Of a stretch of DNA of 64,000 bases, positions 1-64,000 are shown one piece after another. A model generated the notes under the pieces. The model was not told the origin of the DNA and searched no databases. It saw only the letters and a program-made list of their open reading frames with translations. The DNA is taken from assembly GCF_030295765.1 (NCBI RefSeq), contig NZ_AP027292.1, forward strand, positions 620,001 through 684,000. Direction: 5' to 3'. A program made the translations under genes and the position numbers. Every line of letters starts with the position of its first letter. Within the stretch, counting starts at the first letter, position 1. Source of the DNA: Neptuniibacter halophilus (GTDB taxonomy: Bacteria > Pseudomonadota > Gammaproteobacteria > Pseudomonadales > Balneatricaceae).

Positions 1-1
1 G

Positions 2-379
2 ACTCATCGCTGTCTGCGATTGTTAAAAATCAGCGCCGCAGTGTGCCTGCTTAGTCTGGTTGCCCTGATCTTTCTGAGTAAAGGCCCGGCCCTGACTCAG
101 TTTATCTCTGATGTATTTACAACGTCACTGATCTTCACCTTATCTGCGTTGGGCCTTGGACTGCTTGCAGGAAAACTGCTCAACCTGAGGCGGGAGCAGA
201 TCATTGCGATAGCCATCGAATTCCCTTCCCGTAATCTGGCCATCGCTACGGCAATTGGTCTTAACCTTCTGCAACAGAGCAACGCTGTTCTGTTTGCAGC
301 CGCCATGTTTGTATTGCAGCTACCGGTTTTTATTTGTGTGATTCTTGCCACCTGGGGAATTAACAAAAGACCAGAATAA
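2..379 (+). CDS. BASS-family (bile acid:sodium symporter-like) transporter, C-terminal part
   Basis: The reading frame is open back to the window edge, so only the last ~125 residues are present. They hold about four hydrophobic helices, and the segment EFPSRNLAIATAIG matches the conserved late region of bile acid:sodium symporter-type carriers, which import organic anions with sodium. The protein ends in a short basic tail (NKRPE). The substrate cannot be told from this part. A TTG at 20 in the same frame is not a credible start because the family is normally ~300 residues long. Family call is fairly safe; function is open. Confidence 0.7.
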   Translation, partial: THRCLRLLKISAAVCLLSLVALIFLSKGPALTQFISDVFTTSLIFTLSALGLGLLAGKLLNLRREQIIAIAIEFPSRNLAIATAIGLNLLQQSNAVLFAAAMFVLQLPVFICVILATWGINKRPE

Positions 380-473
380 GCTCCCTGTTAAGCCGGTGCT
401 TTTTGCCTGTTCTTCGGGGTGTTAAGGTGTTCATTAAAAAAACGGCCTGCTGCGTTGTTTCTGAGAATCTGCC

Positions 474-1067
474 ATGAAAAAAATCATTATTCTGCTTCTG
501 ATCCTGATCGCCGTGTGGAAGTTTTCTCAGCCGGGTGAGGTGTCCACCGGCCCCGGGGTGATGGCAGAAGATATTCCGCTGCAGGTTGATCTGCCGCCCG
601 GCGTCATTGCTGAAGTGGATGATTATCAGATCAACCAACTGGCGGAGTTTCGGATCAAAGCCAAAGTGTTAGGGCGTGAAGATTACACGCTGGACCGGGA
701 AGCCGACCTCTCCCCTACTGATCTGGCACTGGGCTGGGGAAGGATGTCGGATGAAACGGTGCTCGCCGAGGTGGATATCTCACAGTCGGGGCGATTCTAT
801 TTCTGGCGGGTGGAGTCGTTCCCGATTCCGCGTCAGGAGATTGTCAGCTCCAGCGCCAATATGCATCTGATCCCCGCATCCGGCACGGTCAAAAGCGAAA
901 TCGATTCAGTCCGCCGCGGCGATATTGTGGAGATTAAAGGTTATCTGGTAGAAGCCCGCTCACAGGCCGATGGCTGGCGCTGGCGCAGTTCACTGACCCG
1001 CAACGACAGCGGCGCCGGAGCCTGTGAACTGATCTGGGTTGAGCAACTGAATATCGTCACCCCCTGA
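474..1067 (+). CDS. Conserved-looking hypothetical protein with N-terminal membrane anchor
   Basis: I do not recognise this 197-residue protein. It begins with a lysine-flanked hydrophobic stretch (residues 3-17, KKIIILLLILIAVWKF), which looks like an uncleaved membrane anchor or signal anchor. The rest is soluble, with many short beta-type segments and a run GDIVEIKGYLVEA near residue 150, suggesting a beta-rich extracytoplasmic domain. Two cysteines are absent from most of the protein and only one occurs near the C-terminus (GACELIW). It follows the BASS gene by ~95 bp on the same strand and converges on fumC. Start ATG at 474 has only a weak ribosome site. Confidence 0.6.
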   Translation: MKKIIILLLILIAVWKFSQPGEVSTGPGVMAEDIPLQVDLPPGVIAEVDDYQINQLAEFRIKAKVLGREDYTLDREADLSPTDLALGWGRMSDETVLAEVDISQSGRFYFWRVESFPIPRQEIVSSSANMHLIPASGTVKSEIDSVRRGDIVEIKGYLVEARSQADGWRWRSSLTRNDSGAGACELIWVEQLNIVTP

Positions 1068-1088
1068 GCGCTGAATGATACCGCGGCT

Positions 1089-2468
1089 TCAGAGTCCGCC
1101 CCGGGTCAGGGCTGCCGGGTCGAGCAGCGTTTCCAGCGTCTCTCGTGTCAGATCTGTTTTCTCCACCGCCACATCAATCACCGGTCTGCCCTGCTGATAG
1201 GCGGCCTTCGCGATTTCAGCGGCTTTCATGTAACCAATCACCGGATTCAGAGCGGTTACCAGAATCGGATTACGTGCCAGCGCCTGACTGATCTGCTCCT
1301 CATTCACCCGGAAGCCGGCAATGGCCTTGTCGGCGAGCAACCGGCTGACATTCGCCAGCAGCTCAATACTGCTGAGCAGATTACTCGCCACCAGCGGCAA
1401 CATGACATTCAGCTCAAAATTACCCGACTGCCCTGCTACGGTGATTGCGGCATCATTACCGATCACCTGCGCCGCGACCATCGCGGCTGCCTCGGGAATC
1501 ACCGGGTTAACCTTACCCGGCATAATGGATGAGCCCGGCTGCAAGGCTTCCAGCTCAATCTCTCCCAGCCCCGCCAGCGGGCCTGAATTCATCCAGCGCA
1601 GGTCGTTGGCGATCTTCATCATGGCCACAGCCGTTGTTTTTAACTGGCCGGAAAGCGCCACCGCTGTATCCTGCGAGCCGATCCGGGCAAACAGATTATC
1701 CGCCGGTTTAAAGGCCAGCCCGGTCTGTTCACTTAACGCGGCACAGAAACGCGCCGAAAACTCAGGATGCGCATTGACCCCGGTACCCACCGCGGTGCCA
1801 CCCTGTGCCAGACTCTGCAGCTCCGGCTGCAGTTGATGCAGTAACCCGATGCACTGCCGAATCTGCGCTGCCCAACTGAGTAAACTCTGGCTCATGCGTA
1901 CCGGCATCGCGTCCATCAGATGGGTACGGCCGGTTTTCACAAAGCGATCCACTTCAACTGCTTTCTGTTCTGTTACCTGCAACAGGTGGTTCAGCGCTGG
2001 CAGCAGTTGCTCTGCCAGCTCAACCGAGGCACTGATATGAATACTGCTGGGGATCACATCGTTACTGCTCTGGGCATAATTGATATGGTCATTGGCCGAG
2101 ACCGCCGCGCCGTAACGCCGACTGGCCAGCGTGGCCAGTACCTCGTTGGCATTCATATTCGAGCTGGTGCCGGAGCCGGTCTGGAAGATATCTACCGGAA
2201 AATGCTGCATCAGTGCATCATCTGTCAGCAGCTCTGTCACCGACGCTGTGATCGCCTCAGCCATCGCCACAGGAATCAGCCCCAGATCCGCATTGGCCCT
2301 CGCAGCCGCAGACTTAGCCTGCAACAGCGCGCGGATAAAGGCTTCGGGCATCGGCTGGCCACTCACGGGAAAGTTATTAACCGCGCGTTGAGTCTGAGCC
2401 GCATAGAGGGCCTTTGCCGGAACTTCCAGCTCGCCCATGCTGTCTTTCTCGATACGTACCTTACTCAT
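1089..2468 (-). CDS. fumC: Class II fumarate hydratase (fumarase C)
   Basis: Interconverts fumarate and L-malate in the TCA cycle in the cytoplasm. Class II fumarases need no iron-sulphur cluster. Full length (459 aa). The superfamily signature GSSIMPGKVNP lies at residues 312-322, the substrate loop TGSGTSSNMNANEV at 97-110, and the catalytic-His region GRTHLMDAMP near 180-189. SSNDVIPSS at 134-142 replaces the more usual SSNDVFPT, a minor change. It is a single-gene unit. A Fur-box-like palindrome 45-63 bp before its start suggests induction under iron limitation, as known for fumC in E. coli and Pseudomonas aeruginosa. Confidence 0.95.
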   Translation of the reverse strand: MSKVRIEKDSMGELEVPAKALYAAQTQRAVNNFPVSGQPMPEAFIRALLQAKSAAARANADLGLIPVAMAEAITASVTELLTDDALMQHFPVDIFQTGSGTSSNMNANEVLATLASRRYGAAVSANDHINYAQSSNDVIPSSIHISASVELAEQLLPALNHLLQVTEQKAVEVDRFVKTGRTHLMDAMPVRMSQSLLSWAAQIRQCIGLLHQLQPELQSLAQGGTAVGTGVNAHPEFSARFCAALSEQTGLAFKPADNLFARIGSQDTAVALSGQLKTTAVAMMKIANDLRWMNSGPLAGLGEIELEALQPGSSIMPGKVNPVIPEAAAMVAAQVIGNDAAITVAGQSGNFELNVMLPLVASNLLSSIELLANVSRLLADKAIAGFRVNEEQISQALARNPILVTALNPVIGYMKAAEIAKAAYQQGRPVIDVAVEKTDLTRETLETLLDPAALTRGGL

Positions 2469-2512
2469 GCCGGCCTCCCCGGAGCAGGCGGTAACCTGCG
2501 CCTCGAATTATT

Positions 2513-2531
2513 AATAATGATTCTCATTTTT
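2513..2531 (-). promoter_or_regulatory. Candidate Fur box upstream of fumC
   Basis: The 19 bp here match the consensus GATAATGAT-A-ATCATTATC at about 14 positions; the core reads ATGAT-T-CTCAT. It sits 45-63 bp before the fumC ATG, a normal promoter distance, and ~90 bp before the divergent binding-protein gene. Binding is inferred, not shown. Confidence 0.55.
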
Positions 2532-2621
2532 ATATAGAAAAACAGCGTAAGTCAATCTCTGCGCTGTGCCCCGTCTAATCGCTTCAGCTCAGCTACACTA
2601 AAACAAACTCAACTGTTGCAG

Positions 2622-3524
2622 ATGTCGATGTACTCTATCCTGATCACGCTCTGGCTATTGCTCTTCCCTGTGGCCAGCTTCGCCAGTGAACCGCCCACGG
2701 TTAACTATAGCTATGCCGGGAAAACAATGAGCTTCATAGGCTCCAGAACACCCCACGGCTACCTTTACAACCCGGACGGAGAACAGACAGTGGAGCTGGC
2801 AACGCTCGACTGGCCTCCCTATATCGGTGAACAGTTATGCAATAAAGGCTGGAGCTTCCATCTGGCCGTCGCTGTTCTGACCAGCCAGAACTACCGGCTT
2901 ATCATTCGTTTTATGCCCTGGCCAAGAGCCGTTCATCAGGTGGAAGCCGGGCGGATGGACATTCTCTACCCGGAGTATGAAATCAGTGAAACCACCCGTT
3001 CCGAGCATCTTACAGACCGCTTCCGGCTTTCGCTGCTGGCACTCTCAGATCCCTTTCCCGGGGGTGAGGTCGTTTTAATGAAACGTCGCGGGAGCTTTAC
3101 CCACTTTACCGGCGAGCTGGAACAGTTACGGGGCCTGAAAATTGGCGTTGTCCGTGGCTACCAGAACACACCGGAGTTTGATGCGATGATGGAACGTGGC
3201 GAGTTTACGGCGGTGGAAGCGGTTAACGATCTGCAATTGATGAAGCTGCTGGACGCCGGGCGGGTGGATCTGGTTGTCGGCGACCCCAAAGTGCTGCGTC
3301 ACCGGGTGATACATTCCTCCCTGAGTCAGGCCGATAAACAGCGAATTCTGCAAACCACCGCTCAGGTTAATCCGGCGTTGCGCTACAATCGCCTGCACTT
3401 TTCAGTGAGCCGGAAGAACGCCAACTGGCCGGAACTGTTGCAACGGATCAACACCGCGCTGGAGACACTGAATCGCAGCGGTGAACTGGACCGGTTGATT
3501 GCAGACAACAGCAGTTGCCGTTAA
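2622..3524 (+). CDS. Periplasmic family-3 solute-binding protein (SBP_bac_3 type)
   Basis: About 300 aa. A signal peptide (hydrophobic SILITLWLLLFPVASFA) is followed by a two-lobed amino-acid-type binding fold: the DWPPYIGE segment, PWPRAVHQVEAGRMDILYP, the hinge LKIGVVRGYQNTPEFDAM and DLVVGD are all typical. No permease or ATPase gene is adjacent, so it may be an orphan receptor, a sensor partner, or serve a transporter elsewhere. Three possible starts (TTG 2616, ATG 2622, ATG 2628) lie in frame; ATG 2622 is taken. Its TAA overlaps the stop codon of the convergent gene in a shared TTAA. Confidence 0.75.
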   Translation: MSMYSILITLWLLLFPVASFASEPPTVNYSYAGKTMSFIGSRTPHGYLYNPDGEQTVELATLDWPPYIGEQLCNKGWSFHLAVAVLTSQNYRLIIRFMPWPRAVHQVEAGRMDILYPEYEISETTRSEHLTDRFRLSLLALSDPFPGGEVVLMKRRGSFTHFTGELEQLRGLKIGVVRGYQNTPEFDAMMERGEFTAVEAVNDLQLMKLLDAGRVDLVVGDPKVLRHRVIHSSLSQADKQRILQTTAQVNPALRYNRLHFSVSRKNANWPELLQRINTALETLNRSGELDRLIADNSSCR

Positions 3525-6118
3525 CCCTGCTGCTTGAGCAACTCAACAAATGCGTCTTCGGGCAGCGGTTTACTGAAGAAGAAGCCCTGCCCTTCGGTAC
3601 ACTGCAGACTTTTCAGGAACTCGACCTGAGCTTCAGATTCGATACCTTCCGCAATCACGCTGAGGTGCATACTCTGCGACATCGCGACAATCGCCTGGGT
3701 GATCGCACGGTCGTTTTCATCCTCTTCAAGATCAAGGATAAAGGAGCGGTCGATTTTCAACTTGTTAATCGGTAGCTGCTTCAGATAACTCAATGATGAA
3801 TAGCCGGTGCCAAAATCATCAATCGCCAGACTGATACCGGTAGCCTTTAACTTGGTCAGCTCCGCGCTCATCTGCTGCGGGTTTTCGATCAGGCTGCTTT
3901 CAGTGATCTCCAGTTCCAGTGCCGCCGGGTAACAACCGCTGCTCTGCAGCACCTCCTGCACCACGCCTACCAGATCGGTATTCATCTGCTGGCTGGCGAT
4001 ATTGACCGCCACTTTAGGGATGTAGATCCCCTCCTCCTGCCATTGAGCCAGTCGGTTGCAGACCTCGCGGATCACCCACTCACCAATCGGAACAATCTGA
4101 CCGCTGGCTTCAGCCATCGGAATAAAGCTGTCCGGGGGTATCAATCCGCGCTCCGGGTGGAACCAGCGTAGCAGCGCCTCCGCACCAATCAACTCTCCGG
4201 TAAACAGGTTGTACTGCGGCTGATAGTAGATCCGGAACTGGCCTTTATCCAGCGCCTCACGCATCTCCTCGGTGATCGTAAAGCGCTGGGAAACCGCTTC
4301 AGTCAGGGCCGGAGTATACAGACAGTAGCGGTTACGCCCCTCTCTCTTGGCCTCATACATAGCTGAATCGGCGTTACGCAACAGAATTTCGGCACTGTCA
4401 CCATCTTCGGGGAACAGGCTGATCCCCACGCTGGCGGTCACGTAATAGTCATTTCCCTCAATCCGGAAGGGCTGACGGAACGCTGCCAGTAACTGTTCTG
4501 CCAGCCGGCCAGCCTCCTCAGGTTCATTCAGCAGCCCGGTGATCACGGTAAACTCATCGCCCCCCAGACGGGCCACGATATCTTCATCCCGCACGGCCTC
4601 CCGCAGACGCTCAGAGACCTGACAGAGCAACTCATCACCGGCCGAGTGACCGAGGGTGTCGTTGATCTCCTTGAAGTGATCCAAATCGATAAACAGCAGC
4701 GCAGCCGTGGCCTGATGATGAAGGGTATGGCTGATCATCAGCTCCAGTTGAGTCGAGCCATGTAAGCGGTTCGGCAACGAAGTGAGATGGTCATGAAACG
4801 CCCGGTGGCGCAGTTCATCTGCCTGCCGGTTGAGGCCATCGATCATACTGTTGACGCTGACCGCCAGCCGTTTGAACTCGGTAAAGTGGATATCGCTGCC
4901 CTTCAGCCGGGTCCAGGTATCCACCGAACGTTCCAGGTTGTTCTGGAACATTCTCAGGTTGTGTGCCAGACGGCGGCCGATGGCAATCAGTACCACCGCC
5001 ACCGCCAGCACCGCCAGCAGTAACACCAGTATCGTACCGAAATTGCGCTGCTGCATCAGGCTCAGGTAGAGCGTCTCCCGCTCATCCAGACGCTGGTCGA
5101 TGGTATCCAGATACGCGCCCGCACCAATAAACAACTGCCACTCATCAATTCCCAGCACAAACGAGATCTTTTCTGCCTCAACCCCCTCTGCTTTCTCCCA
5201 GGTGTACTGAGTAAAGCCACCTTCGGGCTGGCTCTGTGCCAGTCGGGCATTCTCCTGTACCACCTTACGCCCCCGGGCATCGGTCACCTCCCAGATATTT
5301 TTCCGGCCGGCAAAATACTCGCCATTGGTCACGTAGAGATCGCCCTGATAGGAGTTGATAAAGAAGTACCCCTCCTCTTTCAGGCCAAAGCTGTCTGCGG
5401 CGATCTCACGGAAGATCTGCGCTTTCACCTGCTCCTCAAAATGGACCAGATAATCGCCGCTGCCGATGATCATACCGTAGGGCTTAAACAGCTTTACGTA
5501 GCTGTATTTGCGGGAGAGTTCATCCTCACCCGGCTGATACCAGTCGTATTCAACAAAGCCTTGGTCAGAAGCCGTGACGATATTGATCATCTCCTCCAAC
5601 AGGGCCTGAATCGCCGGCGGGAAGATATCCGCCACCTGCTGCCCTTCAAACTCGGGACGTGGCGGGTAGAGATACTCAAGGCCGCTCAATGAGGTAATAA
5701 AGTAGTAGCCACGGCCCTGATTGAAGCGCACCTCACGCAAGGCGGCGACGATCATCTGCTTTATTTCCTGATCGCTGCGCTGGCCATGATAGGTCTGGTA
5801 GATCCCCTCAGCGACTCCGTAGGCGTAGTCCACCCGGCGTTTAAGCGCTATGCGCATCGCCTCTTCAGCCTGAGCTTTTTTGCGCAGTATCAGGGCTTTG
5901 GCACGGGTCACTTCTGAGCGGAGCTGCTCTCGCTGCTGTTCAAGGAAAGCTTCGGCATAGCGCTGCTTATCCTCTTCAAGATGGCGGTCTTCACTGGCGG
6001 TCCAGATATAGCCAACCAGCACCAACGCAGCCAGAATCACAATTCCCACGGGCACAAGTGAGCTCAGAACGCTGTTGCCCAGCGGAATTCCCAGAAAACG
6101 GTGTCGGTGACTAAACAA
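3521..6118 (-). CDS. Cache-domain GGDEF/EAL protein (c-di-GMP turnover)
   Basis: Membrane-bound, 865 aa. One helix (~20-40), a periplasmic double-Cache sensor (~60-350, with FNQGRGYYFI and GYFFINSYQGDLYV), a second helix (~360-380), then HAMP-like linker, GGDEF and EAL domains. The active motif GGDEF is at 519-523 and the inhibitory I-site RDED at 510-513, five residues ahead as expected. The EAL motif (GAEALLRW) is at 647-649. Both catalytic motifs look intact, so the protein could make or break cyclic di-GMP in response to a small periplasmic ligand. It is transcribed alone and converges on the binding-protein gene. Confidence 0.9.
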   Translation of the reverse strand: MFSHRHRFLGIPLGNSVLSSLVPVGIVILAALVLVGYIWTASEDRHLEEDKQRYAEAFLEQQREQLRSEVTRAKALILRKKAQAEEAMRIALKRRVDYAYGVAEGIYQTYHGQRSDQEIKQMIVAALREVRFNQGRGYYFITSLSGLEYLYPPRPEFEGQQVADIFPPAIQALLEEMINIVTASDQGFVEYDWYQPGEDELSRKYSYVKLFKPYGMIIGSGDYLVHFEEQVKAQIFREIAADSFGLKEEGYFFINSYQGDLYVTNGEYFAGRKNIWEVTDARGRKVVQENARLAQSQPEGGFTQYTWEKAEGVEAEKISFVLGIDEWQLFIGAGAYLDTIDQRLDERETLYLSLMQQRNFGTILVLLLAVLAVAVVLIAIGRRLAHNLRMFQNNLERSVDTWTRLKGSDIHFTEFKRLAVSVNSMIDGLNRQADELRHRAFHDHLTSLPNRLHGSTQLELMISHTLHHQATAALLFIDLDHFKEINDTLGHSAGDELLCQVSERLREAVRDEDIVARLGGDEFTVITGLLNEPEEAGRLAEQLLAAFRQPFRIEGNDYYVTASVGISLFPEDGDSAEILLRNADSAMYEAKREGRNRYCLYTPALTEAVSQRFTITEEMREALDKGQFRIYYQPQYNLFTGELIGAEALLRWFHPERGLIPPDSFIPMAEASGQIVPIGEWVIREVCNRLAQWQEEGIYIPKVAVNIASQQMNTDLVGVVQEVLQSSGCYPAALELEITESSLIENPQQMSAELTKLKATGISLAIDDFGTGYSSLSYLKQLPINKLKIDRSFILDLEEDENDRAITQAIVAMSQSMHLSVIAEGIESEAQVEFLKSLQCTEGQGFFFSKPLPEDAFVELLKQQG

Positions 6119-6350
6119 TCTTGCTGCTCCGGTAAAACTTAGGGCACCTGTGAAAACATCCTGTTAGCGCTCTGTAAACCCTGAAGTCTATCCCTGAAGC
6201 CAGAGTGTCGGTACGACGGTTGTTGGCAGATTTCTGAGCCGTCCAGTTTATTGAAGAATTGTTACAGATTACCAAAAGGATTTGATTTGTCCGCAGATTT
6301 TTTCAACCAGCAGCTAAACTTTACTTCTCAGAGCATAGCCGGACACTCCG

Positions 6351-6542
6351 ATGCAACCGATAGAATACCTTGCCTTTGCCTGCCCCTACTGCAGCGCCGA
6401 AAACCAGTTGGCTGTTGATACCAGTTGTGATCTGGAGCAAAACCTGACTCAGGATTGCGAGCGTTGTTGTCAGCCGGTTGAATTCCGGGTGGGTCTGGCG
6501 CAAGGTGAACTGCAACTGGAGATACGCAGAGAACAGGAGTAA
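6351..6542 (+). CDS. CPXCG-motif cysteine-rich small protein
   Basis: A 63-residue protein with two cysteine pairs, CPYCSAEN near residue 11 and CERCC near residue 36, the layout of the CPXCG small-protein family found widely in gammaproteobacteria. The pairs probably hold one zinc ion. The cellular role is unknown. It ends 4 bp before the MOSC gene start and is almost certainly cotranscribed with it. Confidence 0.75.
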   Translation: MQPIEYLAFACPYCSAENQLAVDTSCDLEQNLTQDCERCCQPVEFRVGLAQGELQLEIRREQE

Positions 6543-6546
6543 CCGC

Positions 6547-7056
6547 ATGAGTCTGCAACAGATGTTCGCCCGCTATGCCCGCGACCTGCCGGCGGCAGAA
6601 CTGATCTGGATCGGCATACGGCCGGAACGAAAACAACCGATGCAGGCGCTGGATCAGGTATATGCCTGGCAGGGCTCAGGGCTGGAAGGCGATCACCGCT
6701 GCAGCAAAACCTCCGGCTCAGCGCGACAGGTAACCCTGATCTCGGCCGAGTTTATCAGTCAGATCGGCCTCTACTGCGGCATTCCCGAACCGGACCCGGG
6801 CACATTGCGACGCAATCTGGTGGTCCGCGGCATCAACCTTAACGCCCTGCGCTACCAGCAGTTCCGCATCGGCGAGGCGCTGTTTGAAGCCACCGCGCTG
6901 TGTCACCCCTGCTCACGCATGGAGCGTGCTCTGGGCCCCGGCGGCGTAGCAGCGATGCTCGGTCATGGCGGGCTGTGCTGTAAAATTCTCAAATCCGGCG
7001 AAATAAAACTCGGCGATCAGCTAGAGGTGTTATACAAACAGCCGGCGCTGTTTTAA
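6547..7056 (+). CDS. MOSC domain protein
   Basis: 169 aa, cytoplasmic. It shows MOSC family landmarks: GLEGDHRCSK near residues 45-55 (the usual G-x-GD-H segment), NLVVRGINLNAL, and C-P-C-SRMERALG with the conserved cysteine that in this family handles sulphur or molybdenum cofactor. Related YiiM-type proteins act on N-hydroxylated compounds; the substrate here is unknown. The ATG at 6547 is chosen because it follows the CPXCG stop by 4 bp; an in-frame TTG farther upstream would overlap that gene. Confidence 0.85.
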   Translation: MSLQQMFARYARDLPAAELIWIGIRPERKQPMQALDQVYAWQGSGLEGDHRCSKTSGSARQVTLISAEFISQIGLYCGIPEPDPGTLRRNLVVRGINLNALRYQQFRIGEALFEATALCHPCSRMERALGPGGVAAMLGHGGLCCKILKSGEIKLGDQLEVLYKQPALF

Positions 7057-7087
7057 GCTCTGTTTTTTCGTTAACACCGAGATCGAT

Positions 7088-8917
7088 ATGTTCGCATTTT
7101 TTGAAAGGCTGATTCCTGCCTTTCCACCGGCTGAACCGGGCCAGCCGCCACAGGGATTGTTTGCATTTTGTCGTCATTACACCCGGGGATCAGAGTGGCC
7201 TTTACTGCTGATGTCTCTGCTCACCGCCACTATTGCGATTCTGGAGGTGACCCTGTTCGGCTTTATGGGCAAGCTGGTCGACTGGCTGTCGGACCACGAC
7301 CCGGCGACCTTTCTCGAGCAGGAAGCATCCACCCTGTTACTGATGAGTCTGGTACCGCTGGTGGCATTGCCGGCCGCGGGCTTGCTGCACTCGCTGATCA
7401 CTCATCAGACCCTGCTCGGCAACTATCCGATGTCGATCCGCTGGCTGGCACACCGCTATCTGCTGCGTCAGAGCGTTTCTTTCTATGCCAATGATTTCGC
7501 CGGACGCATCTCCACCAAAGTGATGCAGACGGCGCTCTCGGTCCGGGAAACGGTGATGAAACTGCTCGATGTGATGATGTTCGTCGCCGTCTATTTCTTT
7601 GCCATGCTGTTTCTGGTCGCCCAGTCCGACTGGCGCCTGACCCTGCCAATGGCGATCTGGCTGCTGCTCTACATCGGCATTCAGAGCTACTTTGTGCCGC
7701 GCCTGAAACGGATCTCCACCGCCCAGGCTGACGCCCGTGCGATGATGACCGGCCGGGTGGTTGATTCCTATGCCAATATCGCCACCGTTAAACTGTTTTC
7801 CCACACCAACCGTGAGGCGGAATACGCCCGCGAAGGGATGGATCAGTTTATGGATACGGTGTATGTGCAGATGCGTCTGGCTACCGGCCTGAATATGAGT
7901 GTGCAGTGCATCAACCATCTGCTCTCCTTCTCTGTCGCCGCGCTGTCGATCTGGCTCTGGCTGCATGAATCGATCTCGGTCGGTGCCATCGCCATCGCTA
8001 TTGCGCTGGCCCTGCGCCTCAACGGGATGGCCCACTGGATAATGTGGGAGATCAGTGCACTTTTCGAAAATATCGGCACCGTAGCAGACGGTATGAGCAC
8101 CCTTTCCAGACCACTGGAAATATCCGATCGCCCCGGTGCCCGCGCGCTTGAGGTGGAGAAAGGCGCCATCCACTTTGATCAGGTGGGTTTTCACTACGGG
8201 GAGAATAAACGCATCATCGAACATCTGGATCTGCAGATTAAACCCGGCGAGAAAGTAGGCCTGGTGGGACGCTCCGGCGCGGGTAAATCCACCATCATCA
8301 ACCTGCTGATGCGCTTCTTTGATGTGGAACAGGGTGCCATCCGCATTGATGGTCAGGATATCCGCGAGGTCACGCAGGATTCACTGCGGGCACAGATCGG
8401 CATGGTGACTCAGGACACCGCCCTGCTGCATCGTTCCGTGCGGGAAAACATCCTCTACGGCCGCCCGGATGCTTCCGAGGAAGCGATGATCGAAGCGGCG
8501 AAAAAGGCCGAAGCGCATGAATTTATCCTCGGCCTGACCGACCCGGAAGGACGCAGCGGCTACGATGCCCATGTGGGTGAACGCGGGGTTAAACTGTCCG
8601 GCGGACAGCGGCAGCGTATTGCCATCGCCCGGGTATTGCTCAAGGACGCGCCGATCCTGATTCTCGATGAAGCAACCTCAGCCCTCGACTCCGAAGTCGA
8701 AGCGGCGATACAGGCCAGCCTGTATAAACTGATGGAAGGTAAAACCGTGATCGCGATTGCTCACCGTTTGTCGACCATCGCCGCGCTGGATCGTCTGGTG
8801 GTGCTGGATAAAGGCGATATCAATGAACAGGGCAGTCACGCTGAACTGGTTGCGAGTCAGGGAATCTACGCTCAGCTCTGGGCCCACCAGACCGGAGGCT
8901 TCCTCGGAGAAGACTAG
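7088..8917 (+). CDS. ABC exporter, fused membrane and ATPase domains (MsbA type)
   Basis: 609 aa half-transporter that would work as a homodimer in the inner membrane. Six hydrophobic helices fill residues ~35-320 and the nucleotide-binding domain follows. Walker A GRSGAGKST is near 394-402, the Q-loop at GMVTQDTALL, signature LSGGQRQRIAIARVLLKDAP near 503, and Walker B ILILDEATSALDSE followed by the H-loop AHRLST. All ATPase motifs are complete. Substrate (lipid, peptide or drug) is not predictable. It follows the MOSC gene by 31 bp and may belong to the same transcript. Confidence 0.9.
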   Translation: MFAFFERLIPAFPPAEPGQPPQGLFAFCRHYTRGSEWPLLLMSLLTATIAILEVTLFGFMGKLVDWLSDHDPATFLEQEASTLLLMSLVPLVALPAAGLLHSLITHQTLLGNYPMSIRWLAHRYLLRQSVSFYANDFAGRISTKVMQTALSVRETVMKLLDVMMFVAVYFFAMLFLVAQSDWRLTLPMAIWLLLYIGIQSYFVPRLKRISTAQADARAMMTGRVVDSYANIATVKLFSHTNREAEYAREGMDQFMDTVYVQMRLATGLNMSVQCINHLLSFSVAALSIWLWLHESISVGAIAIAIALALRLNGMAHWIMWEISALFENIGTVADGMSTLSRPLEISDRPGARALEVEKGAIHFDQVGFHYGENKRIIEHLDLQIKPGEKVGLVGRSGAGKSTIINLLMRFFDVEQGAIRIDGQDIREVTQDSLRAQIGMVTQDTALLHRSVRENILYGRPDASEEAMIEAAKKAEAHEFILGLTDPEGRSGYDAHVGERGVKLSGGQRQRIAIARVLLKDAPILILDEATSALDSEVEAAIQASLYKLMEGKTVIAIAHRLSTIAALDRLVVLDKGDINEQGSHAELVASQGIYAQLWAHQTGGFLGED

Positions 8918-8947
8918 CTCAGGGATGGGCCGTGCGCTGAACCTGTT

Positions 8948-9712
8948 TCAGCGCCAGTCCTGCAGATGGTAGCGGGCCAGAATCCGGGCCAGCTCGCCAC
9001 TGGCCCGCAGTGCTTCAACACCCTCGGAAAGCAGCCGGGCAAACGTTTCTGAACGCGGGTCCGAAGGAGAGAAAGCAATATAAGCCGGCAGGGGCTCACC
9101 CAGAGTGCCGGCCACGGTAAACGCCTCTTCCAGTTCCATCTGACTGGCGGTATACCAGAACACCAGATCGGCTTCGACAAACGCATCCAGCCGCTGTTTA
9201 TGCAGCATCCTGATACCCCGCTGCAGCGGTTTTTCGCTGCCGCTGAGCAGCGTCACAGGGTTGCTGTCTGAAGCCAGATAACGACTCAGTTCAGCGCCGT
9301 AATCATAACCATTGATAGCCCCCAGACGCACCTCTCTCAGGGAGTGCACACCACGGTAGCGCCATGGATTTTCCCGCCGTACAAACAACGAGTTCTGCAG
9401 CAACGCCAGCTCCTGCTGCGGAAAGATAAAATCCCGGGCATCGCCGGGAAAAGCCCCGAGAATCGCATGAAAACTACCCTTGCGCGTTTCCTGAACCGCC
9501 CGAGACCAGTTGGTCTCAATATACTCCACCTCATAGCCCAGCGGTTCGAACACCCGCTGTGCCACCTCGACCATAAAACCGGGCCGGTCCGAACCGGATT
9601 TACAGTTCAGGGGACACCAGTTATCCGCTGCAAACCGAAGCTTTTCAGCCTGTGCAGTGGTCACGGTTAAACAGAAGAGAAGCGCGGTAAGGCGCCATAA
9701 CAGAGGGAACAT
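8948..9712 (-). CDS. Periplasmic family-3 solute-binding protein (SBP_bac_3 type)
   Basis: 254 aa with a clear signal peptide (LLWRLTALLFCLTVTTAQA, cut before EKLRFA). The mature part starts with the typical beta strand and binding segment KLRFAADNWCPLNC, then GFMVEVAQRVFEPLGYEVEY and NWSRAVQETRKGSFHAILG. C-P-L-N-C gives a probable disulphide. Like the protein at 2.6-3.5 kb it has no ABC partner nearby, and may be a receptor for a sensor or a distant transporter. Monocistronic as far as can be seen. Confidence 0.75.
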   Translation of the reverse strand: MFPLLWRLTALLFCLTVTTAQAEKLRFAADNWCPLNCKSGSDRPGFMVEVAQRVFEPLGYEVEYIETNWSRAVQETRKGSFHAILGAFPGDARDFIFPQQELALLQNSLFVRRENPWRYRGVHSLREVRLGAINGYDYGAELSRYLASDSNPVTLLSGSEKPLQRGIRMLHKQRLDAFVEADLVFWYTASQMELEEAFTVAGTLGEPLPAYIAFSPSDPRSETFARLLSEGVEALRASGELARILARYHLQDWR

Positions 9713-9811
9713 CGATTACCCGAGTGAATTGAACAATCACTCAAACTCTAATACAGCCGGGATTAATCCTCAACCAGCCGAGTATGCCTCAGTGCAATCG
9801 AGCCTGTAACG

Positions 9812-9848
9812 AAAAAATCCCCCGGCAGAGAGGGCCCCTGACCGGAGG
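9812..9848 (-). terminator. Probable rho-independent terminator after the amidase gene
   Basis: A stem of CCTCCGG against CCGGGGG (one wobble, with an inner GTCAG/CTGCC extension) is followed on the minus strand by six T. It lies 16 bp past the amidase stop and would end the long importer-hydrolase operon. Confidence 0.55.
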
Positions 9849-9863
9849 AAAAAAGGGAATCAG

Positions 9864-11288
9864 TTAGCCCTGATCCCTTTGCCATAAGCGATGGGCCATA
9901 ACGCCCTGTGCGGTTTCCACCACCTCGGCGGCATCCAGACACTGATCTTCGCGATACCGGCGACCAATGATCTGCACCCCGACAGGCACGCCCTGAAAGA
10001 GGTGCGTAGAGATCGTCGCGGCGGGCAGGCCGAGCATATTCATATTCGCCATATACAGGTATGAAAGCAGAGTTTCCGCGGCACGTGCCGGGCTTTTCTC
10101 ATCTTCACCGCGAGGATAAGGCGGTTGCAGAATCAGCGGTGTCAGCACCAGCGCATACTGTTCCTGAAATAGATTCCAGTCGCGCAGAATACTGTTCCGT
10201 GCCGCCATGGCAGCCAGCATACAGTCCCGGTCCAGATGCTCCGAAACCGAGTAATACCCCTGCATGATCTGCTTCAGAGTATCGCTGCCATAACGGTCGA
10301 TACTTCCCGGGCTTAACTGACGGAAATCGGTAAACAACAGATCACGCCAGATCTTATTGGTCTCTTCAACCCGGGGAGCCTCAACCTCCTCGATGATATA
10401 GCCCGCATCCTGCAGCGCCTTCGCCGCCAGATCCAGCGCTTTCAGCACTTCAGGATGAATCGGCAGGCCATAGCTTTCACGGCACAACGCCACCCGCACA
10501 GGCCCCTTTTCCTGCGGTCCGAAAAACGGTGCTGGCACCCAGTTTGGATCACGAACATCACGCTGTGAAATCACCTCCGTTGCCAGACGCACATCTTTCA
10601 CTTCACGGGCGATAATCCCCTGAACCGACATCAACTGCGACAGGAAAGGACGCTCCTCGCTCCCCGTCGGGTTGTAAGCTGGCACCCGGCCTAAGGTTGG
10701 CCGCACCGTGGTGGTACCGCAACAGTAAGACGGGCAGCGCAGCGAACCGCCAATGTCGTTACCGTGCGCAATCGGCCCGTAGCCCATCAACGTGGCTGCT
10801 GCGGCGCCACCGGAGGAGCCACCGCAGGTTATGTTTTCATCCCAGGGATTCAGAGTCAGGCCGTGCAGCGGATTGTCGGTCTGCCAGCGGATACTGAACT
10901 CTGGCGCATTGGTACGGCCGATCAGTACGGCCCCCGCTTCATTCAGATGCCGTGTGACCGGCGCATCACTGCCGGCGATCAGGTTTTTGTAAGCGGCAAC
11001 GCCGTTATCGGTGGCATAGCCCTCCTGATCAATGTTCACTTTGATGGTGGCCGGTACCCCAAACAACGCACCGGTTGCCTGCTCCGGTTCACGGGCCAGT
11101 TGATTATCGAGCTGCCGGGCGCGCTGCAGCGCCGGTTCGCTCTGTTCCACCACCACCGCATTGATCCGCGGATTGGTCTGCTGCATCCGTTCCAGCGTTG
11201 CAGTGACTGCCTCTTCACATGAGAGCTCACGCGTTCTGATCGCACTCGCCAGATCACAGGCACTCCACTGCCAAAGTGGTCGACTCAT
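9864..11288 (-). CDS. Amidase signature (AS) family amidase
   Basis: 474 aa, cytoplasmic. It contains the glycine/serine-rich signature TCGGSSGGAAAATL, the upstream lysine loop (GVPATIKVNIDQEG) and the second serine region NDIGGSLRCPSYCCG, which together give the Ser-cisSer-Lys triad of AS amidases. These enzymes hydrolyse carboxamides to acid and ammonia. It is the last gene of the operon that starts with the binding protein at 17.3 kb. Together with the M20 hydrolase upstream it suggests an amide or ureido substrate is imported and broken down. A strong site AAGGAG lies 7 bp before the ATG. Confidence 0.88.
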   Translation of the reverse strand: MSRPLWQWSACDLASAIRTRELSCEEAVTATLERMQQTNPRINAVVVEQSEPALQRARQLDNQLAREPEQATGALFGVPATIKVNIDQEGYATDNGVAAYKNLIAGSDAPVTRHLNEAGAVLIGRTNAPEFSIRWQTDNPLHGLTLNPWDENITCGGSSGGAAAATLMGYGPIAHGNDIGGSLRCPSYCCGTTTVRPTLGRVPAYNPTGSEERPFLSQLMSVQGIIAREVKDVRLATEVISQRDVRDPNWVPAPFFGPQEKGPVRVALCRESYGLPIHPEVLKALDLAAKALQDAGYIIEEVEAPRVEETNKIWRDLLFTDFRQLSPGSIDRYGSDTLKQIMQGYYSVSEHLDRDCMLAAMAARNSILRDWNLFQEQYALVLTPLILQPPYPRGEDEKSPARAAETLLSYLYMANMNMLGLPAATISTHLFQGVPVGVQIIGRRYREDQCLDAAEVVETAQGVMAHRLWQRDQG

Positions 11289-11354
11289 TGTCAGACTCCT
11301 TTTTCAGATTCAGTAGCCGGGTTACCCGCCCCGTTGGCGCAGCAACCCGGTTGG

Positions 11355-12590
11355 TTAACACGCCTGATTGAGCACAGCACTCAACAGCACATTACAACCC
11401 GCGGCCAGATCTTCCGCTTTGGCCCGCTCCAGCTCGTTATGGCTGATACCATCCTCACAGGGCACAAAGATCATTCCGGTCGGCGCAACCCGCGCCACGT
11501 AGCAGGCATCGTGCCCGGCCCCGCTGACAATATCCCGATGACTGTAGCCCAGCGCCTGCGCTGCCTGACGCACAGACGACACGCAGTCCTCCGCAAACGG
11601 CACCGGCGGTGAGTACCAGATCTCTTCCAGTTGCAGCTCCAGCCCCAGTTCAGAAGCCATCTGATCACAGTAAGCGCGGAATTTGGCATCCATCTCACTC
11701 AGCACCGAATCATCCGGGTGACGCAGATCCACAGTAAAAAACACCTCTCCGGGGATTACATTGCGGGAGTTCGGGAACACCTGCATCAGGCCCACGGTAG
11801 AACAGGCCAGCGGACCATGTTCCAGACCGATCTGATTAACCCTGTCCACCACCCGGGCGCTGCCAACCAGCGCATCTTTACGCCGCAGCATCGGTGTTGG
11901 CCCGGCGTGCGCTTCCTGACCGGTGATTGTCAGCTCATACCAGCGCTGTCCCTGAGCATCGGTGACGACCCCGATGGTGGTCTCTTCTGCTTCCAGAATC
12001 GGCCCCTGCTCAATATGTGCTTCAAAGTAAGCCTTCACCGGTTTACCTACCGGCTGATCACCGGCGTAACCGATACGGGCCAGCTCTTCGCCAATGGTTT
12101 TGCCATCCAGATCGGCCCGGCTGAGGCCGTATTCCAGATCAAACACCCCGGCAAAGACACCGGAGGCCACCATTGCCGGCGGGAATCGAGACCCCTCTTC
12201 ATTGGTCCAGATCGCCGCTTCCACCGGTGCTTCGGTTTCAATGCCGTGATCATTCAGGCTGCGGATCACTTCCAGACCGGCCAGCACCCCGTAAACACCG
12301 TCAAACTTACCGCCGGTGGGCTGTGTATCGATATGACTGCCCATCAGTACCGGTGGCAACGCATTGTTGCGCCCGGCACGACGGGCAAAGACGTTACCCA
12401 TCTGGTCGATGCGGATCGTACAACCCGCTTCTTTACACCAGCTCACGAACAGATCCCGTGCCTGCTGATCCAGATCGGTCAGGGCCAGACGACAGCAGCC
12501 GCCTTTTTCGGTGCCGCCGATCTCTCCCATCGCCATCAGGCTGTCCCAGAGACGCTGTTCATTGGTTGTTATTCTGCTCATCTCAATCAT
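11355..12590 (-). CDS. M20-family hydantoinase/carbamoylase-type amidohydrolase
   Basis: About 411 aa. The family removes carbamoyl or ureido groups (N-carbamoyl-L-amino acid hydrolase, beta-ureidopropionase, allantoate amidohydrolase) using two metal ions. Visible are the metal-binding stretch GSHIDTQPTGGKFDGVYG, TNEEGSRFPP, the dimer-domain ITGQEAHAGPTPM and the late SGAGHDACYVARV. Which substrate is cut cannot be told. It lies between livF and the amidase in one operon. An open frame reaches 12689 but would overlap livF; ATG 12590 (or 12581, MSRITT) fits the family better. Confidence 0.85.
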   Translation of the reverse strand: MIEMSRITTNEQRLWDSLMAMGEIGGTEKGGCCRLALTDLDQQARDLFVSWCKEAGCTIRIDQMGNVFARRAGRNNALPPVLMGSHIDTQPTGGKFDGVYGVLAGLEVIRSLNDHGIETEAPVEAAIWTNEEGSRFPPAMVASGVFAGVFDLEYGLSRADLDGKTIGEELARIGYAGDQPVGKPVKAYFEAHIEQGPILEAEETTIGVVTDAQGQRWYELTITGQEAHAGPTPMLRRKDALVGSARVVDRVNQIGLEHGPLACSTVGLMQVFPNSRNVIPGEVFFTVDLRHPDDSVLSEMDAKFRAYCDQMASELGLELQLEEIWYSPPVPFAEDCVSSVRQAAQALGYSHRDIVSGAGHDACYVARVAPTGMIFVPCEDGISHNELERAKAEDLAAGCNVLLSAVLNQAC

Positions 12591-12618
12591 CCCCAAAGGT
12601 TCCTCTAGCTCCCGGTCC

Positions 12619-13314
12619 TCAGACCGAGAGGTATTTCTGTTTGATGGTTTCCGCTTCATCGGAGGAGAAATCCTCGCGCTTCGCTTCATAAATCAGCCGG
12701 CCCTGCTCAAGAATGTAATGGCGGTCGGCGAGCACTTCACACACCCGCAGGTTCTGCTCCACCAGCAGGATCGAGATACCGCTCTGCTTGATCTTTTTCA
12801 GGATCTCAACGATCTCTTTGACGATGACCGGCGCCAGCCCTTCAGAGGGTTCATCCAGCAGCAGCACCCGCGGGTTGTTCAGCAAAGCACGGGCCAGTGC
12901 CAGCATCTGCTGTTCACCACCGGAGAGCTGACCGCCGCCGTTCTTACGCCGCTCCTGCAGACGCGGGAACAGCTCGTAGATATCCGCAATCGACCAGGGA
13001 GAATTGCGCTGCTGGGCGATCTTCAGATTCTCCTCCACAGTGAGATCCTGAAAGATATCGCGCTGTTCCGGCACCAGACAGAGCCCGTCCGCCGCCGTTT
13101 TATGGGTGGCCTGACCGAGAATCTCCTGACCTTTGTAACGCACCGAACCGGTGGCATTTTTCACCAGCCCCATAATGCTCAGCAGGGTGGTGCTTTTACC
13201 GGCACCGTTTCGCCCCAGCAGGGAGACCAGTTCGCCCTCCCCGACATTGATGGAGAGGTCAAACAGAACATGGCTTTTGTCATAGAATGAGTTGATATTT
13301 TCCAGTACCAGCAT
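12619..13314 (-). CDS. livF: Branched-chain/amide-type ABC importer ATPase LivF
   Basis: 231 aa, the typical LivF length. Walker A GRNGAGKST and signature LSGGEQQMLALARALL are complete, Walker B is LLLDEPSEGLAP. It works with LivG as the ATPase pair under the LivHM membrane channel. Start ATG has GGAG 8 bp upstream; livG ends 2 bp before. LivF-type ATPases serve amino acid, urea and amide importers alike, so the family does not fix the substrate. Confidence 0.92.
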   Translation of the reverse strand: MLVLENINSFYDKSHVLFDLSINVGEGELVSLLGRNGAGKSTTLLSIMGLVKNATGSVRYKGQEILGQATHKTAADGLCLVPEQRDIFQDLTVEENLKIAQQRNSPWSIADIYELFPRLQERRKNGGGQLSGGEQQMLALARALLNNPRVLLLDEPSEGLAPVIVKEIVEILKKIKQSGISILLVEQNLRVCEVLADRHYILEQGRLIYEAKREDFSSDEAETIKQKYLSV

Positions 13315-13316
13315 GC

Positions 13317-14069
13317 TTAAAGCTCCTCTCCCAGATAGGCCAGTTTTACCTTTTCATTGGCGGCGACTTCCGCCGGTGTGCCGTCGGCGATCACTTCACC
13401 GTTCTGCAGCACCGTCACCCGGTCGCAGACCTCCGATACCAGCCCCACGTTATGCTCGATCAGCAGAATGGTGCAGATTTTGCGCAGGTTACGGATCAGA
13501 TTGATCACCTGAGGAATGTCGTCCACCCCCATCCCGGACGTAGGCTCATCCAGCAGCAACAGACGTGGCCGGGCCATCAGCGCCATCCCGATCTCCAGCA
13601 TCCGCTGCTGACCGTGAGACAGCGTCTCGGCGGTTTTCTCCGCCATATGGCTCATGCCCAGACGTTCCAGTACCTCATGGGCGTGGAAAGTATCGGGGCC
13701 GTCATGGGGCACCGGGTGCCAGAACGCCATCGCCCGGGACGGGTTCAGGGCCTGACCGGAGAGACGCAGGTTTTCCAGCACCGTCAGTTCCGGAAACAGC
13801 GAGGTGATCTGGAACGACCGGCCGATCCCGAGACCGGGGCGGTCATGCTCCGCTTCGCCGGTAATATCATCCTCTTCGAACAAAATCCGGCCTTCACTGG
13901 TGCTGGTCGCCCCGGCCAGACAGTTAAACAGCGTGGTTTTACCGGCACCGTTGGGACCGATGACCGCATGTACCGTATCTCCCATCACCTGCAGGTTGAC
14001 GTCCCGATTGGCATAGAAATCACCGTAGCGCTTCGACAGGGACTGGACTTCAAGAATCGGCTCAATCAT
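13317..14069 (-). CDS. livG: Branched-chain/amide-type ABC importer ATPase LivG
   Basis: 250 aa. Walker A GPNGAGKTTLFNCLAG, signature LSHGQQRMLEIGMALM and Walker B LLLLDEPTSGM are present; the LSHGQ form of the signature is usual in LivG. The start overlaps the end of livM by 8 bp, which points to translational coupling. A strong GGAGGTGA ribosome site precedes the ATG. Confidence 0.92.
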   Translation of the reverse strand: MIEPILEVQSLSKRYGDFYANRDVNLQVMGDTVHAVIGPNGAGKTTLFNCLAGATSTSEGRILFEEDDITGEAEHDRPGLGIGRSFQITSLFPELTVLENLRLSGQALNPSRAMAFWHPVPHDGPDTFHAHEVLERLGMSHMAEKTAETLSHGQQRMLEIGMALMARPRLLLLDEPTSGMGVDDIPQVINLIRNLRKICTILLIEHNVGLVSEVCDRVTVLQNGEVIADGTPAEVAANEKVKLAYLGEEL

Positions 14070-15057
14070 GGCTCACCTCCGCCTTTTTCAGCTCGTCGTT
14101 ACGATTACGGTTACGGAAACCTTCCCAGAGCAGGGTCAGGCCAGACCACAGACCGCCACGGGCAAACAGCATCACAAAGATCAGCAACAAGCCCAGCAGT
14201 AACATCCAGCGCGGCCAGATATCCGACAGCAGTTCGGTCGCTACCAGATAAACACCGGCCCCCACAATCGAGCCATACAGCGAACCCAGACCACCGAGTA
14301 CACACATAAAGATGATCACTTCACTGGTTTCCAGATCGATATTGGAAAGCGGCGCAAAGTTCAGCAGCATCGCATACAACGCACCGGCCAGCGCCGTGAC
14401 AACCCCAGAGAAAGCGAACACCGCTATCTTGTAGAGACGCACCTGATAACCGACCGCAATGGCGCGGCGTTCATTCTGTTTGATCGCCTGCAGTACGGAA
14501 CCCAGCGGGGAGTCCACCAGCCGCTGCAGGAAGACAAAGCTGGCGATAAAGACCAGCGCCACCCAGCCATAGAAAGTCCAGTCATTTTCCAGACTGATCG
14601 ACGGGATAATCCAGAAATCCAGAGCCGCGCGCGGTACGTCCAGCATGCCGTCTTCACCGCCGGTCACCCCTTCTGCCATGTAGGCAATGAAGTAACCGAG
14701 CTGACCGAACGCCAGGGTCAGCATGACGAAGTAGATCCCCTGACGACGGATCGAGAGGAAGCCGACCAGCACCGCGAGTGCGCCACCGGCGAGCAGTGCA
14801 AACAGCAGTACCGGCAGCATACTGGAGTCCCAGTGGATCGCCGCCAGACTGGCGACATAGGCACCCGTACCAAAGAACAGTGCCTGACCAAACGGCAGCA
14901 ATCCGGTATAACCCAGCAGCAGGTTGCAGCCGATCGCCGCCAGCGCAAAGATCAGCACCTCAGCCGCCAGAATCGGGGACTGCAGAATCAGCGGCAGCAA
15001 ACAGGCGATCGCAGCCGTCGCAATCAGATGAACAGAGATAGAAGTATGTCGGTTCAT
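14062..15057 (-). CDS. livM: ABC importer permease LivM
   Basis: 331 aa with about nine to ten hydrophobic helices. The family segment GCNLLLGYTGLLPFGQALFFG near residue 45 and the EAA-like cytoplasmic loop (QAIKQNERRAIAVGY) that touches the ATPases are clear. It forms the inner-membrane channel with LivH. Starts 3 bp after livH stops and overlaps livG, so the four genes are one tight unit. Confidence 0.92.
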   Translation of the reverse strand: MNRHTSISVHLIATAAIACLLPLILQSPILAAEVLIFALAAIGCNLLLGYTGLLPFGQALFFGTGAYVASLAAIHWDSSMLPVLLFALLAGGALAVLVGFLSIRRQGIYFVMLTLAFGQLGYFIAYMAEGVTGGEDGMLDVPRAALDFWIIPSISLENDWTFYGWVALVFIASFVFLQRLVDSPLGSVLQAIKQNERRAIAVGYQVRLYKIAVFAFSGVVTALAGALYAMLLNFAPLSNIDLETSEVIIFMCVLGGLGSLYGSIVGAGVYLVATELLSDIWPRWMLLLGLLLIFVMLFARGGLWSGLTLLWEGFRNRNRNDELKKAEVSHD

Positions 15058-15060
15058 GGC

Positions 15061-15918
15061 TTATGCCCTCCCGAACAGGCCGTTAGGCCGCAGTAGAATA
15101 ATCATCGCCATCACGGCATAGATCATGATGTTGGTGCCTTCCGGCCAGATGCCCGCAGACAGGCTCTGCACCAGACCGACCACCATGGCCCCCGCCAGCG
15201 CGCCGGGGAAGCTGCCCATACCGCCAATCACGACCACCACAAAAGCAATACCCAGTGCCTCAGCGCCCATAAAGGCATCCGCACCACGGATTGGCGAGAT
15301 CAACGCACCGCCGAGCCCGGCCAGCGCAACCCCGAGTACAAACGTGGCGGAGAACAACAGGTTGGAGTTAAGGCCCAGCAGGGACACCATTTTCGCGTTT
15401 TCACTACCCGCCCGGATCATGATGCCGAAGCGGGTACGATCCAGCATCAGCCAGATCAGCAGGCCGACAACACAGGTCACCGTGATCACGAACAATCGGT
15501 AGTACGGGTAAACAAAGTCGCCAAGAATCAGTACCCCGGAGAGCGCTTCCGGTGGCGTAATCGGCTTTGGAACCGTACCCCAGAGCAGCAGGATGATCTC
15601 ACGCAATACCAGCATGACGCCGATGGTGATCAGGATCTGGGTCGGATGATCAAAAGCATACAGGCGGCGGATCAGTGTACGTTCCAGCGCCAGCGCGATC
15701 AGGCCGACCAGAATCGGGGCGACCAGCAGACCCACCCAGTAGTTACCGCCCCAGTCGATGATCTGGAAGCAGAAATAAGCCCCCAGCGCATACAGCGAAC
15801 CGTGGGCGAAGTTAACGAAATTCATCATTCCGAAAATAATGGTCAGCCCTGCCGCCATGAGGAAGTAGATCATCCCCAGCGCCACGCCATTCAGAATTTC
15901 AAACAGATAAATACTCAT
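15061..15918 (-). CDS. livH: ABC importer permease LivH
   Basis: 285 aa, strongly hydrophobic. GLTIIFGMMNFVNFAHGSLYALGAY near the N-terminus is the LivH hallmark. An open frame continues to 16080, but that extra N-terminus (MPALRFEWRR...) does not resemble the family; ATG 15918 with AAAGAG upstream is preferred. A GC-rich hairpin lies between this gene and the binding-protein gene before it. Confidence 0.9.
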   Translation of the reverse strand: MSIYLFEILNGVALGMIYFLMAAGLTIIFGMMNFVNFAHGSLYALGAYFCFQIIDWGGNYWVGLLVAPILVGLIALALERTLIRRLYAFDHPTQILITIGVMLVLREIILLLWGTVPKPITPPEALSGVLILGDFVYPYYRLFVITVTCVVGLLIWLMLDRTRFGIMIRAGSENAKMVSLLGLNSNLLFSATFVLGVALAGLGGALISPIRGADAFMGAEALGIAFVVVVIGGMGSFPGALAGAMVVGLVQSLSAGIWPEGTNIMIYAVMAMIILLRPNGLFGRA

Positions 15919-16049
15919 GAGCAATGACTCTTTACGCATTCCCGGGGTTGTTGTTGCTTGCAGCAGGCAGACCGGTAGCGGCCCGCTGCCAGAACAGGAA
16001 ACAAAAAACCTCAGGTTTGATAAAACGGGCCGGAACCAGCCCTGAAACA

Positions 16050-16073
16050 CCCTCCGCCATTCAAAGCGGAGGG
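16050..16073 (-). terminator. Intercistronic hairpin between binding protein and livH
   Basis: A perfect 8-bp stem (CCCTCCGC/GCGGAGGG) with an 8-nt loop lies 13 bp past the binding-protein stop and is followed by only a short TGTTT. It is better read as a partial terminator or mRNA 3' stabiliser that lets the binding protein be made in excess, a known arrangement in such operons. Confidence 0.5.
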
Positions 16074-16086
16074 CGGGCAAACAGGA

Positions 16087-17274
16087 TTAAATACCCATGT
16101 TGCAACCGGTTTTATCCGCTGCGACAAAGTATTTATTGGTTGCCACGATGTCAGCAAAATCGCTGGAATCGGTCATTGCAGCTTCCCCCTTACCCTGCAG
16201 CAGGTAGAAGCTTTTCTCGATCTGGTGATCCGCGGTGCGCACCACCTCTTTACCGGTGACACCTTCATAGTTCAGGCCTTCCAGATGGGTCCGCACTTTC
16301 ATCGGATCGTTACCCACGGCACGAATGGAATCGATCATCAGCTTGGACATCTGATAGTAGTGCGCCATCGGGTAGGTCGGGGTTTCACCCAGTTTTTCCT
16401 GAGCCAGCTTCACCAGCTCCTGGTTGGCCGGGTTCTGATCTTCATGCCAGTACTGAGAGCCGAAATAGAGACCATCGGAAACGGTTGAGCCCAGTGTACG
16501 CATCTGGTCCAGACCGTTACTCCACACCAGCAGGATCTTCATGCGGTTTTTCATGCCGAAGTTCACCGCCTGCTGGATGGTTGCAGTCGCCTGAGAACCA
16601 AAGTTATGCAGTACCAGCAGGTCAGGCTTGGCCGCCATCGCCTGCGTCAGGTAGCCGGAGAACTCTTTCTCTTTGAGCGAGTGGTAGCTGTTGCCGACCA
16701 GCTCTACGCCACGCTCCTCAGCCACCATTTTGGTGTTTTCCAGCATCGCATCACCAAACACATACTGCGGGGTGATACTGTAGATACGCTTGATTTCAGG
16801 GTACTTGTCCAGCAGTGGACGCAGGCTGGCATTAACCGCGCCATAGGTTGGCGCCGACCAGCGGAAAGTTGCTTTGTTACACTCAATGCCGGTGATCTCA
16901 TCCGCACCACTGCCGGTCATGTAAACACCGCCGGTCCGGTTAACCTCTTTACCCACGGCCAGTGCTGTCGAGGAGAGTGTGGAACCGACAAAGTAGCGGC
17001 CCTCATCTTCCGCAATAATCGACTTCACCTTACGTGAGGCTTTACCCGCATTACTTTCGGTATCGACAGTCACCAGTTTCAGATTGACTCCATCAATCGG
17101 CGCTGCAGTCTCAACTGCCAGCCGGGCACCTTTTTCACCCTGATGACCAAAGTTGGCAAAGGTTCCTGACATACTCGCAACATTGTAGATTCCGACTTCC
17201 TGCGCTGCCTGAGCAGTGGAAGTAAGAGAAACCAGGGTAGCTGCGATTACAACGCTTAACTTGTTTTTCATCAT
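16087..17274 (-). CDS. ABC importer periplasmic binding protein (LivJ/amide type)
   Basis: About 395 aa, secreted. Signal peptide NKLSVVIAATLVSLTSTAQAA, then a Peripla_BP_6 fold: GIYNVASMSGTFANFGHQGEKGARLAVE at the mature start and VKSIIAEDEGRYFVGSTLSS. One cysteine pair (IECNKATF and the C-terminal GCNMGI) may form a disulphide. First gene of the livHMGF-hydrolase-amidase operon. ATG 17274 is chosen because AAGGAT lies 6 bp upstream; the open frame reaches 17304. A sigma-54-type promoter stands ~100 bp before it. Confidence 0.88.
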   Translation of the reverse strand: MMKNKLSVVIAATLVSLTSTAQAAQEVGIYNVASMSGTFANFGHQGEKGARLAVETAAPIDGVNLKLVTVDTESNAGKASRKVKSIIAEDEGRYFVGSTLSSTALAVGKEVNRTGGVYMTGSGADEITGIECNKATFRWSAPTYGAVNASLRPLLDKYPEIKRIYSITPQYVFGDAMLENTKMVAEERGVELVGNSYHSLKEKEFSGYLTQAMAAKPDLLVLHNFGSQATATIQQAVNFGMKNRMKILLVWSNGLDQMRTLGSTVSDGLYFGSQYWHEDQNPANQELVKLAQEKLGETPTYPMAHYYQMSKLMIDSIRAVGNDPMKVRTHLEGLNYEGVTGKEVVRTADHQIEKSFYLLQGKGEAAMTDSSDFADIVATNKYFVAADKTGCNMGI

Positions 17275-17376
17275 GTTGGCATCCTTATTATCTTTGTTAT
17301 GCATACTGGACTTCTGCCTGACCTGTGTTCGGTCCGATCAGTTTGGTTACAGACAAGCGGTAACTACATAGGTCTC

Positions 17377-17392
17377 AGCAAGGCCGATGCCA
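17377..17392 (-). promoter_or_regulatory. Sigma-54 (RpoN) promoter of the importer-hydrolase operon
   Basis: The minus strand reads TGGCATCGGCCTTGCT. GG and GC elements have the exact sigma-54 spacing, and the -24 TGGCA and -12 TTGCT boxes are full matches to TGGCAC-N5-TTGCW except one base. It lies ~100 bp before the binding-protein start, and the adjacent operon encodes a sigma-54 activator. Position and match make this a strong prediction. Confidence 0.75.
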
Positions 17393-17460
17393 ACTCAGTT
17401 ATTTCAATATAACTACATGATTATTAAAGATTTAATACAAAATAAGCGAACAGTTTAAGC

Positions 17461-17540
17461 GAGCGCTTTAAGCTCATCGGGGAAAAACATGAGCGGATAG
17501 CGCTCATCATTTTGCGCTCATCCCGCGCAAAATGATGAGC
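17461..17540. promoter_or_regulatory. GCTCAT/ATGAGC repeat cluster, probable enhancer for the sigma-54 activator
   Basis: Within 80 bp the word GCTCAT occurs at 17473, 17502 and 17516 and its complement ATGAGC at 17489 and 17535. They form TGAGCG-N5-CGCTCA (17490-17506), and AAGCG-AG-CGCTT lies just to the left (17458-17469). The cluster is ~70-150 bp upstream of the sigma-54 promoter, where NtrC-type activators bind. Inferred only from layout. Confidence 0.45.
17502..17540 (-). terminator. Long perfect hairpin after the sensor operon
   Basis: A perfect 16-bp inverted repeat (arms 17502-17517 and 17525-17540, 7-nt loop) begins 5 bp past the stop of the binding protein at 17546. The arms begin GCTCATCATTTT and end TTGCGC. 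There is no strong T run, so it may end transcription weakly, or serve as DNA binding site, or both, since it shares the GCTCAT words. Confidence 0.5.
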
Positions 17541-17545
17541 CGGCA

Positions 17546-18808
17546 TTAGTCTGCCGCCGGCGCAGACTGAGGGGGGCGGGACTCAGGATAGAACACCTGC
17601 CAGTTCCCCAGCATGCGGGTCGCCGGTGGGTAGCGGTCGTCGGCCATGCTTTCACCGATGGCCACCGCCTGCATAATCTGCTGGGTTTGCGGATCGATCC
17701 AGGAAACATATCCCGGCGGATCTTCCGGCAAGGGAATAGAAAGCCCCGGCAGGGCTTTACGCACCCCTTCAACATTCTTCTGTGACGCGGCCTTCCAGGC
17801 TTCAGCCACGGCAATAATCACCGAGTAGGCGTCCTGAGCGGTATGCGACGGGTAATGGCCTGCCCGGCTGTGAAAGGTTTCGACAAACTCTTTATTCGCC
17901 GCAGTCTCCGGCCAGTTAATATGATGTCTGGCCGCCAGTACCATGCCCGGCGGCAGATCATCCCCCAGCCGCGAGAGATTGTAGTACCCCCCCACCTGCT
18001 CAAAACCGTAAATTCGGGTCTGCTCAAGGAGCCCTTCTGCATTCGCCTGACGTACAAAGAATACAAAATCATCCCCCCAGTGACCTGAGATCAGGATGTC
18101 CGGCTGCTTCTCCGCCAGCGCGGTGATGTATTCGGAAAAATCGGTTTCCAGCAGTTTCGGGTAGTACTCAGCCACAATCGAGTATTCCACCTGCAGCGCA
18201 TCCAGTGCCGCCAGCATATCGCGCATAATCTGATGGCCGTAATCATAATCCGGGCCGATATAGGCCAGCGTTTTCCAGCCATGTTTCTGCTGCAACTCGC
18301 GCAGGTAACGTGCACCGGCTCGCATCGACTGTTTACTGTCGTTACTGACCCGGAAATACCAGGGGTGAAGTGCACCGTTGGTGAGCTGTGATGAGGCGTG
18401 GCCACCACCGATAAACAGGGTCCGGGTAGCCCGCGCCAGATTGCTGATCTCCAGTGCAATACCCGAGTTGAGCACACCGCAGAGAATCTGCACCTGCTGC
18501 TGATCGATCAATTGCCGGGCGATCTCCGAAGCCCTGAACTGTTTGTTGCGGGTATCTTCCACCACCACATTCAGTTTGGGTGAACCATCATCCCGCCGGT
18601 GGATCTTCTCCAGTGCCATGCCGATTGCGATCGCCGCATCGCGTCCGTTCTGGTTGCCCGGCCCGGTCATCGGGTAGAGGCAACCCAGCCGCAGATCCGC
18701 TTTCCGGGCCGAGACACCCAGCTCCTGATTCGCCGAAACAGGGCCCGCCAGCCCGAGACCTAACAACAGGCTCAGCAGGGTGCTGCCGAGCTTGGCCGTG
18801 AATTCCAT
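17546..18808 (-). CDS. Periplasmic binding protein (Peripla_BP_6/amide type), probable sensor component
   Basis: 420 aa with signal peptide (LGSTLLSLLLGLGLAGPVSA). The mature part carries LRLGCLYPMTGPGNQNGRDAAIAIGMALEKI and QQVQILCGVLNSGIALEI, typical of AmiC/LivJ-like type I binding proteins. It is the third gene of the kinase-regulator operon; its ATG overlaps the regulator stop (TGATG). Because it is with the two-component genes and not with the importer, it more likely presents ligand to the kinase than to the permease. That role is inference from order. Confidence 0.8.
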   Translation of the reverse strand: MEFTAKLGSTLLSLLLGLGLAGPVSANQELGVSARKADLRLGCLYPMTGPGNQNGRDAAIAIGMALEKIHRRDDGSPKLNVVVEDTRNKQFRASEIARQLIDQQQVQILCGVLNSGIALEISNLARATRTLFIGGGHASSQLTNGALHPWYFRVSNDSKQSMRAGARYLRELQQKHGWKTLAYIGPDYDYGHQIMRDMLAALDALQVEYSIVAEYYPKLLETDFSEYITALAEKQPDILISGHWGDDFVFFVRQANAEGLLEQTRIYGFEQVGGYYNLSRLGDDLPPGMVLAARHHINWPETAANKEFVETFHSRAGHYPSHTAQDAYSVIIAVAEAWKAASQKNVEGVRKALPGLSIPLPEDPPGYVSWIDPQTQQIMQAVAIGESMADDRYPPATRMLGNWQVFYPESRPPQSAPAAD

Positions 18809-20166
18809 CAGTCGATCCCCAGTTTCTGCAGACGACGCTTAAACGCATGCCGGGAGATACCCAGCTTTTCAGCCGCCAGCCCTTTCCGGCCACCTACATC
18901 GCTCAACGCCTGCAGGATGATGCTGCGCTCTTTGTTCGCCAGTTGATCTTCAATGGTGATCTCCTCCGCGGCCACCGCGACCGGCAGATCCCCCGAATCC
19001 GAGGCACGCATCTCCGGCGGCAGCATATCCAGCTCGATCTCTTCGCCCGGATAGAGAATGGTCAGCCGCTCCATCAGATTTTTCAGCTCACGAATATTGC
19101 CCGGCCAGGCATAGGACTGTAACCGGGCACGGACCGGATCGGTCATCAGCACCGGCTTAACCCCTTCGTTTGCCGCCATGGTCAGGGCAAAGTGTTCCAG
19201 CAGCAGAGGGATATCCTGATCACGTTGCTGCAGTGAAGGTATTGCAATCGGCATCACGTTCAAGCGGTAGTAAAGGTCCGAGCGGAACTGCCCCTCCTGC
19301 ACCGCCTGCTCCAGATCGAGATTGGTCGCGGCAATCACCCGGACATTGGCTTTATGCTCACGTCCTCCGCCCACCGGCCGGTAACTGTGGCTCTCCAGAA
19401 AGGTCAGCAACTTCGCCTGAATCGACAGATCCACTTCGCCGATCTCGTCCAGAAACAGCGTGCCATCGCTGGCCAGTTCGACCAGACCGGCGCGTTTTTT
19501 GTCGGCACCGGTATAGGCGCCCTTTTCGGCACCGAACAGTTCTGCTTCGAGTAACTGCTCCGGCAGGGAGGCACAGTTCACCTCGATAAAAGGCCCGGCA
19601 GACAGTTCTGAGAGGTTATGAATCTCCCGCGCGATCGCCGTTTTACCGGTGCCTGATTCTCCCTGCAGGAGGATGGTTTTTGCCGAACTGGCCGCCACCC
19701 GGCCGATCTGATCCTGCATTTTCACCATCCCCTCGCTCTGGCCAATCAGAGAGGAGTTCAGCTCTTTTTCCCGATAGTAATTCACCTCGGAATCCAGCCG
19801 CTGCCGCTCCAGACAGCGACTGATCAGAATTTTCAGCTCGTTGATATCAAACGGCTTAGAGATAAAGTCATACGCCCCGCTCTTCACCGCATCCACAGCC
19901 ACTTTGATATCACCGTGGGCCGAGAGCATGATTACCGGGGTGGTTTTATGCATCTGTCGCAACTGTTTCAGCACTTCGAGCCCGCTCAGATCCGGCAGAC
20001 GCAGATCCAGCAACAGCAGCTCCGGGTCCAGCTCCAGTACTTTGTTTATTCCGTCCTGACCGGTATAGGCCATCGCTACGCTGTAGCCTTCCGCTTCCAG
20101 TACCATCTGCATGGAGCGAACCAGTCGCTGCTCATCATCTACAATAAGAATCAAACCCTTATTCAT
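18808..20166 (-). CDS. Sigma-54-dependent response regulator (NtrC family)
   Basis: 452 aa. Receiver domain at 1-120 with acidic pocket D10/D11, phosphoacceptor D54 and K104. AAA+ domain ~138-370: Walker A GESGTGKT at 169-176, the sigma-54 contact loop GAYTGA at 216-221 (Tyr for the usual Phe, a tolerated change) and Walker B TLFLDEIGEV. C-terminal Fis-type helix-turn-helix GLAAEKLGISRHAFKRRLQK. It should activate RpoN promoters, most simply the one at 17.38 kb. Overlaps the kinase by 8 bp and the binding-protein gene by 1 bp. Confidence 0.93.
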   Translation of the reverse strand: MNKGLILIVDDEQRLVRSMQMVLEAEGYSVAMAYTGQDGINKVLELDPELLLLDLRLPDLSGLEVLKQLRQMHKTTPVIMLSAHGDIKVAVDAVKSGAYDFISKPFDINELKILISRCLERQRLDSEVNYYREKELNSSLIGQSEGMVKMQDQIGRVAASSAKTILLQGESGTGKTAIAREIHNLSELSAGPFIEVNCASLPEQLLEAELFGAEKGAYTGADKKRAGLVELASDGTLFLDEIGEVDLSIQAKLLTFLESHSYRPVGGGREHKANVRVIAATNLDLEQAVQEGQFRSDLYYRLNVMPIAIPSLQQRDQDIPLLLEHFALTMAANEGVKPVLMTDPVRARLQSYAWPGNIRELKNLMERLTILYPGEEIELDMLPPEMRASDSGDLPVAVAAEEITIEDQLANKERSIILQALSDVGGRKGLAAEKLGISRHAFKRRLQKLGID

Positions 20167-21880
20167 CTGTACTCCGCGCTGGTTTAAATTCCAATGTCAC
20201 CGTGGTGCCCTTACCTAAGATACTCTTGATCGAGAGAAAGCCCTGATTGAGGTGCATCAACCGGGCACAGATCGCCAGCCCCAGACCGGTGCCTTCCGAC
20301 TTGGTGGTAAAGAACGGCTGCGTGGCTTTTTCGATCTGTTCAGGACGCATCCCCAGACCGCTGTCTTCGATCACAATGTAAATACATTCCCCCTGCGAAT
20401 AGGATCGCAGGAGTAACCGGCCACCATCCGGCATCGCCTGAATCGCATTCAGTGCCAGATTCATCATCACCTGCAGCACCTGATTGCTGTCCGCCAGAAT
20501 CACCGCATCCGGGTCACTTTTAAGCGTCAGTTCCACATCACTGCGGGTCGCCAGCGGGCCGACCAGTGATTCGATCCGGCTCAGCAGAGGGGCCAGCTCC
20601 ACCCGTTCCAGACGGGGTGTCATCGGTCGGGCGTAGTCGAGCAGGTCTTCTATGACCTCATTAATCCGGTCGATCTCTTCCAGCATCATATCGAGCTGTT
20701 CCTGAGCACGGGGATCGTGCTCACCCGCCGACAGGCTCTGCACGCAGACCTTCATCGTCGCCAGCGGGTTTCGGATTTCGTGGGCGATGCCGGCGGAAAA
20801 CTCCCCCATCACCGCTTTTTTCTCCATGCTGATCCGGGAATCAATCAGATCCTGCAGTTGTCGCCCCATGCTGTTGAAGGTTTTGGCCAGCAAGGTGATC
20901 TCATCATGCCCGGTGGGTGTTATCCGGTGGGTCAGATCACCTTTGGCGATCATATCGGCCCCGTCGATGAGGGGTAATATGCGTTTTTTCACCCGGTAGG
21001 CAAAGTTCACAAAGAAGAAAATTACCAGCAGGATCGAGGGCACGGTGCCCGCGATAATCAGCGAACGGGAGAGATCCTTAGTAAAGTCGCCCAGATCACC
21101 GGTCTTGATACCGATAATCTTCCAGCCCGGTGCGACACTCTCGCTGACCAGCGCCTCATCATTCACTTCAACCGCCTCACCCAGCAGGTTAAATGCATCA
21201 CCATAGGGGGTCAGGAGGTAGGGTTTGATGGTCTGAATCTGGCCAAACGGTTTCAGCAGTTCGGTGATACTGGCCAGACGTATCTGCAGGGCTGCGTAAC
21301 CCGGCGAAGCCTGATTCAGGCTCGACGAGTTAATCGGATGTGCCAGCAGAAACCAGCCGGATTCACCCCGGCTCGGCAGTTGCGGGCCAATCAGCAGAAA
21401 GTCGCCCAGTTTCACCTGAGGCAGCAGGGAGATATCAAACTCCCCTTCACCCCAGTAGGGGTAACCGGCTGCCCCCTGCCCCGGCAACGCATGTTGCAGC
21501 GTCCAGTTGCGGTCAAACAGCAGCACACCGTAGATATGCGGACTGTCGGTTTCAAAATTAATCAGGTTGTAAACGCTGTCGGGCAAAGGCCTGCCGGCAT
21601 CCCCCGCAAGCAGCCCATCTACCCCCGGCAGATCGATTACCGAACTGAGTTCATACTGCCGGTTACGCAGAAACCCCATCACACTGAGGTAGGAGGTATT
21701 GATGGAATAGCCGGCCTTCTGCTCCTCAATACTGTCGAGCAGTTGTCCGGTAAAGCGGTCATAGGACCAGGTGATCACCAGCAGAGGTAAGGTTGCGATC
21801 AGCAGTGAGAAAAGAAAGTAGCGGCGGATCAGGCTGTTCTTCCAAAAACTGATTCTGTCGATGTTGCCCCGGGCCGGCAT
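20159..21880 (-). CDS. Membrane sensor histidine kinase partner of the NtrC-type regulator
   Basis: About 573 aa. Helix 1 (RRYFLFSLLIATLPLLVITWSY), a ~230-residue periplasmic sensor of Cache-like appearance, helix 2 (SLIIAGTVPSILLVIFFFVNFAY), HAMP, then HisKA with GEFSAGIAHEIRNPLATMK and a HATPase with NLALNAIQAMPDGG, DSGLGM and GTGLGLAI. All catalytic boxes are intact. The open frame extends to 22009 but ATG 21880 (MPARGN) gives the usual short cytoplasmic N-terminus. First gene of a kinase-regulator-binding protein operon. Confidence 0.9.
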   Translation of the reverse strand: MPARGNIDRISFWKNSLIRRYFLFSLLIATLPLLVITWSYDRFTGQLLDSIEEQKAGYSINTSYLSVMGFLRNRQYELSSVIDLPGVDGLLAGDAGRPLPDSVYNLINFETDSPHIYGVLLFDRNWTLQHALPGQGAAGYPYWGEGEFDISLLPQVKLGDFLLIGPQLPSRGESGWFLLAHPINSSSLNQASPGYAALQIRLASITELLKPFGQIQTIKPYLLTPYGDAFNLLGEAVEVNDEALVSESVAPGWKIIGIKTGDLGDFTKDLSRSLIIAGTVPSILLVIFFFVNFAYRVKKRILPLIDGADMIAKGDLTHRITPTGHDEITLLAKTFNSMGRQLQDLIDSRISMEKKAVMGEFSAGIAHEIRNPLATMKVCVQSLSAGEHDPRAQEQLDMMLEEIDRINEVIEDLLDYARPMTPRLERVELAPLLSRIESLVGPLATRSDVELTLKSDPDAVILADSNQVLQVMMNLALNAIQAMPDGGRLLLRSYSQGECIYIVIEDSGLGMRPEQIEKATQPFFTTKSEGTGLGLAICARLMHLNQGFLSIKSILGKGTTVTLEFKPARSTDE

Positions 21881-22068
21881 AGTGTGCTGTTCTCTGCTGC
21901 TTAAAACGAAAAGCCGCCCCCGAATAATCTGAACAATTCTGGATGCGGTGTAGAAAAACCTTATAAATTCAAGGTGATATATTGCGGTAGCCGGTTTGAA
22001 ACCGGGCACTGACAGAAATACCAGCCCCCAGTTTTATAATCAAGCCGGGGGAATAGCAAGTGCGCCGC

Positions 22069-25000
22069 TCAGCTTTGGACGGCAGAAGGTTCGGATTCAG
22101 CCAGTTTGCTGATCATCTCAACCAGTTCATGGCTCATCTGTTGCAGTTGCGGCAGGCGGGATTGTGCCTGTGGCTGGCGCTGATGCAGGACAAGCCGGAT
22201 CAGCTCCTGAGCCAGACTACAGATCGCCAGATGCTGCTCTTTCAGTTGATGATATCCGGGATGATCGCCATACCGAAACAGGCCGATCCCCTGATACCAT
22301 CTGGCAAACTGGCAACTGTCGTTCTGCTGGCAGTGAGGCGGCTCTCCACTGCCACTCTGCACAAAGCCCATCACGGTATCCAACCAGATCCGATGGGAGA
22401 AGATCGCCACATTCAGATCATACGCCCCGGCGATGGCGGCATCCCCCTGCTGTAGCTGATGCCAGGGGTTATAGTCGTCAAACTGCTGACACCAGCCCGG
22501 TACCGCCTCTGCGGGCATCGGTTTGGCAATACCAAAGCCCTGTGCCTGCTGACAGCCCAGTTGCAGCAGCATCATGCCCAGCTCAATGCTCTCAACCCCT
22601 TCGGCAACCACCGGCCGTTTCAGGGCTTCGGCCAGTTTAACCACCCCTTCGACAATATCCTGATCCTGTGGATTGTTGAGCATATTTCTGACAAAGCTGC
22701 GATCGATTTTAAGAATGCTGATCGGCAGGCGGTGGAAGTAAGTCAGCGAAGAGTAGCCAGTACCGAAGTCATCCAGTGAAAACTTAACCCCCATCCGGGT
22801 GCAGGATTCCATAATCTCCGCCACCTGACTGGTATTCCCCAGTGCGCTGGTTTCGATCACTTCCAACTCCAGATAATCGGTTATATCCGGCGGGAACTCT
22901 GTCAGCAGCGACTGCAGGTAATCTGGCAGCGCCGCCTGTTTGAAGTGACGCGGGCTGATATTCACGCTGACCGGCATCAGCAAGCCTTGCCTGCGCCAGC
23001 GCATATGCTGATTCAGCGCCGCACGTAACACCCACTCATCCAGTGTTACCTCAATGGCTGAACCTTCGATCATCGGCAGGAACTCCCTTGGCGGTAACAA
23101 CCCCCGCTGCGGGTGTTGCCAGCGTACCAGCGCCTCAACCGAAGCCACTTCACCGGTTTGCAGATCGATCCGCGGCTGATAGTGCAGAACCAGTTGTGAT
23201 TCAGCCAGCGCCTGACTGAACTCACTGATCGCCTGCCGATAAGCGTGCATCTTATGATCGGCCACCGGGTCGAACAGGGTGTAGGTGTTTTTGCCGCTCT
23301 CCTTCGCCTTATACATCGCCTGATCCGCATGCCGCAGCAGGGTGTCGGGATCAGACTGATCATGGGGGTAGAGCGTGACCCCGATACTGGCGGAGATATG
23401 CATCCGGGAGTTCTCAATATCGAACGGCAGAGCGATCGATTCCAGTACCCGCTGAATGATCTCCTCGGCGTGGTAGATGGTATCCAGATCTGCCAGCAGC
23501 AACACAAACTCATCACCGCCAAGCCGTGCCAGCGTATCGCTCTCGCGTAACTCATCCTGTAAGCGCCGGGCAAAGCGGATCAGAAGCTGGTCGCCGGTTT
23601 GATGGCCGTAACGGTCATTAATCGGTTTGAAACCATCCAGATCCAGATAACAGATTGCCAGCAGATTCTGATTCCGCTGTGACTGCAGTATTAACTGGTG
23701 CAAACGATCTGACAGCAATTCCCGGTTCGGCAGGCCGGTCAGAACATCGTGGTAAGCCATATGCTGGATCCGCCGCTCCACCTGCTTACGTTCGCTGATA
23801 TCCCGCAGGAAGGCGAATAACTGGCCGCCCTGAATCGGTGAGTAACTGATCGACACTTCAACCGGCCAGATACTGCCATCGGCCCGCTGGTGCTCAGACT
23901 CGAAGAGCACCCCTCCCTGCCTCATCAACAGCTCCTCATTGGCCCGCGCCTCAGCTTCGGTGTGCTTTACATCCAGCTCCCAGACTTTCTTCCCGATCAG
24001 CTCCTCCCGGTTGTAGCCGGACATCTGACAGTAGGTATCGTTCACCTCAATCAGCGCACCGCTGTCTTTACTCACTATCCAGAAACCATCTTTGCTGCTG
24101 GCCAGCACCGCTTCATAACGCTGGCTGCTTTCCAGAATGGCCTGCTCGGTTTTTTTCCGCTCACTGACATCGCGTACCGTCGCGATAAAATAACTGCCAT
24201 CCGGTTCTGCGATGTAACTGACGGTCACCTCTACCGGTATCAGGCGACCATCCCGGTGCCGGTGCAGCTCTTCAAAAGGCAGCCCCTGACGCGCAATCAG
24301 CCGTGCACTCCCGGCCCGCCATTGCGCAGCAGAACTCACCCCGGTGCTGACATCCCAGACATGAAACCGGAGCATCTCCTCTTTACTGTAATCCAGACAA
24401 TCATGGGCAGCCCGGTTCACATCGATAATCTTGCCACTTTCGGCTGCGATCACATAAAGCCCGTCTACCGCCTGATCCGCCAGGCTCTTCATCCGGTTCA
24501 GTTCCAGCTCGTTCAGCACCCGCTGTGTGACATCCTGTACGGTGCCGCGGGTTCGCAGCGGTTTACCGTCTTCGGCGTATTCCGTATGGCCCTGCTCCAG
24601 CACATATTTCACCTGGCCATGGACCAGTAACCGGTGCGAAATTGAATAGGGATGCTGCTCTGTAAGCGAGGCTTCAAATGCATCACTGACAAGCTGTCGG
24701 TCTTCAGGGTGGATCGCCTGCAGGAAGGCATCGTAACTGGGCGAGAATCGCTCCGGATCCAGATCAAAGATCCGGTACACCTCTTCTGACCAGTACAGTT
24801 GGTTCTTTTCCAGATCCAGTTCCCAGCCCCCGATCTTTGACAGTGCCTGCGCCTGCTTGAGGCGCTCCTCACTGACCCTGACCGCCTCCTCCTGCTGCTT
24901 GCGATGGGTAATATCATGGCCGATCCCCAGCACACCAATCACTTCACCACGCTCACCCAGAATCGGGGTTTTGGTGGTTTCCAGCAGCACCCGGCGACCG

Positions 25001-25305
25001 TCGGAGGCAAACGTGATCCACTCCTCATTGACCGACGCCGCGCCTTTGGCCATCGCCTTTTTATCATTCTCCCTGAAGGAATCCGCCAGCGCGGCTTCAA
25101 CAAAGTCATAATCAGTTTTGCCAAGAATCTCCGCCTCCGACGCGCCAAAAAAGCGCTCAAAGACCTGATTACAGGCCATATAGACACCCGACTTATCTTT
25201 CATCCAGACCAGATCAGGTAAATTATGCAGCAGTGATTTAAGGAAACTGAGCTGGCGCAGCAGCTCGCACTGGGATAGAGAGGGATTGTGAGGTTGATCG
25301 CTCAT
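22069..25305 (-). CDS. Cytoplasmic 4xPAS-GGDEF-EAL protein with C-terminal CZB zinc-binding domain
   Basis: 1078 aa, no membrane helix. PAS domains at ~20-135, 150-262, 270-385 and 390-505; GGDEF motif at 596-600 with I-site RESD at 587-590; EAL motif (SVEALVRW) at 724-726. Residues ~950-1070 resemble a chemoreceptor zinc-binding (CZB) domain. Candidate ligands are H971, C998, H1025 and C1029, spaced 27, 27 and 4, close to the H-C-H-H set of E. coli DgcZ but with Cys as the fourth. So cyclic di-GMP turnover may answer to redox or other PAS signals and to zinc or oxidants. Monocistronic. Confidence 0.88.
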   Translation of the reverse strand: MSDQPHNPSLSQCELLRQLSFLKSLLHNLPDLVWMKDKSGVYMACNQVFERFFGASEAEILGKTDYDFVEAALADSFRENDKKAMAKGAASVNEEWITFASDGRRVLLETTKTPILGERGEVIGVLGIGHDITHRKQQEEAVRVSEERLKQAQALSKIGGWELDLEKNQLYWSEEVYRIFDLDPERFSPSYDAFLQAIHPEDRQLVSDAFEASLTEQHPYSISHRLLVHGQVKYVLEQGHTEYAEDGKPLRTRGTVQDVTQRVLNELELNRMKSLADQAVDGLYVIAAESGKIIDVNRAAHDCLDYSKEEMLRFHVWDVSTGVSSAAQWRAGSARLIARQGLPFEELHRHRDGRLIPVEVTVSYIAEPDGSYFIATVRDVSERKKTEQAILESSQRYEAVLASSKDGFWIVSKDSGALIEVNDTYCQMSGYNREELIGKKVWELDVKHTEAEARANEELLMRQGGVLFESEHQRADGSIWPVEVSISYSPIQGGQLFAFLRDISERKQVERRIQHMAYHDVLTGLPNRELLSDRLHQLILQSQRNQNLLAICYLDLDGFKPINDRYGHQTGDQLLIRFARRLQDELRESDTLARLGGDEFVLLLADLDTIYHAEEIIQRVLESIALPFDIENSRMHISASIGVTLYPHDQSDPDTLLRHADQAMYKAKESGKNTYTLFDPVADHKMHAYRQAISEFSQALAESQLVLHYQPRIDLQTGEVASVEALVRWQHPQRGLLPPREFLPMIEGSAIEVTLDEWVLRAALNQHMRWRRQGLLMPVSVNISPRHFKQAALPDYLQSLLTEFPPDITDYLELEVIETSALGNTSQVAEIMESCTRMGVKFSLDDFGTGYSSLTYFHRLPISILKIDRSFVRNMLNNPQDQDIVEGVVKLAEALKRPVVAEGVESIELGMMLLQLGCQQAQGFGIAKPMPAEAVPGWCQQFDDYNPWHQLQQGDAAIAGAYDLNVAIFSHRIWLDTVMGFVQSGSGEPPHCQQNDSCQFARWYQGIGLFRYGDHPGYHQLKEQHLAICSLAQELIRLVLHQRQPQAQSRLPQLQQMSHELVEMISKLAESEPSAVQS

Positions 25306-25475
25306 ACAGATTCAGTCCAGATACTGACCGTACAGCCCGGCAACAAAAAAAGATCGCAAAACAGCGGGCTGCTAACTTCGGATACTAACCCTCAGTCTAG
25401 GCAGACTCCGCAGCAGGAGCAAAAAGCCAGATCAAGTTTTCTTGAATTAGCATTAAATTAGTGAACATAGTATTC

Positions 25476-25515
25476 CGTTTGGCAAAATCAGGGCCCTTTT
25501 CCGAATTGCCAAACG
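25476..25515. repeat. 10-bp perfect inverted repeat downstream of the NERD gene
   Basis: CGTTTGGCAA at 25476-25485 and TTGCCAAACG at 25506-25515 are separated by 20 bp that contain GGGCCC. No T run follows on either strand. It could be a hairpin in the NERD mRNA tail, a protein site, or the mark of a lost element. The rest of 25306-25582 shows no gene. Confidence 0.5.
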
Positions 25516-25582
25516 ATTTCTGAATGTGATTCGTAACACAGTGATATAACGCTTCTGAAGCCATAAAGGCGATGCAAGACGC

Positions 25583-26362
25583 TCAGGCGCTCGTCTTAAT
25601 ACTACCCCGACATTTAGGGAACTGACTGCATCCCCAGAATTGCTGACCTGTGTTTTGCCCTTTTTTGACCTCCCGCAACACCATTGCGCTGCTGCATCGG
25701 GGACAACTCGGATCAGTGGCTTTCTTTTCCACGATTGCCTGAACATGACGGGCATGCTCGATGTGAGTCTTAACCGAACGTTCCAGCCGGCCTCGTTCAA
25801 TCTGTTTGATGATCAGCCGGACCTGAGCCTGTGAAAGCACCGGATTCTGTTTGTCTTTGATATAACGGATATAACCACGGACAAAGGTCACGTTTGCCGG
25901 CATCTCCGTCTTGAAAGTAGCGTCCCCCACAAACACAATCAGGGAATGGATACCGGCCGGATCAATCGCCAATGCTGATTCCAGCGTCTTCACATGTTTA
26001 TAGTTCTGCCGCAGAGGATTCTGAAACTTCGATTTGTGCTTATAGATCTGCTGGGTCCAGTAGGGCTGGTTAACCGAGCCAAAAATCCAGCCTTTCATGT
26101 TCTTGGTTTCAATCACAAAGACGCCAAAGCGCGAGACAATGATATGGTCGATCTGGGTTGTACCCTCTTCCGTGGGCAGAGTGACGTTTTTGATCAGATG
26201 GTACTGCTGCTTATCAAGGAAAAACTTCGCAGCCAGGTTAACGATGACTTCACCCACTACCCCTTTGAACCAGGGAGACTTGATGAGTGAGATAAACAGA
26301 GCAAGTGGTATCAGATACCACAACATGCCAAAAAGCTGATCGTAGACTGGTGAAAAATCCAT
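25583..26362 (-). CDS. NERD-domain protein with C-terminal topoisomerase-type zinc finger
   Basis: 259 aa. One N-terminal helix (MLWYLIPLALFISLI), then a nuclease-related domain: GEVIVNLAAKFFLDKQQYHLIKNVTL, TTQIDHIIVSRFGVFVIETKNMKGWIFG and the downstream QNPLRQNYKHV. The D and ETK residues are those thought to be catalytic in this fold. The last ~40 residues (CPRCSSAMVLRE ... GCSQFPKC) form a four-cysteine finger like that of topoisomerase I. DNA processing is likely, the actual role unknown. It neighbours hipBA in an accessory-looking stretch. Confidence 0.85.
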   Translation of the reverse strand: MDFSPVYDQLFGMLWYLIPLALFISLIKSPWFKGVVGEVIVNLAAKFFLDKQQYHLIKNVTLPTEEGTTQIDHIIVSRFGVFVIETKNMKGWIFGSVNQPYWTQQIYKHKSKFQNPLRQNYKHVKTLESALAIDPAGIHSLIVFVGDATFKTEMPANVTFVRGYIRYIKDKQNPVLSQAQVRLIIKQIERGRLERSVKTHIEHARHVQAIVEKKATDPSCPRCSSAMVLREVKKGQNTGQQFWGCSQFPKCRGSIKTSA

Positions 26363-26515
26363 TTCCTGTCCCTGTGAATAACCGTCCTGATAACGGATGA
26401 ACCATCATCCGCCTGTTGAAGCGCCCGATTATGGCAGCTTTGCGCTGAAACGATACAGGATTAGTTGTGATCCGGCACAGCTAAGGCACCTACTCTTTTT
26501 TTATGGAACGCCTTG

Positions 26516-27781
26516 CTACAAGCTGAAATCAGTATGAAGCTTCGCCCAATGAGCTCTCAATCCCTGCTTGTGCTGCTCATCCATGGGTAAACCCGTCAGT
26601 GCTGATGGCCAGAGAGTACGAGCCCTGTCCATCACATCATCTAAATGAGGTTTTATTGCTCGCCATGGTATGCCTGACCGGTCTGCCCACACTTGAAAAT
26701 GCGCCATTGAAGCAACATACCACTCTTTATTCTTTGCCAGATTCAACGCGAACATTGTTTCATTCTCGATGTACACATGGGTAGTCACAATGTCATAAGC
26801 CGGCGAAAGGGCCGGAACGATCTGGTCTGGGTAGATCAGGCTCCAGTTTTTCAGATGCGCATCCCCATTTGCCAACAAAATGTTGACTAATAATCGTCGG
26901 GCAAATTGCTGTGCATCAGCTAAACCGTTACCAGAGTATTCGTAAAGCACCCTACCAATATTTTCATAGTTCGCAGAGTCATATTTCTCATGGGGATATT
27001 TCACGAGAATCTGAGCAAAGTCTTCCATGTGAATTCGCTCATTGCCATTGCGATCAAACCTTTTGATCGCAAATGCCACTTTCTCATCCGGCAAATTTAT
27101 CTGTGGCAAGTTATCCAGCTTATCCAAGTCCACAAGTTTAATTTCTGGAATATCAACACCGGCTAAAGCGGCCAGCGACATAGCGGTATATTCATTGAGG
27201 GGGACAAACTTGTGTTGGGTCGAAGGCGTTTTAATGATCCAGTCACCAAGATCGCCGCCTTTCGATAAGTTATAGCGGCCCTCTTTTTCCTTCATGGAAA
27301 ATTTCATCTGAACGCCGGCAAGAGAAAACTTATTCTCCTGCGTCACCTTATCGAACTTAATCGCTTTTGCCTGACCATGAGTCGTTAACACACTTTCAGG
27401 AACGTCATCAGGCTCCATTGGCGTTGCAACTAATGCTCCGGGCAAGTCCTCTCCTAAATAAGAAAGAAGATGAAATTCGTTATCTGCGTGAACCTTTAAA
27501 CCTTGAGCTATCAGCTCTCTCAATGCCCCCTCAGGAAGAAGATTCGATAAAACGGGGTGTAATCGTTGATTTCTTACCCAGGGCTCCGACATGAGTTTTT
27601 CCGCGTGGGGAAAATCGGGATGAGTAATGAGACTGAATGTTGGCCGGCCAGAATCGTTTCTGAACCCGTCAGAGAAACTCAGGACGTTTCGGCCGTTTTT
27701 CAAGCCCGCAAGGTAACCAACCAATCGACCATGAAGCGTTAACTTAAGCGCGCTGAGTTCATCACTGCTAACATCTGTCAT
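26516..27781 (-). CDS. hipA: HipA-family serine/threonine kinase toxin
   Basis: 421 aa. HipA of E. coli phosphorylates glutamyl-tRNA synthetase and causes dormancy; other family members have other targets. Visible are the DFAQ motif (254-257), the catalytic loop NGDAHLKN (305-312), a metal-binding AYD at 328-330, and the regulatory loop KFSLAGVQMKF whose S153 matches the autophosphorylated Ser150 of E. coli HipA. It overlaps hipB by 4 bp (ATGA). The gene is visibly more AT-rich than its neighbours, which fits acquisition by transfer. Confidence 0.88.
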   Translation of the reverse strand: MTDVSSDELSALKLTLHGRLVGYLAGLKNGRNVLSFSDGFRNDSGRPTFSLITHPDFPHAEKLMSEPWVRNQRLHPVLSNLLPEGALRELIAQGLKVHADNEFHLLSYLGEDLPGALVATPMEPDDVPESVLTTHGQAKAIKFDKVTQENKFSLAGVQMKFSMKEKEGRYNLSKGGDLGDWIIKTPSTQHKFVPLNEYTAMSLAALAGVDIPEIKLVDLDKLDNLPQINLPDEKVAFAIKRFDRNGNERIHMEDFAQILVKYPHEKYDSANYENIGRVLYEYSGNGLADAQQFARRLLVNILLANGDAHLKNWSLIYPDQIVPALSPAYDIVTTHVYIENETMFALNLAKNKEWYVASMAHFQVWADRSGIPWRAIKPHLDDVMDRARTLWPSALTGLPMDEQHKQGLRAHWAKLHTDFSL

Positions 27782-28098
27782 TGATCATCCTCTAACAGCC
27801 CCTGCCACGGATCCTCAGATAAAGGCTTTTCTGTTGATGATGTTTTTTGCCGTAATCTGGCTTCCGATGAATCGCCTTCTAAAACAGCAAGAACAGCATT
27901 AAGTTTGTCTTTAGGTACCAATAGAAGCTCACTATTCAATCCCTTGGCGATTAGCTCTAACGTATCTAATCGCGGGTTACCTTTAGACTCCAGCCGCTGG
28001 TATTGCTGACGAGAAATACCGACCCGCAGCATCATGTCATGCTGTTTCAGGCCTAGCTTAATACGACGCTGTTTGAATTGATCCAGTAAAAAAGGCAT
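27778..28098 (-). CDS. hipB: HipB-type antitoxin and repressor (Xre family)
   Basis: 106 aa with a helix-turn-helix near the N-terminus: RRIKLGLKQHDMMLRVGISRQQYQRLESKGNPRLDTLELIAKGL. The C-terminal tail (ending WQGLLEDDQ) is the part that usually contacts HipA. The frame is open to 28137, but starting there would place two of three operator-like repeats inside the gene. ATG 28098 puts all of them upstream. Neither start has a good ribosome site, so the start remains uncertain. Confidence 0.8.
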   Translation of the reverse strand: MPFLLDQFKQRRIKLGLKQHDMMLRVGISRQQYQRLESKGNPRLDTLELIAKGLNSELLLVPKDKLNAVLAVLEGDSSEARLRQKTSSTEKPLSEDPWQGLLEDDQ

Positions 28099-28181
28099 AA
28101 AGAAACGTATAAATTGCTTTTGACGAATAAGAAACATATTAGTTGCTTTATATCACATCAGCAACTTATATGTTTCTTTAT
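28099..28181. promoter_or_regulatory. Three operator-like repeats before hipB
   Basis: A ~19-bp word with core AAGAAAC-R-TAT-W-A-R-TTGC occurs on the plus strand at about 28099-28117 and 28128-28146, and reversed at about 28162-28180. The last two form an inverted pair ~33 bp apart centre to centre. HipB in E. coli also binds several spaced sites, so these are good candidates for autorepression, though the words differ from the E. coli operator. Confidence 0.5.
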
Positions 28182-28218
28182 GGATACGGCGGGCGATTCT
28201 CATCCACCTTACAGATAC

Positions 28219-28246
28219 AAAAAAACCGCCATGAAGGCGGTTTCTT
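28219..28246 (-). terminator. Terminator copy 4 (distal), before hipBA
   Basis: Stem AAACCGCC/GGCGGTTT with 5-nt loop followed on the minus strand by seven T. Identical to the three other copies and the last barrier before the hipB promoter region. Confidence 0.85.
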
Positions 28247-28379
28247 TTGAATCTGGTAGGACTAGGCGGATTATTCGTGGCTGCGCCACTCACCCTTCGG
28301 GTCATCGTCGTAAACTCCGATGGGGTCTCGCGCTGCGCGCTCGGCTCGAACCGGGCGGTTCTCATCCACCTGCAGATAC

Positions 28380-28407
28380 AAAAAAACCGCCATGAAGGCG
28401 GTTTCTT
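28380..28407 (-). terminator. Terminator copy 3 in tandem repeat
   Basis: Same hairpin and T run, exactly 161 bp from its neighbours. Confidence 0.85.
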
Positions 28408-28540
28408 TTGAATCTGGTAGGACTAGGCGGATTATTCGTGGCTGCGCCACTCACCCTTCGGGTCATCGTCGCACGCTCCGATGGGGTCTCGCGCTACGCG
28501 CTCGGCTCAAACCGGGCGGTTCTCATCCACCTGCAGATAC

Positions 28541-28568
28541 AAAAAAACCGCCATGAAGGCGGTTTCTT
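28541..28568 (-). terminator. Terminator copy 2 in tandem repeat
   Basis: Same hairpin and T run, exactly 161 bp from its neighbours. Confidence 0.85.
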
Positions 28569-28701
28569 TTGAATCTGGTAGGACTAGGCGGATTATTCGT
28601 GGCTGCGCCACTCACCCTTCGGGTCATCGTCGCACGCTACGATGGGGTCTCGCGCTACGCGCTCGGCTCAAACCGGGCGGTTCTCATCCACCTGCAGATA
28701 C

Positions 28702-28729
28702 AAAAAAACCGCCATGAAGGCGGTTTCTT
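28702..28729 (-). terminator. Terminator copy 1, directly after tRNA-Val
   Basis: The hairpin begins 7 nt past the CCA end of the tRNA. It is the first of four identical terminators that a tRNA transcript meets. Confidence 0.88.
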
Positions 28730-28736
28730 TTGAATC

Positions 28737-28813
<77 letters not shown>

Positions 28814-28825
28814 GAAGTGCGGTGT

Positions 28826-28853
28826 ATTATACGCAGCCCGGTGGGTTGATCAA
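28826..28853 (-). promoter_or_regulatory. Sigma-70 promoter of tRNA-Val
   Basis: Minus strand TTGATC (-35, 28853-28848), 16-bp spacer and a perfect TATAAT (-10, 28831-28826), ending 12 bp before the mature tRNA. The transcript would begin within a few bases of the tRNA 5' end. Confidence 0.75.
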
Positions 28854-28900
28854 GCATAAGATTCTACTTTTTTTACCCCGGTACAGGGAGTAACCCGCTG

Positions 28901-29554
28901 TTAATCCACCAGATTATTTTCCAGTGCGTAGCGGGTCAGTCCGGCGGCGGTATGGATATCCAGTTTATTCTTGATATTCTGCCGGTGGGTTTCGACTGTA
29001 CGTACTGAAATGTCCAGTTCGCGGGCTATCGCTTTGTTGCTGTTGCCTTCGGCCAGCAGGCGCAATACGTCACGTTCGCGGCCGGTGAGGGCTTCCTGTT
29101 CGGTGGTTTTCTCTTCGGCTCGGGCCTGCTCAAACTGGCTGAACAGGGCCTGAGAGGCGCCGGAGCTGAAGTAGCTGCCGCCGCTGTGTACGGTTTCGAT
29201 AGCGGTGATCAGTTCGGCTGAGGAGACATCTTTCAGTACGTAGCCCGCTGCGCCGCACTGGATCAGGCGGACGATGTATTCACGGTCGTCGTGCATACTC
29301 AGAATCAGCACCCGTACATCGGGTTGTTCATCGCGAAACTTTTCAGCGGCTTCAAAGCCGTTCATGACCGGCATGGAGATATCCATCAGTACCACGTCGG
29401 GTCTGACTTCTGCCGCGAGGCTGAGGGCCTGCTGGCCGTCATTAGCCATGCCGACCACTTCGAGGGTGGCTTCGCCTTCGAGGCGTGCGCTGATTCCGTC
29501 CAGCACCAGAGGATGATCGTCTACCAGTAATACCCGTATCTTTGTCTCGCTCAT
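28901..29554 (-). CDS. NarL/LuxR-family response regulator
   Basis: 217 aa. Receiver (VLLVDDHPLVLDGI, phosphoacceptor in VVLMDISMPVMNG, K in YVLKDVS) followed by a LuxR-type helix-turn-helix: LTGRERDVLRLLAEGNSNKAIARELDISVRTVETHRQNIKNKLD. Downstream of and 18 bp from the histidine kinase, so certainly its partner. Targets are unknown; the TRAP transporter operon at 31.9-36.1 kb is the nearest candidate. Confidence 0.93.
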   Translation of the reverse strand: MSETKIRVLLVDDHPLVLDGISARLEGEATLEVVGMANDGQQALSLAAEVRPDVVLMDISMPVMNGFEAAEKFRDEQPDVRVLILSMHDDREYIVRLIQCGAAGYVLKDVSSAELITAIETVHSGGSYFSSGASQALFSQFEQARAEEKTTEQEALTGRERDVLRLLAEGNSNKAIARELDISVRTVETHRQNIKNKLDIHTAAGLTRYALENNLVD

Positions 29555-29572
29555 GGTCGCTGTTTTTACCTG

Positions 29573-30928
29573 TCAGAGTATGGAAAAGCCTGCCCGAATC
29601 CGGGTGCCGCCGCCGGGGCGGCTTTTTAGAATAAAGTGGCCACTCAGCAGTTCGGTTCGCTCGCGCATGTTGAGCAGACCGATGCCATCTGCACTGCTGT
29701 TGGTCTGGAAGCCTTTGCCATCATCGGAGACTTCTACCCAGATGTTCCCCTCCCCGGTCCAGATGCGCAAGCCCACATGCCGCGCCTCGGCATGTTTTTC
29801 CACATTGGTCAGGGCTTCCTGAGTGATACGGTAGAGGGTGATCTCTATATCATCCGGCAAGCGCTGTTCCGGCAGGTCCAGATGGATATTGGTCAGTATG
29901 CCGGTTCGTTCAGAAAAGTCGTTGATCATGGTGTAGAGGGCGGATTTAAGCCCCAGATCGTCCAGTTTAATGGGGCGCAGGTCGTGGGAGATGCGCCGTA
30001 CTTCCTGAATCGCCATATTCAGGACATCACAGCCTTTATCCAGATCTGCCACGGCGCTGGCATCATTCTTCTGCAGCTTTTTCTGCGCCAGCTCCAGGCG
30101 GAATTTTACCGATACCATCAGTTGGTTGATGCCATCGTGCAGTTCACGGGCAAAGTTACGCCGCTGGCTCACCTGAAACTGAACATAGCGATGGGCCAGT
30201 TTGCGCAAGCGCTCATCGGCGAGTTGCGAGGCATGCATGTTGATGGCGATCCCGACCAGCGCAATGATAATCACGGTGCAGGCCAGAATCACGACGACGG
30301 TAAAGAAGGTGTTACGGATATTGCGGGTCACCTTGAGCCGGGTAGCCGCCACCTCTTTGGCGATGTCATCGATATACAGCCCGGTGCCCATCATCCAGTT
30401 GAATTTAGGTACCTGCACCACGTAACTGAGTTTGTCTTCGAAATCATCCTTGGAGGGTTTACGCCAGATGTAACGATAGAAACCTCCCCCCTGTTCGGCG
30501 ATGTCGAGCAGGTCTCTGACAACAAACTGACCTCCTTCATCCTGCAGGCCAGAGAGATTCTGGCCGACCAGTTCGGGCTGGGCCGGATGAACCAGGTTGA
30601 TGCCTTTGGGGTCGTAAACAAAAAAGTAGCCGTCCTCTCCGTAGGTGAGTCCGTGAATGATCTGTTTAACCTGCTCCTCTGCATCTTTATCGCCGGGCTC
30701 CGCCTGCTCGACAATATGCTCGATGGAATTCATCGCCAGTGATACGTAGTGCTTCAGCTCCAGCCGTTTAGAGCGGAGCAGGTTCTCTTCAAAGGTGTTG
30801 ATCTCCTGTTCGGAGAGCAGACGGGCCTGCGTCAGGCTGATCATGGTGATCGCCACCGTGACCGCCACCAGCGGCAATATAGAGAGCAGCAGAATTTTGG
30901 TTTTCAGCGATGCGGTAACCCGTTTCAT
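29573..30928 (-). CDS. Cache-domain sensor histidine kinase (HisKA_3 type)
   Basis: About 451 aa. Helix 1 (LLLSILPLVAVTVAITMISL), a single Cache sensor (GYFFVYDPKGINLVHPAQPELVGQNL ... FNWMMGTGLYIDDI), helix 2 (FFTVVVILACTVIIIALVGI), then HisKA_3 with RRNFARELHDGINQLMVSVKF and a HATPase with ALTNVEKHAEA, VSDDGKGF and GIGLLNMRER. Small organic acids are the usual ligands of this Cache type. The frame is open to 31063; ATG 30928 (MKRVTA) with AGGA upstream is preferred, 30940 also possible. Confidence 0.9.
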   Translation of the reverse strand: MKRVTASLKTKILLLSILPLVAVTVAITMISLTQARLLSEQEINTFEENLLRSKRLELKHYVSLAMNSIEHIVEQAEPGDKDAEEQVKQIIHGLTYGEDGYFFVYDPKGINLVHPAQPELVGQNLSGLQDEGGQFVVRDLLDIAEQGGGFYRYIWRKPSKDDFEDKLSYVVQVPKFNWMMGTGLYIDDIAKEVAATRLKVTRNIRNTFFTVVVILACTVIIIALVGIAINMHASQLADERLRKLAHRYVQFQVSQRRNFARELHDGINQLMVSVKFRLELAQKKLQKNDASAVADLDKGCDVLNMAIQEVRRISHDLRPIKLDDLGLKSALYTMINDFSERTGILTNIHLDLPEQRLPDDIEITLYRITQEALTNVEKHAEARHVGLRIWTGEGNIWVEVSDDGKGFQTNSSADGIGLLNMRERTELLSGHFILKSRPGGGTRIRAGFSIL

Positions 30929-31003
30929 CGGCGCTGGCATTCCTGAGGATTTACGATGATAGTTAATAGCAACATTATATCGAAAGGCTGGGGATAACTC
31001 GCT

Positions 31004-31867
31004 ATGGATTTTCCACTCTGGGATAAAGCGGCCGCTGTACAGCAACGTGCTCTGCAAAGCCAAAGCCTGCAGTCACTGCAAACCCGGTCAGACTTTATCA
31101 CCGATCAGGGCCTGACCTTTCAGATCCGGCAGTTATCGAATCTCAGAGATAAACAGCATACCGCGCCTGCCAACCACAGCGGCAACCCGTTTCTGCCTCA
31201 CGAGGAGGCGCTTTATATCTCAACAGTCGGGCCCCGGCATAAGCTGCTGCTGAATAAGTTCAACGTGCTGGATCAGCATCTTTTGCTGGTAACTCAGGAT
31301 TTCGAAGCGCAGCAACGTGTGCTTAATCTGGATGATTTCCGGGCCCTGCAACGCTGCATGCAACAGGCCGACTGCCTCGCGTTCTATAATAATGGCCCGA
31401 CAGCAGGCGCCAGCCAGACGCATAAACATCTGCAACTGATTCGTATGCCGGCAGAGCCCTGTGAGTTGATTCCTTTCCAGCCCCAGCTACAGCAGTTTAA
31501 CGATCAGGTGCCCCGTAAACTGGATGCCCTGCCCTTCTGTCATGCAGGTCTGGCTTTGCCTGCGGAACTGTTTGATCCTGAATACACCCCGGCTGAGGAT
31601 GCTGCCGTTCAGCTACATAACCTCTATGACCGGTTGCGGATGACGCTGGAGATTGAGGCGATCAACGATGAGATCAGCCAGCCTTATAACCTGTTGCTGA
31701 CCCGGGAATGGATGCTGCTGGTACCGCGTACTCAGGAGGCAATCGACAACCTCTCACTCAATGCGCTGGCGTTTGTCGGTTCGATTCTGGTAAGGGATAG
31801 TGAGCAGGCCCAACGGGTAAAACAACGTGGGCCTGCCCGGATGCTCGCCACTGTCAGCGGCGGCTGA
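31004..31867 (+). CDS. Ap4A phosphorylase / ATP adenylyltransferase (HIT superfamily)
   Basis: 287 aa, cytoplasmic. Cleaves diadenosine tetraphosphate with phosphate to ATP and ADP. The HIT-like active site QTHKHLQLI with preceding NNGPTAGAS is in the middle of the protein, as in yeast Apa1/Apa2; conserved NPFLPHEEALYIS and FNVLDQHLLLVTQDFE flank it. Starts in the gap divergent from the kinase gene and converges on the TRAP receptor with a 4-bp gap. Confidence 0.85.
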   Translation: MDFPLWDKAAAVQQRALQSQSLQSLQTRSDFITDQGLTFQIRQLSNLRDKQHTAPANHSGNPFLPHEEALYISTVGPRHKLLLNKFNVLDQHLLLVTQDFEAQQRVLNLDDFRALQRCMQQADCLAFYNNGPTAGASQTHKHLQLIRMPAEPCELIPFQPQLQQFNDQVPRKLDALPFCHAGLALPAELFDPEYTPAEDAAVQLHNLYDRLRMTLEIEAINDEISQPYNLLLTREWMLLVPRTQEAIDNLSLNALAFVGSILVRDSEQAQRVKQRGPARMLATVSGG

Positions 31868-31871
31868 GGGA

Positions 31872-32948
31872 TCAGTCAGAGAGGCTGTTCAGGTAAGCCT
31901 GGTCAGCAATCTTTGTCCAGCCACGGGCTTTCGCCATGTACTCAGCCTGAGAAGCCTGAATACGCTGTGCCATCGGATCATCTTTAGCGGCCTGTTCCAG
32001 CAGAGCGTCGTTGGCTTTATGCATCGCTGCCAGCACATCCGCCGGGAAGGTTTTCACCTGAATGTCCGGGTGCTCTTCCTTCATCTTCGCCCAGCTCACC
32101 GCTGACTCGTGGTAAGACTGGATATACATGTCGTAAGCCGCTGTACGCATCGCGGTTTTCAGGATCGCCTGCAAATCTTCCGGCAAACGGTCAAACGCTT
32201 TTTTGTTCACCATAAACTGCAGTTCACTGGCAGGCTCATGCCAGCCGGTGTAGTAGAACGGTGCAATCTTATGGAAGCCCATACGGATATCCAGTGACGG
32301 ACCCACCCACTCAACCGCATCTACGGTCTTGCGCTCCAGTGCTGTGTAAAGATCACCCGGTGCAATGTTGGTTGGCTTGGCCCCCAGTTGCGCCCAGATT
32401 TCGCCGGCAAAGCCCGGAATACGGATCTTCAGGCCCTGCACATCGTCCAGAGAATTAATCTCTTTCTGGAACCAGCCGCCCATCTGAACACCGGTATTAC
32501 CACCCGGGAAGGAGTACATGTTGTACTTGCCAAAGACTTCGTTGGCCAGCGCCTGACCTTCGCCAAAGTAGAACCAGCCATACTGTTCTGGCGTGGTCAT
32601 ACCGAACGGCATGGTGGTGAAGTACAGTGCGTTAGGCACTTTACCCTTCCAGTAGTAAGACGCAGAGTGACCGATGTCATACTGACCCGCACGCACCATA
32701 TCAAATACGCCAAAAGGCGCTTTGTGCTTGTTAGCGGAATCAATGGTGATCTTCAGACGGCCATTGGACATGGTGTCTGCCAGTGCGGCCATCTTCTGAG
32801 TAGTTTCCCCAAGAATCGGCGTATTGGCCCCCCAGGTTTCCGCCAGTTTCAGGCGATAAACATCATCGGCTGCCTGAGTCGCAGCGGAGAACAGCGTGCA
32901 ACTCAAGGCAACGCCGGTCAGAACTTTTTTGTAGTTGTGTTTAGACAT
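31872..32948 (-). CDS. TRAP transporter periplasmic receptor DctP (copy 1)
   Basis: 358 aa with signal peptide (VLTGVALSCTLFSAATQAA). DctP fold: LKLAETWGANTPILGETTQKMAALADTM at the mature start, GGWFQKEINSLDDVQGLKIRIPGF, and IAPGDLYTALERKTVDAVEW with the Arg that usually grips a carboxylate. Same length as and very similar to the receptor at 35-36 kb. It lies behind the operon terminator at 33.05 kb, so it is probably made from its own promoter. Confidence 0.9.
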   Translation of the reverse strand: MSKHNYKKVLTGVALSCTLFSAATQAADDVYRLKLAETWGANTPILGETTQKMAALADTMSNGRLKITIDSANKHKAPFGVFDMVRAGQYDIGHSASYYWKGKVPNALYFTTMPFGMTTPEQYGWFYFGEGQALANEVFGKYNMYSFPGGNTGVQMGGWFQKEINSLDDVQGLKIRIPGFAGEIWAQLGAKPTNIAPGDLYTALERKTVDAVEWVGPSLDIRMGFHKIAPFYYTGWHEPASELQFMVNKKAFDRLPEDLQAILKTAMRTAAYDMYIQSYHESAVSWAKMKEEHPDIQVKTFPADVLAAMHKANDALLEQAAKDDPMAQRIQASQAEYMAKARGWTKIADQAYLNSLSD

Positions 32949-33035
32949 GGGTTTTCCCTAATTTTTATCCTGTCATTTTTCTCTCTACCGGGCCTGATAC
33001 TAATACAGCACCGGGGTAAGTAACATATGAACAGA

Positions 33036-33062
33036 TAAAAAAATGCCCCGTCATAGCGGGGC
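33036..33062 (-). terminator. Rho-independent terminator after dctM
   Basis: Stem GCCCCG/CGGGGC with 6-nt loop TCATAG, followed on the minus strand by AT and a run of seven T. It divides the receptor-dctQ-dctM operon from the second receptor gene. Confidence 0.85.
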
Positions 33063-33144
33063 AGTCCAAGCCAATAGGACAATGGGAATGAACCATTAAC
33101 AGGTGATGGCCAGCCTCGGTTGAGGACAGCCATCGCCCGGAGTC

Positions 33145-34434
33145 TTAGAGCAGGCCGTAGAAGCCCGGGAACAGCAGAATGGAGATAACAACCGCCACCT
33201 GCATCAGGATGAATGGCACCACGCCACGGTAGATATCCATGGTTTTAACCGACGCCGGTGCGACCCCTTTGAGATAGAACAGACTGAAACCAAACGGCGG
33301 CGTCAGGAAGCTGGTCTGCAGGTTCATCGCAATCAGAATCGCGAACCACAGCGGCGCAATACCCAGTGCATCGGCTACCGGTGCCAGAATCGGCACGATA
33401 ATGAAGCTGATCTCTACAAAATCGATGAAGAAGCCCAGAATCATAATCGCCAGCATCGACAGAATCAGGAAGCCTGTTGCACCACCCGGCATATCGGACA
33501 GCACCTCTTCAACGATGTAGTCACCACCGGTGTAGGTAAATGCCATGGAGAATGCCGTAGCACCCAGCAGGATCGCGAAGACCATCGCCGTCACCTTAAC
33601 CGTTTCGGTTGCGGATTCAGCCACCATTTTCCAACTGAACTGACGGTACATCAGCGCCAGTGCCAGCGCGCCCACACCACCCAGTGCAGAGGATTCAGTC
33701 GGGGTTGCAATACCGGCAAAGATCGAACCCAGTACCACCAGAATCAGCGCCAGTGGCGGGATAATCGCTTTCAGCGCTTTAATGTACTGCTCGCGCTTGG
33801 AATCGACATCATCATCCAGCGGCAGCGCCGGTGCAGATTCAGGTTTAACAAAGCTGTAGATCAGAATGTAAATCACATACACACCGATCAGCACCAGACC
33901 CGGGCCCACCGCGGCTTTAAACAGGTCACCTACCGGAATACCCAGTACGTCACCGAGGATGATCAGGATGATCGACGGCGGAATAATCTGCCCCAGCGTA
34001 CCGGAGGCACAGATGGTGCCGCAGGCGAGAGACTTATCGTACTTGTACTTCAGCATTACCGGCAGCGAGATCAGGCCCATCGCTACCACAGACGCACCCA
34101 CCACGCCGGTAGAGGCCGCCAGCAACGCACCCACCAGAACGGTAGAGATTGCCAGACCACCGCGGACACCGCCAAACAGCTTGCCCATTGACTCAAGCAA
34201 CTGCTCAGCCAACTGGGTTTTCTGCAACACGATCCCCATGAAAACAAACAGCGGCACCGCCATCAGTACCGTATTCTCCATAATGCTCTGAATACGGAAC
34301 GGCATGAAAGCGAAGATATCCGGACCTTCGGCAAAGACACCGAAAATCAGAGCCACACCACCAAACGTAAAGGCAACCGGGAAGCCGACCAACAGCATCA
34401 ACAGCGCCACACCAAACATAATAATACCGATCAT
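33145..34434 (-). CDS. TRAP transporter large permease DctM
   Basis: 429 aa, about 12-13 hydrophobic helices. Family landmarks: FVFMGIVLQKTQLAEQLLESMGKLFGGVRGGLAISTVLVGALLAASTG near residue 80, GTLGQIIPPSIILIILGD, and the late ILGFFIDFVEISFIIVPILAPVADALGI and LTPPFGFSLFYLKGVAP. It carries substrate with sodium. Starts 12 bp after dctQ ends; AGGA precedes the ATG. Confidence 0.93.
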   Translation of the reverse strand: MIGIIMFGVALLMLLVGFPVAFTFGGVALIFGVFAEGPDIFAFMPFRIQSIMENTVLMAVPLFVFMGIVLQKTQLAEQLLESMGKLFGGVRGGLAISTVLVGALLAASTGVVGASVVAMGLISLPVMLKYKYDKSLACGTICASGTLGQIIPPSIILIILGDVLGIPVGDLFKAAVGPGLVLIGVYVIYILIYSFVKPESAPALPLDDDVDSKREQYIKALKAIIPPLALILVVLGSIFAGIATPTESSALGGVGALALALMYRQFSWKMVAESATETVKVTAMVFAILLGATAFSMAFTYTGGDYIVEEVLSDMPGGATGFLILSMLAIMILGFFIDFVEISFIIVPILAPVADALGIAPLWFAILIAMNLQTSFLTPPFGFSLFYLKGVAPASVKTMDIYRGVVPFILMQVAVVISILLFPGFYGLL

Positions 34435-34446
34435 TGCTGGGGTTCC

Positions 34447-34983
34447 TTAGTGCTGCGGAGGTTGGTAGTGATCTTCCCGGGTGTTACCCAGATAGATATT
34501 GAGAGATTTCAGAAACATACCGATACCGCTGATCAGCATCGCAAAGAAAGCAAACGGAATAACCGATTTGATCAGCCAACGGTAAGGCAACCCACCCGGA
34601 TCACCTGAGGTTTCGCCGAGTTCAAACGACTCGCGCGCAAAATCAACGCCGTACCATGCCACCAGAGCACAGAACGGGAAAAGAAGAATCAGACAGCCGA
34701 GCATATCGATCATTGCTTTTGTTTTAGCACTGAGACGCTCGTAGATCAGGTCAACGCGAACGTGACCACCCGCCCGCAGGGTAAATGACACACCCAGCAT
34801 AAATACGGCGGCATACAGATGCCACTCCAGCTCCTGCATCCCTATGGAGACATCATTAAACACATAGCGCATAACAACATCGATAAAGACGTTGAACAGC
34901 ATCACCACAAAAAGAAACGCAGAGATCTTGCCCATCAGGTCAGAAAAGCTATTGATCACCTGCTCCAGTCTCACTAGAAACAT
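34447..34983 (-). CDS. TRAP transporter small permease DctQ
   Basis: 178 aa with four hydrophobic helices and the conserved GMQELEWHLYAAVFMLGVSFTLRAGGHVRVDLIYERLSAK region. Partner of DctM. Lies between receptor copy 2 and dctM with a good AGGAG site. Confidence 0.9.
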   Translation of the reverse strand: MFLVRLEQVINSFSDLMGKISAFLFVVMLFNVFIDVVMRYVFNDVSIGMQELEWHLYAAVFMLGVSFTLRAGGHVRVDLIYERLSAKTKAMIDMLGCLILLFPFCALVAWYGVDFARESFELGETSGDPGGLPYRWLIKSVIPFAFFAMLISGIGMFLKSLNIYLGNTREDHYQPPQH

Positions 34984-35067
34984 GCTTGCTCCTGCAGAAT
35001 TAAAGAGGTTGGTACCCCGAACCGGGACATTATCCGGGATACCAACGAGGGGTCAAACCGACAAACC

Positions 35068-36144
35068 TTACTTAGACAGGCTGTTCAGGTATGCCTTATC
35101 AGCGATGTCGGTCCAGGCACGTGCTTTCTGCATGTATTCAGCCTGAGAATCCAGAATACGCTTAGCCAGCGGGTCTGCTGCAGCTTTCTCAGCCAGCAGT
35201 TCGTCGTTCGCTTTACGCATTGCGGTGATGACTTCCGCAGGGAAAGATTTAACCTGGATGTTCGGGAACTCTTTCTTCATGCTTTCCCAGTTAACACCAG
35301 AATCGTGAGTGGACTGGATGTACATATCGTACGCAGCGGTACGCATCGCAGTTTTCAGGATCACCTGCAGATCTTCTGGCAACTTCTCGAATTTCTTCTT
35401 GTTGATCAGGAACTGCAGTTCAGTAGCAGGCTCATGCCAGCCGGTGTAGTAGTAAGGTGCGATTTTGTGGAAACCCATACGCAGGTCAAGAGATGGACCT
35501 ACCCACTCCAGTGCGTCGATGGTACGACGTTCCAGTGCAGTGTACAGCTCACCCGGTGGGATGTTAGTAGGTTTGGCACCCAGCTTAGCCAGGACTTCAC
35601 CCGCAAAACCCGGGATACGCATCTTCAGACCCTGCAGGTCTTCCAGAGAGTTGATCTCTTTCTGGAACCAGCCGCCCATCTGAACGCCGGTGTTACCGCC
35701 AGGGAAGGACATCAGGTTGAACTTACCGTACACCTCATCCATCAGCTCCTGACCACCGCCGTAGTAGAACCAGCCGTACTGTTCAGGTGCAGTCATACCG
35801 AAAGGCATGGTGGTGAAGTACAGTGTGTTAGGTACCTTACCTTTCCAGTAGTAAGACGCGGAGTGACCCATGTCGTACTGGCCGGAACGAACCATGTCGA
35901 ATACACCAAACGCAGACTTATGCTTGTTGGCAGAATCGATGGTGATCTGCAGACGGCCGTTAGACATCTTCTCAGCCATCGCAGCCATGTTTTTAGTAGC
36001 ATCGCCGAATACAGGGAAGTTAGTCGGCCAGGTTTCAGCCAGTTTCAGCTTGTAAACCTTGTCTGCAGCCATTGCGGGAGTTGCCAGAACGGCTGTGGTA
36101 GCAGCCGCCATGATCAGCTTCTTGGAAAAATTCATTTTGAACAT
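35068..36144 (-). CDS. TRAP transporter periplasmic receptor DctP (copy 2)
   Basis: 358 aa with signal peptide (LIMAAATTAVLATPAMAA). Nearly superimposable on copy 1: LKLAETWPTNFPVFGDATKNM, GGWFQKEINSLEDLQGLKMRIPGF, IPPGELYTALERRTIDALEW and a shared run KTAMRTAAYDMYIQS. First gene of the receptor-dctQ-dctM operon. Copies differ mainly in exchange of similar residues, so they may bind the same or closely related organic acids. The DNA is noticeably less GC-rich at third positions, as in highly expressed genes. Confidence 0.92.
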   Translation of the reverse strand: MFKMNFSKKLIMAAATTAVLATPAMAADKVYKLKLAETWPTNFPVFGDATKNMAAMAEKMSNGRLQITIDSANKHKSAFGVFDMVRSGQYDMGHSASYYWKGKVPNTLYFTTMPFGMTAPEQYGWFYYGGGQELMDEVYGKFNLMSFPGGNTGVQMGGWFQKEINSLEDLQGLKMRIPGFAGEVLAKLGAKPTNIPPGELYTALERRTIDALEWVGPSLDLRMGFHKIAPYYYTGWHEPATELQFLINKKKFEKLPEDLQVILKTAMRTAAYDMYIQSTHDSGVNWESMKKEFPNIQVKSFPAEVITAMRKANDELLAEKAAADPLAKRILDSQAEYMQKARAWTDIADKAYLNSLSK

Positions 36145-36332
36145 TGTTATTATCGTCCTCTATCTGTTCGCCCGGACTCAGGGGAAACATCAAATAAGGT
36201 TTGGCCGTACAGTTATGGAACTTCTGCCCCTTCGCAGCGACCAGAGTAACATCCACTGACTTTTGTCAGCCTGATAAGTCTGGCACAGCAGAGCCATGCT
36301 CCCAATGAGGACTACTGCGCAAAAAAGCAGAG

Positions 36333-36361
36333 AAAACTACGCAGGCTAACTAGGTAGTTTT
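36333..36361. promoter_or_regulatory. Dyad in the TRAP receptor/chemoreceptor intergenic region
   Basis: AAAACTAC (36333-36340) and GTAGTTTT (36354-36361) form a perfect 8-bp dyad with a 13-bp spacer. It is ~190 bp before the receptor ATG and ~170 bp before the chemoreceptor. The 384-bp gap 36145-36528 holds nothing else I can name. A regulator site is possible, perhaps for the nearby NarL-type regulator. Confidence 0.35.
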
Positions 36362-36528
36362 ACGTAGAGCGGAGTCATCCGGTTTAGAAATGGCTTAGCT
36401 GAAACACATCTGAAGATCGCCATTGAATCATGCACTTAATGCACTAATTAGCCTTTATGCACAGAATATTCCCGGCACCCGGGTTTATTTATAGGCTGAG
36501 CGGAACTACAGAATGAGGAGGCGACCTC

Positions 36529-38262
36529 ATGACTACTTTTCTGCGAAATTTCAAAGTCACCACCCGGATTATGACGCTGGCAATTCTGTTAATTGCTGTG
36601 AAAGTCTGTGTACTGACCTTTCTGCTGTACGAATTTGATCGGGTCAGCGAACAGATCAGCACCGACTTCGAAAAAATTACCGACCAGAACCAATGGATTA
36701 ACAAACAAGCCGAATTGATTGCCGCTCAGTCAGAGACACAGGCTCTGCTGAAAAGCGCACAGCGGGTGCAGAACACCTATTCAGAGATGCTCTTCTGGTA
36801 CTTTGACGGCAGCGTTACCCAATACTACGAATCGCTGAACAAAGCAGGAGTCGCAGCCGACAAGCTGGAAGCGCTGCTGACCTCACTCGCCATGGATCCG
36901 GAAGCCGCTCAGCAAATCGTCCCGATGCTGGATAACCTCGCTGACTATCGTGGCACCATGGACAGCGCCATCCGTTTCTATCAACAGGGCCGCAATAACA
37001 TGGCGGCATCCGAGATCAGTAGTGCACATATCATCGTTCAGGATATGAATGCACAGTTACTGGCGCTGACCTCCCTGTTTCAGGGCCGCTTAAGTGCTGA
37101 CAATTTCGAAGTTGAGAACGCCCTCGACAAAACCCTGTCGGTCAGTTTTGAAGTCATGGAAGGCAGCAATGCATCCATGCTGAGAATCGAAGAGGTCACC
37201 GGTTTTGCATTACTGCTGATTGTGATCACGGTCCCCTGCTCCGTCGTCATCGCACTTTTGATTATTGTCTCCATTACCACCCCATTAAAAAACCTGCGCC
37301 GCCAGTTGCTACTGATCGATCATCAGAGCGACCTGACACAACCACTTAACCTTGAAGGTAAAGATGAAATCCGTGAAATGTCAGAAGCAACGAAAAGCCT
37401 GCTGACCCGACTCCGGGTCACCCTGACCGAAGTAGATGCCATGGCTTCGCAGTTAAAATCCACGGCCGATGACAGTTATAAAGTGAGCACCGAAACCCAT
37501 GCACAGAGCAGTGAACAGCAACTGCAAAGTGAGGGGATCGCCTCTGCCGCCGCTCAGCTCGGTGCCAGTGCAGAAGATATTTCCCGGACCACGCAGGAGG
37601 GGCTCGGCTTCGTCGATAAGGTACGCAACGCCGCGGAAAAAGGACAAACAGACGTTCAGGCTACCGCAACATCGATGGGGCAGATCGCAGATCAGTTCAA
37701 TCAGGTTGAAACAACCGTGAAAGACCTGATCGCCCGCAGTGATTCCATTGAGCAGGTATTGAATGTCATTCAGGGGATTGCCGAACAAACCAACCTGCTG
37801 GCGTTGAATGCCGCCATCGAGGCAGCCAGAGCAGGCGATCAGGGCAGAGGCTTTGCGGTGGTTGCTGATGAAGTCAGAACCCTGTCTAAGCGCACCAGCG
37901 AATCCACCAATCAGATTCAGCAGATGGTTGAATCCCTTCAGCAGCAATCCCGAAACGCAATCACATCGCTCGATCAAAACAGGCAGCAGGTCGATCTGGG
38001 TGTTGAGCTTTCCAGCCAGGCAGAAAACTCACTTTCAATAGTCCAGCAGGAGCTGCAAACACTGATCACGATGAATGAATCGATCGCCATCATCACTGAC
38101 GAGCAGCAGCAGGCCGTTCTCAGTGTTGACGAAAGCGTGCAGAAAGTTCGCGATCTGGCGCGCAACGTCGAAGAGAAAGCGGCCAGTTCAAAGATTGCGA
38201 ACGCAGATCTGAATACCCTGGCACAAACGCTGCAAAACCAACTGCTCGCGTTCAGACACTGA
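36529..38262 (+). CDS. Methyl-accepting chemotaxis protein
   Basis: 577 aa. Helix 1 ([21 protein letters not shown]), a ~190-residue helical periplasmic sensor, helix 2 ([22 protein letters not shown]), HAMP ([22 protein letters not shown]) and a long cytoplasmic coiled coil. The signalling tip around residues 418-450 is [20 protein letters not shown] followed by [20 protein letters not shown], fully conserved. It lacks a CheR-binding pentapeptide. Strong AGGAGG site 8 bp before ATG. Divergent from the TRAP operon, so it may sense the same compounds; that is a guess from position. Confidence 0.93.
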
Positions 38263-38290
38263 AACAGCGTCTGAGGTAGGGAGATATCTG

Positions 38291-38425
38291 TTACCAGAAG
38301 GGGGAACCGGGCTCTTCTTCACGCCACGCTTTAATCAACTCGATGACGGAAGCGCCCAGAACGATCCAGCCAATCAACATGCAGGCAATCACACCAGCCA
38401 GCAAAAAGAAAAACAGAACAACCAT
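38291..38425 (-). CDS. Small single-helix membrane protein (44 aa)
   Basis: A short frame beginning MVVLFFFLLAGVIACMLIGW, one membrane helix of ~24 residues, then a charged cytoplasmic-type tail (IKAWREEEPGSPFW). AAAGG lies 7 bp before the ATG, a proper ribosome site. I do not recognise a family. The combination of clean hydrophobic profile, ribosome site and position in an otherwise empty gap supports a real gene. It converges on the chemoreceptor. Confidence 0.55.
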   Translation of the reverse strand: MVVLFFFLLAGVIACMLIGWIVLGASVIELIKAWREEEPGSPFW

Positions 38426-38509
38426 GCAAAGCCTTTATTTTTATACGTATATACAAAGCATATGCACAGCCGTTATGTTTTTCAAATCAGCCCCGGGCAG
38501 CCATCCTTA

Positions 38510-38548
38510 TCCCGCTCTCTGAATGTGATAGCAACCCGGAGAGCGGGA
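38510..38548 (-). terminator. Hairpin downstream of iacG, possible end of the catabolic operon
   Basis: A perfect 10-bp stem (TCCCGCTCTC/GAGAGCGGGA) with a 19-nt loop lies 11 bp past the iacG stop. No T run follows, so it may stabilise the mRNA end rather than terminate alone. Confidence 0.4.
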
Positions 38549-38559
38549 CTATGCAAAGC

Positions 38560-39492
38560 TCAGCCGTTTGCCTGCAACAGACTGCGTAGGCTGTTCTTCA
38601 GCAGTTCGGCCTGATCATCCGGCAGTGCGCGGAGCAGATTGGCTTCGTGGATTTTGGCCATATTCACCAGCCGTTCTGCCAGCAGTTTGCCCTCTTCCGT
38701 CAGGCCCACCTGCCCGGCTTCCAGACGTTGTACCACACCCTGATCCAGCAACCAGCTCAGAGTTTCTTCCAGCGCCACTTCGGGCTGCATCACCAGCGGT
38801 GACAGTTCAGCGACCTGCATGCCGGAGTTATCGGCGAGCACCGCCAGTACCCGCCACTGTTCCGGGCTGACACCACACTCATGCTGCAGGATTTTGTAAA
38901 AGCCATCGCTGTGACGGCTGTAGGTTTCGCGCAACAGGTAGAGCAGGTAATCCCCGATAAACTCCGACGAATGTTCACCGTTGGCCAGCTTGACCATGGA
39001 AGGATGCGATGCCGACACCGCATAGCTGCCACGGGCAAACACCAGCGGATGCTGGATATCCTGATAGCGGTAATCCAGTACTTCACCCACCAGAATCAGG
39101 TGGTCACCGCCTTCATACACCGCCCAGGTTTTACACTCGAACTGTGCAGCATAGTCCTGCAAAACCGGTGAACCACCGGCCCCGGCGCTGTACTCTACAC
39201 CCTTGAATTTATCTTCACCGCGACTGGCAAAGCGGTTGGAAATATCCACCTGATCACGGCCGAGGACGTTGACCGCAAAGAACTCGGCGGTGCGGAAAGT
39301 CTCCAGGCTGTATGCCCCCTTATCGATGCTCCACAGGATCAGTGGCGGATCAATGGATACCGAATTAAAGCTGCTGGCGGTCACTCCCACCGGCTGACTG
39401 TCACCATCCAGCGTGGTGATCACGGTAACCCCGGTTGGGAACTGCGCCAGCGCGCGTCTGAAGTCTCGTACATCAAGATTACGCATAGTCAT
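38560..39492 (-). CDS. iacG: IacG-like flavin reductase with C-terminal MarR-like domain
   Basis: 310 aa in two parts. Residues 1-165 are a flavin:NAD(P)H reductase (FRRALAQFPTGVTVITTLDGDSQPVGVTASSFNSVSIDPPLILWSI with the usual FAVNVLG). Residues ~175-310 look like a MarR winged helix (SPEQWRVLAVLADNSGMQVAELSPLVMQPEVALEETLSWLLDQGVVQRL). The same fusion is known in the reductase C1 of Acinetobacter baumannii p-hydroxyphenylacetate hydroxylase, where the MarR part binds substrate and controls the reductase. It should supply reduced flavin to IacA. Last gene of the locus; strong GAGGAG site. Confidence 0.82.
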   Translation of the reverse strand: MTMRNLDVRDFRRALAQFPTGVTVITTLDGDSQPVGVTASSFNSVSIDPPLILWSIDKGAYSLETFRTAEFFAVNVLGRDQVDISNRFASRGEDKFKGVEYSAGAGGSPVLQDYAAQFECKTWAVYEGGDHLILVGEVLDYRYQDIQHPLVFARGSYAVSASHPSMVKLANGEHSSEFIGDYLLYLLRETYSRHSDGFYKILQHECGVSPEQWRVLAVLADNSGMQVAELSPLVMQPEVALEETLSWLLDQGVVQRLEAGQVGLTEEGKLLAERLVNMAKIHEANLLRALPDDQAELLKNSLRSLLQANG

Positions 39493-39531
39493 GGCAATCT
39501 CCTCATCTGTTCTGTCATGGACGGGCGCGAT

Positions 39532-39723
39532 TCAGCGCCCCAGTTTGTCAGCGGCCACGCCACCAATACCGAAATGCGGTTTCGGTATCTCGTTAATCAG
39601 CACCCGTACCGAGGGTTCCGGCGCATCCAGCGCCAGCATGATCGCGTCAGTCACTTTGCGGATCAGCGCTTCTTTCTGTTCCGGGGTGCGTCCTTCCATC
39701 ATCTGAATTTGTGCAATTGGCAT
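39532..39723 (-). CDS. dmpI: 4-Oxalocrotonate tautomerase, canonical copy
   Basis: 62 residues after removal of Met, leaving the catalytic Pro1. R11, R39 and F50 of the P. putida XylH active site are all present (PIAQIQMMEGR, SVRV, HFGIGG). Converts 2-hydroxymuconate to 2-oxohex-3-enedioate in the dehydrogenase branch of catechol meta-cleavage; acts as a hexamer. Confidence 0.9.
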   Translation of the reverse strand: MPIAQIQMMEGRTPEQKEALIRKVTDAIMLALDAPEPSVRVLINEIPKPHFGIGGVAADKLGR

Positions 39724-39756
39724 AGTGTTTTACCTTTTATCTGTTATTGGCAGGGG

Positions 39757-39948
39757 TCAGCGCCCCTGCTTCGCGGCTGAGAGGCCACCAACCCCCCACG
39801 CCTCTTCAGGAAGCTCATGGATAATCACGGTGACGTTTTCCCGGGGCGCCGCAATCGCGTCCATCACCGCCTCTGTGACCTCGCGGATCAGCGCTTCTTT
39901 CTGCTGCGCCGTGCGCCCGCTCATCATGTTGACCTGAACAATCGGCAT
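39757..39948 (-). CDS. 4-Oxalocrotonate tautomerase paralogue, altered active site
   Basis: Same length as the downstream copy with Pro1 and R11 kept (PIVQVNMMSGR), but position 39 is Thr (an Arg sits at 35) and position 50 is Trp in place of Phe. It may have shifted specificity or join the canonical copy in mixed hexamers. Lies 11 bp past dmpH and 33 bp before the second copy. Confidence 0.85.
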   Translation of the reverse strand: MPIVQVNMMSGRTAQQKEALIREVTEAVMDAIAAPRENVTVIIHELPEEAWGVGGLSAAKQGR

Positions 39949-39959
39949 GCCTGCCTCCC

Positions 39960-40751
39960 TTATACAAAGCGGCCGCTGACGGTACCGAGATCCTGATAGC
40001 GCACCACAAAGCTGTCGCCTTTGTTCACCTGCACTGCGGCGGTGATTGCACCGATCATGATGAAGCTGCCTGCCGGAATCTCTTCGCCACGCTCACCGAG
40101 CATGTTCGCCAGCATCGCCACTGAAGAGGCCGGATGCCCCAGCACAGCAGCACCGGCGCCTACCTGTACCACCTCACCGTTGATCTCCATCACCACACCG
40201 AGATTTTTCAGATCCAGTTCGCTCGCCGGTTTCATGGTGCTGCCGGCAATAAAACGGCTGGAGGAGGAGTTATCTGCGATTACGCTTTTCAGATCGAATT
40301 TGAAATCCTTGTAGCGGGAATCGATCACCTCCACCGCAGGCATCACAAAGTCAGTCGCGCGCAGCACATCGGCGATATGCACACCCGGCCCTTTCAGCGG
40401 TGCCTTAGTCACAAACGCCAGTTCTGCTTCAATCTTCGGATGGATCAGTTCCTCGTGACGGATATCACCGCCATCGGCCACCGCAAAGTAATCGGCCAGA
40501 AAACCGTAACAGGGGTGCTCTACTCCCATCTGCGCCATCTTCGCCCAGGAGGTCAGGCCCATCTTCATGCCGACAATTTTGTTGCCGCGCACCTCTTTGC
40601 GACGACGGATCTCCCACTGGATGTCGAATGCATCGTCGTAGGTCATCTGCGGATAGTCGTCGGTAATTTTGGTAATTTCGTACGCCTGCAGTTCGGCGTT
40701 TTCACAATGTTCAGCCAGTTGTTCGATCTGTTTTTGTGTCAGATTACCCAT
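39960..40751 (-). CDS. dmpH: 4-Oxalocrotonate (2-oxo-3-hexenedioate) decarboxylase
   Basis: 263 aa. Decarboxylates 2-oxo-3-hexenedioate to 2-hydroxypenta-2,4-dienoate. Clear relative of the hydratase at 42.7 kb (KIVGMKMGLTSWAKMAQMGVEHPCYGFL, IHPKIEAELAFVTKAPLKGPGV, VLRATDFVMPAVEVIDSRYKDF); the two form a complex in the dmp/xyl pathways. Metal-binding E-x-E is in KIEAELAF. Start overlaps the aldolase stop by 1 bp (TGATG). Confidence 0.9.
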   Translation of the reverse strand: MGNLTQKQIEQLAEHCENAELQAYEITKITDDYPQMTYDDAFDIQWEIRRRKEVRGNKIVGMKMGLTSWAKMAQMGVEHPCYGFLADYFAVADGGDIRHEELIHPKIEAELAFVTKAPLKGPGVHIADVLRATDFVMPAVEVIDSRYKDFKFDLKSVIADNSSSSRFIAGSTMKPASELDLKNLGVVMEINGEVVQVGAGAAVLGHPASSVAMLANMLGERGEEIPAGSFIMIGAITAAVQVNKGDSFVVRYQDLGTVSGRFV

Positions 40752-41779
40752 CAGATCAGCCCCTTATCTTTTGCCATGGTTAACGCCAAATCTTCGATCA
40801 TGTCTTCCTGTCCGCCCACAGTGCCGCGGCGGCCGAGCTCGACCAGAATGTCCCGTGCCTGAATGCCGTATTTCGCCTCCGCCCGCTTCGCGAACAGCAG
40901 GAATGAGCTGTACACCCCTGCATAGCCAAGTGTCAGAGCATCGCGGTCGACCCGGATTGGCTGATCCATCAGCGGCACCACCAGATCTTCAGCCACGTCC
41001 ATAATTTTGTAGAGGTCGATGCCGTGTTGTGCCTGCATCCGCTCCAGTACCGCCACCAGCACTTCCAGCGGTGTATTACCGGCACCCGCGCCAAGGCCCG
41101 CCACCGAGCCATCGATACGGCTGGCACCGGCGTCAATCGCCGCCAGTGAGTTCGCCACCGCCATGCCCATATTGTGGTGGCCGTGGAAACCGATTTCGGT
41201 GCCCGGATTCAGCTCCGATCGCAGCAGCGCGATCTTTTCGCTCACCTCATCCGGCAGCATGTAACCGGCGGAGTCGGTGCAGTAGATGCAGTTAGCCCCG
41301 TAGCTCTGCATCAGTTTTGCCTGCTCCAGAATTTTCTCCGGGCTGGCCATGTGCGCCATCATCAGGAAGCCGACCGTATCCAGCTCCATCTTTGCCGCCA
41401 TACCGATATGCTGTTCAGAAACATCCGCTTCGGTGCAGTGCGTCGCTACACGGATGGTGCTGACGCCACAATCCCGCGCCATTTTCAGATGATCGACCGT
41501 GCCAATCCCCGGCAACAGCAGAGCGGAGACTCTGGCGTTTTTCATTTTCGGCACCACTGCGTTGAGGTATTCCTCGTCGCTGTGCGCCGGAAAACCATAG
41601 TTAACGGATGATCCGCCGAGACCATCCCCGTGGGTGACTTCAATCAGCGGCATACCCGCCCGGTCCAGCCCGGTTGCTACCGCCACCATCTGCTCCAGTG
41701 AGATCTGATGACGCTTGGCATGCATCCCGTCGCGCAGGCTCATGTCATGCAGAGTTACCTGTTTATCTTTCAGATCCAT
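40751..41779 (-). CDS. dmpG: 4-Hydroxy-2-oxovalerate aldolase
   Basis: 342 aa TIM barrel of the HMGL-like family. Splits 4-hydroxy-2-oxovalerate into pyruvate and acetaldehyde and passes acetaldehyde to DmpF through a channel. [18 protein letters not shown] at 8-25 carries the metal-binding Asp and catalytic region; [18 protein letters not shown] has the two metal His. The C-terminal DmpG communication domain is present by length. Confidence 0.94.
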
Positions 41780-41783
41780 CGTT

Positions 41784-42695
41784 TCAGCCTCGCTCTGGCA
41801 GTTGAATTGCGCCGCTATGGGCCTCTTGCGCGAACATCTCGGCAGTACGCAGTCCGGCAGCAGTCATAATGTCCAGATTGCCGGCGTACTTCGGCAGGAA
41901 GTCGCCCAGTCCCTCAACCTCCATAAACATGGAGACCCGGTTCCCATCGAACACCGGCCCGTTAACCAGCCGGTAGCCCGGTACATACTCCTGTACCGCC
42001 GCGACCATCCGTTCAACCGACGCGGTAATTGCCGCCTGATCCGGTGCCTCTTTGGTCAGGCAGTGCACCGTGTCGCGCATGATCAGCGGGGGCTCTGCCG
42101 GATTAATAATGATGATCGCCTTGCCTTTGTAGGCACCGCCCACTTTCTCCACCGCACCGGCGGTAGTCCGGGTAAACTCATCGATGTTCTGCCGGGTTCC
42201 CGGCCCTACCGAACGGGAGGAGACGGTGGCAACAATCTCGCCATACTCCACGGCCTGCACCTGAGACACCGCTGCGACCATCGGGATGGTCGCCTGGCCA
42301 CCACAGGTCACCATGTTGACGTTCATCTCCAGCTCCTGAGCATGCTGCTTCAGGTTAACCGGGGGGATACAGTAAGGACCGATCGCCGCCGGCGTCAGGT
42401 CCACCATGATCACGCCCAGCGCATTCAGCTTGCGGCTGTTCTCCGCATGGACATAAGCCGAAGTTGCATCAAAGGCGATGCGGATATCATCGGCGATCAC
42501 ATGCCCGAGCATGCCATCCACTCCGCTGCTGGAGGTTTTTATACCCAGCTCTTTAGCCCGTTTCAGGCCCTCTGATTCCGGGTCGATACCAACCATCCAC
42601 ACCGGTTCGATCCACTCTGAGCGCATCATTTTGATCAGCAGATCGGTGCCGATATTGCCCGGCCCGATAATCACCGCTTTCAGTTTTTTACTCAT
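41784..42695 (-). CDS. dmpF: Acetaldehyde dehydrogenase (acylating)
   Basis: 303 aa. Oxidises acetaldehyde to acetyl-CoA with NAD and CoA. Rossmann motif [18 protein letters not shown] near residue 8; catalytic Cys131 in [13 protein letters not shown]. Partner of DmpG, 4 bp upstream of it. ATG 42695 has AAGGAG 6 bp upstream; the frame's opening to 42728 would overlap the hydratase. Confidence 0.94.
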
Positions 42696-42720
42696 AATCT
42701 TCTCCTTTTCCGCCTGCGGC

Positions 42721-43506
42721 TCAGACAAACCGAACCGAAGCAGAGCCGATACCGCCGATGCTGACGCTCATATAGTCACCGGCTTTCACCGGTTCCAGCG
42801 GCACCAGAGAACCAGACAAAATCACCTCGCCGGCTTTCAGCGCAATACCGTATTCACCCAGCGTGTTCGCCAGCCACGCCACGCAGTTCACCGGGCTGCC
42901 CAGCGCCGCTGCACCGGCACCGGTAGAGATAATCTCGCCGTTTTTCTCAACCACCATGCCGCAGGTGGTCAGATCGACCTCAGACGGGCTGACCGCACGA
43001 TCCCCCAGTACAAACACGCCACAGGATGCGTTGTCTGCAACGGTGTCCTGAATCTTGATCTGCCAGTTTTCGATACGTGAATCGACAATCTCAAAACAGG
43101 GCATGACACAGTCAGTAGCTGCCAGCACATCAGCGTTGGTCACCCCCGGACCGATCAGGTCTTTTTTCAGGACGAAAGCGATCTCACCCTCCGCCTTCGG
43201 CTGAATCATGCTGTTGCTGATCGCCACTTCGGCGCCCTGATTGAACGCCATATCGTCGGTGAGAAAACCAAAGTCCGGCTGATGTACGCCGAGCATGTTC
43301 TGCACCGCTTTAGAGGTCACACCGATTTTTTTACCGATCACCCGTGCGCCGGCTTCCAGCCGACGTTCCAGCAGACGCTGCGAAATCTGGTAGGCATCCT
43401 CAATCGTGATATCCGGAAAACGCTCCGTCAGCGGCGGCAGGGTTTCACGTTTGGTCAGGGCCTGATAAAGCTCATCACCACATTGTTCAATCTGTTGTTT
43501 ATCCAT
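42721..43506 (-). CDS. dmpE: 2-Oxopent-4-enoate (2-hydroxypenta-2,4-dienoate) hydratase
   Basis: 261 aa. Adds water to 2-hydroxypentadienoate to give 4-hydroxy-2-oxovalerate. Same fold as DmpH ([62 protein letters not shown]). ATG 43506 follows AAGGA; a GTG at 43521 is in frame but less likely. A GC-rich hairpin (43525-43542) sits directly upstream. Confidence 0.9.
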
Positions 43507-43524
43507 GATCTTTTCCTTCACTCA

Positions 43525-43542
43525 CCGCCGGAAACCCGGCGG
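43525..43542 (-). other. Intercistronic hairpin between dmpC and dmpE
   Basis: Perfect 7-bp stem CCGCCGG/CCGGCGG with 4-nt loop, in the gap just before the dmpE ribosome site. No T run; likely an mRNA stability or processing element. Confidence 0.4.
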
Positions 43543-43566
43543 GATAACATTGTGTTTGCTGCAGCC

Positions 43567-45027
43567 TCAGAGCTTGATGCAGATATTTTTCAGCTCGGTA
43601 TAAAACTCCAGACCGTGCACCCCGCCTTCGCGGCCGATGCCGGACTGCTTAGCGCCACCAAACGCGGTGCGCAGATCACGCAGGAACCAGCTGTTAACCC
43701 AACAGATACCCACTTCCAGTTGCTCAGCAACGCGAGATGCACGGGAGGAATTTTCGGTCCACACCGCAGCGGAAAGGCCGTAATCGGTGTCGTTAGCCAG
43801 CGCGATCACCTCCTCTTCTGTATCAAACGGACGGATATGGCAGCAGGGGCCGAAGATCTCTTCGCGAATCACTCGCGCGTCATCCGCCAGACCGGTCCAG
43901 ATGGTTGGTTCTACCCAGGCACCCGCTTCCAGATCTGCTCCCATATCCGGTACACCGCCACCGGTAATCACCTGAGCGCCTTCCTCTACAGCAAGGCGGT
44001 AGTAAGAGAGGACTTTTTCCTTATGCTCCTGACTGACCAGCGGGCCAAAATCCACATCCGCATCCTGCGGGCGCCCCATTTTCAGCTTCTCAGCCCCCGC
44101 TTTCAGGCGCTGAACAAACGCTTCGAAGATCGGCCGTTCCACATAGACCCGTTCGGTTCCAAGACAAACCTGTCCGCAGTTCACAAACGCCGAACGCAGC
44201 GTGCCTTCGATCGCCTTATCCATATCGCAGTCGGCAAAGACGATGCCCGGGTTCTTACCGCCACACTCCAGCGAGATGTTGCGCAGGCCCACAGACGCCG
44301 CGCGCATAATGGTTTCGCCGGTACGGGTTTCACCGGTAAAGGTGATCGCATCCACCCCTTTATGCTCAGTGAGGAAAGCACCGGCAGAGTCCGGGCCAAA
44401 GCCGTGCACGACGTTGTAAACCCCTTCCGGTACACCACACTCGTTCATCACGTCGCCCAGCAGCGTGGCTGTCGCCGGCGTTTCTTCAGAGGGTTTAACC
44501 ACCACGGTGTTGCCACAGGCCAGTGCCGGGCCGACTTTCCAGGTCATCAGCAACAGCGGCAGGTTCCACGGGCTGATCACCGCGATCACTCCTTTGGGAG
44601 TACGGTGGCCGTAGTTGAGTGCGCTGGCCCCGTCCGGGGTGTCCAGCTTGAACGCTTCGGTCGGATGGTTCGCCAGGGTTTCAGAAAATGCTTTGAAATT
44701 GGCTGCGCCACGCGGGATATCGATATGCGAGGCGATCTTGTATGGCTTACCGGTATCTTTACATTCCGCTTCCAGAAACTCGTCGAAGCGCTCGTTGATG
44801 CGATTGGCAACTTTATCCAGCAACGCAATGCGCTGCTGCTGCGTCATTTTTCCCCAGGGGCCCTGCATTGCGGCGCGGGCAGCCTGAACCGCCGCATCCA
44901 CTTCAGCACGACCCGCTTCATGGACCAGCCCGATCAGGCTATTATCCACCGGGTTGCGGTTTTCAAAGGTCTGGCCACGCTCGGTGGTGACAAACTGACC
45001 GTTGATAAAATTTTTGAATTCTTGCAT
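43567..45027 (-). CDS. dmpC: 2-Hydroxymuconic semialdehyde dehydrogenase
   Basis: 486 aa aldehyde dehydrogenase. Oxidises the catechol ring-cleavage product to 2-hydroxymuconate with NAD. Catalytic Glu in ISLECGGKNPGIVF and Cys in FVNCGQVCLGTERVYVERP; cofactor segment ISPWNLPLLLMTWK. Length and position right after the extradiol dioxygenase fit DmpC/XylG. GGAG lies 8 bp before the ATG. Confidence 0.92.
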   Translation of the reverse strand: MQEFKNFINGQFVTTERGQTFENRNPVDNSLIGLVHEAGRAEVDAAVQAARAAMQGPWGKMTQQQRIALLDKVANRINERFDEFLEAECKDTGKPYKIASHIDIPRGAANFKAFSETLANHPTEAFKLDTPDGASALNYGHRTPKGVIAVISPWNLPLLLMTWKVGPALACGNTVVVKPSEETPATATLLGDVMNECGVPEGVYNVVHGFGPDSAGAFLTEHKGVDAITFTGETRTGETIMRAASVGLRNISLECGGKNPGIVFADCDMDKAIEGTLRSAFVNCGQVCLGTERVYVERPIFEAFVQRLKAGAEKLKMGRPQDADVDFGPLVSQEHKEKVLSYYRLAVEEGAQVITGGGVPDMGADLEAGAWVEPTIWTGLADDARVIREEIFGPCCHIRPFDTEEEVIALANDTDYGLSAAVWTENSSRASRVAEQLEVGICWVNSWFLRDLRTAFGGAKQSGIGREGGVHGLEFYTELKNICIKL

Positions 45028-45066
45028 GAACTACACTCCGTAAGATGGCTCTTTGGCAAACAACCG

Positions 45067-45086
45067 CCGGGGCCCGGCAGCCCCGG
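45067..45086 (-). other. Intercistronic hairpin between dmpB and dmpC
   Basis: Perfect 7-bp stem CCGGGGC/GCCCCGG, 6-nt loop, 10 bp past the dmpB stop, followed by GGTTGTTTG on the minus strand. May protect the upstream dioxygenase mRNA or act as a weak attenuator. Confidence 0.4.
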
Positions 45087-45096
45087 CCTTGTGCAA

Positions 45097-46020
45097 TCAG
45101 GTCAGAACTGAGAGGAAACGCTCGTTAAGCACGCGATCGTGATAGAAGATCGCCTTGCCCAGTTCGTCAGCAGTCCAGGTCACCGGCTCGTGATCCGGGT
45201 AGTGATAATCTCCCCCGCAGAACACTTCGTTGCGGTTACCGGACGGGTCAAAGAAATAGATGGTCTTGCCATGAGTCAGGCCATGGCGGGTCGGGCCGAT
45301 ATCCAGTGAGGTATCGGTCATGGAGATCAGGTCAGCGGCGCGCAGCACATCTTCCCAGGTCTCCAGAAAGAACGAGGCGTGGTGGAATTTGCCCGGCTCC
45401 GGGCAGTCAATAAACGCCACATCGTGGGCTTTCATACTCGCCGTAATAAAGGCGGCTACTTTATTCCCATCCGGATCAATCACCTGCTCCGCCAGACTGA
45501 AGCCCAGCACGTCGCGGAACAGCTCATAGGTCTGCTGTACATTCGGTCCGTACAGCAGGCAGTGGTCAAAGCGGGTCGCTTTCATCCCTTTCAGGTTCTG
45601 CGGCCAGGCCTCCGGATTAACGTTAGATAAGCCCCATTTACCGGTTTGCTCTTTCTCGGCATAAAGTTCGAACAGGTGGCCGGATGGCGCCTGAAAACGG
45701 ATGCGGCGACCGCAACCATTCAGTTCGCCCGCCTCAATCTGCTCCACCTCAAGGCCGTGCTCAGTCAGCGCCTGCTGTAACTGCTCCAGTGTCTGGTTAT
45801 CCAGCACTTTGAAGCCCATAAAATCCATTCCCGGATTGTCTGCCGGACGCAGTACCACCGAGAATTTGTCCACTTCGGTCCAGCCTTTGAGGTATACCCG
45901 GCCAGCCTGATCCCGCTCCACCTCAATCAGGCCGAGCAGATCACGATAATGTTTAACCGCTTCTTCAACATCCATTACACGGATCTGAACATGACCCGGA
46001 CGCATTACACCTTTACGCAT
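45097..46020 (-). CDS. dmpB: Catechol 2,3-dioxygenase (extradiol)
   Basis: 307 aa, two vicinal-oxygen-chelate modules. Cleaves catechol next to the diol to 2-hydroxymuconic semialdehyde with non-haem Fe(II). The iron ligands H153 (FDHCLL), H214 (FHHASF) and E265 (NRNEVF) fall at exactly the numbers of P. putida XylE, and the catalytic H199 (MKAHDVAF) is also there. It receives the catechol expected from the iac enzymes. Confidence 0.95.
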
Positions 46021-46042
46021 GGCTTAACCCTCTTAATTGTTT

Positions 46043-46354
46043 TTATGATTCAGTTGTTGGTATTTCGATAAGCAGATCACTGCGCGGAAAAACCCGGCAG
46101 GCCAGCACATAACCTGCAGCGCGCTCCTGCGCGGAGATATGTGCACTGCTCATTGGTTTGGAATAGATCTCACCGGCCAGCAGCCGGATTTTGCAGACGC
46201 CGCAACCACCTCCGCGACAGCCCACCGGGATCGCCGCATATCCCTGCTGCTCCGCACCGCGCAGCAGACTCAGGTTGTCCGGACAGGCAAACCCCTCCGG
46301 CGCCGATAACGCCGCGACATGAAAACGCGTTGCGAAGTTCAGTTCAGTGGTCAT
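46043..46354 (-). CDS. dmpQ: Plant-type [2Fe-2S] ferredoxin (XylT/DmpQ type)
   Basis: 103 aa with cysteines in GCRGGGCGVCKIRLL and ACRVFP, the C-x4-C-x2-C...C cluster pattern. XylT-type ferredoxins re-reduce the iron of catechol 2,3-dioxygenase when it is oxidised during turnover, and xylT/dmpQ stands directly before the dioxygenase gene as here. Starts 5 bp past the stress-protein gene. Confidence 0.88.
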   Translation of the reverse strand: MTTELNFATRFHVAALSAPEGFACPDNLSLLRGAEQQGYAAIPVGCRGGGCGVCKIRLLAGEIYSKPMSSAHISAQERAAGYVLACRVFPRSDLLIEIPTTES

Positions 46355-46359
46355 CGGTT

Positions 46360-46854
46360 TCAGCCCTCAGTTAACGGCACTACCAGCAGTGGCGTCGCCG
46401 TCATCTGCATCACATTCTGGGCCGTGGAGCCGACCAGAAAGCGTCCCAGGCTGGAATGGGTCCGGCTGCGCGTGCCCATTACAATCAGGTCTGCTGCAAC
46501 CTCTTCAGCCACGCTGATAATGGTTTCTGCGGCGGGGCCGGATTCCACCCGGGTCAGCGGTCGCTTCTGCAACGGCAGACGGTCCTGCAGGCAGGTCTGG
46601 TTAAATTCATCGATACGCTGCTCCATCAGGCCGCGAATCTTTTCAATGCCCTGCCCACGCATCGCGCGCAGTTCCGCATCGGCCATGTAGTTTTCCAGCA
46701 ACGCTTCCGTGGCATGGCTGATCGGCTCAATCACGTTGAGAAACACAATCTGCGCTTCATGCTTAAACGCCTCTTTCGCCGCCAGCATGTAGGCCGGCTT
46801 TGAACCCTCACTTAAATCCGAGGCGTAAAGGATGGTTTTAATCTCAGGAATCAT
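46360..46854 (-). CDS. Universal stress protein (UspA family)
   Basis: 164 aa, single Usp domain. TILYASDLSEGSKPAYMLAAK at the start and the ATP-binding MGTRSRTHSSLGRFLVGSTAQNVM near the end. ATG 46854 has AAGGAG 6 bp upstream, so the longer frame to 46923 is not used. It sits in the catabolic operon between the TRAP permease and dmpQ, perhaps a stress guard for aromatic growth. The 200-bp gap before it holds a GTGATGC-N5-GCATCAC dyad (46990-47008) and no gene. Confidence 0.88.
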   Translation of the reverse strand: MIPEIKTILYASDLSEGSKPAYMLAAKEAFKHEAQIVFLNVIEPISHATEALLENYMADAELRAMRGQGIEKIRGLMEQRIDEFNQTCLQDRLPLQKRPLTRVESGPAAETIISVAEEVAADLIVMGTRSRTHSSLGRFLVGSTAQNVMQMTATPLLVVPLTEG

Positions 46855-47056
46855 CTTCAGCTCCTTGTTCATTTCCGCTGATCTCCGGCCTTGTCTGTGC
46901 CCACCCCAGCCCTGCGCTGCCATTTTCAGGCAAGCCGAACCCCTGCAGGGGGCGCCTGGCCTGCATCGCTATCAGAGAGATTGCTTAAGGTGATGCTTAA
47001 CGCATCACAGGGTGTGTTGGGTTAATCAAATAGACTCAGCCAGAGCTCCTGTTGAA

Positions 47057-48373
47057 TTAGCCGACCAGACCGGGCAGGTAGAGTGACAACGCCGGTACCG
47101 TGGCGATCAGCACCAGACGCACAATATCTGCCATCCAGAACGGGGTGACCCCTTTAAAGATGGTGCCCAGTTTCACATCCGGCAGAACGGTCTTCAGAAC
47201 AAATACGTTCAACCCGACCGGCGGTGTGATCAGACTGATCTCGGTGACCACCACCACCAGAATGCCGAACCAGACCAGATCAAACCCCATTGCCTGCACC
47301 AGTGGATAAAACACCGGCACCGTCAGCAGGATCATCGACATACTTTCCAGCACGCAGCCCAGCAGAATGTAGATCGCAATAATCGCCACAATCACCAGTA
47401 CCGGACTCAGATTCAGGCCCAGCACCATATCCCGCAGGGCATCAGGCAATCCCGCCAGATTGATAAAGTTGGAAAACAACACCGCACCGATCACCAGAAA
47501 GAACAGCATCGCTGTGGTACGTACCGAACTCACCAGCACATTCACCAGAATGTTAAAGGTCAGCCTGCGCCGCAGCAGTGCCATAAAGAACGCGCCGGAT
47601 GCACCGATCCCTGCCGCTTCCGTCGGGGTGAAAATACCGCTGTAGATCCCCCCCATGACCACTACAAACAGAAAGCAGATGCCCCAGACATGACGGAACG
47701 CTGACAGGCGCTCAGCCCAGCCCGCCTTCTCCACTGCCGGGCCGCTCTCCGGTTTCAGTTTCACCGTGACCGACACCGCCGCCATATACAGCACAATGCC
47801 AAGGAATCCCGGCAACAGACCGGCGATAAACAGCTTGCCGATATCGGTCTCGGTCATGATGCCGTAGATCACCAGAATCACGCTGGGCGGAATCAGAATC
47901 CCGAGGGTGCCACCGGCCGCAATCGCGCCACTGGCCAGATCATCCGAGTAGTTGTATTTACGCATCGAAGGCATCGCCACCTTAGACATGGTGGCTGCGG
48001 TGGCCATGGAGCTGCCGCATACCGCGGAAAATCCACCGCAGGAAACCACCGTTGCCAGCGCCAGACCACCTCGAAAGTGACCGAGAAAAGCATGCGACGC
48101 CCGGTACAACTGGGCAGATAGCCCCGCTTCGGTAATAAAATTACCCATCAGGATAAACAGCGGCACCACCGACAGGCTGTAGGAGAGACCGGTCTCAAAA
48201 GCCACCTGCGACACCATATTCAGTGCCGCATCCCAGCCGCGACTGTTATCGAACTCCACCTGTTGTACGTAGGCAAAACCCAGTACCCCGATCAGCCCCA
48301 TGGACACCCCCAGAGGTATCCGGGCAAAGATCAGCACCATCAGTGCTGCAAAACCGATCAGACTGATTTCCAT
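47057..48373 (-). CDS. TRAP transporter large permease DctM (aromatic locus)
   Basis: 438 aa, ~12 helices. FILMGNFITEAGLSAQLYRASHAFLGHFRGGLALATVVSCGGFSAVCGSS, GTLGILIPPSVILVIYGI and LITPPVGLNVFVLK are DctM hallmarks. Last of a receptor-Q-M set placed inside the IAA/catechol locus; uptake of IAA or another aromatic acid is the natural guess. Confidence 0.92.
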   Translation of the reverse strand: MEISLIGFAALMVLIFARIPLGVSMGLIGVLGFAYVQQVEFDNSRGWDAALNMVSQVAFETGLSYSLSVVPLFILMGNFITEAGLSAQLYRASHAFLGHFRGGLALATVVSCGGFSAVCGSSMATAATMSKVAMPSMRKYNYSDDLASGAIAAGGTLGILIPPSVILVIYGIMTETDIGKLFIAGLLPGFLGIVLYMAAVSVTVKLKPESGPAVEKAGWAERLSAFRHVWGICFLFVVVMGGIYSGIFTPTEAAGIGASGAFFMALLRRRLTFNILVNVLVSSVRTTAMLFFLVIGAVLFSNFINLAGLPDALRDMVLGLNLSPVLVIVAIIAIYILLGCVLESMSMILLTVPVFYPLVQAMGFDLVWFGILVVVVTEISLITPPVGLNVFVLKTVLPDVKLGTIFKGVTPFWMADIVRLVLIATVPALSLYLPGLVG

Positions 48374-48376
48374 GAT

Positions 48377-48916
48377 CTACATATCCCCTTTAGTTTCACG
48401 TCGGAACAGCCCCTTACCGCCTTTAAACAGCAGCATGCAGAGCAGGGCCAGCGTCGATACCGAACAGCAGGCCGCCATCAGAAACACCAGCCCGGCAAAC
48501 GGGATCTGCAGAATCGCGGTGGTGTCCTCATACTCGTAAGTACGCAGTGCAAACTTCCACAACATCCATGACAACACCGCAAAAGCGATCAGGTTGACCA
48601 GACAGATCAGCAGATTCTGCAGGGGTTTAAGAAAGGCCGGAACGGTCGAATCCAGCAGGTCCACATCCACATGGGCGTTTTCAGCCGTGACCATGGGCAG
48701 GCCCAGAAAAATCAGCGCCGCCAGCAGCAGTTCGGTCACTTCAAAGCCACCAGGCAGTGGCGCGGAAAACAGATCCCGCCCCACCACATCAACCAGCGTG
48801 ACCAGCATCATCAGAAACATGAAGGCTGCAGCGGTGTAGGCCAGCACCCGCTCGAACAGAAATTCGAGCGAGCGCAGCCAGATCTCTGATTTCAGGCAAG
48901 ATGAAATCAAACGCAT
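48377..48916 (-). CDS. TRAP transporter small permease DctQ (aromatic locus)
   Basis: 179 aa, four helices. The family segment FEVTELLLAALIFLGLPMVTAENAHVDVDLLDS is clear. Stands 11 bp after the receptor gene and 3 bp before dctM, a single transcript. Confidence 0.9.
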   Translation of the reverse strand: MRLISSCLKSEIWLRSLEFLFERVLAYTAAAFMFLMMLVTLVDVVGRDLFSAPLPGGFEVTELLLAALIFLGLPMVTAENAHVDVDLLDSTVPAFLKPLQNLLICLVNLIAFAVLSWMLWKFALRTYEYEDTTAILQIPFAGLVFLMAACCSVSTLALLCMLLFKGGKGLFRRETKGDM

Positions 48917-48927
48917 AGGATGGCCCC

Positions 48928-49944
48928 TTAGTGACCGTAGCTGGCGGTAATCTGACGCAGTTCCGTGAGGGCCGATTTACCATCAACCCCACGCTTTTCT
49001 GCCTCTTCCATCCAGCTCTGCTGCAGCGTTGCGGTACGCTCTTTCAGGGCTGTAATAAAGGCATCATCCGCCACAGACAGATCATTGCCTTTGGCTTTGA
49101 GTGCTGACGTAGCGGCTGCATCAGCCTGATCCCAGGCTTTACCTGCCATCTTCGCGAAGGCTTCGCCGGAGACACTCATGATCGCTTTCTGATCCGCTTC
49201 GGAAAGCTCACTGAAACGCCCTTTGTTCATCACCAGAAAGAAGCTGATGTTATAGAGACCGCCCGGCACCATGGTGGTGTGGGTCACAAGATCCTGAATT
49301 TTAAACGCCGTTACCGACTCCATCGGCAGCAGCGTTCCGTCAGCTACACCATGAGAGAGCAGTTCATAGCTCTGGGAAGCTGGCTTGAGCAGTGGTACTG
49401 CATCCAGTGCACCGGCCACATCGTTAACCACACCACCACCGACACGCATCTTCATACCGGACAGGTCATCGATTGCTGCCACCGTTTTCTTGCTGTTATG
49501 AATCTGTCCCGGACCATGGGTAAACAGGCTGAGCAACTGGGTGCCTTTATGTTCATTGGCCTGCGCCAGATATTTCTGGTGCACCCGCCAGTAAGCGACA
49601 GACAGCGCTTCGGCACTGTTACCACTGAACGGAAACTCGACCGCTTTGGTCATCACGAAGCGGCCCGGTGTGTAACCGTGCACGCTGTAGGTAATATCCG
49701 CCAGACCATCACGGGCGATATCGTAGTGAACCTTGGGGTGACCCAGCGACTTGGCGAGGATATTCACCTTAACCCGGCCCTCAGTCACCTCCTCGACCTG
49801 CTGGGTCCAGGGGACAATCATATCGGTCACCACCGGGTGCGTCGGTGGCAGCCAGGATGACAGGGTCAGTTTGGTTTCCGCAGCCACCAGAGTACTGGTG
49901 GTGATGACTGCACCGGTTAGCACTGCTTTCAGAACCTTTCTCAT
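48928..49944 (-). CDS. TRAP transporter periplasmic receptor DctP (aromatic locus)
   Basis: 338 aa with signal peptide (VLKAVLTGAVITTSTLVAA). DctP fold: KLTLSSWLPPTHPVVTDMIVPWTQQVEEVT, GMKMRVGGGVVNDVAGALDAVPLLKPASQSYELLSHGVADGTLLP. Unlike the two receptors at 32-36 kb the canonical carboxylate-Arg segment reads MRVGGG, and the sequences are not close, so substrate differs. An IacR-type palindrome lies ~83 bp before its start. AGGAG precedes ATG. Confidence 0.9.
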   Translation of the reverse strand: MRKVLKAVLTGAVITTSTLVAAETKLTLSSWLPPTHPVVTDMIVPWTQQVEEVTEGRVKVNILAKSLGHPKVHYDIARDGLADITYSVHGYTPGRFVMTKAVEFPFSGNSAEALSVAYWRVHQKYLAQANEHKGTQLLSLFTHGPGQIHNSKKTVAAIDDLSGMKMRVGGGVVNDVAGALDAVPLLKPASQSYELLSHGVADGTLLPMESVTAFKIQDLVTHTTMVPGGLYNISFFLVMNKGRFSELSEADQKAIMSVSGEAFAKMAGKAWDQADAAATSALKAKGNDLSVADDAFITALKERTATLQQSWMEEAEKRGVDGKSALTELRQITASYGH

Positions 49945-50025
49945 TGTTATTCTCCTGTAACAGAACTTGCTCAGCTCATAAGCTGTTGATTGTGTTTTTG
50001 TTCAGAGACCGGAAGCGCGCACAAC

Positions 50026-50043
50026 AAGTTGAATTTTCAACTA
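50026..50043. promoter_or_regulatory. IacR-type palindrome before the TRAP receptor gene
   Basis: AGTTGA-ATTT-TCAACT (50027-50042), same half-sites and 4-bp spacer as the sites before iacH. It lies in the iacF-TRAP gap, 82-99 bp upstream of the receptor ATG. Confidence 0.6.
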
Positions 50044-50079
50044 TTTTTTCACCCAGGCAGACGCGCTTCCAAAGGCCGG

Positions 50080-51036
50080 TCAGATATCCAGAACCAGTCG
50101 CTCCGTTTTCGAACGCGAACAACACACCGCGATCTGGTCGTTATCTTCTTTCTCTTCATCCGTCAGGAAGTGATCTTTGTGATCCGGAGTACCTTCCAGT
50201 ACATCGCAAAGGCAGGTACCGCAAACGCCCTGTTCGCAGGAAACCTCAACCTTGATCCCTGCGCCGGCCAGTGCATCGGTGATCGACTGACCCTCTTCAA
50301 CGCGAACCGTAACCCCGCTCTGGCGCGCCTCCACTTCAAACGCCTCGCCACTGCTGTCGACTTCCGCATTGAAGTATTCAAAGTGAACATTCTCAGCCGC
50401 ATAGCCCTGCTCTTTGGCGCTGTTCATCACCCAGTCCATAAAACCGGAAGGCCCGCAGACATAAACATGCCCGTTGGCTTCATAACCCGCGAACACCTGT
50501 TCCGGGTTAAAGCGCTGTTCATCAGCCTGATCATCAAAGTGCAGGTGCAGTTGCTGCGGGAATTCAGCCTGCAGCTCATCCAGAAATGCAGCGCTGGAGC
50601 GACTACGGCAGCAGTAATGCAGCTCAAAGGATTTGCCGGCCGCTTTCAGGGTGTAGGCCATGGTCAGCATCGGTGTAATACCGATACCGCCGCCCACCAG
50701 AATGCTGTGCTCTGCATTCAGATCGAGCGGAAAATGATTACGCGGGGCGCTGATCTGCAGCGTCATGCCCGGCTGGAACGTTTCATGGATGGTGCGGGAA
50801 CCACCACGGGACTCAGGATCATTCAGAATACCGAGGCGGTAACAGTCACGGCTGCCCGGCGCATTACTGAGTGAATACTGGCGGATCAGCTCAGGGGTAA
50901 TATGCACATCGATATGGGCGCCCGCTTCAAATTCCGGCAACGCCTCACCGCTGACACTGATAAATTCAAATACCGATACCCCGGCGGCCTGATCTTCGCG
51001 ACGCTTGATCATCACGTCGATTTTTTCATTGTTCAT
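50080..51036 (-). CDS. iacF: IacF-like reductase with C-terminal [2Fe-2S] ferredoxin domain
   Basis: 318 aa of the phthalate-dioxygenase-reductase/VanB type: flavin-binding RQYSLSNAPGS, NAD-binding LVGGGIGITPMLTMAYTL, and ferredoxin cysteines CEQGVCGTCLCDVLEG with a late AVCCSRSK. Passes electrons from NADH to the Rieske oxygenase IacCD. A GTG at 51045 is in frame; ATG 51036 with GGGTGA upstream is chosen. Last gene of the contiguous iacHABICDEF series. Confidence 0.88.
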   Translation of the reverse strand: MNNEKIDVMIKRREDQAAGVSVFEFISVSGEALPEFEAGAHIDVHITPELIRQYSLSNAPGSRDCYRLGILNDPESRGGSRTIHETFQPGMTLQISAPRNHFPLDLNAEHSILVGGGIGITPMLTMAYTLKAAGKSFELHYCCRSRSSAAFLDELQAEFPQQLHLHFDDQADEQRFNPEQVFAGYEANGHVYVCGPSGFMDWVMNSAKEQGYAAENVHFEYFNAEVDSSGEAFEVEARQSGVTVRVEEGQSITDALAGAGIKVEVSCEQGVCGTCLCDVLEGTPDHKDHFLTDEEKEDNDQIAVCCSRSKTERLVLDI

Positions 51037-51064
51037 ACTATTCACCCACAGATTCTTTTTAATT

Positions 51065-51083
51065 CCCGGGGCTGAGCCCCGGG
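51065..51083 (-). other. Intercistronic hairpin between iacE and iacF
   Basis: Perfect 8-bp stem CCCGGGGC/GCCCCGGG with loop of three. No T run follows, so it is more likely a processing or stability element than a full terminator. Confidence 0.45.
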
Positions 51084-51120
51084 GCCTGAGCGGGGATCTC
51101 CGCCCCCTTTCGCTGATCCC

Positions 51121-51864
51121 TCAGCGCATGAAAATACCGCCGTTAATATCCCAGGCAGCGCCAGTGACGAAAGACGCCTCCCGACTGGCCAGTTTGGTCA
51201 CCACATCCGCCACAAAGTCGGCACTGCCCAGCTCTTTCACCGGAATCATCTCGTTGATAATGGTTTCCAGTTTGTCGGCCGGAACCAGCTCACGAACCGA
51301 AGGCAGATCCATCGGCCCGGGTGCCACGGCGTTCACCGTTATCCCATCGGCCGCCAGATTGCGGGCAAAGATCTTGGTCATGGTGAGGATCGCGCCTTTA
51401 CTGGAGCCATAGTGAGCGCCGGATGCGGCGCCCCCATTCTGCCCCGCCAGCGAGGCCATATTGACGATGCGGCCATAGCCACGCCCGGCAAAGTACTGAC
51501 CAAACACCTGACAACCAAAGAAGGTGCCACGCTGGTTAACGGCGGTAACCCGATCAAACTCTTCAGGTGTGATCTCCATCACCGGGGTGGTCAGGGTCAT
51601 CGCGGCGTTGTTGATCAGCGCATCCACCTGACCGAAGTTCTCACAGGCCTGCTTCAGTGCGGTTTCGAAGTTCTCTTTCGCCAGCACATCCAGCGCCAGC
51701 GCCAGCATCCGCTCGCCGTTCGGCGCAATCTCCGCCGCAGAACGGGCCACCGCATCCTGATTGGCATCGGTCATAACAACCGCAAACCCGGCTTTATACA
51801 GATTTTCGGCAATCGCTTTGCCCAGTCCCTGAGCCGCGCCGGTTACTAATGCAACTTGAGTCAT
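51121..51864 (-). CDS. iacE: IacE-like short-chain dehydrogenase/reductase
   Basis: 247 aa. Rossmann motif TGAAQGLG at 8-15, catalytic S138, Y152 and K156 (NMASLAG, HYGSSKGA), NNAA at 85-88. In iac pathways IacE takes part in conversion of the oxidised IAA intermediate on the way to dioxindole-acetic acid. GGAG before the ATG; 11 bp from iacD. Confidence 0.88.
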   Translation of the reverse strand: MTQVALVTGAAQGLGKAIAENLYKAGFAVVMTDANQDAVARSAAEIAPNGERMLALALDVLAKENFETALKQACENFGQVDALINNAAMTLTTPVMEITPEEFDRVTAVNQRGTFFGCQVFGQYFAGRGYGRIVNMASLAGQNGGAASGAHYGSSKGAILTMTKIFARNLAADGITVNAVAPGPMDLPSVRELVPADKLETIINEMIPVKELGSADFVADVVTKLASREASFVTGAAWDINGGIFMR

Positions 51865-51875
51865 CCGATCGCTCC

Positions 51876-52355
51876 TTACAGGATGTAGCCGATACTGCTG
51901 AGGTAAGCATTGGCGTTTTGCAGACGGATCACCTTCTCCTCAATCTGAAAACCGTTATCGGTTTTCTTCAGGGTGTAGGTCAGGTCTGCCGGGTAGGTTT
52001 TCAGGTTGCCGTGACGACACTCGCTCAGGTACATGGAGCAACGCACTGTGACAAAAGCCGCGCCTTCATCCAGAATGCGGAAGCGCCCCATCTGGCGCAC
52101 GGTTTTATCGGTGGTCTGGGTCGACACCGCTTCACCGCTGTTGAGTCGCGCTACACGCAGTTCGCGCATCTCTTTTTTGTCGTAGGCATAATTCAGGCTG
52201 TTGGCGAAGTCGCTCTCTTGCGGATCGATGGGAACGATGTAGGTACCGGTTTCAGTCCACAGATCCAGCCAGCCCTGATAATCTTCAAAATCGAGCATAT
52301 CGGCTTCGCTGTCGATAAATGCCCGCACCTGATTCAGCATGTTCAGATCACTCAT
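51876..52355 (-). CDS. iacD: IacD-like Rieske dioxygenase small (beta) subunit
   Basis: 159 aa, ring-hydroxylating dioxygenase beta fold (cone-shaped, no metal). RAFIDSEADMLDFEDYQGWLDLWTETGTYIVPI at the start and GRFRILDEGAAFVTVRCSMYLSE are typical. Structural partner of IacC. GGGGAG before the ATG. Confidence 0.88.
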   Translation of the reverse strand: MSDLNMLNQVRAFIDSEADMLDFEDYQGWLDLWTETGTYIVPIDPQESDFANSLNYAYDKKEMRELRVARLNSGEAVSTQTTDKTVRQMGRFRILDEGAAFVTVRCSMYLSECRHGNLKTYPADLTYTLKKTDNGFQIEEKVIRLQNANAYLSSIGYIL

Positions 52356-52374
52356 TGCTATTCTCCCCTGCCAA

Positions 52375-53652
52375 TCAGGCTGTCATCATTTTCTTGTAAT
52401 ACTGATACGCTGAACGCATACCGGTTTCCGAACAGACCGCACCGGAGACGTTGCCATCCGGGCTTTCCTTCAGGTTGCCCATGCCCCGGTTAACCAGAAT
52501 CCACTCATCCTTACCTGCTTTTGAACCTTTCTGTACCCGCTCCCAGGCTTCCGCATCATCCGGCGTACCAAAGCCCATCGGCCCCTGAAAATGTTCGTGC
52601 AGACGCAGACGCATCTGGTTGAACGCCGCCGGCGCGCCTTCGCCACCAATCGCCACGTGGTGAATTTCGGTTTCTTCTACACTGACCGGCGCCAGCACCC
52701 GGAAGAACGCCATGGAGCAGGCGACATTCGGGAACAGGTTCAGGTTGAAACCGGAACCGCCCACCGCACGTACCATGCGACGTACTTCCAGATCAGAGTG
52801 TCCCTCTGCGGCCAGTTCTTCAGCCAGCGCCTGAAAACGCTCAGGAATCGGTGCATCCAGATCTTTTTCCAGATCCACCAGCTCAGGGATCATCACCATC
52901 ACGCTGTGGCCGTTACCCAGATCTTCAACGTGGCCTTCGCCATCCAGAAAATCGAAGATCTCCGCAGTCTGATCATCCACCGAGGAAACAAACGATTTGT
53001 GCACAATCGGGAAATGGTAAGCATCGGTAGTGTTTTCCAACTGGATTTTCCAGTTACCCGGGAAACGGAAACGGTGATCGCCCAGCACTTTCAGCGGATA
53101 ACCGCCGCCCTGCTTAACAAACAGGTCGATCCACTTTTTCGCGCCGCCGAGGAAATCTTCCAGTGGCTCAATATCTTCTTTGAAGGTCGCGAAGATCAGC
53201 CCCTGATAGGTTTCAAAACGCAGGCTGATCAGCGGGTAGTCCTCTTTGTTGATCACGCCTTCGTACTCTTCCGGCTTCGGAATCGCACGCAGCGCACCAT
53301 CGAGGGAGTAACCCCAGCCGTGGTAAGGACACATAAAACTTTTGGTTTTACCGCGCTTGCCTTCGCACACGGTCGCCGCACGATGACGACAGCGGTTCAG
53401 CAGCACGTGGATATTCTTTTTCCGGTCGCGGCTGACAATCACAGAGTGACGTCCGATCATCGCGGTTTTGTAAGAGCCCACATCCGGGATCTCACTTTCG
53501 TGGCCTACCCAGACCCAGGTGTTGTTGAAAACTTTATCCAGTTCTTCTTCGAAGATTTCCGGATTGGAGTAGATTGAGGTGTGAACCTTATCTTCCATAA
53601 TCAGGCTGTCGTAATCCGCAGCCACGTTTTTAATGTTGATTAAATCGGTCAT
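52375..53652 (-). CDS. iacC: IacC-like Rieske dioxygenase large (alpha) subunit
   Basis: 425 aa. Rieske [2Fe-2S] ligands C88, H90 (NRCRHRA) and C108, H111 (CPYHGWGY); mononuclear iron site in NTTDAYHFPIVHKSF with a later Asp. With IacD and IacF it is expected to open the oxidised indole to catechol. ATG 53652 with GGAAAG upstream is preferred over an in-frame GTG at 53664. Confidence 0.92.
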   Translation of the reverse strand: MTDLINIKNVAADYDSLIMEDKVHTSIYSNPEIFEEELDKVFNNTWVWVGHESEIPDVGSYKTAMIGRHSVIVSRDRKKNIHVLLNRCRHRAATVCEGKRGKTKSFMCPYHGWGYSLDGALRAIPKPEEYEGVINKEDYPLISLRFETYQGLIFATFKEDIEPLEDFLGGAKKWIDLFVKQGGGYPLKVLGDHRFRFPGNWKIQLENTTDAYHFPIVHKSFVSSVDDQTAEIFDFLDGEGHVEDLGNGHSVMVMIPELVDLEKDLDAPIPERFQALAEELAAEGHSDLEVRRMVRAVGGSGFNLNLFPNVACSMAFFRVLAPVSVEETEIHHVAIGGEGAPAAFNQMRLRLHEHFQGPMGFGTPDDAEAWERVQKGSKAGKDEWILVNRGMGNLKESPDGNVSGAVCSETGMRSAYQYYKKMMTA

Positions 53653-53676
53653 CTGACTTTCCACTTATTATTCTGC

Positions 53677-54198
53677 TCACTCCGGTACCGGCAGAGCGGC
53701 TGCCTGATCCCAGGGAGTCTGTACAGGTCGGTTAAACAAACTTTCAGTGCGAAAATGGCTGATCTGCCATTCGCCCTCTGCGCAGATAAAATCCACTTCG
53801 AGCCGGGCACTGCTCAACTGCGAGCGGCCGTCACTGAAGGTTGCAGTCTGTAAAAGCACCCAGTGGCCGGTAGCCTGTTCCTCCTTCACCCGGATCAACT
53901 CACTGGTGAGGAAATGAACATTTACGGCGAAGTGCGCCGGTGGCTGGGTGTACTTGTGAAACATCTCGGCGATGGCGCTGCGCCCCTGCATTCGACCGAA
54001 AGTCTTGCTGTAGCGACTACCGATCCCTTCCCAGATCGCATCCTCACTGAACAGCGCCAGCAGCGGCTCCAGATCAAAGCCCACTGTCAACTGGTCGCAG
54101 AGCGTCATATAGCAATTCATGCAGGCTTTAACCGCATGTTCGTCTTCAAATCGCTTAAGGCGCTTAGCCAGTGAAGCAACGGTTTCGCGTGCTGCCAT
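53677..54198 (-). CDS. iacI: IacI-like SnoaL/NTF2-fold protein
   Basis: 173 aa, NTF2-like cone fold: MTLCDQLTVGFDLEPLLALFSEDAIWEG, GRMQGRSAIAEMFHKYTQPPAHFAVNVHFLTSE. Its function in iac clusters is not settled. Placed between iacB and iacC exactly as iacI in P. putida 1290. ATG 54198 has GAGGA 8 bp upstream; the longer frame to 54285 would overlap iacB by most of its end. Confidence 0.82.
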   Translation of the reverse strand: MAARETVASLAKRLKRFEDEHAVKACMNCYMTLCDQLTVGFDLEPLLALFSEDAIWEGIGSRYSKTFGRMQGRSAIAEMFHKYTQPPAHFAVNVHFLTSELIRVKEEQATGHWVLLQTATFSDGRSQLSSARLEVDFICAEGEWQISHFRTESLFNRPVQTPWDQAAALPVPE

Positions 54199-54208
54199 CG
54201 TTCTGTCC

Positions 54209-54568
54209 TCAGCCCGGTACGACCAGTTCACGGCCGATACGGGCCTCAACTTTGCAGTACTTCCAGAGTTTGTAGGTACCGTCACCTACCGGCGTGCTGC
54301 GAAACAGGTTGCAACCCTCAATCACGGTTTCCAGATCGGGTACATCGGCCATGATGTAAGCGGTCCATGGGGATGAGGTGGAGGGGCCGACCTGAATCCG
54401 GTCGTCATCCATAATGCCCAGTACGTTGACACCCGGCAGTTCAGCAATCCCCTGCATCATGGCGCTGAACGCCTGCCATACATCACCCATTTCGCTCTGT
54501 GGCGCGTCCATAAAGTTCTGGTTAACACCAATACAGAACAGCACTCGATGCGTTGTTGTCTCACTCAT
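54209..54568 (-). CDS. iacB: IacB-like small protein
   Basis: 119 aa, cytoplasmic, alpha/beta (dimeric ferredoxin-like) in appearance: HRVLFCIGVNQNFMDAPQSEMGD, AYIMADVPDLETVIEGCNLFRS. Position between iacA and iacI is that of iacB. No catalytic motif recognised. AGGAG before the ATG. Function is not established. Confidence 0.78.
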   Translation of the reverse strand: MSETTTHRVLFCIGVNQNFMDAPQSEMGDVWQAFSAMMQGIAELPGVNVLGIMDDDRIQVGPSTSSPWTAYIMADVPDLETVIEGCNLFRSTPVGDGTYKLWKYCKVEARIGRELVVPG

Positions 54569-54604
54569 TGTTTTTCTCCTGAGAATGGTTGCCTGATCGC
54601 TGAA

Positions 54605-55753
54605 TCAGAGATATCCGGGGAGCGGCTTATGTCCGAAGAACATCGCTCCTGCGTTTTTAAATGTGATGGCGCCCATAAAGGCGTGCTGCGTGCACATCAT
54701 CGAATCACGCATAATTCGGGAAAGCGGGTGGCTGTTATAAGCGCCGGTCATTCCTGCGACCTGATAAGTGGTGCGGATCGCTTCGGCACATTCATGGGTC
54801 AGGTTCGATGCCGCCAGGCGAATCATGCTGATCTGATGATCGGATGGCTCGCCGCCCGCCTGAATGGCATCCCAGGCATCCCCGGTCACTTCGTAGAAGA
54901 AGGCACGGGAGGAGCGCACTTTGGCTTCCGCCTTGGCGACTTCAATCTGCACGTGTTCGCGCTCGCCCAGATTGGGCGCACCGGTCACAGAAACCCGTCC
55001 GGCTGCCATATCCTGCACAACGTCCAGCGCTTCCCGGGCCAGACCCAGCGTGGTCACCGCCAGTACCTGTGCGGCAAACGCCAACGACGGGTAACGGAAG
55101 AAAGGCTCATCCAGATTCGGTTTTCCGCCCCGGGTGAAGGTCCACTCTTCGGGCACAAACACATCTTTAACCACCAGATCGTGGCTGCCGGTACCGACCA
55201 TGCCGACTACATCCCAGGCAAACTCCACATCCACCTGCTCGCGCGGCATCACCGCCATCCGGGGCAGGGACTCACCGTCGTCAGGCATAATGCCGACACC
55301 ACACAGCGAAGCCCCCATGCAGCCACTGCCAAACTGCCAGCGACCATTGACCACAAAACCGTTATCCATACGTCTGGCCGGCTGTGGTGGGAAAATACCT
55401 CCGGCGAACACCACATCGGGTGTGTCTTTCCAGACCTTCTCGATCGTCTCCATCGGCAGCGATGCCAGATAAGCCGGGTTCATACCAAAACTGGCGACCC
55501 AACCGGCAGAACCATCAGCAGCCGAGATCGCTTCAACCATCTGCAGAAACTCTGCCGGTGACTTCTCATCCCCCCCGAAGCGCTTCGGCACCAGTGCACG
55601 ATAAACACCAATCTGCTTAAACTTTTCGATCACGTCCTGAGAGATATACATCTGCGCTTCAAATTCATCGCGGCGCTCACGTATCTCTGCCAGTAAGGCA
55701 TCAAATACGGCCTCACCACCCCAGGACTCTTTGTTTATTACACTGGAAGCCAT
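54605..55753 (-). CDS. iacA: IacA-like flavin-dependent monooxygenase (acyl-CoA dehydrogenase fold)
   Basis: 382 aa. Acyl-CoA dehydrogenase-like two-component monooxygenase (class D), relative of HpaH/C2 and HsaA: RALVPKRFGGDEKSPAEFLQMVEAISAADGSAGWVASFG, GRWQFGSGCMGASLCGVGIM, and C-terminal AFMGAITFKNAG. Performs the first oxidation of IAA using reduced flavin from IacG. 36 bp separate it from iacB and 32 bp from iacH. Confidence 0.9.
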   Translation of the reverse strand: MASSVINKESWGGEAVFDALLAEIRERRDEFEAQMYISQDVIEKFKQIGVYRALVPKRFGGDEKSPAEFLQMVEAISAADGSAGWVASFGMNPAYLASLPMETIEKVWKDTPDVVFAGGIFPPQPARRMDNGFVVNGRWQFGSGCMGASLCGVGIMPDDGESLPRMAVMPREQVDVEFAWDVVGMVGTGSHDLVVKDVFVPEEWTFTRGGKPNLDEPFFRYPSLAFAAQVLAVTTLGLAREALDVVQDMAAGRVSVTGAPNLGEREHVQIEVAKAEAKVRSSRAFFYEVTGDAWDAIQAGGEPSDHQISMIRLAASNLTHECAEAIRTTYQVAGMTGAYNSHPLSRIMRDSMMCTQHAFMGAITFKNAGAMFFGHKPLPGYL

Positions 55754-55785
55754 ATCGACTCACCCCATCCGTTCTTATTGGTTTG

Positions 55786-56925
55786 TTAAACAAATGTGCT
55801 CATTTTCTTCGCCAGAGCGCAGAGCAGTTCATCAGCCCCTTTGCGGCCAACCAACTGCAACCCGACCGGTAAACCCGATGCGCTCTGCAGAGGAATTGAA
55901 ATCGCCGGATGCCCGCTCAGATTGAATGGCCGCAGCAGAAAAGAGAGACGCAGATCCATCTCCCCTGCCTCGGCCTGTTGCAGGGTCATCGGGAACACCG
56001 GCAGACTCGGCATCAACAGGCAGTCGACCTCCGCCAGTAACTGATCAATGGCGTCGCTGAAACGCTGCCCCTGCTGATGGGCTTCAGCCACCGCAGCATC
56101 GGAGGTCTCCGCCGCTTTCTGTAAGCGCTCAGCCACATCGGCCCCGACCCGACCGGAAGCGAGCAGATCACCGCAGGCATTCCACGTCTCGCGGTTGATC
56201 AAGACCATGCCCGCACTGTAGGCCGACTCCATATCCGGCAGTTGCACAGAGACCTGTTGCGCAGGCAGACGCCCGGTCAATTCACTGATCGTTGCCCGGA
56301 TCTCGGCAATCGCCTCGACATCAGCAACGCCCAGCACACAATCTTCCAACTCAATATCCGGCAGCGCGTTAAACGAGGGATCAATAATCTTCATTCCCTG
56401 CTCCAGCATGGTTGCGCTGTCCGCCAGTACGCCAACGCAATCCAGCGAGGATTCAGCAGGCATCACGCCCTCACGGCTGACACGTCCGTAGGTAGGTTTG
56501 ATACCGTAGACACCACAACAGGCTGCAGGCAGGCGAACCGAACCACCGGTATCCGTGCCAATAGCAAAATCTGCCAGCCCTGCGGCCACTGCGACCGCCG
56601 AACCACTGGAAGAGCCACCGGGAATTAACTGAGGGTATTTATGATTCAGCGGGGTACCTGCCCATGGGTTGATACCGCTCATGCCGAACGCCAGTTCATG
56701 GGTGTTGGTTTTACCGACCAGCCGGCAGCCCTGCTGCAAAACCCGGTCGACTACCGCAGCATTGCAACGGGCAGGCTCTCTGTCGGCCAGTGCCGCACAG
56801 CCTGCAACGGTCGGAAAACCAGCAATATCGATCGTATCTTTGACCGCTACCGTCAGTTTGTTGCGGTTCTCACCACTCACTGCTCCGGCCCTTAAGAAAC
56901 GATGAAAAAATACACTCACAGGCAT
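55786..56925 (-). CDS. iacH: IacH-like amidase (AS family)
   Basis: About 379 aa. Lys of the triad in LTVAVKDTIDIAGF; signature PGGSSSGSAVAVAAGLADFAIGTDTGGSVRLPA has both Ser. Acts late in the IAA branch, probably on an oxidised indole amide bond. The frame is open to ATG 56982, but the predicted promoter would start RNA near 56987 and leave almost no leader; ATG 56925 (MPVSVFF) is therefore preferred, though its ribosome site is close. First gene of the operon. Confidence 0.85.
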   Translation of the reverse strand: MPVSVFFHRFLRAGAVSGENRNKLTVAVKDTIDIAGFPTVAGCAALADREPARCNAAVVDRVLQQGCRLVGKTNTHELAFGMSGINPWAGTPLNHKYPQLIPGGSSSGSAVAVAAGLADFAIGTDTGGSVRLPAACCGVYGIKPTYGRVSREGVMPAESSLDCVGVLADSATMLEQGMKIIDPSFNALPDIELEDCVLGVADVEAIAEIRATISELTGRLPAQQVSVQLPDMESAYSAGMVLINRETWNACGDLLASGRVGADVAERLQKAAETSDAAVAEAHQQGQRFSDAIDQLLAEVDCLLMPSLPVFPMTLQQAEAGEMDLRLSFLLRPFNLSGHPAISIPLQSASGLPVGLQLVGRKGADELLCALAKKMSTFV

Positions 56926-56993
56926 CACCCTCTGCTGGTTTGATCCGACCTTACATCCCCAAACAGGCGGCAGGTCATTCATTGCTCCCTATC

Positions 56994-57023
56994 AATATAT
57001 TGATCGATTAGTTGAAATGTCAA
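56994..57023 (-). promoter_or_regulatory. Sigma-70 promoter of the iac operon
   Basis: On the minus strand a perfect TTGACA (57023-57018), 18-bp spacer, and TATATT (56999-56994). The -35 box lies inside the first palindrome, so binding of IacR there would block polymerase. Confidence 0.65.
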
Positions 57024-57028
57024 CTAAT
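57007..57028. promoter_or_regulatory. IacR-type palindrome A (iacH promoter)
   Basis: Perfect dyad ATTAGTTGA-AATG-TCAACTAAT. It covers the -35 element of the iacH promoter. Confidence 0.7.
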
Positions 57029-57050
57029 TTTAGTTGAACTTTCAACCATT
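57029..57050. promoter_or_regulatory. IacR-type palindrome B (iacH promoter)
   Basis: TTTAGTTGA-ACTT-TCAACCATT, same spacing with one half-site mismatch. Centred 22 bp (two helical turns) from palindrome A, so two dimers could sit side by side. From here to iacR (57051-57256) the DNA is AT-rich with no further gene. Confidence 0.65.
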
Positions 57051-57256
57051 TATGCAGTGCAAAAAACAGGCAAAACCAAACAAAATTAATATTTATCAAT
57101 CAGTTAAAAATAAAAATATTTTTTAAAATTTGCAGAAACAAAACACAAAAAATCAAACTTACCCATGACTAAATCGTTCGCATAAGCGCAGTGAGTAGCG
57201 TAAAATCTGATCCTGTCAGCACCCTGATCCGGTGCCAGTAACTGAATGAGCACAGC

Positions 57257-57736
57257 ATGACATCGAGAGATAAAAAGCTTGAGAAATACCTGCCCTCAAG
57301 CGCCTCCTTCCAGATTGATGAGTTCCCCTTCTACTGGGTCGCTAAACTCAATGCCCTCTACAGCCGGGAGATGGAGAAAACCCTGAAACCGCTGAATATG
57401 GATATCTCTCGCTGGCGTGTAGCCATGCTGCTGCGGGTTCATGGTGATCTGAGTATCAAAGATATAACCGAGCATGCCCTTGCCAAACTGCCGACCATCA
57501 CCAAAATCGTTTACAAAATGCGGGATGAAGGCCTGGTTGATGTGCAACCCTCCGAGCTCGATGGGCGGGTCAGCATCGTATCGCTGACCGAACAGGGCCG
57601 GGACAAAGTGGAACAGGTGCGCCAGCAAACCCACCACCTGTTTACCGAAGCCTTCTCCGGCATGACAGAAACCCAGATCAACCGCAGTACCGCCTTACTG
57701 AAAAAATACTTCGAAAACCTTTCCGAAGTGGAGTAA
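57257..57736 (+). CDS. iacR: MarR-family regulator IacR
   Basis: 159 aa winged-helix repressor: PLNMDISRWRVAMLLRVHGDLSIKDITEHALAKLPTITKIVYKMRDEGLVDVQPSELDGRVSIVSLTEQG carries recognition helix and wing. MarR regulators next to iac genes bind IAA-type ligands and release DNA. Divergent from iacH, with palindromes in the shared gap. An IacR-type palindrome also lies 50 bp past its stop, before the globin gene. Confidence 0.88.
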   Translation: MTSRDKKLEKYLPSSASFQIDEFPFYWVAKLNALYSREMEKTLKPLNMDISRWRVAMLLRVHGDLSIKDITEHALAKLPTITKIVYKMRDEGLVDVQPSELDGRVSIVSLTEQGRDKVEQVRQQTHHLFTEAFSGMTETQINRSTALLKKYFENLSEVE

Positions 57737-57785
57737 GGCCATCCCCTGAGGGTTTAAGTATTCCTGACGCACGTCTCAATGACAA

Positions 57786-57811
57786 AATTTAGTTGAACTT
57801 TCAACTAAATT
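57786..57811. promoter_or_regulatory. IacR-type palindrome C (globin promoter region)
   Basis: The best copy: AATTTAGTTGA-ACTT-TCAACTAAATT, a perfect 11-4-11 dyad with the same core as the sites before iacH. It ends 39 bp before the globin ATG. Confidence 0.7.
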
Positions 57812-57850
57812 GTTATTCCCTATACCGGGACAACAAAACGAGGCGATCTG

Positions 57851-58228
57851 ATGCAAACCCCTTATGAACTGATCGGCGGTGCTGCCGGCGTCAAAGCGCT
57901 GGCGGAAGAATTTTACCGGGTAATGGACAGCCAGCACGCAGCCCGGGGCATCCGGGCCATGCACGGCAAAGACCTGTCGGCGGTGTCTGATAAGCTCTAC
58001 CAGTTTCTCTCGGGCTGGTTTGGCGGACCTCAGCTTTACCTGAAACAGCACGGTACTATCTGCCTGAGTTCACCCCACGCAAAATACGCCATCGGCAGCG
58101 CTGAACGGGATGCATGGCTACAGTGTATGGACCTTGCGCTGGATAATCTGAACAGTTCACCGGAACTGAAAAGTATGCTTAAAGACCCCCTGTTTGATCT
58201 GGCAGATATGATGACCAACCGGGATTAA
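57851..58228 (+). CDS. Group II truncated haemoglobin (TrHbO type)
   Basis: 125 aa. FYRVM (Tyr22, B10), GWFGGPQLYLKQHG (typical group II E-F region), proximal His76 in SPHAKYAIG, and Trp89 (G8) in RDAWLQCM. Binds oxygen or nitric oxide with haem. Follows iacR by 114 bp and has the strongest IacR-type palindrome in front, so it may supply oxygen to, or protect, the oxygenases of the locus. That link is inference. Confidence 0.88.
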   Translation: MQTPYELIGGAAGVKALAEEFYRVMDSQHAARGIRAMHGKDLSAVSDKLYQFLSGWFGGPQLYLKQHGTICLSSPHAKYAIGSAERDAWLQCMDLALDNLNSSPELKSMLKDPLFDLADMMTNRD

Positions 58229-58478
58229 CCGGCAGCAGCGAAATGACTTCCAGTACAGCTAATCGCCAGGCTAATCATCACTGCGTTATGCAGCCGGATA
58301 GCGCGTTACCAACACCTGAAAACAACCAATTAACAGCTCCGCTTCAACACGGCTCCTCTCCGCTGATAAATTTATCCCCTGTGCCATACTTTTTTCTGGA
58401 CGCAGAGCCGGAACTGTAGTCTTGTAGCAATCCGGCTGAGTCCGGCCTTTTACTCCTTTTCTGAGAATTAATTATCTG

Positions 58479-59378
58479 ATGAAGATCGCCATACTGTCCC
58501 GCAACCCGAAACTCTACTCCACCCGACGTCTGGTCGAGGCGGGGGAAGCGATGGGGCATGAAATTGATGTAATCGATACCCTGCACTGCTACATGGATAT
58601 CACCCGCAGCCGGCCGGTGGTGCGCTATAACGGTGAGCAGCTCCCCCACTACGATGCGATCATTCCCCGTATCGGCGCTTCAGTGACGTTTTACGGTACG
58701 GCGATCGTCCGTCAGTTTGAGGTGATGGGAACCTTTTGTGTCAACCGATCCGATGCGATCAGCCGTTCCCGCGATAAACTGCGTTCGTTGCAGATTCTGG
58801 CGGGTCAGGATGTCGGTCTGCCACGCACAGGATTTGCCAATAAGCCAGACAATATCAAAGACCTGATCAAGAATGTCGGCGGCGCACCGGTTGTCATCAA
58901 ACTGCTTGAAGGCACCCAGGGGATTGGTGTGGTTCTGGCCGAAACCAGTAAAGCGGCTGAGAGTATCATCGAAGCCTTTATGGGCCTTAAAGCAAACATT
59001 CTGGTTCAGGAATACATTAAGGAAGCCGGCGGCGCCGATATCCGTTGCTTTGTGGTGGGCGATCAGGTGGTCGCAGCAATGAAACGTCAGGCGGCCGAGG
59101 GCGAGTTCCGCTCCAACCTGCACCGTGGTGGAACCGCCACGCTGGTTGAGCTGAGCGAAGAGGAACAGGCCACGGCGATCAATGCAGCTAAAGCTCTGGG
59201 CCTGAATGTCTGCGGTGTGGATATACTCCAGTCGGCTAATGGCCCGGTAGTGATGGAGGTGAATTCATCTCCGGGTCTTGAAGGCATAGAGATGGCTACA
59301 GGCAAGAATGTTGCTGGTATGATTTACGAATTTATCGAGCAGAATGCTCAGCCCAATTCGAATAATAAAAAAGGTTAA
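58479..59378 (+). CDS. rimK: RimK-type ATP-grasp glutamate ligase
   Basis: 299 aa, same size as E. coli RimK, which adds glutamates to ribosomal protein S6. [55 protein letters not shown]-grasp [15 protein letters not shown] and metal-binding [14 protein letters not shown] are all conserved. Upstream 58229-58478 has no gene. Six bases separate it from the M14 enzyme, so they form one transcript. Confidence 0.9.
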
Positions 59379-59384
59379 CGCCCC

Positions 59385-60431
59385 ATGGATATGCTTGAAA
59401 TCGGAGGTCACAGCGTCCCGCCCGGGAAAACCCTACAGATTGAACTGCCGGTGGTGAAACTCTATACCGATACGGATATCTGTATGCCTGTGCATGTTAT
59501 CCGAGGCCGTAAACCCGGCCCCACCGTGTTCGTCTCTGCGGCGGTACACGGTGATGAGCTGAACGGGATCGAGATCGTTCGCCGTCTGATCAATCAGAAG
59601 AGCCTGCGCCTTACCGCAGGCACATTGATTCTGGTACCCATGGTTAATGTCTACGGGGTACTTAACCAGAGCCGGTACATGCCGGACCGGCGTGATCTGA
59701 ACCGCTGTTTCCCCGGCTCACCGAAAGGCTCGCTGGCCGGAATCGTGGCGGATAAGTTTGTCTCCGAGATTATCCAGCACTGCCAGTACGGTATCGATCT
59801 GCACACCGGCGCGATCCATCGTTCCAATCTGCCGCAGATCCGCGCCAATCTGAAAGATCAGGAGACACTGGAGCTGGCACAGGCGTTTGGCGTGCCGGTA
59901 CTGCTGAATGCCAGTATCCGCGATGGCTCCCTGCGCGAAGCGGCGGTTGAAACCGGTGCCCGGGTACTGCTCTATGAAGCAGGTCAGGCCCTGCGCTTTG
60001 ATGAGCTGTCGATCCGCGCCGGTATTCGCGGCATCAACAATGTGCTGAAACATCTGGGTATGATCTCAAGGAACACCCGTAAAGAGAGTAAGCGCCCGCC
60101 GGTGGTGCCGTTTATCGCCAACACCAGTCGCTGGACCCGCGCCAGCGCCAGCGGAATTGTGCATAACCTGAAAAACCTAGGCGATCAGGTCAACCGCGGC
60201 GACCCGCTGGCAACTATTGGCAGTCCATTCGGCAAGGTGCTGGAAACGGTTTATGCCAGCCGTGCCGGGATTATTATAGGTAAGCAGAATATCCCTCTGG
60301 TGCAGGAGGGTGATGCGATGTTTCACATCGCCTACTTCACCGAAGAGGAGCAGGAAGTGGTGGACAACATTGAGACGATGCAGGATATCCTGATGCCGGA
60401 GAAAAACGGCAACACAGGCCCCGATCTCTGA
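59385..60431 (+). CDS. Succinylglutamate desuccinylase/aspartoacylase (M14) family protein
   Basis: 348 aa. Zinc site in VHGDELNGIEI (H-x2-E) and the later IDLHTGAIHR (His); C-terminal part is a beta-rich lipoyl-like domain (ASGIVHNLKNLGDQVNRGDPLATIG). The family removes acyl groups from amino acids, but members paired with rimK may act on glutamylated proteins. Substrate open. Its stop is followed by ~90 bp with no clear terminator. Confidence 0.82.
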   Translation: MDMLEIGGHSVPPGKTLQIELPVVKLYTDTDICMPVHVIRGRKPGPTVFVSAAVHGDELNGIEIVRRLINQKSLRLTAGTLILVPMVNVYGVLNQSRYMPDRRDLNRCFPGSPKGSLAGIVADKFVSEIIQHCQYGIDLHTGAIHRSNLPQIRANLKDQETLELAQAFGVPVLLNASIRDGSLREAAVETGARVLLYEAGQALRFDELSIRAGIRGINNVLKHLGMISRNTRKESKRPPVVPFIANTSRWTRASASGIVHNLKNLGDQVNRGDPLATIGSPFGKVLETVYASRAGIIIGKQNIPLVQEGDAMFHIAYFTEEEQEVVDNIETMQDILMPEKNGNTGPDL

Positions 60432-60523
60432 TCCAGTCAGCGATCGGGTTTGCACCGGGTTTTCGGATAACAGGTTTAGATACGTTGGGTGACCCGAAAC
60501 CCTTTGCAGCCTGATCGCTCCGC

Positions 60524-60823
60524 TCAGGATCGGTTCAACAATTCATTGATCGTTAACTGGTCCGGGTCTACAACGCCCTGACGATACGCAAACTCATTGA
60601 TGATCGCCGCGTCTACCCGTTCCCGGCTTTCGATCCCCAGCTCTTCGCTCTTGCCGTAACAGTTCACCCGGGCCTGACAGCTTCCGGCTGCTACGATCTG
60701 CCATTTCGCGCCGCCTTTAGTCAGTACCGATGCGATGGTCCTGTGGGTAAAGTTGTCCGGGAAAAGAAATGGGATTTCGATTAACTGTCCGGCTTTCTGT
60801 ACGGAGAAAATTAAGTATTTCAT
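60524..60823 (-). CDS. Small hypothetical protein
   Basis: 99 aa, soluble, no signal peptide. Starts MKYLIFSVQKAGQLIEIPFLFPDNFTH and has two cysteines (AAGSCQARVNCYG). I do not recognise it. GAGG lies 8 bp before the ATG, which supports a real gene. It stands alone, with 210 bp of gene-free DNA to the VWA gene; that gap contains a TCCGGGG...CCCCGGA hairpin (60934-60963). Confidence 0.55.
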   Translation of the reverse strand: MKYLIFSVQKAGQLIEIPFLFPDNFTHRTIASVLTKGGAKWQIVAAGSCQARVNCYGKSEELGIESRERVDAAIINEFAYRQGVVDPDQLTINELLNRS

Positions 60824-61033
60824 ATTCCAGCCTCAGCGCTCTGTTCTGGAGAGATGAGTACTGCGAGGATCTGCCCGAACCCTATGGCCACAATCCAGAA
60901 TCAACATCCCTTTTAATTAAATAGAATGGTTTGTCCGGGGCTGACATACAGCCAAACCCCGGAGCCCTTCATACTACAATATATTATAGCCAGCCTGTAC
61001 CTCTATCCTGAGACCTCCCTGTGCGGACTGCCA

Positions 61034-63061
61034 TCACATGGCGTCCGCCAGTTTTGCTTTACGAATCAACTGCACCAGTTCACTGCGATAGCCGTAAGGG
61101 TCATGTCCACGATTAGCAAGCGCCAGTTGCAGCGCATCATCATAGCTCCAGCTACCTGTGTATTTACCGCCTTTCAGCAGTTGACCAAACCCTGCTACGG
61201 CCGTAGCAAAGCTGGCTTCCTGAGCTGCCTCGGCACTGACCCGGCTCTGGATCGGAACCGCCTGCCCCAGCTCCAGTGAATGGTCTTGCTGAGGCAGTTT
61301 ATAGCGCATTTTCAGGTAACCATACTCGCTGCTGAAGTTTGTCTCCGGCGCCGTATCGCTATAGCGAGAAGTTGGGTAGACCCCGCTACCGGCATCGACC
61401 GGCGTAATTTCATAGATCGCGGTCACCCGATGGCCTGCCCCTATATCACCTGCATCCACCGCATCATTTTTAAAATCTTCGGTGGCCAGCATCCGGCTCT
61501 CGTAACCCAGCAGACGGTATTCAGCGACAGTAGCCGGGTTGAATTCCAACTGAATTTTCACATCCTTAGCGATCGGAAACAGGTTCGACGTCGCCTCTTC
61601 CACCAGCACCTTCTGCGCCTCACTCAGGCTGTCGATATAAGCCGCTACCCCATTGCCGTTCTGCGCCAGATCCTGCATCAGGGCATCGTTGTAGTTGCCC
61701 TGTCCAAAACCGAGTACGGAAAGGAACACACCAGACTGACGTTTACGCTCGACATAGCCTTTCAGCGCTTCGCGGTTACTGATGCCGACATTAAAATCCC
61801 CATCGGTGGCGAGAATAATCCGGTTCACCCCTCCCTCAATAAAGTTCTGCTCCGCCAGTTGGTAAGCTAACTGTATGCCTGCCGCACCGGCGGTAGAGCC
61901 TCCGGCGCGAAGCTGATTCAGTGCCGCAAAAATTTTATCTTTCTCCTGCACCGGTGTAGGTTCCAGCACGGTACCGGCTGCCCCGGCGTAGACCACAATG
62001 GAAACCTTATCCTGCGGTTGCAGTTGACTCAGCAGCAGGTCCATAGACTGCTTCACCAGCGGCAGTTTGTCCGGCTGATTCATGGAACCGGAAACATCCA
62101 GCAGAAACACCAGGTTGGTAGCGGGTTTTTCGCCCTGCAACTGATAGCCCTGAATACCGATATGCACCAGTTTATTACCCCGCTTCCAGGGAGAATCGAG
62201 CACGGTCACCTGAGTACTGAATGGCTGCGAGGAATCCTGCGGATAAGGGTAGGCGTAGGGGAAATAATTAATCATCTCTTCCACCCGGACCGCTGCTTTT
62301 TGTGGCAGAACACCCTGATTCAACTGACGACGAATAAAGCTGTATGAACTGGTATCAACATCAATACTGAACGTAGAGACCGGTTCATCCTGCACCCGTT
62401 TCACCGGATTTTCCGCCGCAGTACTGAAACGATCACGGCCTTCATCCGGACGCGATGGCAGCGCCCGCTCCTTAGCTTGCAAACCCGCTTGCGGCATGGG
62501 CGCAGCAGGCATAGATGGGGCGACAGCAATCATTCGCTGAACCTCGGCCTGATGCATGGCTTCGGATTCCGGCATCTGCTTCTTCATCATCCGATCCGCT
62601 TCAACCCGTTCATCCTGAAGACGGGCGCCAGTGTCGGCAATTGAATCGGCCTTCAGCGCTTTCTCTTCCTGTCGTGCCTGAGGTTTTGCCACGAGCTGTT
62701 CAGTGACCGTGGCCTGGGGTACCTCAGCTACAGGCTCTGAGGAGTTCTGCAACGGATCAACCGGGTGTCGCTCCAGCCCCAGATAAAGCGCCATCACCAT
62801 GACGGCGGCGGTTCCCAGACCTGCATAAAACCAGCGCGGTAGTGTATTAATGGTCAGGCTACTGTTCATGGTTCTGCTCCTCTCTTTATCAGATTCAGGA
62901 GTAAGACGAACCACGCGGGCATTTCCTTGGTCAGCTTCAGATGTTTTTTCACTCTGTGCCTGATCAAACTCAGCCAGTGCGGCTTCAAGCGCTCGGTTTT
63001 TAGCTTCCATCCGGGGTTGCTCATCCATCTGCCGGAACAGATTTTTCAGATCATCACTCAT
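61034..63061 (-). CDS. Membrane-anchored VWA-domain protein (YfbK type)
   Basis: 675 aa. A ~80-residue cytoplasmic N-terminus (KNLFRQMDEQPRMEAKNRALEAALAEFDQAQ), a helix (WFYAGLGTAAVMVMALYLGL), a low-complexity Q/E/A-rich linker, then a YfbK N-terminal domain and a von Willebrand A domain with MIDAS motif DVSGSMNQ and ATDGDFNVG, and a C-terminal domain ending LIRKAKLADAM. It starts with a 4-bp overlap to the ECF sigma gene. The small N-terminal tail in front of one helix is where an anti-sigma factor would bind. Confidence 0.88.
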   Translation of the reverse strand: MSDDLKNLFRQMDEQPRMEAKNRALEAALAEFDQAQSEKTSEADQGNARVVRLTPESDKERSRTMNSSLTINTLPRWFYAGLGTAAVMVMALYLGLERHPVDPLQNSSEPVAEVPQATVTEQLVAKPQARQEEKALKADSIADTGARLQDERVEADRMMKKQMPESEAMHQAEVQRMIAVAPSMPAAPMPQAGLQAKERALPSRPDEGRDRFSTAAENPVKRVQDEPVSTFSIDVDTSSYSFIRRQLNQGVLPQKAAVRVEEMINYFPYAYPYPQDSSQPFSTQVTVLDSPWKRGNKLVHIGIQGYQLQGEKPATNLVFLLDVSGSMNQPDKLPLVKQSMDLLLSQLQPQDKVSIVVYAGAAGTVLEPTPVQEKDKIFAALNQLRAGGSTAGAAGIQLAYQLAEQNFIEGGVNRIILATDGDFNVGISNREALKGYVERKRQSGVFLSVLGFGQGNYNDALMQDLAQNGNGVAAYIDSLSEAQKVLVEEATSNLFPIAKDVKIQLEFNPATVAEYRLLGYESRMLATEDFKNDAVDAGDIGAGHRVTAIYEITPVDAGSGVYPTSRYSDTAPETNFSSEYGYLKMRYKLPQQDHSLELGQAVPIQSRVSAEAAQEASFATAVAGFGQLLKGGKYTGSWSYDDALQLALANRGHDPYGYRSELVQLIRKAKLADAM

Positions 63062-63585
63062 GATTCACTCCCCAATGGCAATTCCTGTTTCAGGCGTTTG
63101 CGGATCTCATGCACCCGCCAGGACACGGTGGATTCTTTCACATTCAGGATCTGTGCGGTTTCAGCATGAGTCAGGCCCTCCCCCATCACCAGCACCACGG
63201 TCTCACGAAAACCGTCTCCCATTTTGGCTACCCGGCTCAGCACCTGACGCAGCATAATCGCTGAGTCGCCGGAATCTTCGCGACCCGGCTCCTGCCAACG
63301 GCTGTCCTCTTCCGGTCGGGAGAACTGTTTCTGCCAGTCATGGGCGCAGTTGATGACGATCCGATAGAGCCAGGAGGTGAATGCCGCTTCAAAACGGAAC
63401 TGCCCCAGAGATCGGGCCAGCTTGATACAGGCCTGCTGGGTGATATCTTCAGCATCGGTGGCGTTACCGCAATATTTACAGGCAAACCGGAACATCAGCG
63501 CGTAGTGCTGATCCAGCAAGGCCCGGAAGGCGTCGCGGTCGCCCGCCTGCGCCTGTTGTATCTGTTGGGTTAATGTCAGATCCAT
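63058..63585 (-). CDS. ECF-family RNA polymerase sigma factor
   Basis: 175 aa. Region 2 (LLDQHYALMFRFACKYCGNATDAEDITQQACIKLARSLGQFRFEAAFTSWLYRIVIN) and region 4 (RETVVLVMGEGLTHAETAQILNVKESTVSWRVHEIRKRLKQ) are both present and complete. Coupled to the VWA gene by ATGA overlap. No separate anti-sigma gene follows, unlike most ECF operons. Confidence 0.9.
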   Translation of the reverse strand: MDLTLTQQIQQAQAGDRDAFRALLDQHYALMFRFACKYCGNATDAEDITQQACIKLARSLGQFRFEAAFTSWLYRIVINCAHDWQKQFSRPEEDSRWQEPGREDSGDSAIMLRQVLSRVAKMGDGFRETVVLVMGEGLTHAETAQILNVKESTVSWRVHEIRKRLKQELPLGSES

Positions 63586-63876
63586 CGTTTAGATCCAGTC
63601 GCTTTTTCAGTTAGACGACACTCAGCGGAAAATCCTTGGAAAAAATTCACACTAACAGAATCCGCACAGATTAAAGGCTAAATCGGCCCGTAGCAGACCG
63701 GATAAAAATATTTCTGTTTCAATCTGCAACAGGAGTGCTTTCAATACAAAGGGTTAATAACGGCAAGCCAAAGCCTCGCTGTTTACCTATACTACTAGTG
63801 AGTATTTTTTGTTCAAACCTGCGTTTCAACGGCCGATATAGAAACTCATTGACCCCACAAGAATCAGGACAAGATC

Positions 63877-64000
63877 ATGGCTATTGGCGATTACAGTAAT
63901 TTCGGTGGCTACGTTAATAACGAGATCAAACCGAACCACGATGGCAGCCGGCCGCTGGGTAAAGCAGTGTCTGAAGCAGCTCACGCTAAAAATGAAGCCC
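63877..64000 (+). CDS. Start of an unidentified gene (3' part outside window)
   Basis: ATG preceded by AGGA at 8 bp. The first 41 residues begin MAIGDYSNFGGYVNNEIKP and are soluble and Gly/Asn-rich, without signal peptide. I do not recognise it. The 291 bp before it (63586-63876) hold no gene or clear terminator. Confidence 0.5.
   Translation, partial: MAIGDYSNFGGYVNNEIKPNHDGSRPLGKAVSEAAHAKNEA

What the first reader, a model, noticed from the sequence alone, without database searches (positions are those of the whole stretch)
50026..57811. Shared palindrome TAGTTGA-N4-TCAACTA at four places defines a probable IacR regulon
Seen: perfect or near-perfect dyads at 57007-57028, 57029-57050 (before iacH), 57786-57811 (before the globin gene) and 50026-50043 (before the TRAP receptor). 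All have 4-bp spacers. The first covers the -35 box of a good promoter. I found no copy inside the coding regions I read. This is the pattern expected of one MarR repressor.
Basis: partly seen in the sequence, partly recalled or inferred. Interest (0 to 1): 0.85.

Follow-up and report, generated by a model that had tools for sequence, protein, structure and literature searches.

The report
Auxin-sensing repressor's DNA switch sites
A marine bacterium that eats the plant hormone auxin appears to use one repressor protein, binding one short mirror-image DNA word, to switch its auxin-breakdown genes, an uptake system and, unexpectedly, a small haemoglobin; relatives carry the same word in front of the same breakdown genes.

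Summary
The four dyads are real. In the 4.11-Mb genome (inferred Neptuniibacter) the only copies of TAGTTGA-N4-TCAACTA with 0 or 1 mismatch are these four. A matrix trained only on relatives' iac promoters ranks exactly these four first in the window, 10 bits above the fifth. Equivalent dyads precede the iac operon in family relatives where iacR adjoins it (one degraded), and iac genes in Pseudomonas, Klebsiella, beta- and alphaproteobacteria. In 21 of 21 relatives' sites the dyad embeds a -35: TTGAC[AG]-N17-[GA]ATT[AC]T. The neighbouring MarR is an IacR orthologue. The globin site recurs in 3 of 3 other iacR-bearing Neptuniibacter; the dctP site in 5 of 20 relatives, mainly Amphritea. In other genera the same globin sits in or near the iac/catechol cluster without an operator: two arrangements, one association. 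Binding, IAA release and expression are untested. IacR control of iac genes is known; the comparison-defined operator and globin membership look new. In passing: a flavin reductase fused to an IAA-receptor-like MarR domain.

The parts
57009..57026 (.). proposed IacR operator O1 (perfect dyad), overlaps the -35 of the iac operon promoter
57031..57048 (.). proposed IacR operator O2 (one mismatch), 22 bp from O1; with O1 four half-sites at 11-bp pitch
   Evidence: same 22-bp tandem in four loci of genus g2 (Amphritea; L067, L068, L069, L071)
57790..57807 (.). proposed IacR operator O3 (perfect dyad), 43 bp before the globin ATG
   Evidence: equivalent sites in L062, L063, L065
50026..50043 (.). 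proposed IacR operator O4 (one mismatch), 81 bp before dctP, between iacF and dctP
   Evidence: equivalent sites in L066, L067, L068, L069, L071
56994..57023 (-). sigma-70-like promoter of the iac operon, TTGACA-18-TATATT (17 bp to ATATAT)
   Evidence: 11 of 12 matches; layout in relatives
57257..57736 (+). iacR, MarR-family regulator, orthologue of crystallised IacR proteins
57177..57206 (+). promoter-like sequence before iacR (TTCGCA-18-TAAAAT, 9 of 12), no dyad over it
57851..58228 (+). truncated haemoglobin, nearest solved relatives 2xyk and 4uur
55786..56925 (-). iacH amidase (open frame extends to 56982; start at 56925 more likely)
50080..55753 (-). iacA, iacB, iacI, iacC, iacD, iacE, iacF (IAA to catechol). 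Names recalled from gene order and products; a Klebsiella record shows the same order after iacR: amidase, acyl-CoA dehydrogenase family, 'IacB protein', NTF2 family, ring-hydroxylating dioxygenase
   Evidence: gaps -77 to 75 bp
47057..49944 (-). TRAP transporter dctP-dctQ-dctM (dctQ and dctM named by eye)
38560..46923 (-). universal stress protein, ferredoxin, catechol 2,3-dioxygenase, 2-hydroxymuconic semialdehyde dehydrogenase, further meta-pathway genes (named by eye), flavin reductase with C-terminal MarR-like domain
   Evidence: gap dctM-usp 133 bp, last gap 467 bp

Best explanation
The dyads are operators of IacR. Without indole-3-acetic acid (IAA) an IacR dimer sits on TAGTTGA-N4-TCAACTA; at the iac promoter this hides the -35 hexamer TTGACA, and a second dimer can bind two helical turns upstream. 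IAA binds the conserved pocket, IacR lets go, and iacHABICDEF is transcribed. The same switch at 50026 controls dctPQM, and perhaps the downstream catechol genes; at 57790 it controls a truncated haemoglobin that may supply O2 to, or protect, the oxygenases of the pathway. Shown: motif, rarity, placement, conservation, IacR orthology, globin-IacR co-occurrence. Inferred: binding, release by IAA, repression, transcription units, role of the globin.
For: Only copies with 0-1 mismatch in the genome. Matrix from 19 distinct relatives' sites: window scores 29.8, 29.1, 20.1, 19.7, fifth 9.5, best of 100 random first-order Markov sequences 16.0. Of 80 named IacR loci 33 reach that random best: 20 of 28 in the family and 13 of 52 outside; 10 of those 13 lie directly before iacH or iacI. 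Klebsiella plasmid L186 has a dyad between iacR and the amidase. 21 of 21 relatives' iac sites show TTGAC[AG]-N17-[GA]ATT[AC]T. IacR's nearest solved relatives are 7kua, 7l19, 7l1i; Tyr35, Trp53 and Arg54 match IAA contacts named in PMC9613470. Globin at 60% identity or more: 11 genomes, all among the 30 with IacR, 0 of 86 without (cut set at the gap between 60 and 53% after seeing the table). In Marinobacterium marinum and M. sediminicola, whose iac cluster lacks an adjacent iacH, a perfect dyad precedes an unlinked amidase.
Against: No binding or expression data. No consensus promoter listed at dctP or globin. dctP site absent in 15 of 20 relatives, including two Neptuniibacter (L062, L065); two of the five present score only 14.5 and 16.0, about the random best. 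Globin has no own operator in 7 of 7 loci of other genera; at the looser E 1e-25 a globin is in 22 of 30 IacR genomes but also in 15 of 86 without. Some IacR homologues have no dyad nearby, mostly where no iac genes adjoin; L060/L116 has the operon with only a degraded site (13.4). Other loci without adjacent iacH (L075, L076/L091, L078) show no dyad before a distant amidase at exact match. Kinship was not corrected for.
Confidence: 0.86

Rival explanations
1. Another regulator, not IacR, binds the dyads; iacR is only a neighbour.
For: No binding data. In three other Neptuniibacter a second iacR-like gene lies between globin and iacH. Two other weak MarR matches exist in the genome.
Against: Motif follows IacR across 116 genomes. 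The window genome has one IacR; the other two matches are 21% and 26% identical. The dyad lies between or beside iacR and iac genes in several orders of bacteria.
Confidence: 0.07
2. The iac sites are IacR operators, but the dctP and/or globin sites are inert, or act otherwise (for example as a block to read-through transcription or as activator sites).
For: No consensus promoter listed at either; dctP site in 5 of 20 relatives; in other genera the globin lacks an operator.
Against: Both window sites score above every random sequence (20.1 and 29.1 against 16.0); globin site kept in 3 of 3 Neptuniibacter relatives, with a shared AATGTTATNCT tail in two and a similar one in the window; dctP gaps are bimodal, 14.5-21.4 in five and -2.6 or less in fifteen.
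Confidence: 0.2
3. The dyads are RNA hairpins (terminators or attenuators).
For: 57780-57830 (z -5.6) and the tandem (z -5.2) fold unusually well as RNA, as any long palindrome would; a T-run follows the dyad at 50026 on the + strand.
Against: The terminator scan does not list them; at 50026 the genes run on the - strand and that fold is ordinary (z 0.25 and -1.07); the iac dyad overlaps the -35, upstream of transcription; bases, not only pairing, are conserved.
Confidence: 0.03
4. Chance similarity of AT-rich intergenic dyads.
For: At 3 mismatches the genome shows no excess.
Against: 0 or 1 mismatch only here; a matrix from relatives selects the same four.
Confidence: 0.01

Closest known systems
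IacR of Pseudomonas putida 1290, Enterobacter soli and Acinetobacter baumannii (PDB 7kua, 7l19, 7l1i), repressor of iac loci
   Same: Sequence orthologue, next to an iac operon, pocket residues kept. PMC9613470 (passages and section 7 seen) states that IacR represses the iac locus in E. soli. PMC9711524 (passages seen) says an IacR operator was previously identified, citing Shu et al. 2015.
   Different: The published operator letters were not seen, so identity with this dyad is untested. No listing or passage seen mentions a globin or TRAP target of IacR.
IadR (MarR_73) of Variovorax, with its 24-bp operator between iadR and iadA (PMC9613470)
   Same: MarR repressor with an operator ahead of an auxin catabolic operon, released by IAA (section 7 seen).
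   Different: iad, not iac, type; only distant to this protein (E 1.4e-9); operator letters not seen.
MarR-family operators generally, 16-20-bp palindromes (PMC10458429, passages seen)
   Same: 18-bp palindrome over promoter elements.
   Different: Sequence particular to IacR; in the window and four relatives arranged as four half-sites at 11-bp pitch.
Marinomonas iac cluster (PMC11373566, parts 1 and 2 of 3 seen)
   Same: Marine relative with iacR and iacABICDEFG.
   Different: ABC-type transporter genes instead of TRAP, no globin in its table, iacH only 28.6% identical to that of P. putida.

Membership tests
IacR (MarR family auxin repressor) | MarR winged-helix family | tested here: met
   PF12802 and PF01047 above cut-off
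IacR (MarR family auxin repressor) | closest to IacR rather than IadR structures | tested here: met
   7kua 1.8e-41, 7l19 4.8e-35, 7l1i 4.1e-25 against 7kfo 1.4e-9
IacR (MarR family auxin repressor) | IAA-contacting residues | tested here: met
   Tyr35 aligns with P. putida Tyr44, Trp53-Arg54 with MarR_73 Trp45-Arg46, assuming a 24-residue tag in the PDB chains; with that offset the MarR_73 contacts Tyr15, Ala18, Ser28, His32, Trp45 and Arg46 fall on the right letters of the 7kfo chain. Tyr35 and Arg54 are invariant in 15 sequences, Trp53 is not
IacR (MarR family auxin repressor) | encoded beside an iac operon | tested here: met
IacR (MarR family auxin repressor) | binds IAA | not testable with these tools
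   needs calorimetry or similar
MarR-type operator | 16-20-bp palindrome overlapping a promoter | tested here: met
   iac site over the -35
MarR-type operator | promoter overlap at the dctP and globin sites | tested here: inconclusive
   consensus scans list none there; conserved downstream tail at globin
IacR regulon | site conserved before the iac operon in relatives | tested here: met
IacR regulon | site conserved before globin and dctP in relatives | tested here: inconclusive
   globin: 3 of 3 other iacR-bearing Neptuniibacter but 0 of 7 loci of other genera; dctP: 5 of 20 loci having iacF and dctP
IacR regulon | IAA-dependent derepression through IacR | not testable with these tools
   needs transcripts in wild type and iacR deletion
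Truncated haemoglobin | Bac_globin family | tested here: met
   PF01152 8.6e-29; nearest structures 2xyk, 4uur; 'group II' would be recalled

The most novel reading that the evidence does not exclude
In these marine bacteria a dedicated haemoglobin is part of the auxin-catabolic programme: an IAA-sensing repressor induces a truncated haemoglobin together with the O2-consuming IAA and catechol oxygenases, so that it feeds them O2 or shields them from NO; and the flavin reductase of the pathway is itself gated by a fused IAA-receptor-like domain.
Probability: 0.4. Interest if true: 0.65.

Novelty: new member of a known kind. Interest (0 to 1): 0.52.

Why it matters
It gives a precise, testable operator for IacR that recurs across several orders of Proteobacteria, so iac regulons can be predicted from sequence and auxin sensors built with a defined site. 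It also predicts that a plant hormone controls a bacterial haemoglobin, which no listing or passage seen here reports (searches; PMC open-licence library only).

Tried and rejected
Chance: rejected. RNA hairpins: rejected by position and scans. Extra targets in the genome: the five 2-mismatch places were inspected, none convincing; weaker places were not. Autoregulation of iacR in the window: no dyad near its promoter-like sequence, though some Marinobacterium loci (L081, L084, L085) carry one just before iacR, so it seems lineage-specific. The exact-pattern hit in M. stanieri (L097) lies beside ORFs that I read as repeat-rich (RHS-like) and looks like chance; the two hits in genomes without IacR (G016, G098) were fetched (L098, L099), scanned and not followed further. 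The pattern TCAASTR was widened after seeing relatives, so the 20-of-30 figure is partly circular; the 2-of-86 figure is not. The reversed-pattern control hit 15 of 116 genomes, 2 of the 30 with IacR. Of 25 plasmid-collection records four loci were scanned: L185 (A. baumannii, about 100 bp upstream of iacR) and L186 (Klebsiella) have the dyad; L187 (A. baumannii) and L188 (Thioclava) do not. Papers on IacR in yeast circuits (PMC8242030, PMC9711524, passages) name but do not print the operator in the passages seen.
Full report
OBSERVATION. Two are exact to TAGTTGA-N4-TCAACTA, two have one mismatch, all have 4-bp spacers and all lie between genes. A count at up to 3 mismatches is barely above chance in the window (4 against 1.20; 4 of 100 shuffles reach 4) and not above it in the genome (61 places against 178 for the reversed pattern). 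At 0 and 1 mismatch the whole 4.11-Mb genome has only these four, with 0.008 and 0.36 expected. The five 2-mismatch places are two inside long ORFs and three asymmetric places outside long ORFs.

INDEPENDENT SUPPORT. I took 21 sites (19 distinct) before the iac operon in family relatives, none from the window genome, made a symmetric matrix and scanned the window: 29.8 (57009), 29.1 (57790), 20.1 (50026), 19.7 (57031), then 9.5 (61055, inside a coding frame); the best of 100 random first-order Markov sequences scored 16.0.

CONSERVATION OF THE IAC SITE. 30 of 116 family genomes (own included) have an IacR relative at E 1e-20 or better. The exact pattern TAGTTGA-N4-TCAASTR is in 20 of these and in 2 of the other 86 (Fisher 4e-13). 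The pattern was widened after seeing relatives and kinship is not corrected, so the number overstates independence. Among 80 named IacR loci (the scan found 131 relatives and kept 80), 33 reach the random best: 20 of 28 in the family and 13 of 52 outside (family membership assigned by me from record titles and matching contig lengths). The family hits overlap the training set. Of the 8 family misses, L116 has the iac operon with a degraded site (13.4); in the other seven one search shows no iac operon beside iacR within the flank. Of the 13 outside hits, 10 lie directly before iacH or iacI (Pseudomonas L120, L128, L135, L151, L156, L169; Curvibacter L168; Sphaerotilus L171; Derxia L179; Rhodospirillaceae MAG L180); for L132, L134 and L173 I did not identify the gene served. 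Of the 39 outside misses, 37 show no other iac gene at 40% identity or more in the flanks; L123 and L126 have iacE-iacF but not the operon's head. Klebsiella plasmid locus L186 has a dyad between iacR and the amidase; one A. baumannii locus (L185) has one about 100 bp before iacR; A. baumannii L187 and Thioclava L188 have none.

PROMOTER LOGIC. In 21 of 21 training sites the dyad contains TTGAC[AG], followed after 17 bp by [GA]ATT[AC]T. The C after TTGA is invariant in the 19 distinct sites although the dyad's symmetry does not demand it, as expected of a -35 hexamer embedded in an operator. The window promoter keeps the -35 (TTGACA) but has ATATAT at 17 bp and TATATT at 18. The two dyads before iacH form four half-sites at 11-bp pitch; four loci of genus g2 (Amphritea) keep the same 22-bp tandem and a fifth has 23 bp. 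iacH probably starts at 56925 rather than 56982, as relatives' start codons align next to Met20.

THE REGULATOR. The protein at 57257-57736 is a MarR-family member closest to the crystallised IacR proteins. Tyr35 and Arg54 are invariant in 15 sequences and, with Trp53, correspond to IAA-contacting residues named in PMC9613470 (passages and section 7). The window genome has no second IacR; three Neptuniibacter relatives have one downstream of the globin.

THE DCTP SITE. In 20 relatives with both iacF and dctP (L060, L062, L065-L069, L071, L073, L075-L081, L083-L086) the best score in the gap is 14.5-21.4 in five (Pontibacterium L066; genus g2 L067, L068, L069, L071) and -2.6 or less in fifteen. 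Two Neptuniibacter (L062, L065) lack it. In the window dctPQM, usp, ferredoxin and the meta-cleavage genes run in one direction with gaps of 133 bp or less until the reductase (467 bp), so this site may govern uptake plus catechol breakdown. No consensus promoter was listed there.

THE GLOBIN SITE. The globin is a truncated haemoglobin. Relatives at 60% identity or more occur in 11 genomes, all among the 30 with IacR, 0 of 86 without (p 7e-8; the cut was set after seeing the gap from 60 to 53%). Within the genus 4 of 4 with IacR and 0 of 7 without have a match. In three Neptuniibacter the globin follows iacR and has a dyad (25.7, 30.4, 24.1). In seven loci of other genera (L092, L219-L223, L230) it has none within 250 bp (best -7.8); in six of these it lies past the flavin reductase at the end of the iac/catechol cluster, the seventh is on a short contig with similar upstream sequence; in L220 an MFS transporter gene precedes it (my reading). 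So the globin stays tied to auxin catabolism either by cluster position or, in Neptuniibacter, by its own operator next to iacR. This is the strongest argument that it belongs to the programme; its role (O2 supply, NO protection) is conjecture.

A FURTHER TARGET ELSEWHERE. In Marinobacterium marinum and M. sediminicola the iac cluster lacks an adjacent iacH (L080, L077), and the only other exact copies of the pattern in those genomes precede an unlinked amidase 29-30% identical to iacH (L095, L096). Others without adjacent iacH (L075, L076/L091, L078) showed no such copy; the extra one in M. stanieri (L097) is not before an amidase.

KNOWN AND NEW. That IacR represses iac genes is in print (PMC9613470, seen in part; there for E. 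soli, and IAA release shown for IadR). An IacR operator has been used in yeast circuits, citing Shu et al. 2015 (PMC9711524, passages); I did not see its letters, so this dyad may coincide with it. No listing or passage seen describes a globin or TRAP transporter under IacR; the library is open-licence PMC only and most listed papers were not opened. I file this as a new member of a known kind, with an unusual regulon content.

STATUS. Shown: motif, rarity, placement, conservation, co-occurrence, orthology. Inferred: DNA binding, IAA release, repression, operon limits, globin function. Organism: Neptuniibacter by the tool's genus grouping with contigs whose lengths match named Neptuniibacter records.

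I reran the counts: the -35/-10 layout is now given for all 21 sites, the dctP gaps are scored in all 20 relatives, and the looser globin count is added.

Noticed in passing
38560-39492 (-): Flavin reductase fused to a C-terminal MarR-like domain. The whole protein matches the reductase of p-hydroxyphenylacetate hydroxylase (5zc2); the C-terminal domain alone matches, at E 1e-5 or better, only four MarR chains (3cdh 6.6e-16, 7kki, 7kfo, 7krh), of which 3cdh and 7kfo are the IadR-type IAA receptors of PMC9613470; equivalents of Tyr15, Ser28, Trp45 and Arg46 are kept and His32 is Tyr (read off the alignment). It may be an IAA-gated reductase.
   Followed up: partly
L062, L063, L065 (Neptuniibacter relatives): A second iacR-like gene lies between globin and the iac operon; the window genome lacks it. 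Whether the two repressors share operators is unknown.
   Followed up: partly
L095 site 6037; L096 site 6004: Perfect IacR-type dyad before an unlinked amidase in two Marinobacterium whose iac clusters lack an adjacent iacH.
   Followed up: partly
L074 site 2307: Amphritea opalescens has a second iac-like cluster (iacA 58%) with a one-mismatch dyad before iacA and a second iacR about 7 kb away.
   Followed up: no
G000 contig 2, 17331-17693 (L231): A second truncated globin, 46% identical, on the smaller contig of the same genome, without an IacR-type dyad within 250 bp upstream.
   Followed up: no
window 57009-57048: Half-sites at a constant 11-bp pitch, so a dimer could also meet the outward-facing register TCAACTA-N4-TAGTTGA across the junction.
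   Followed up: no
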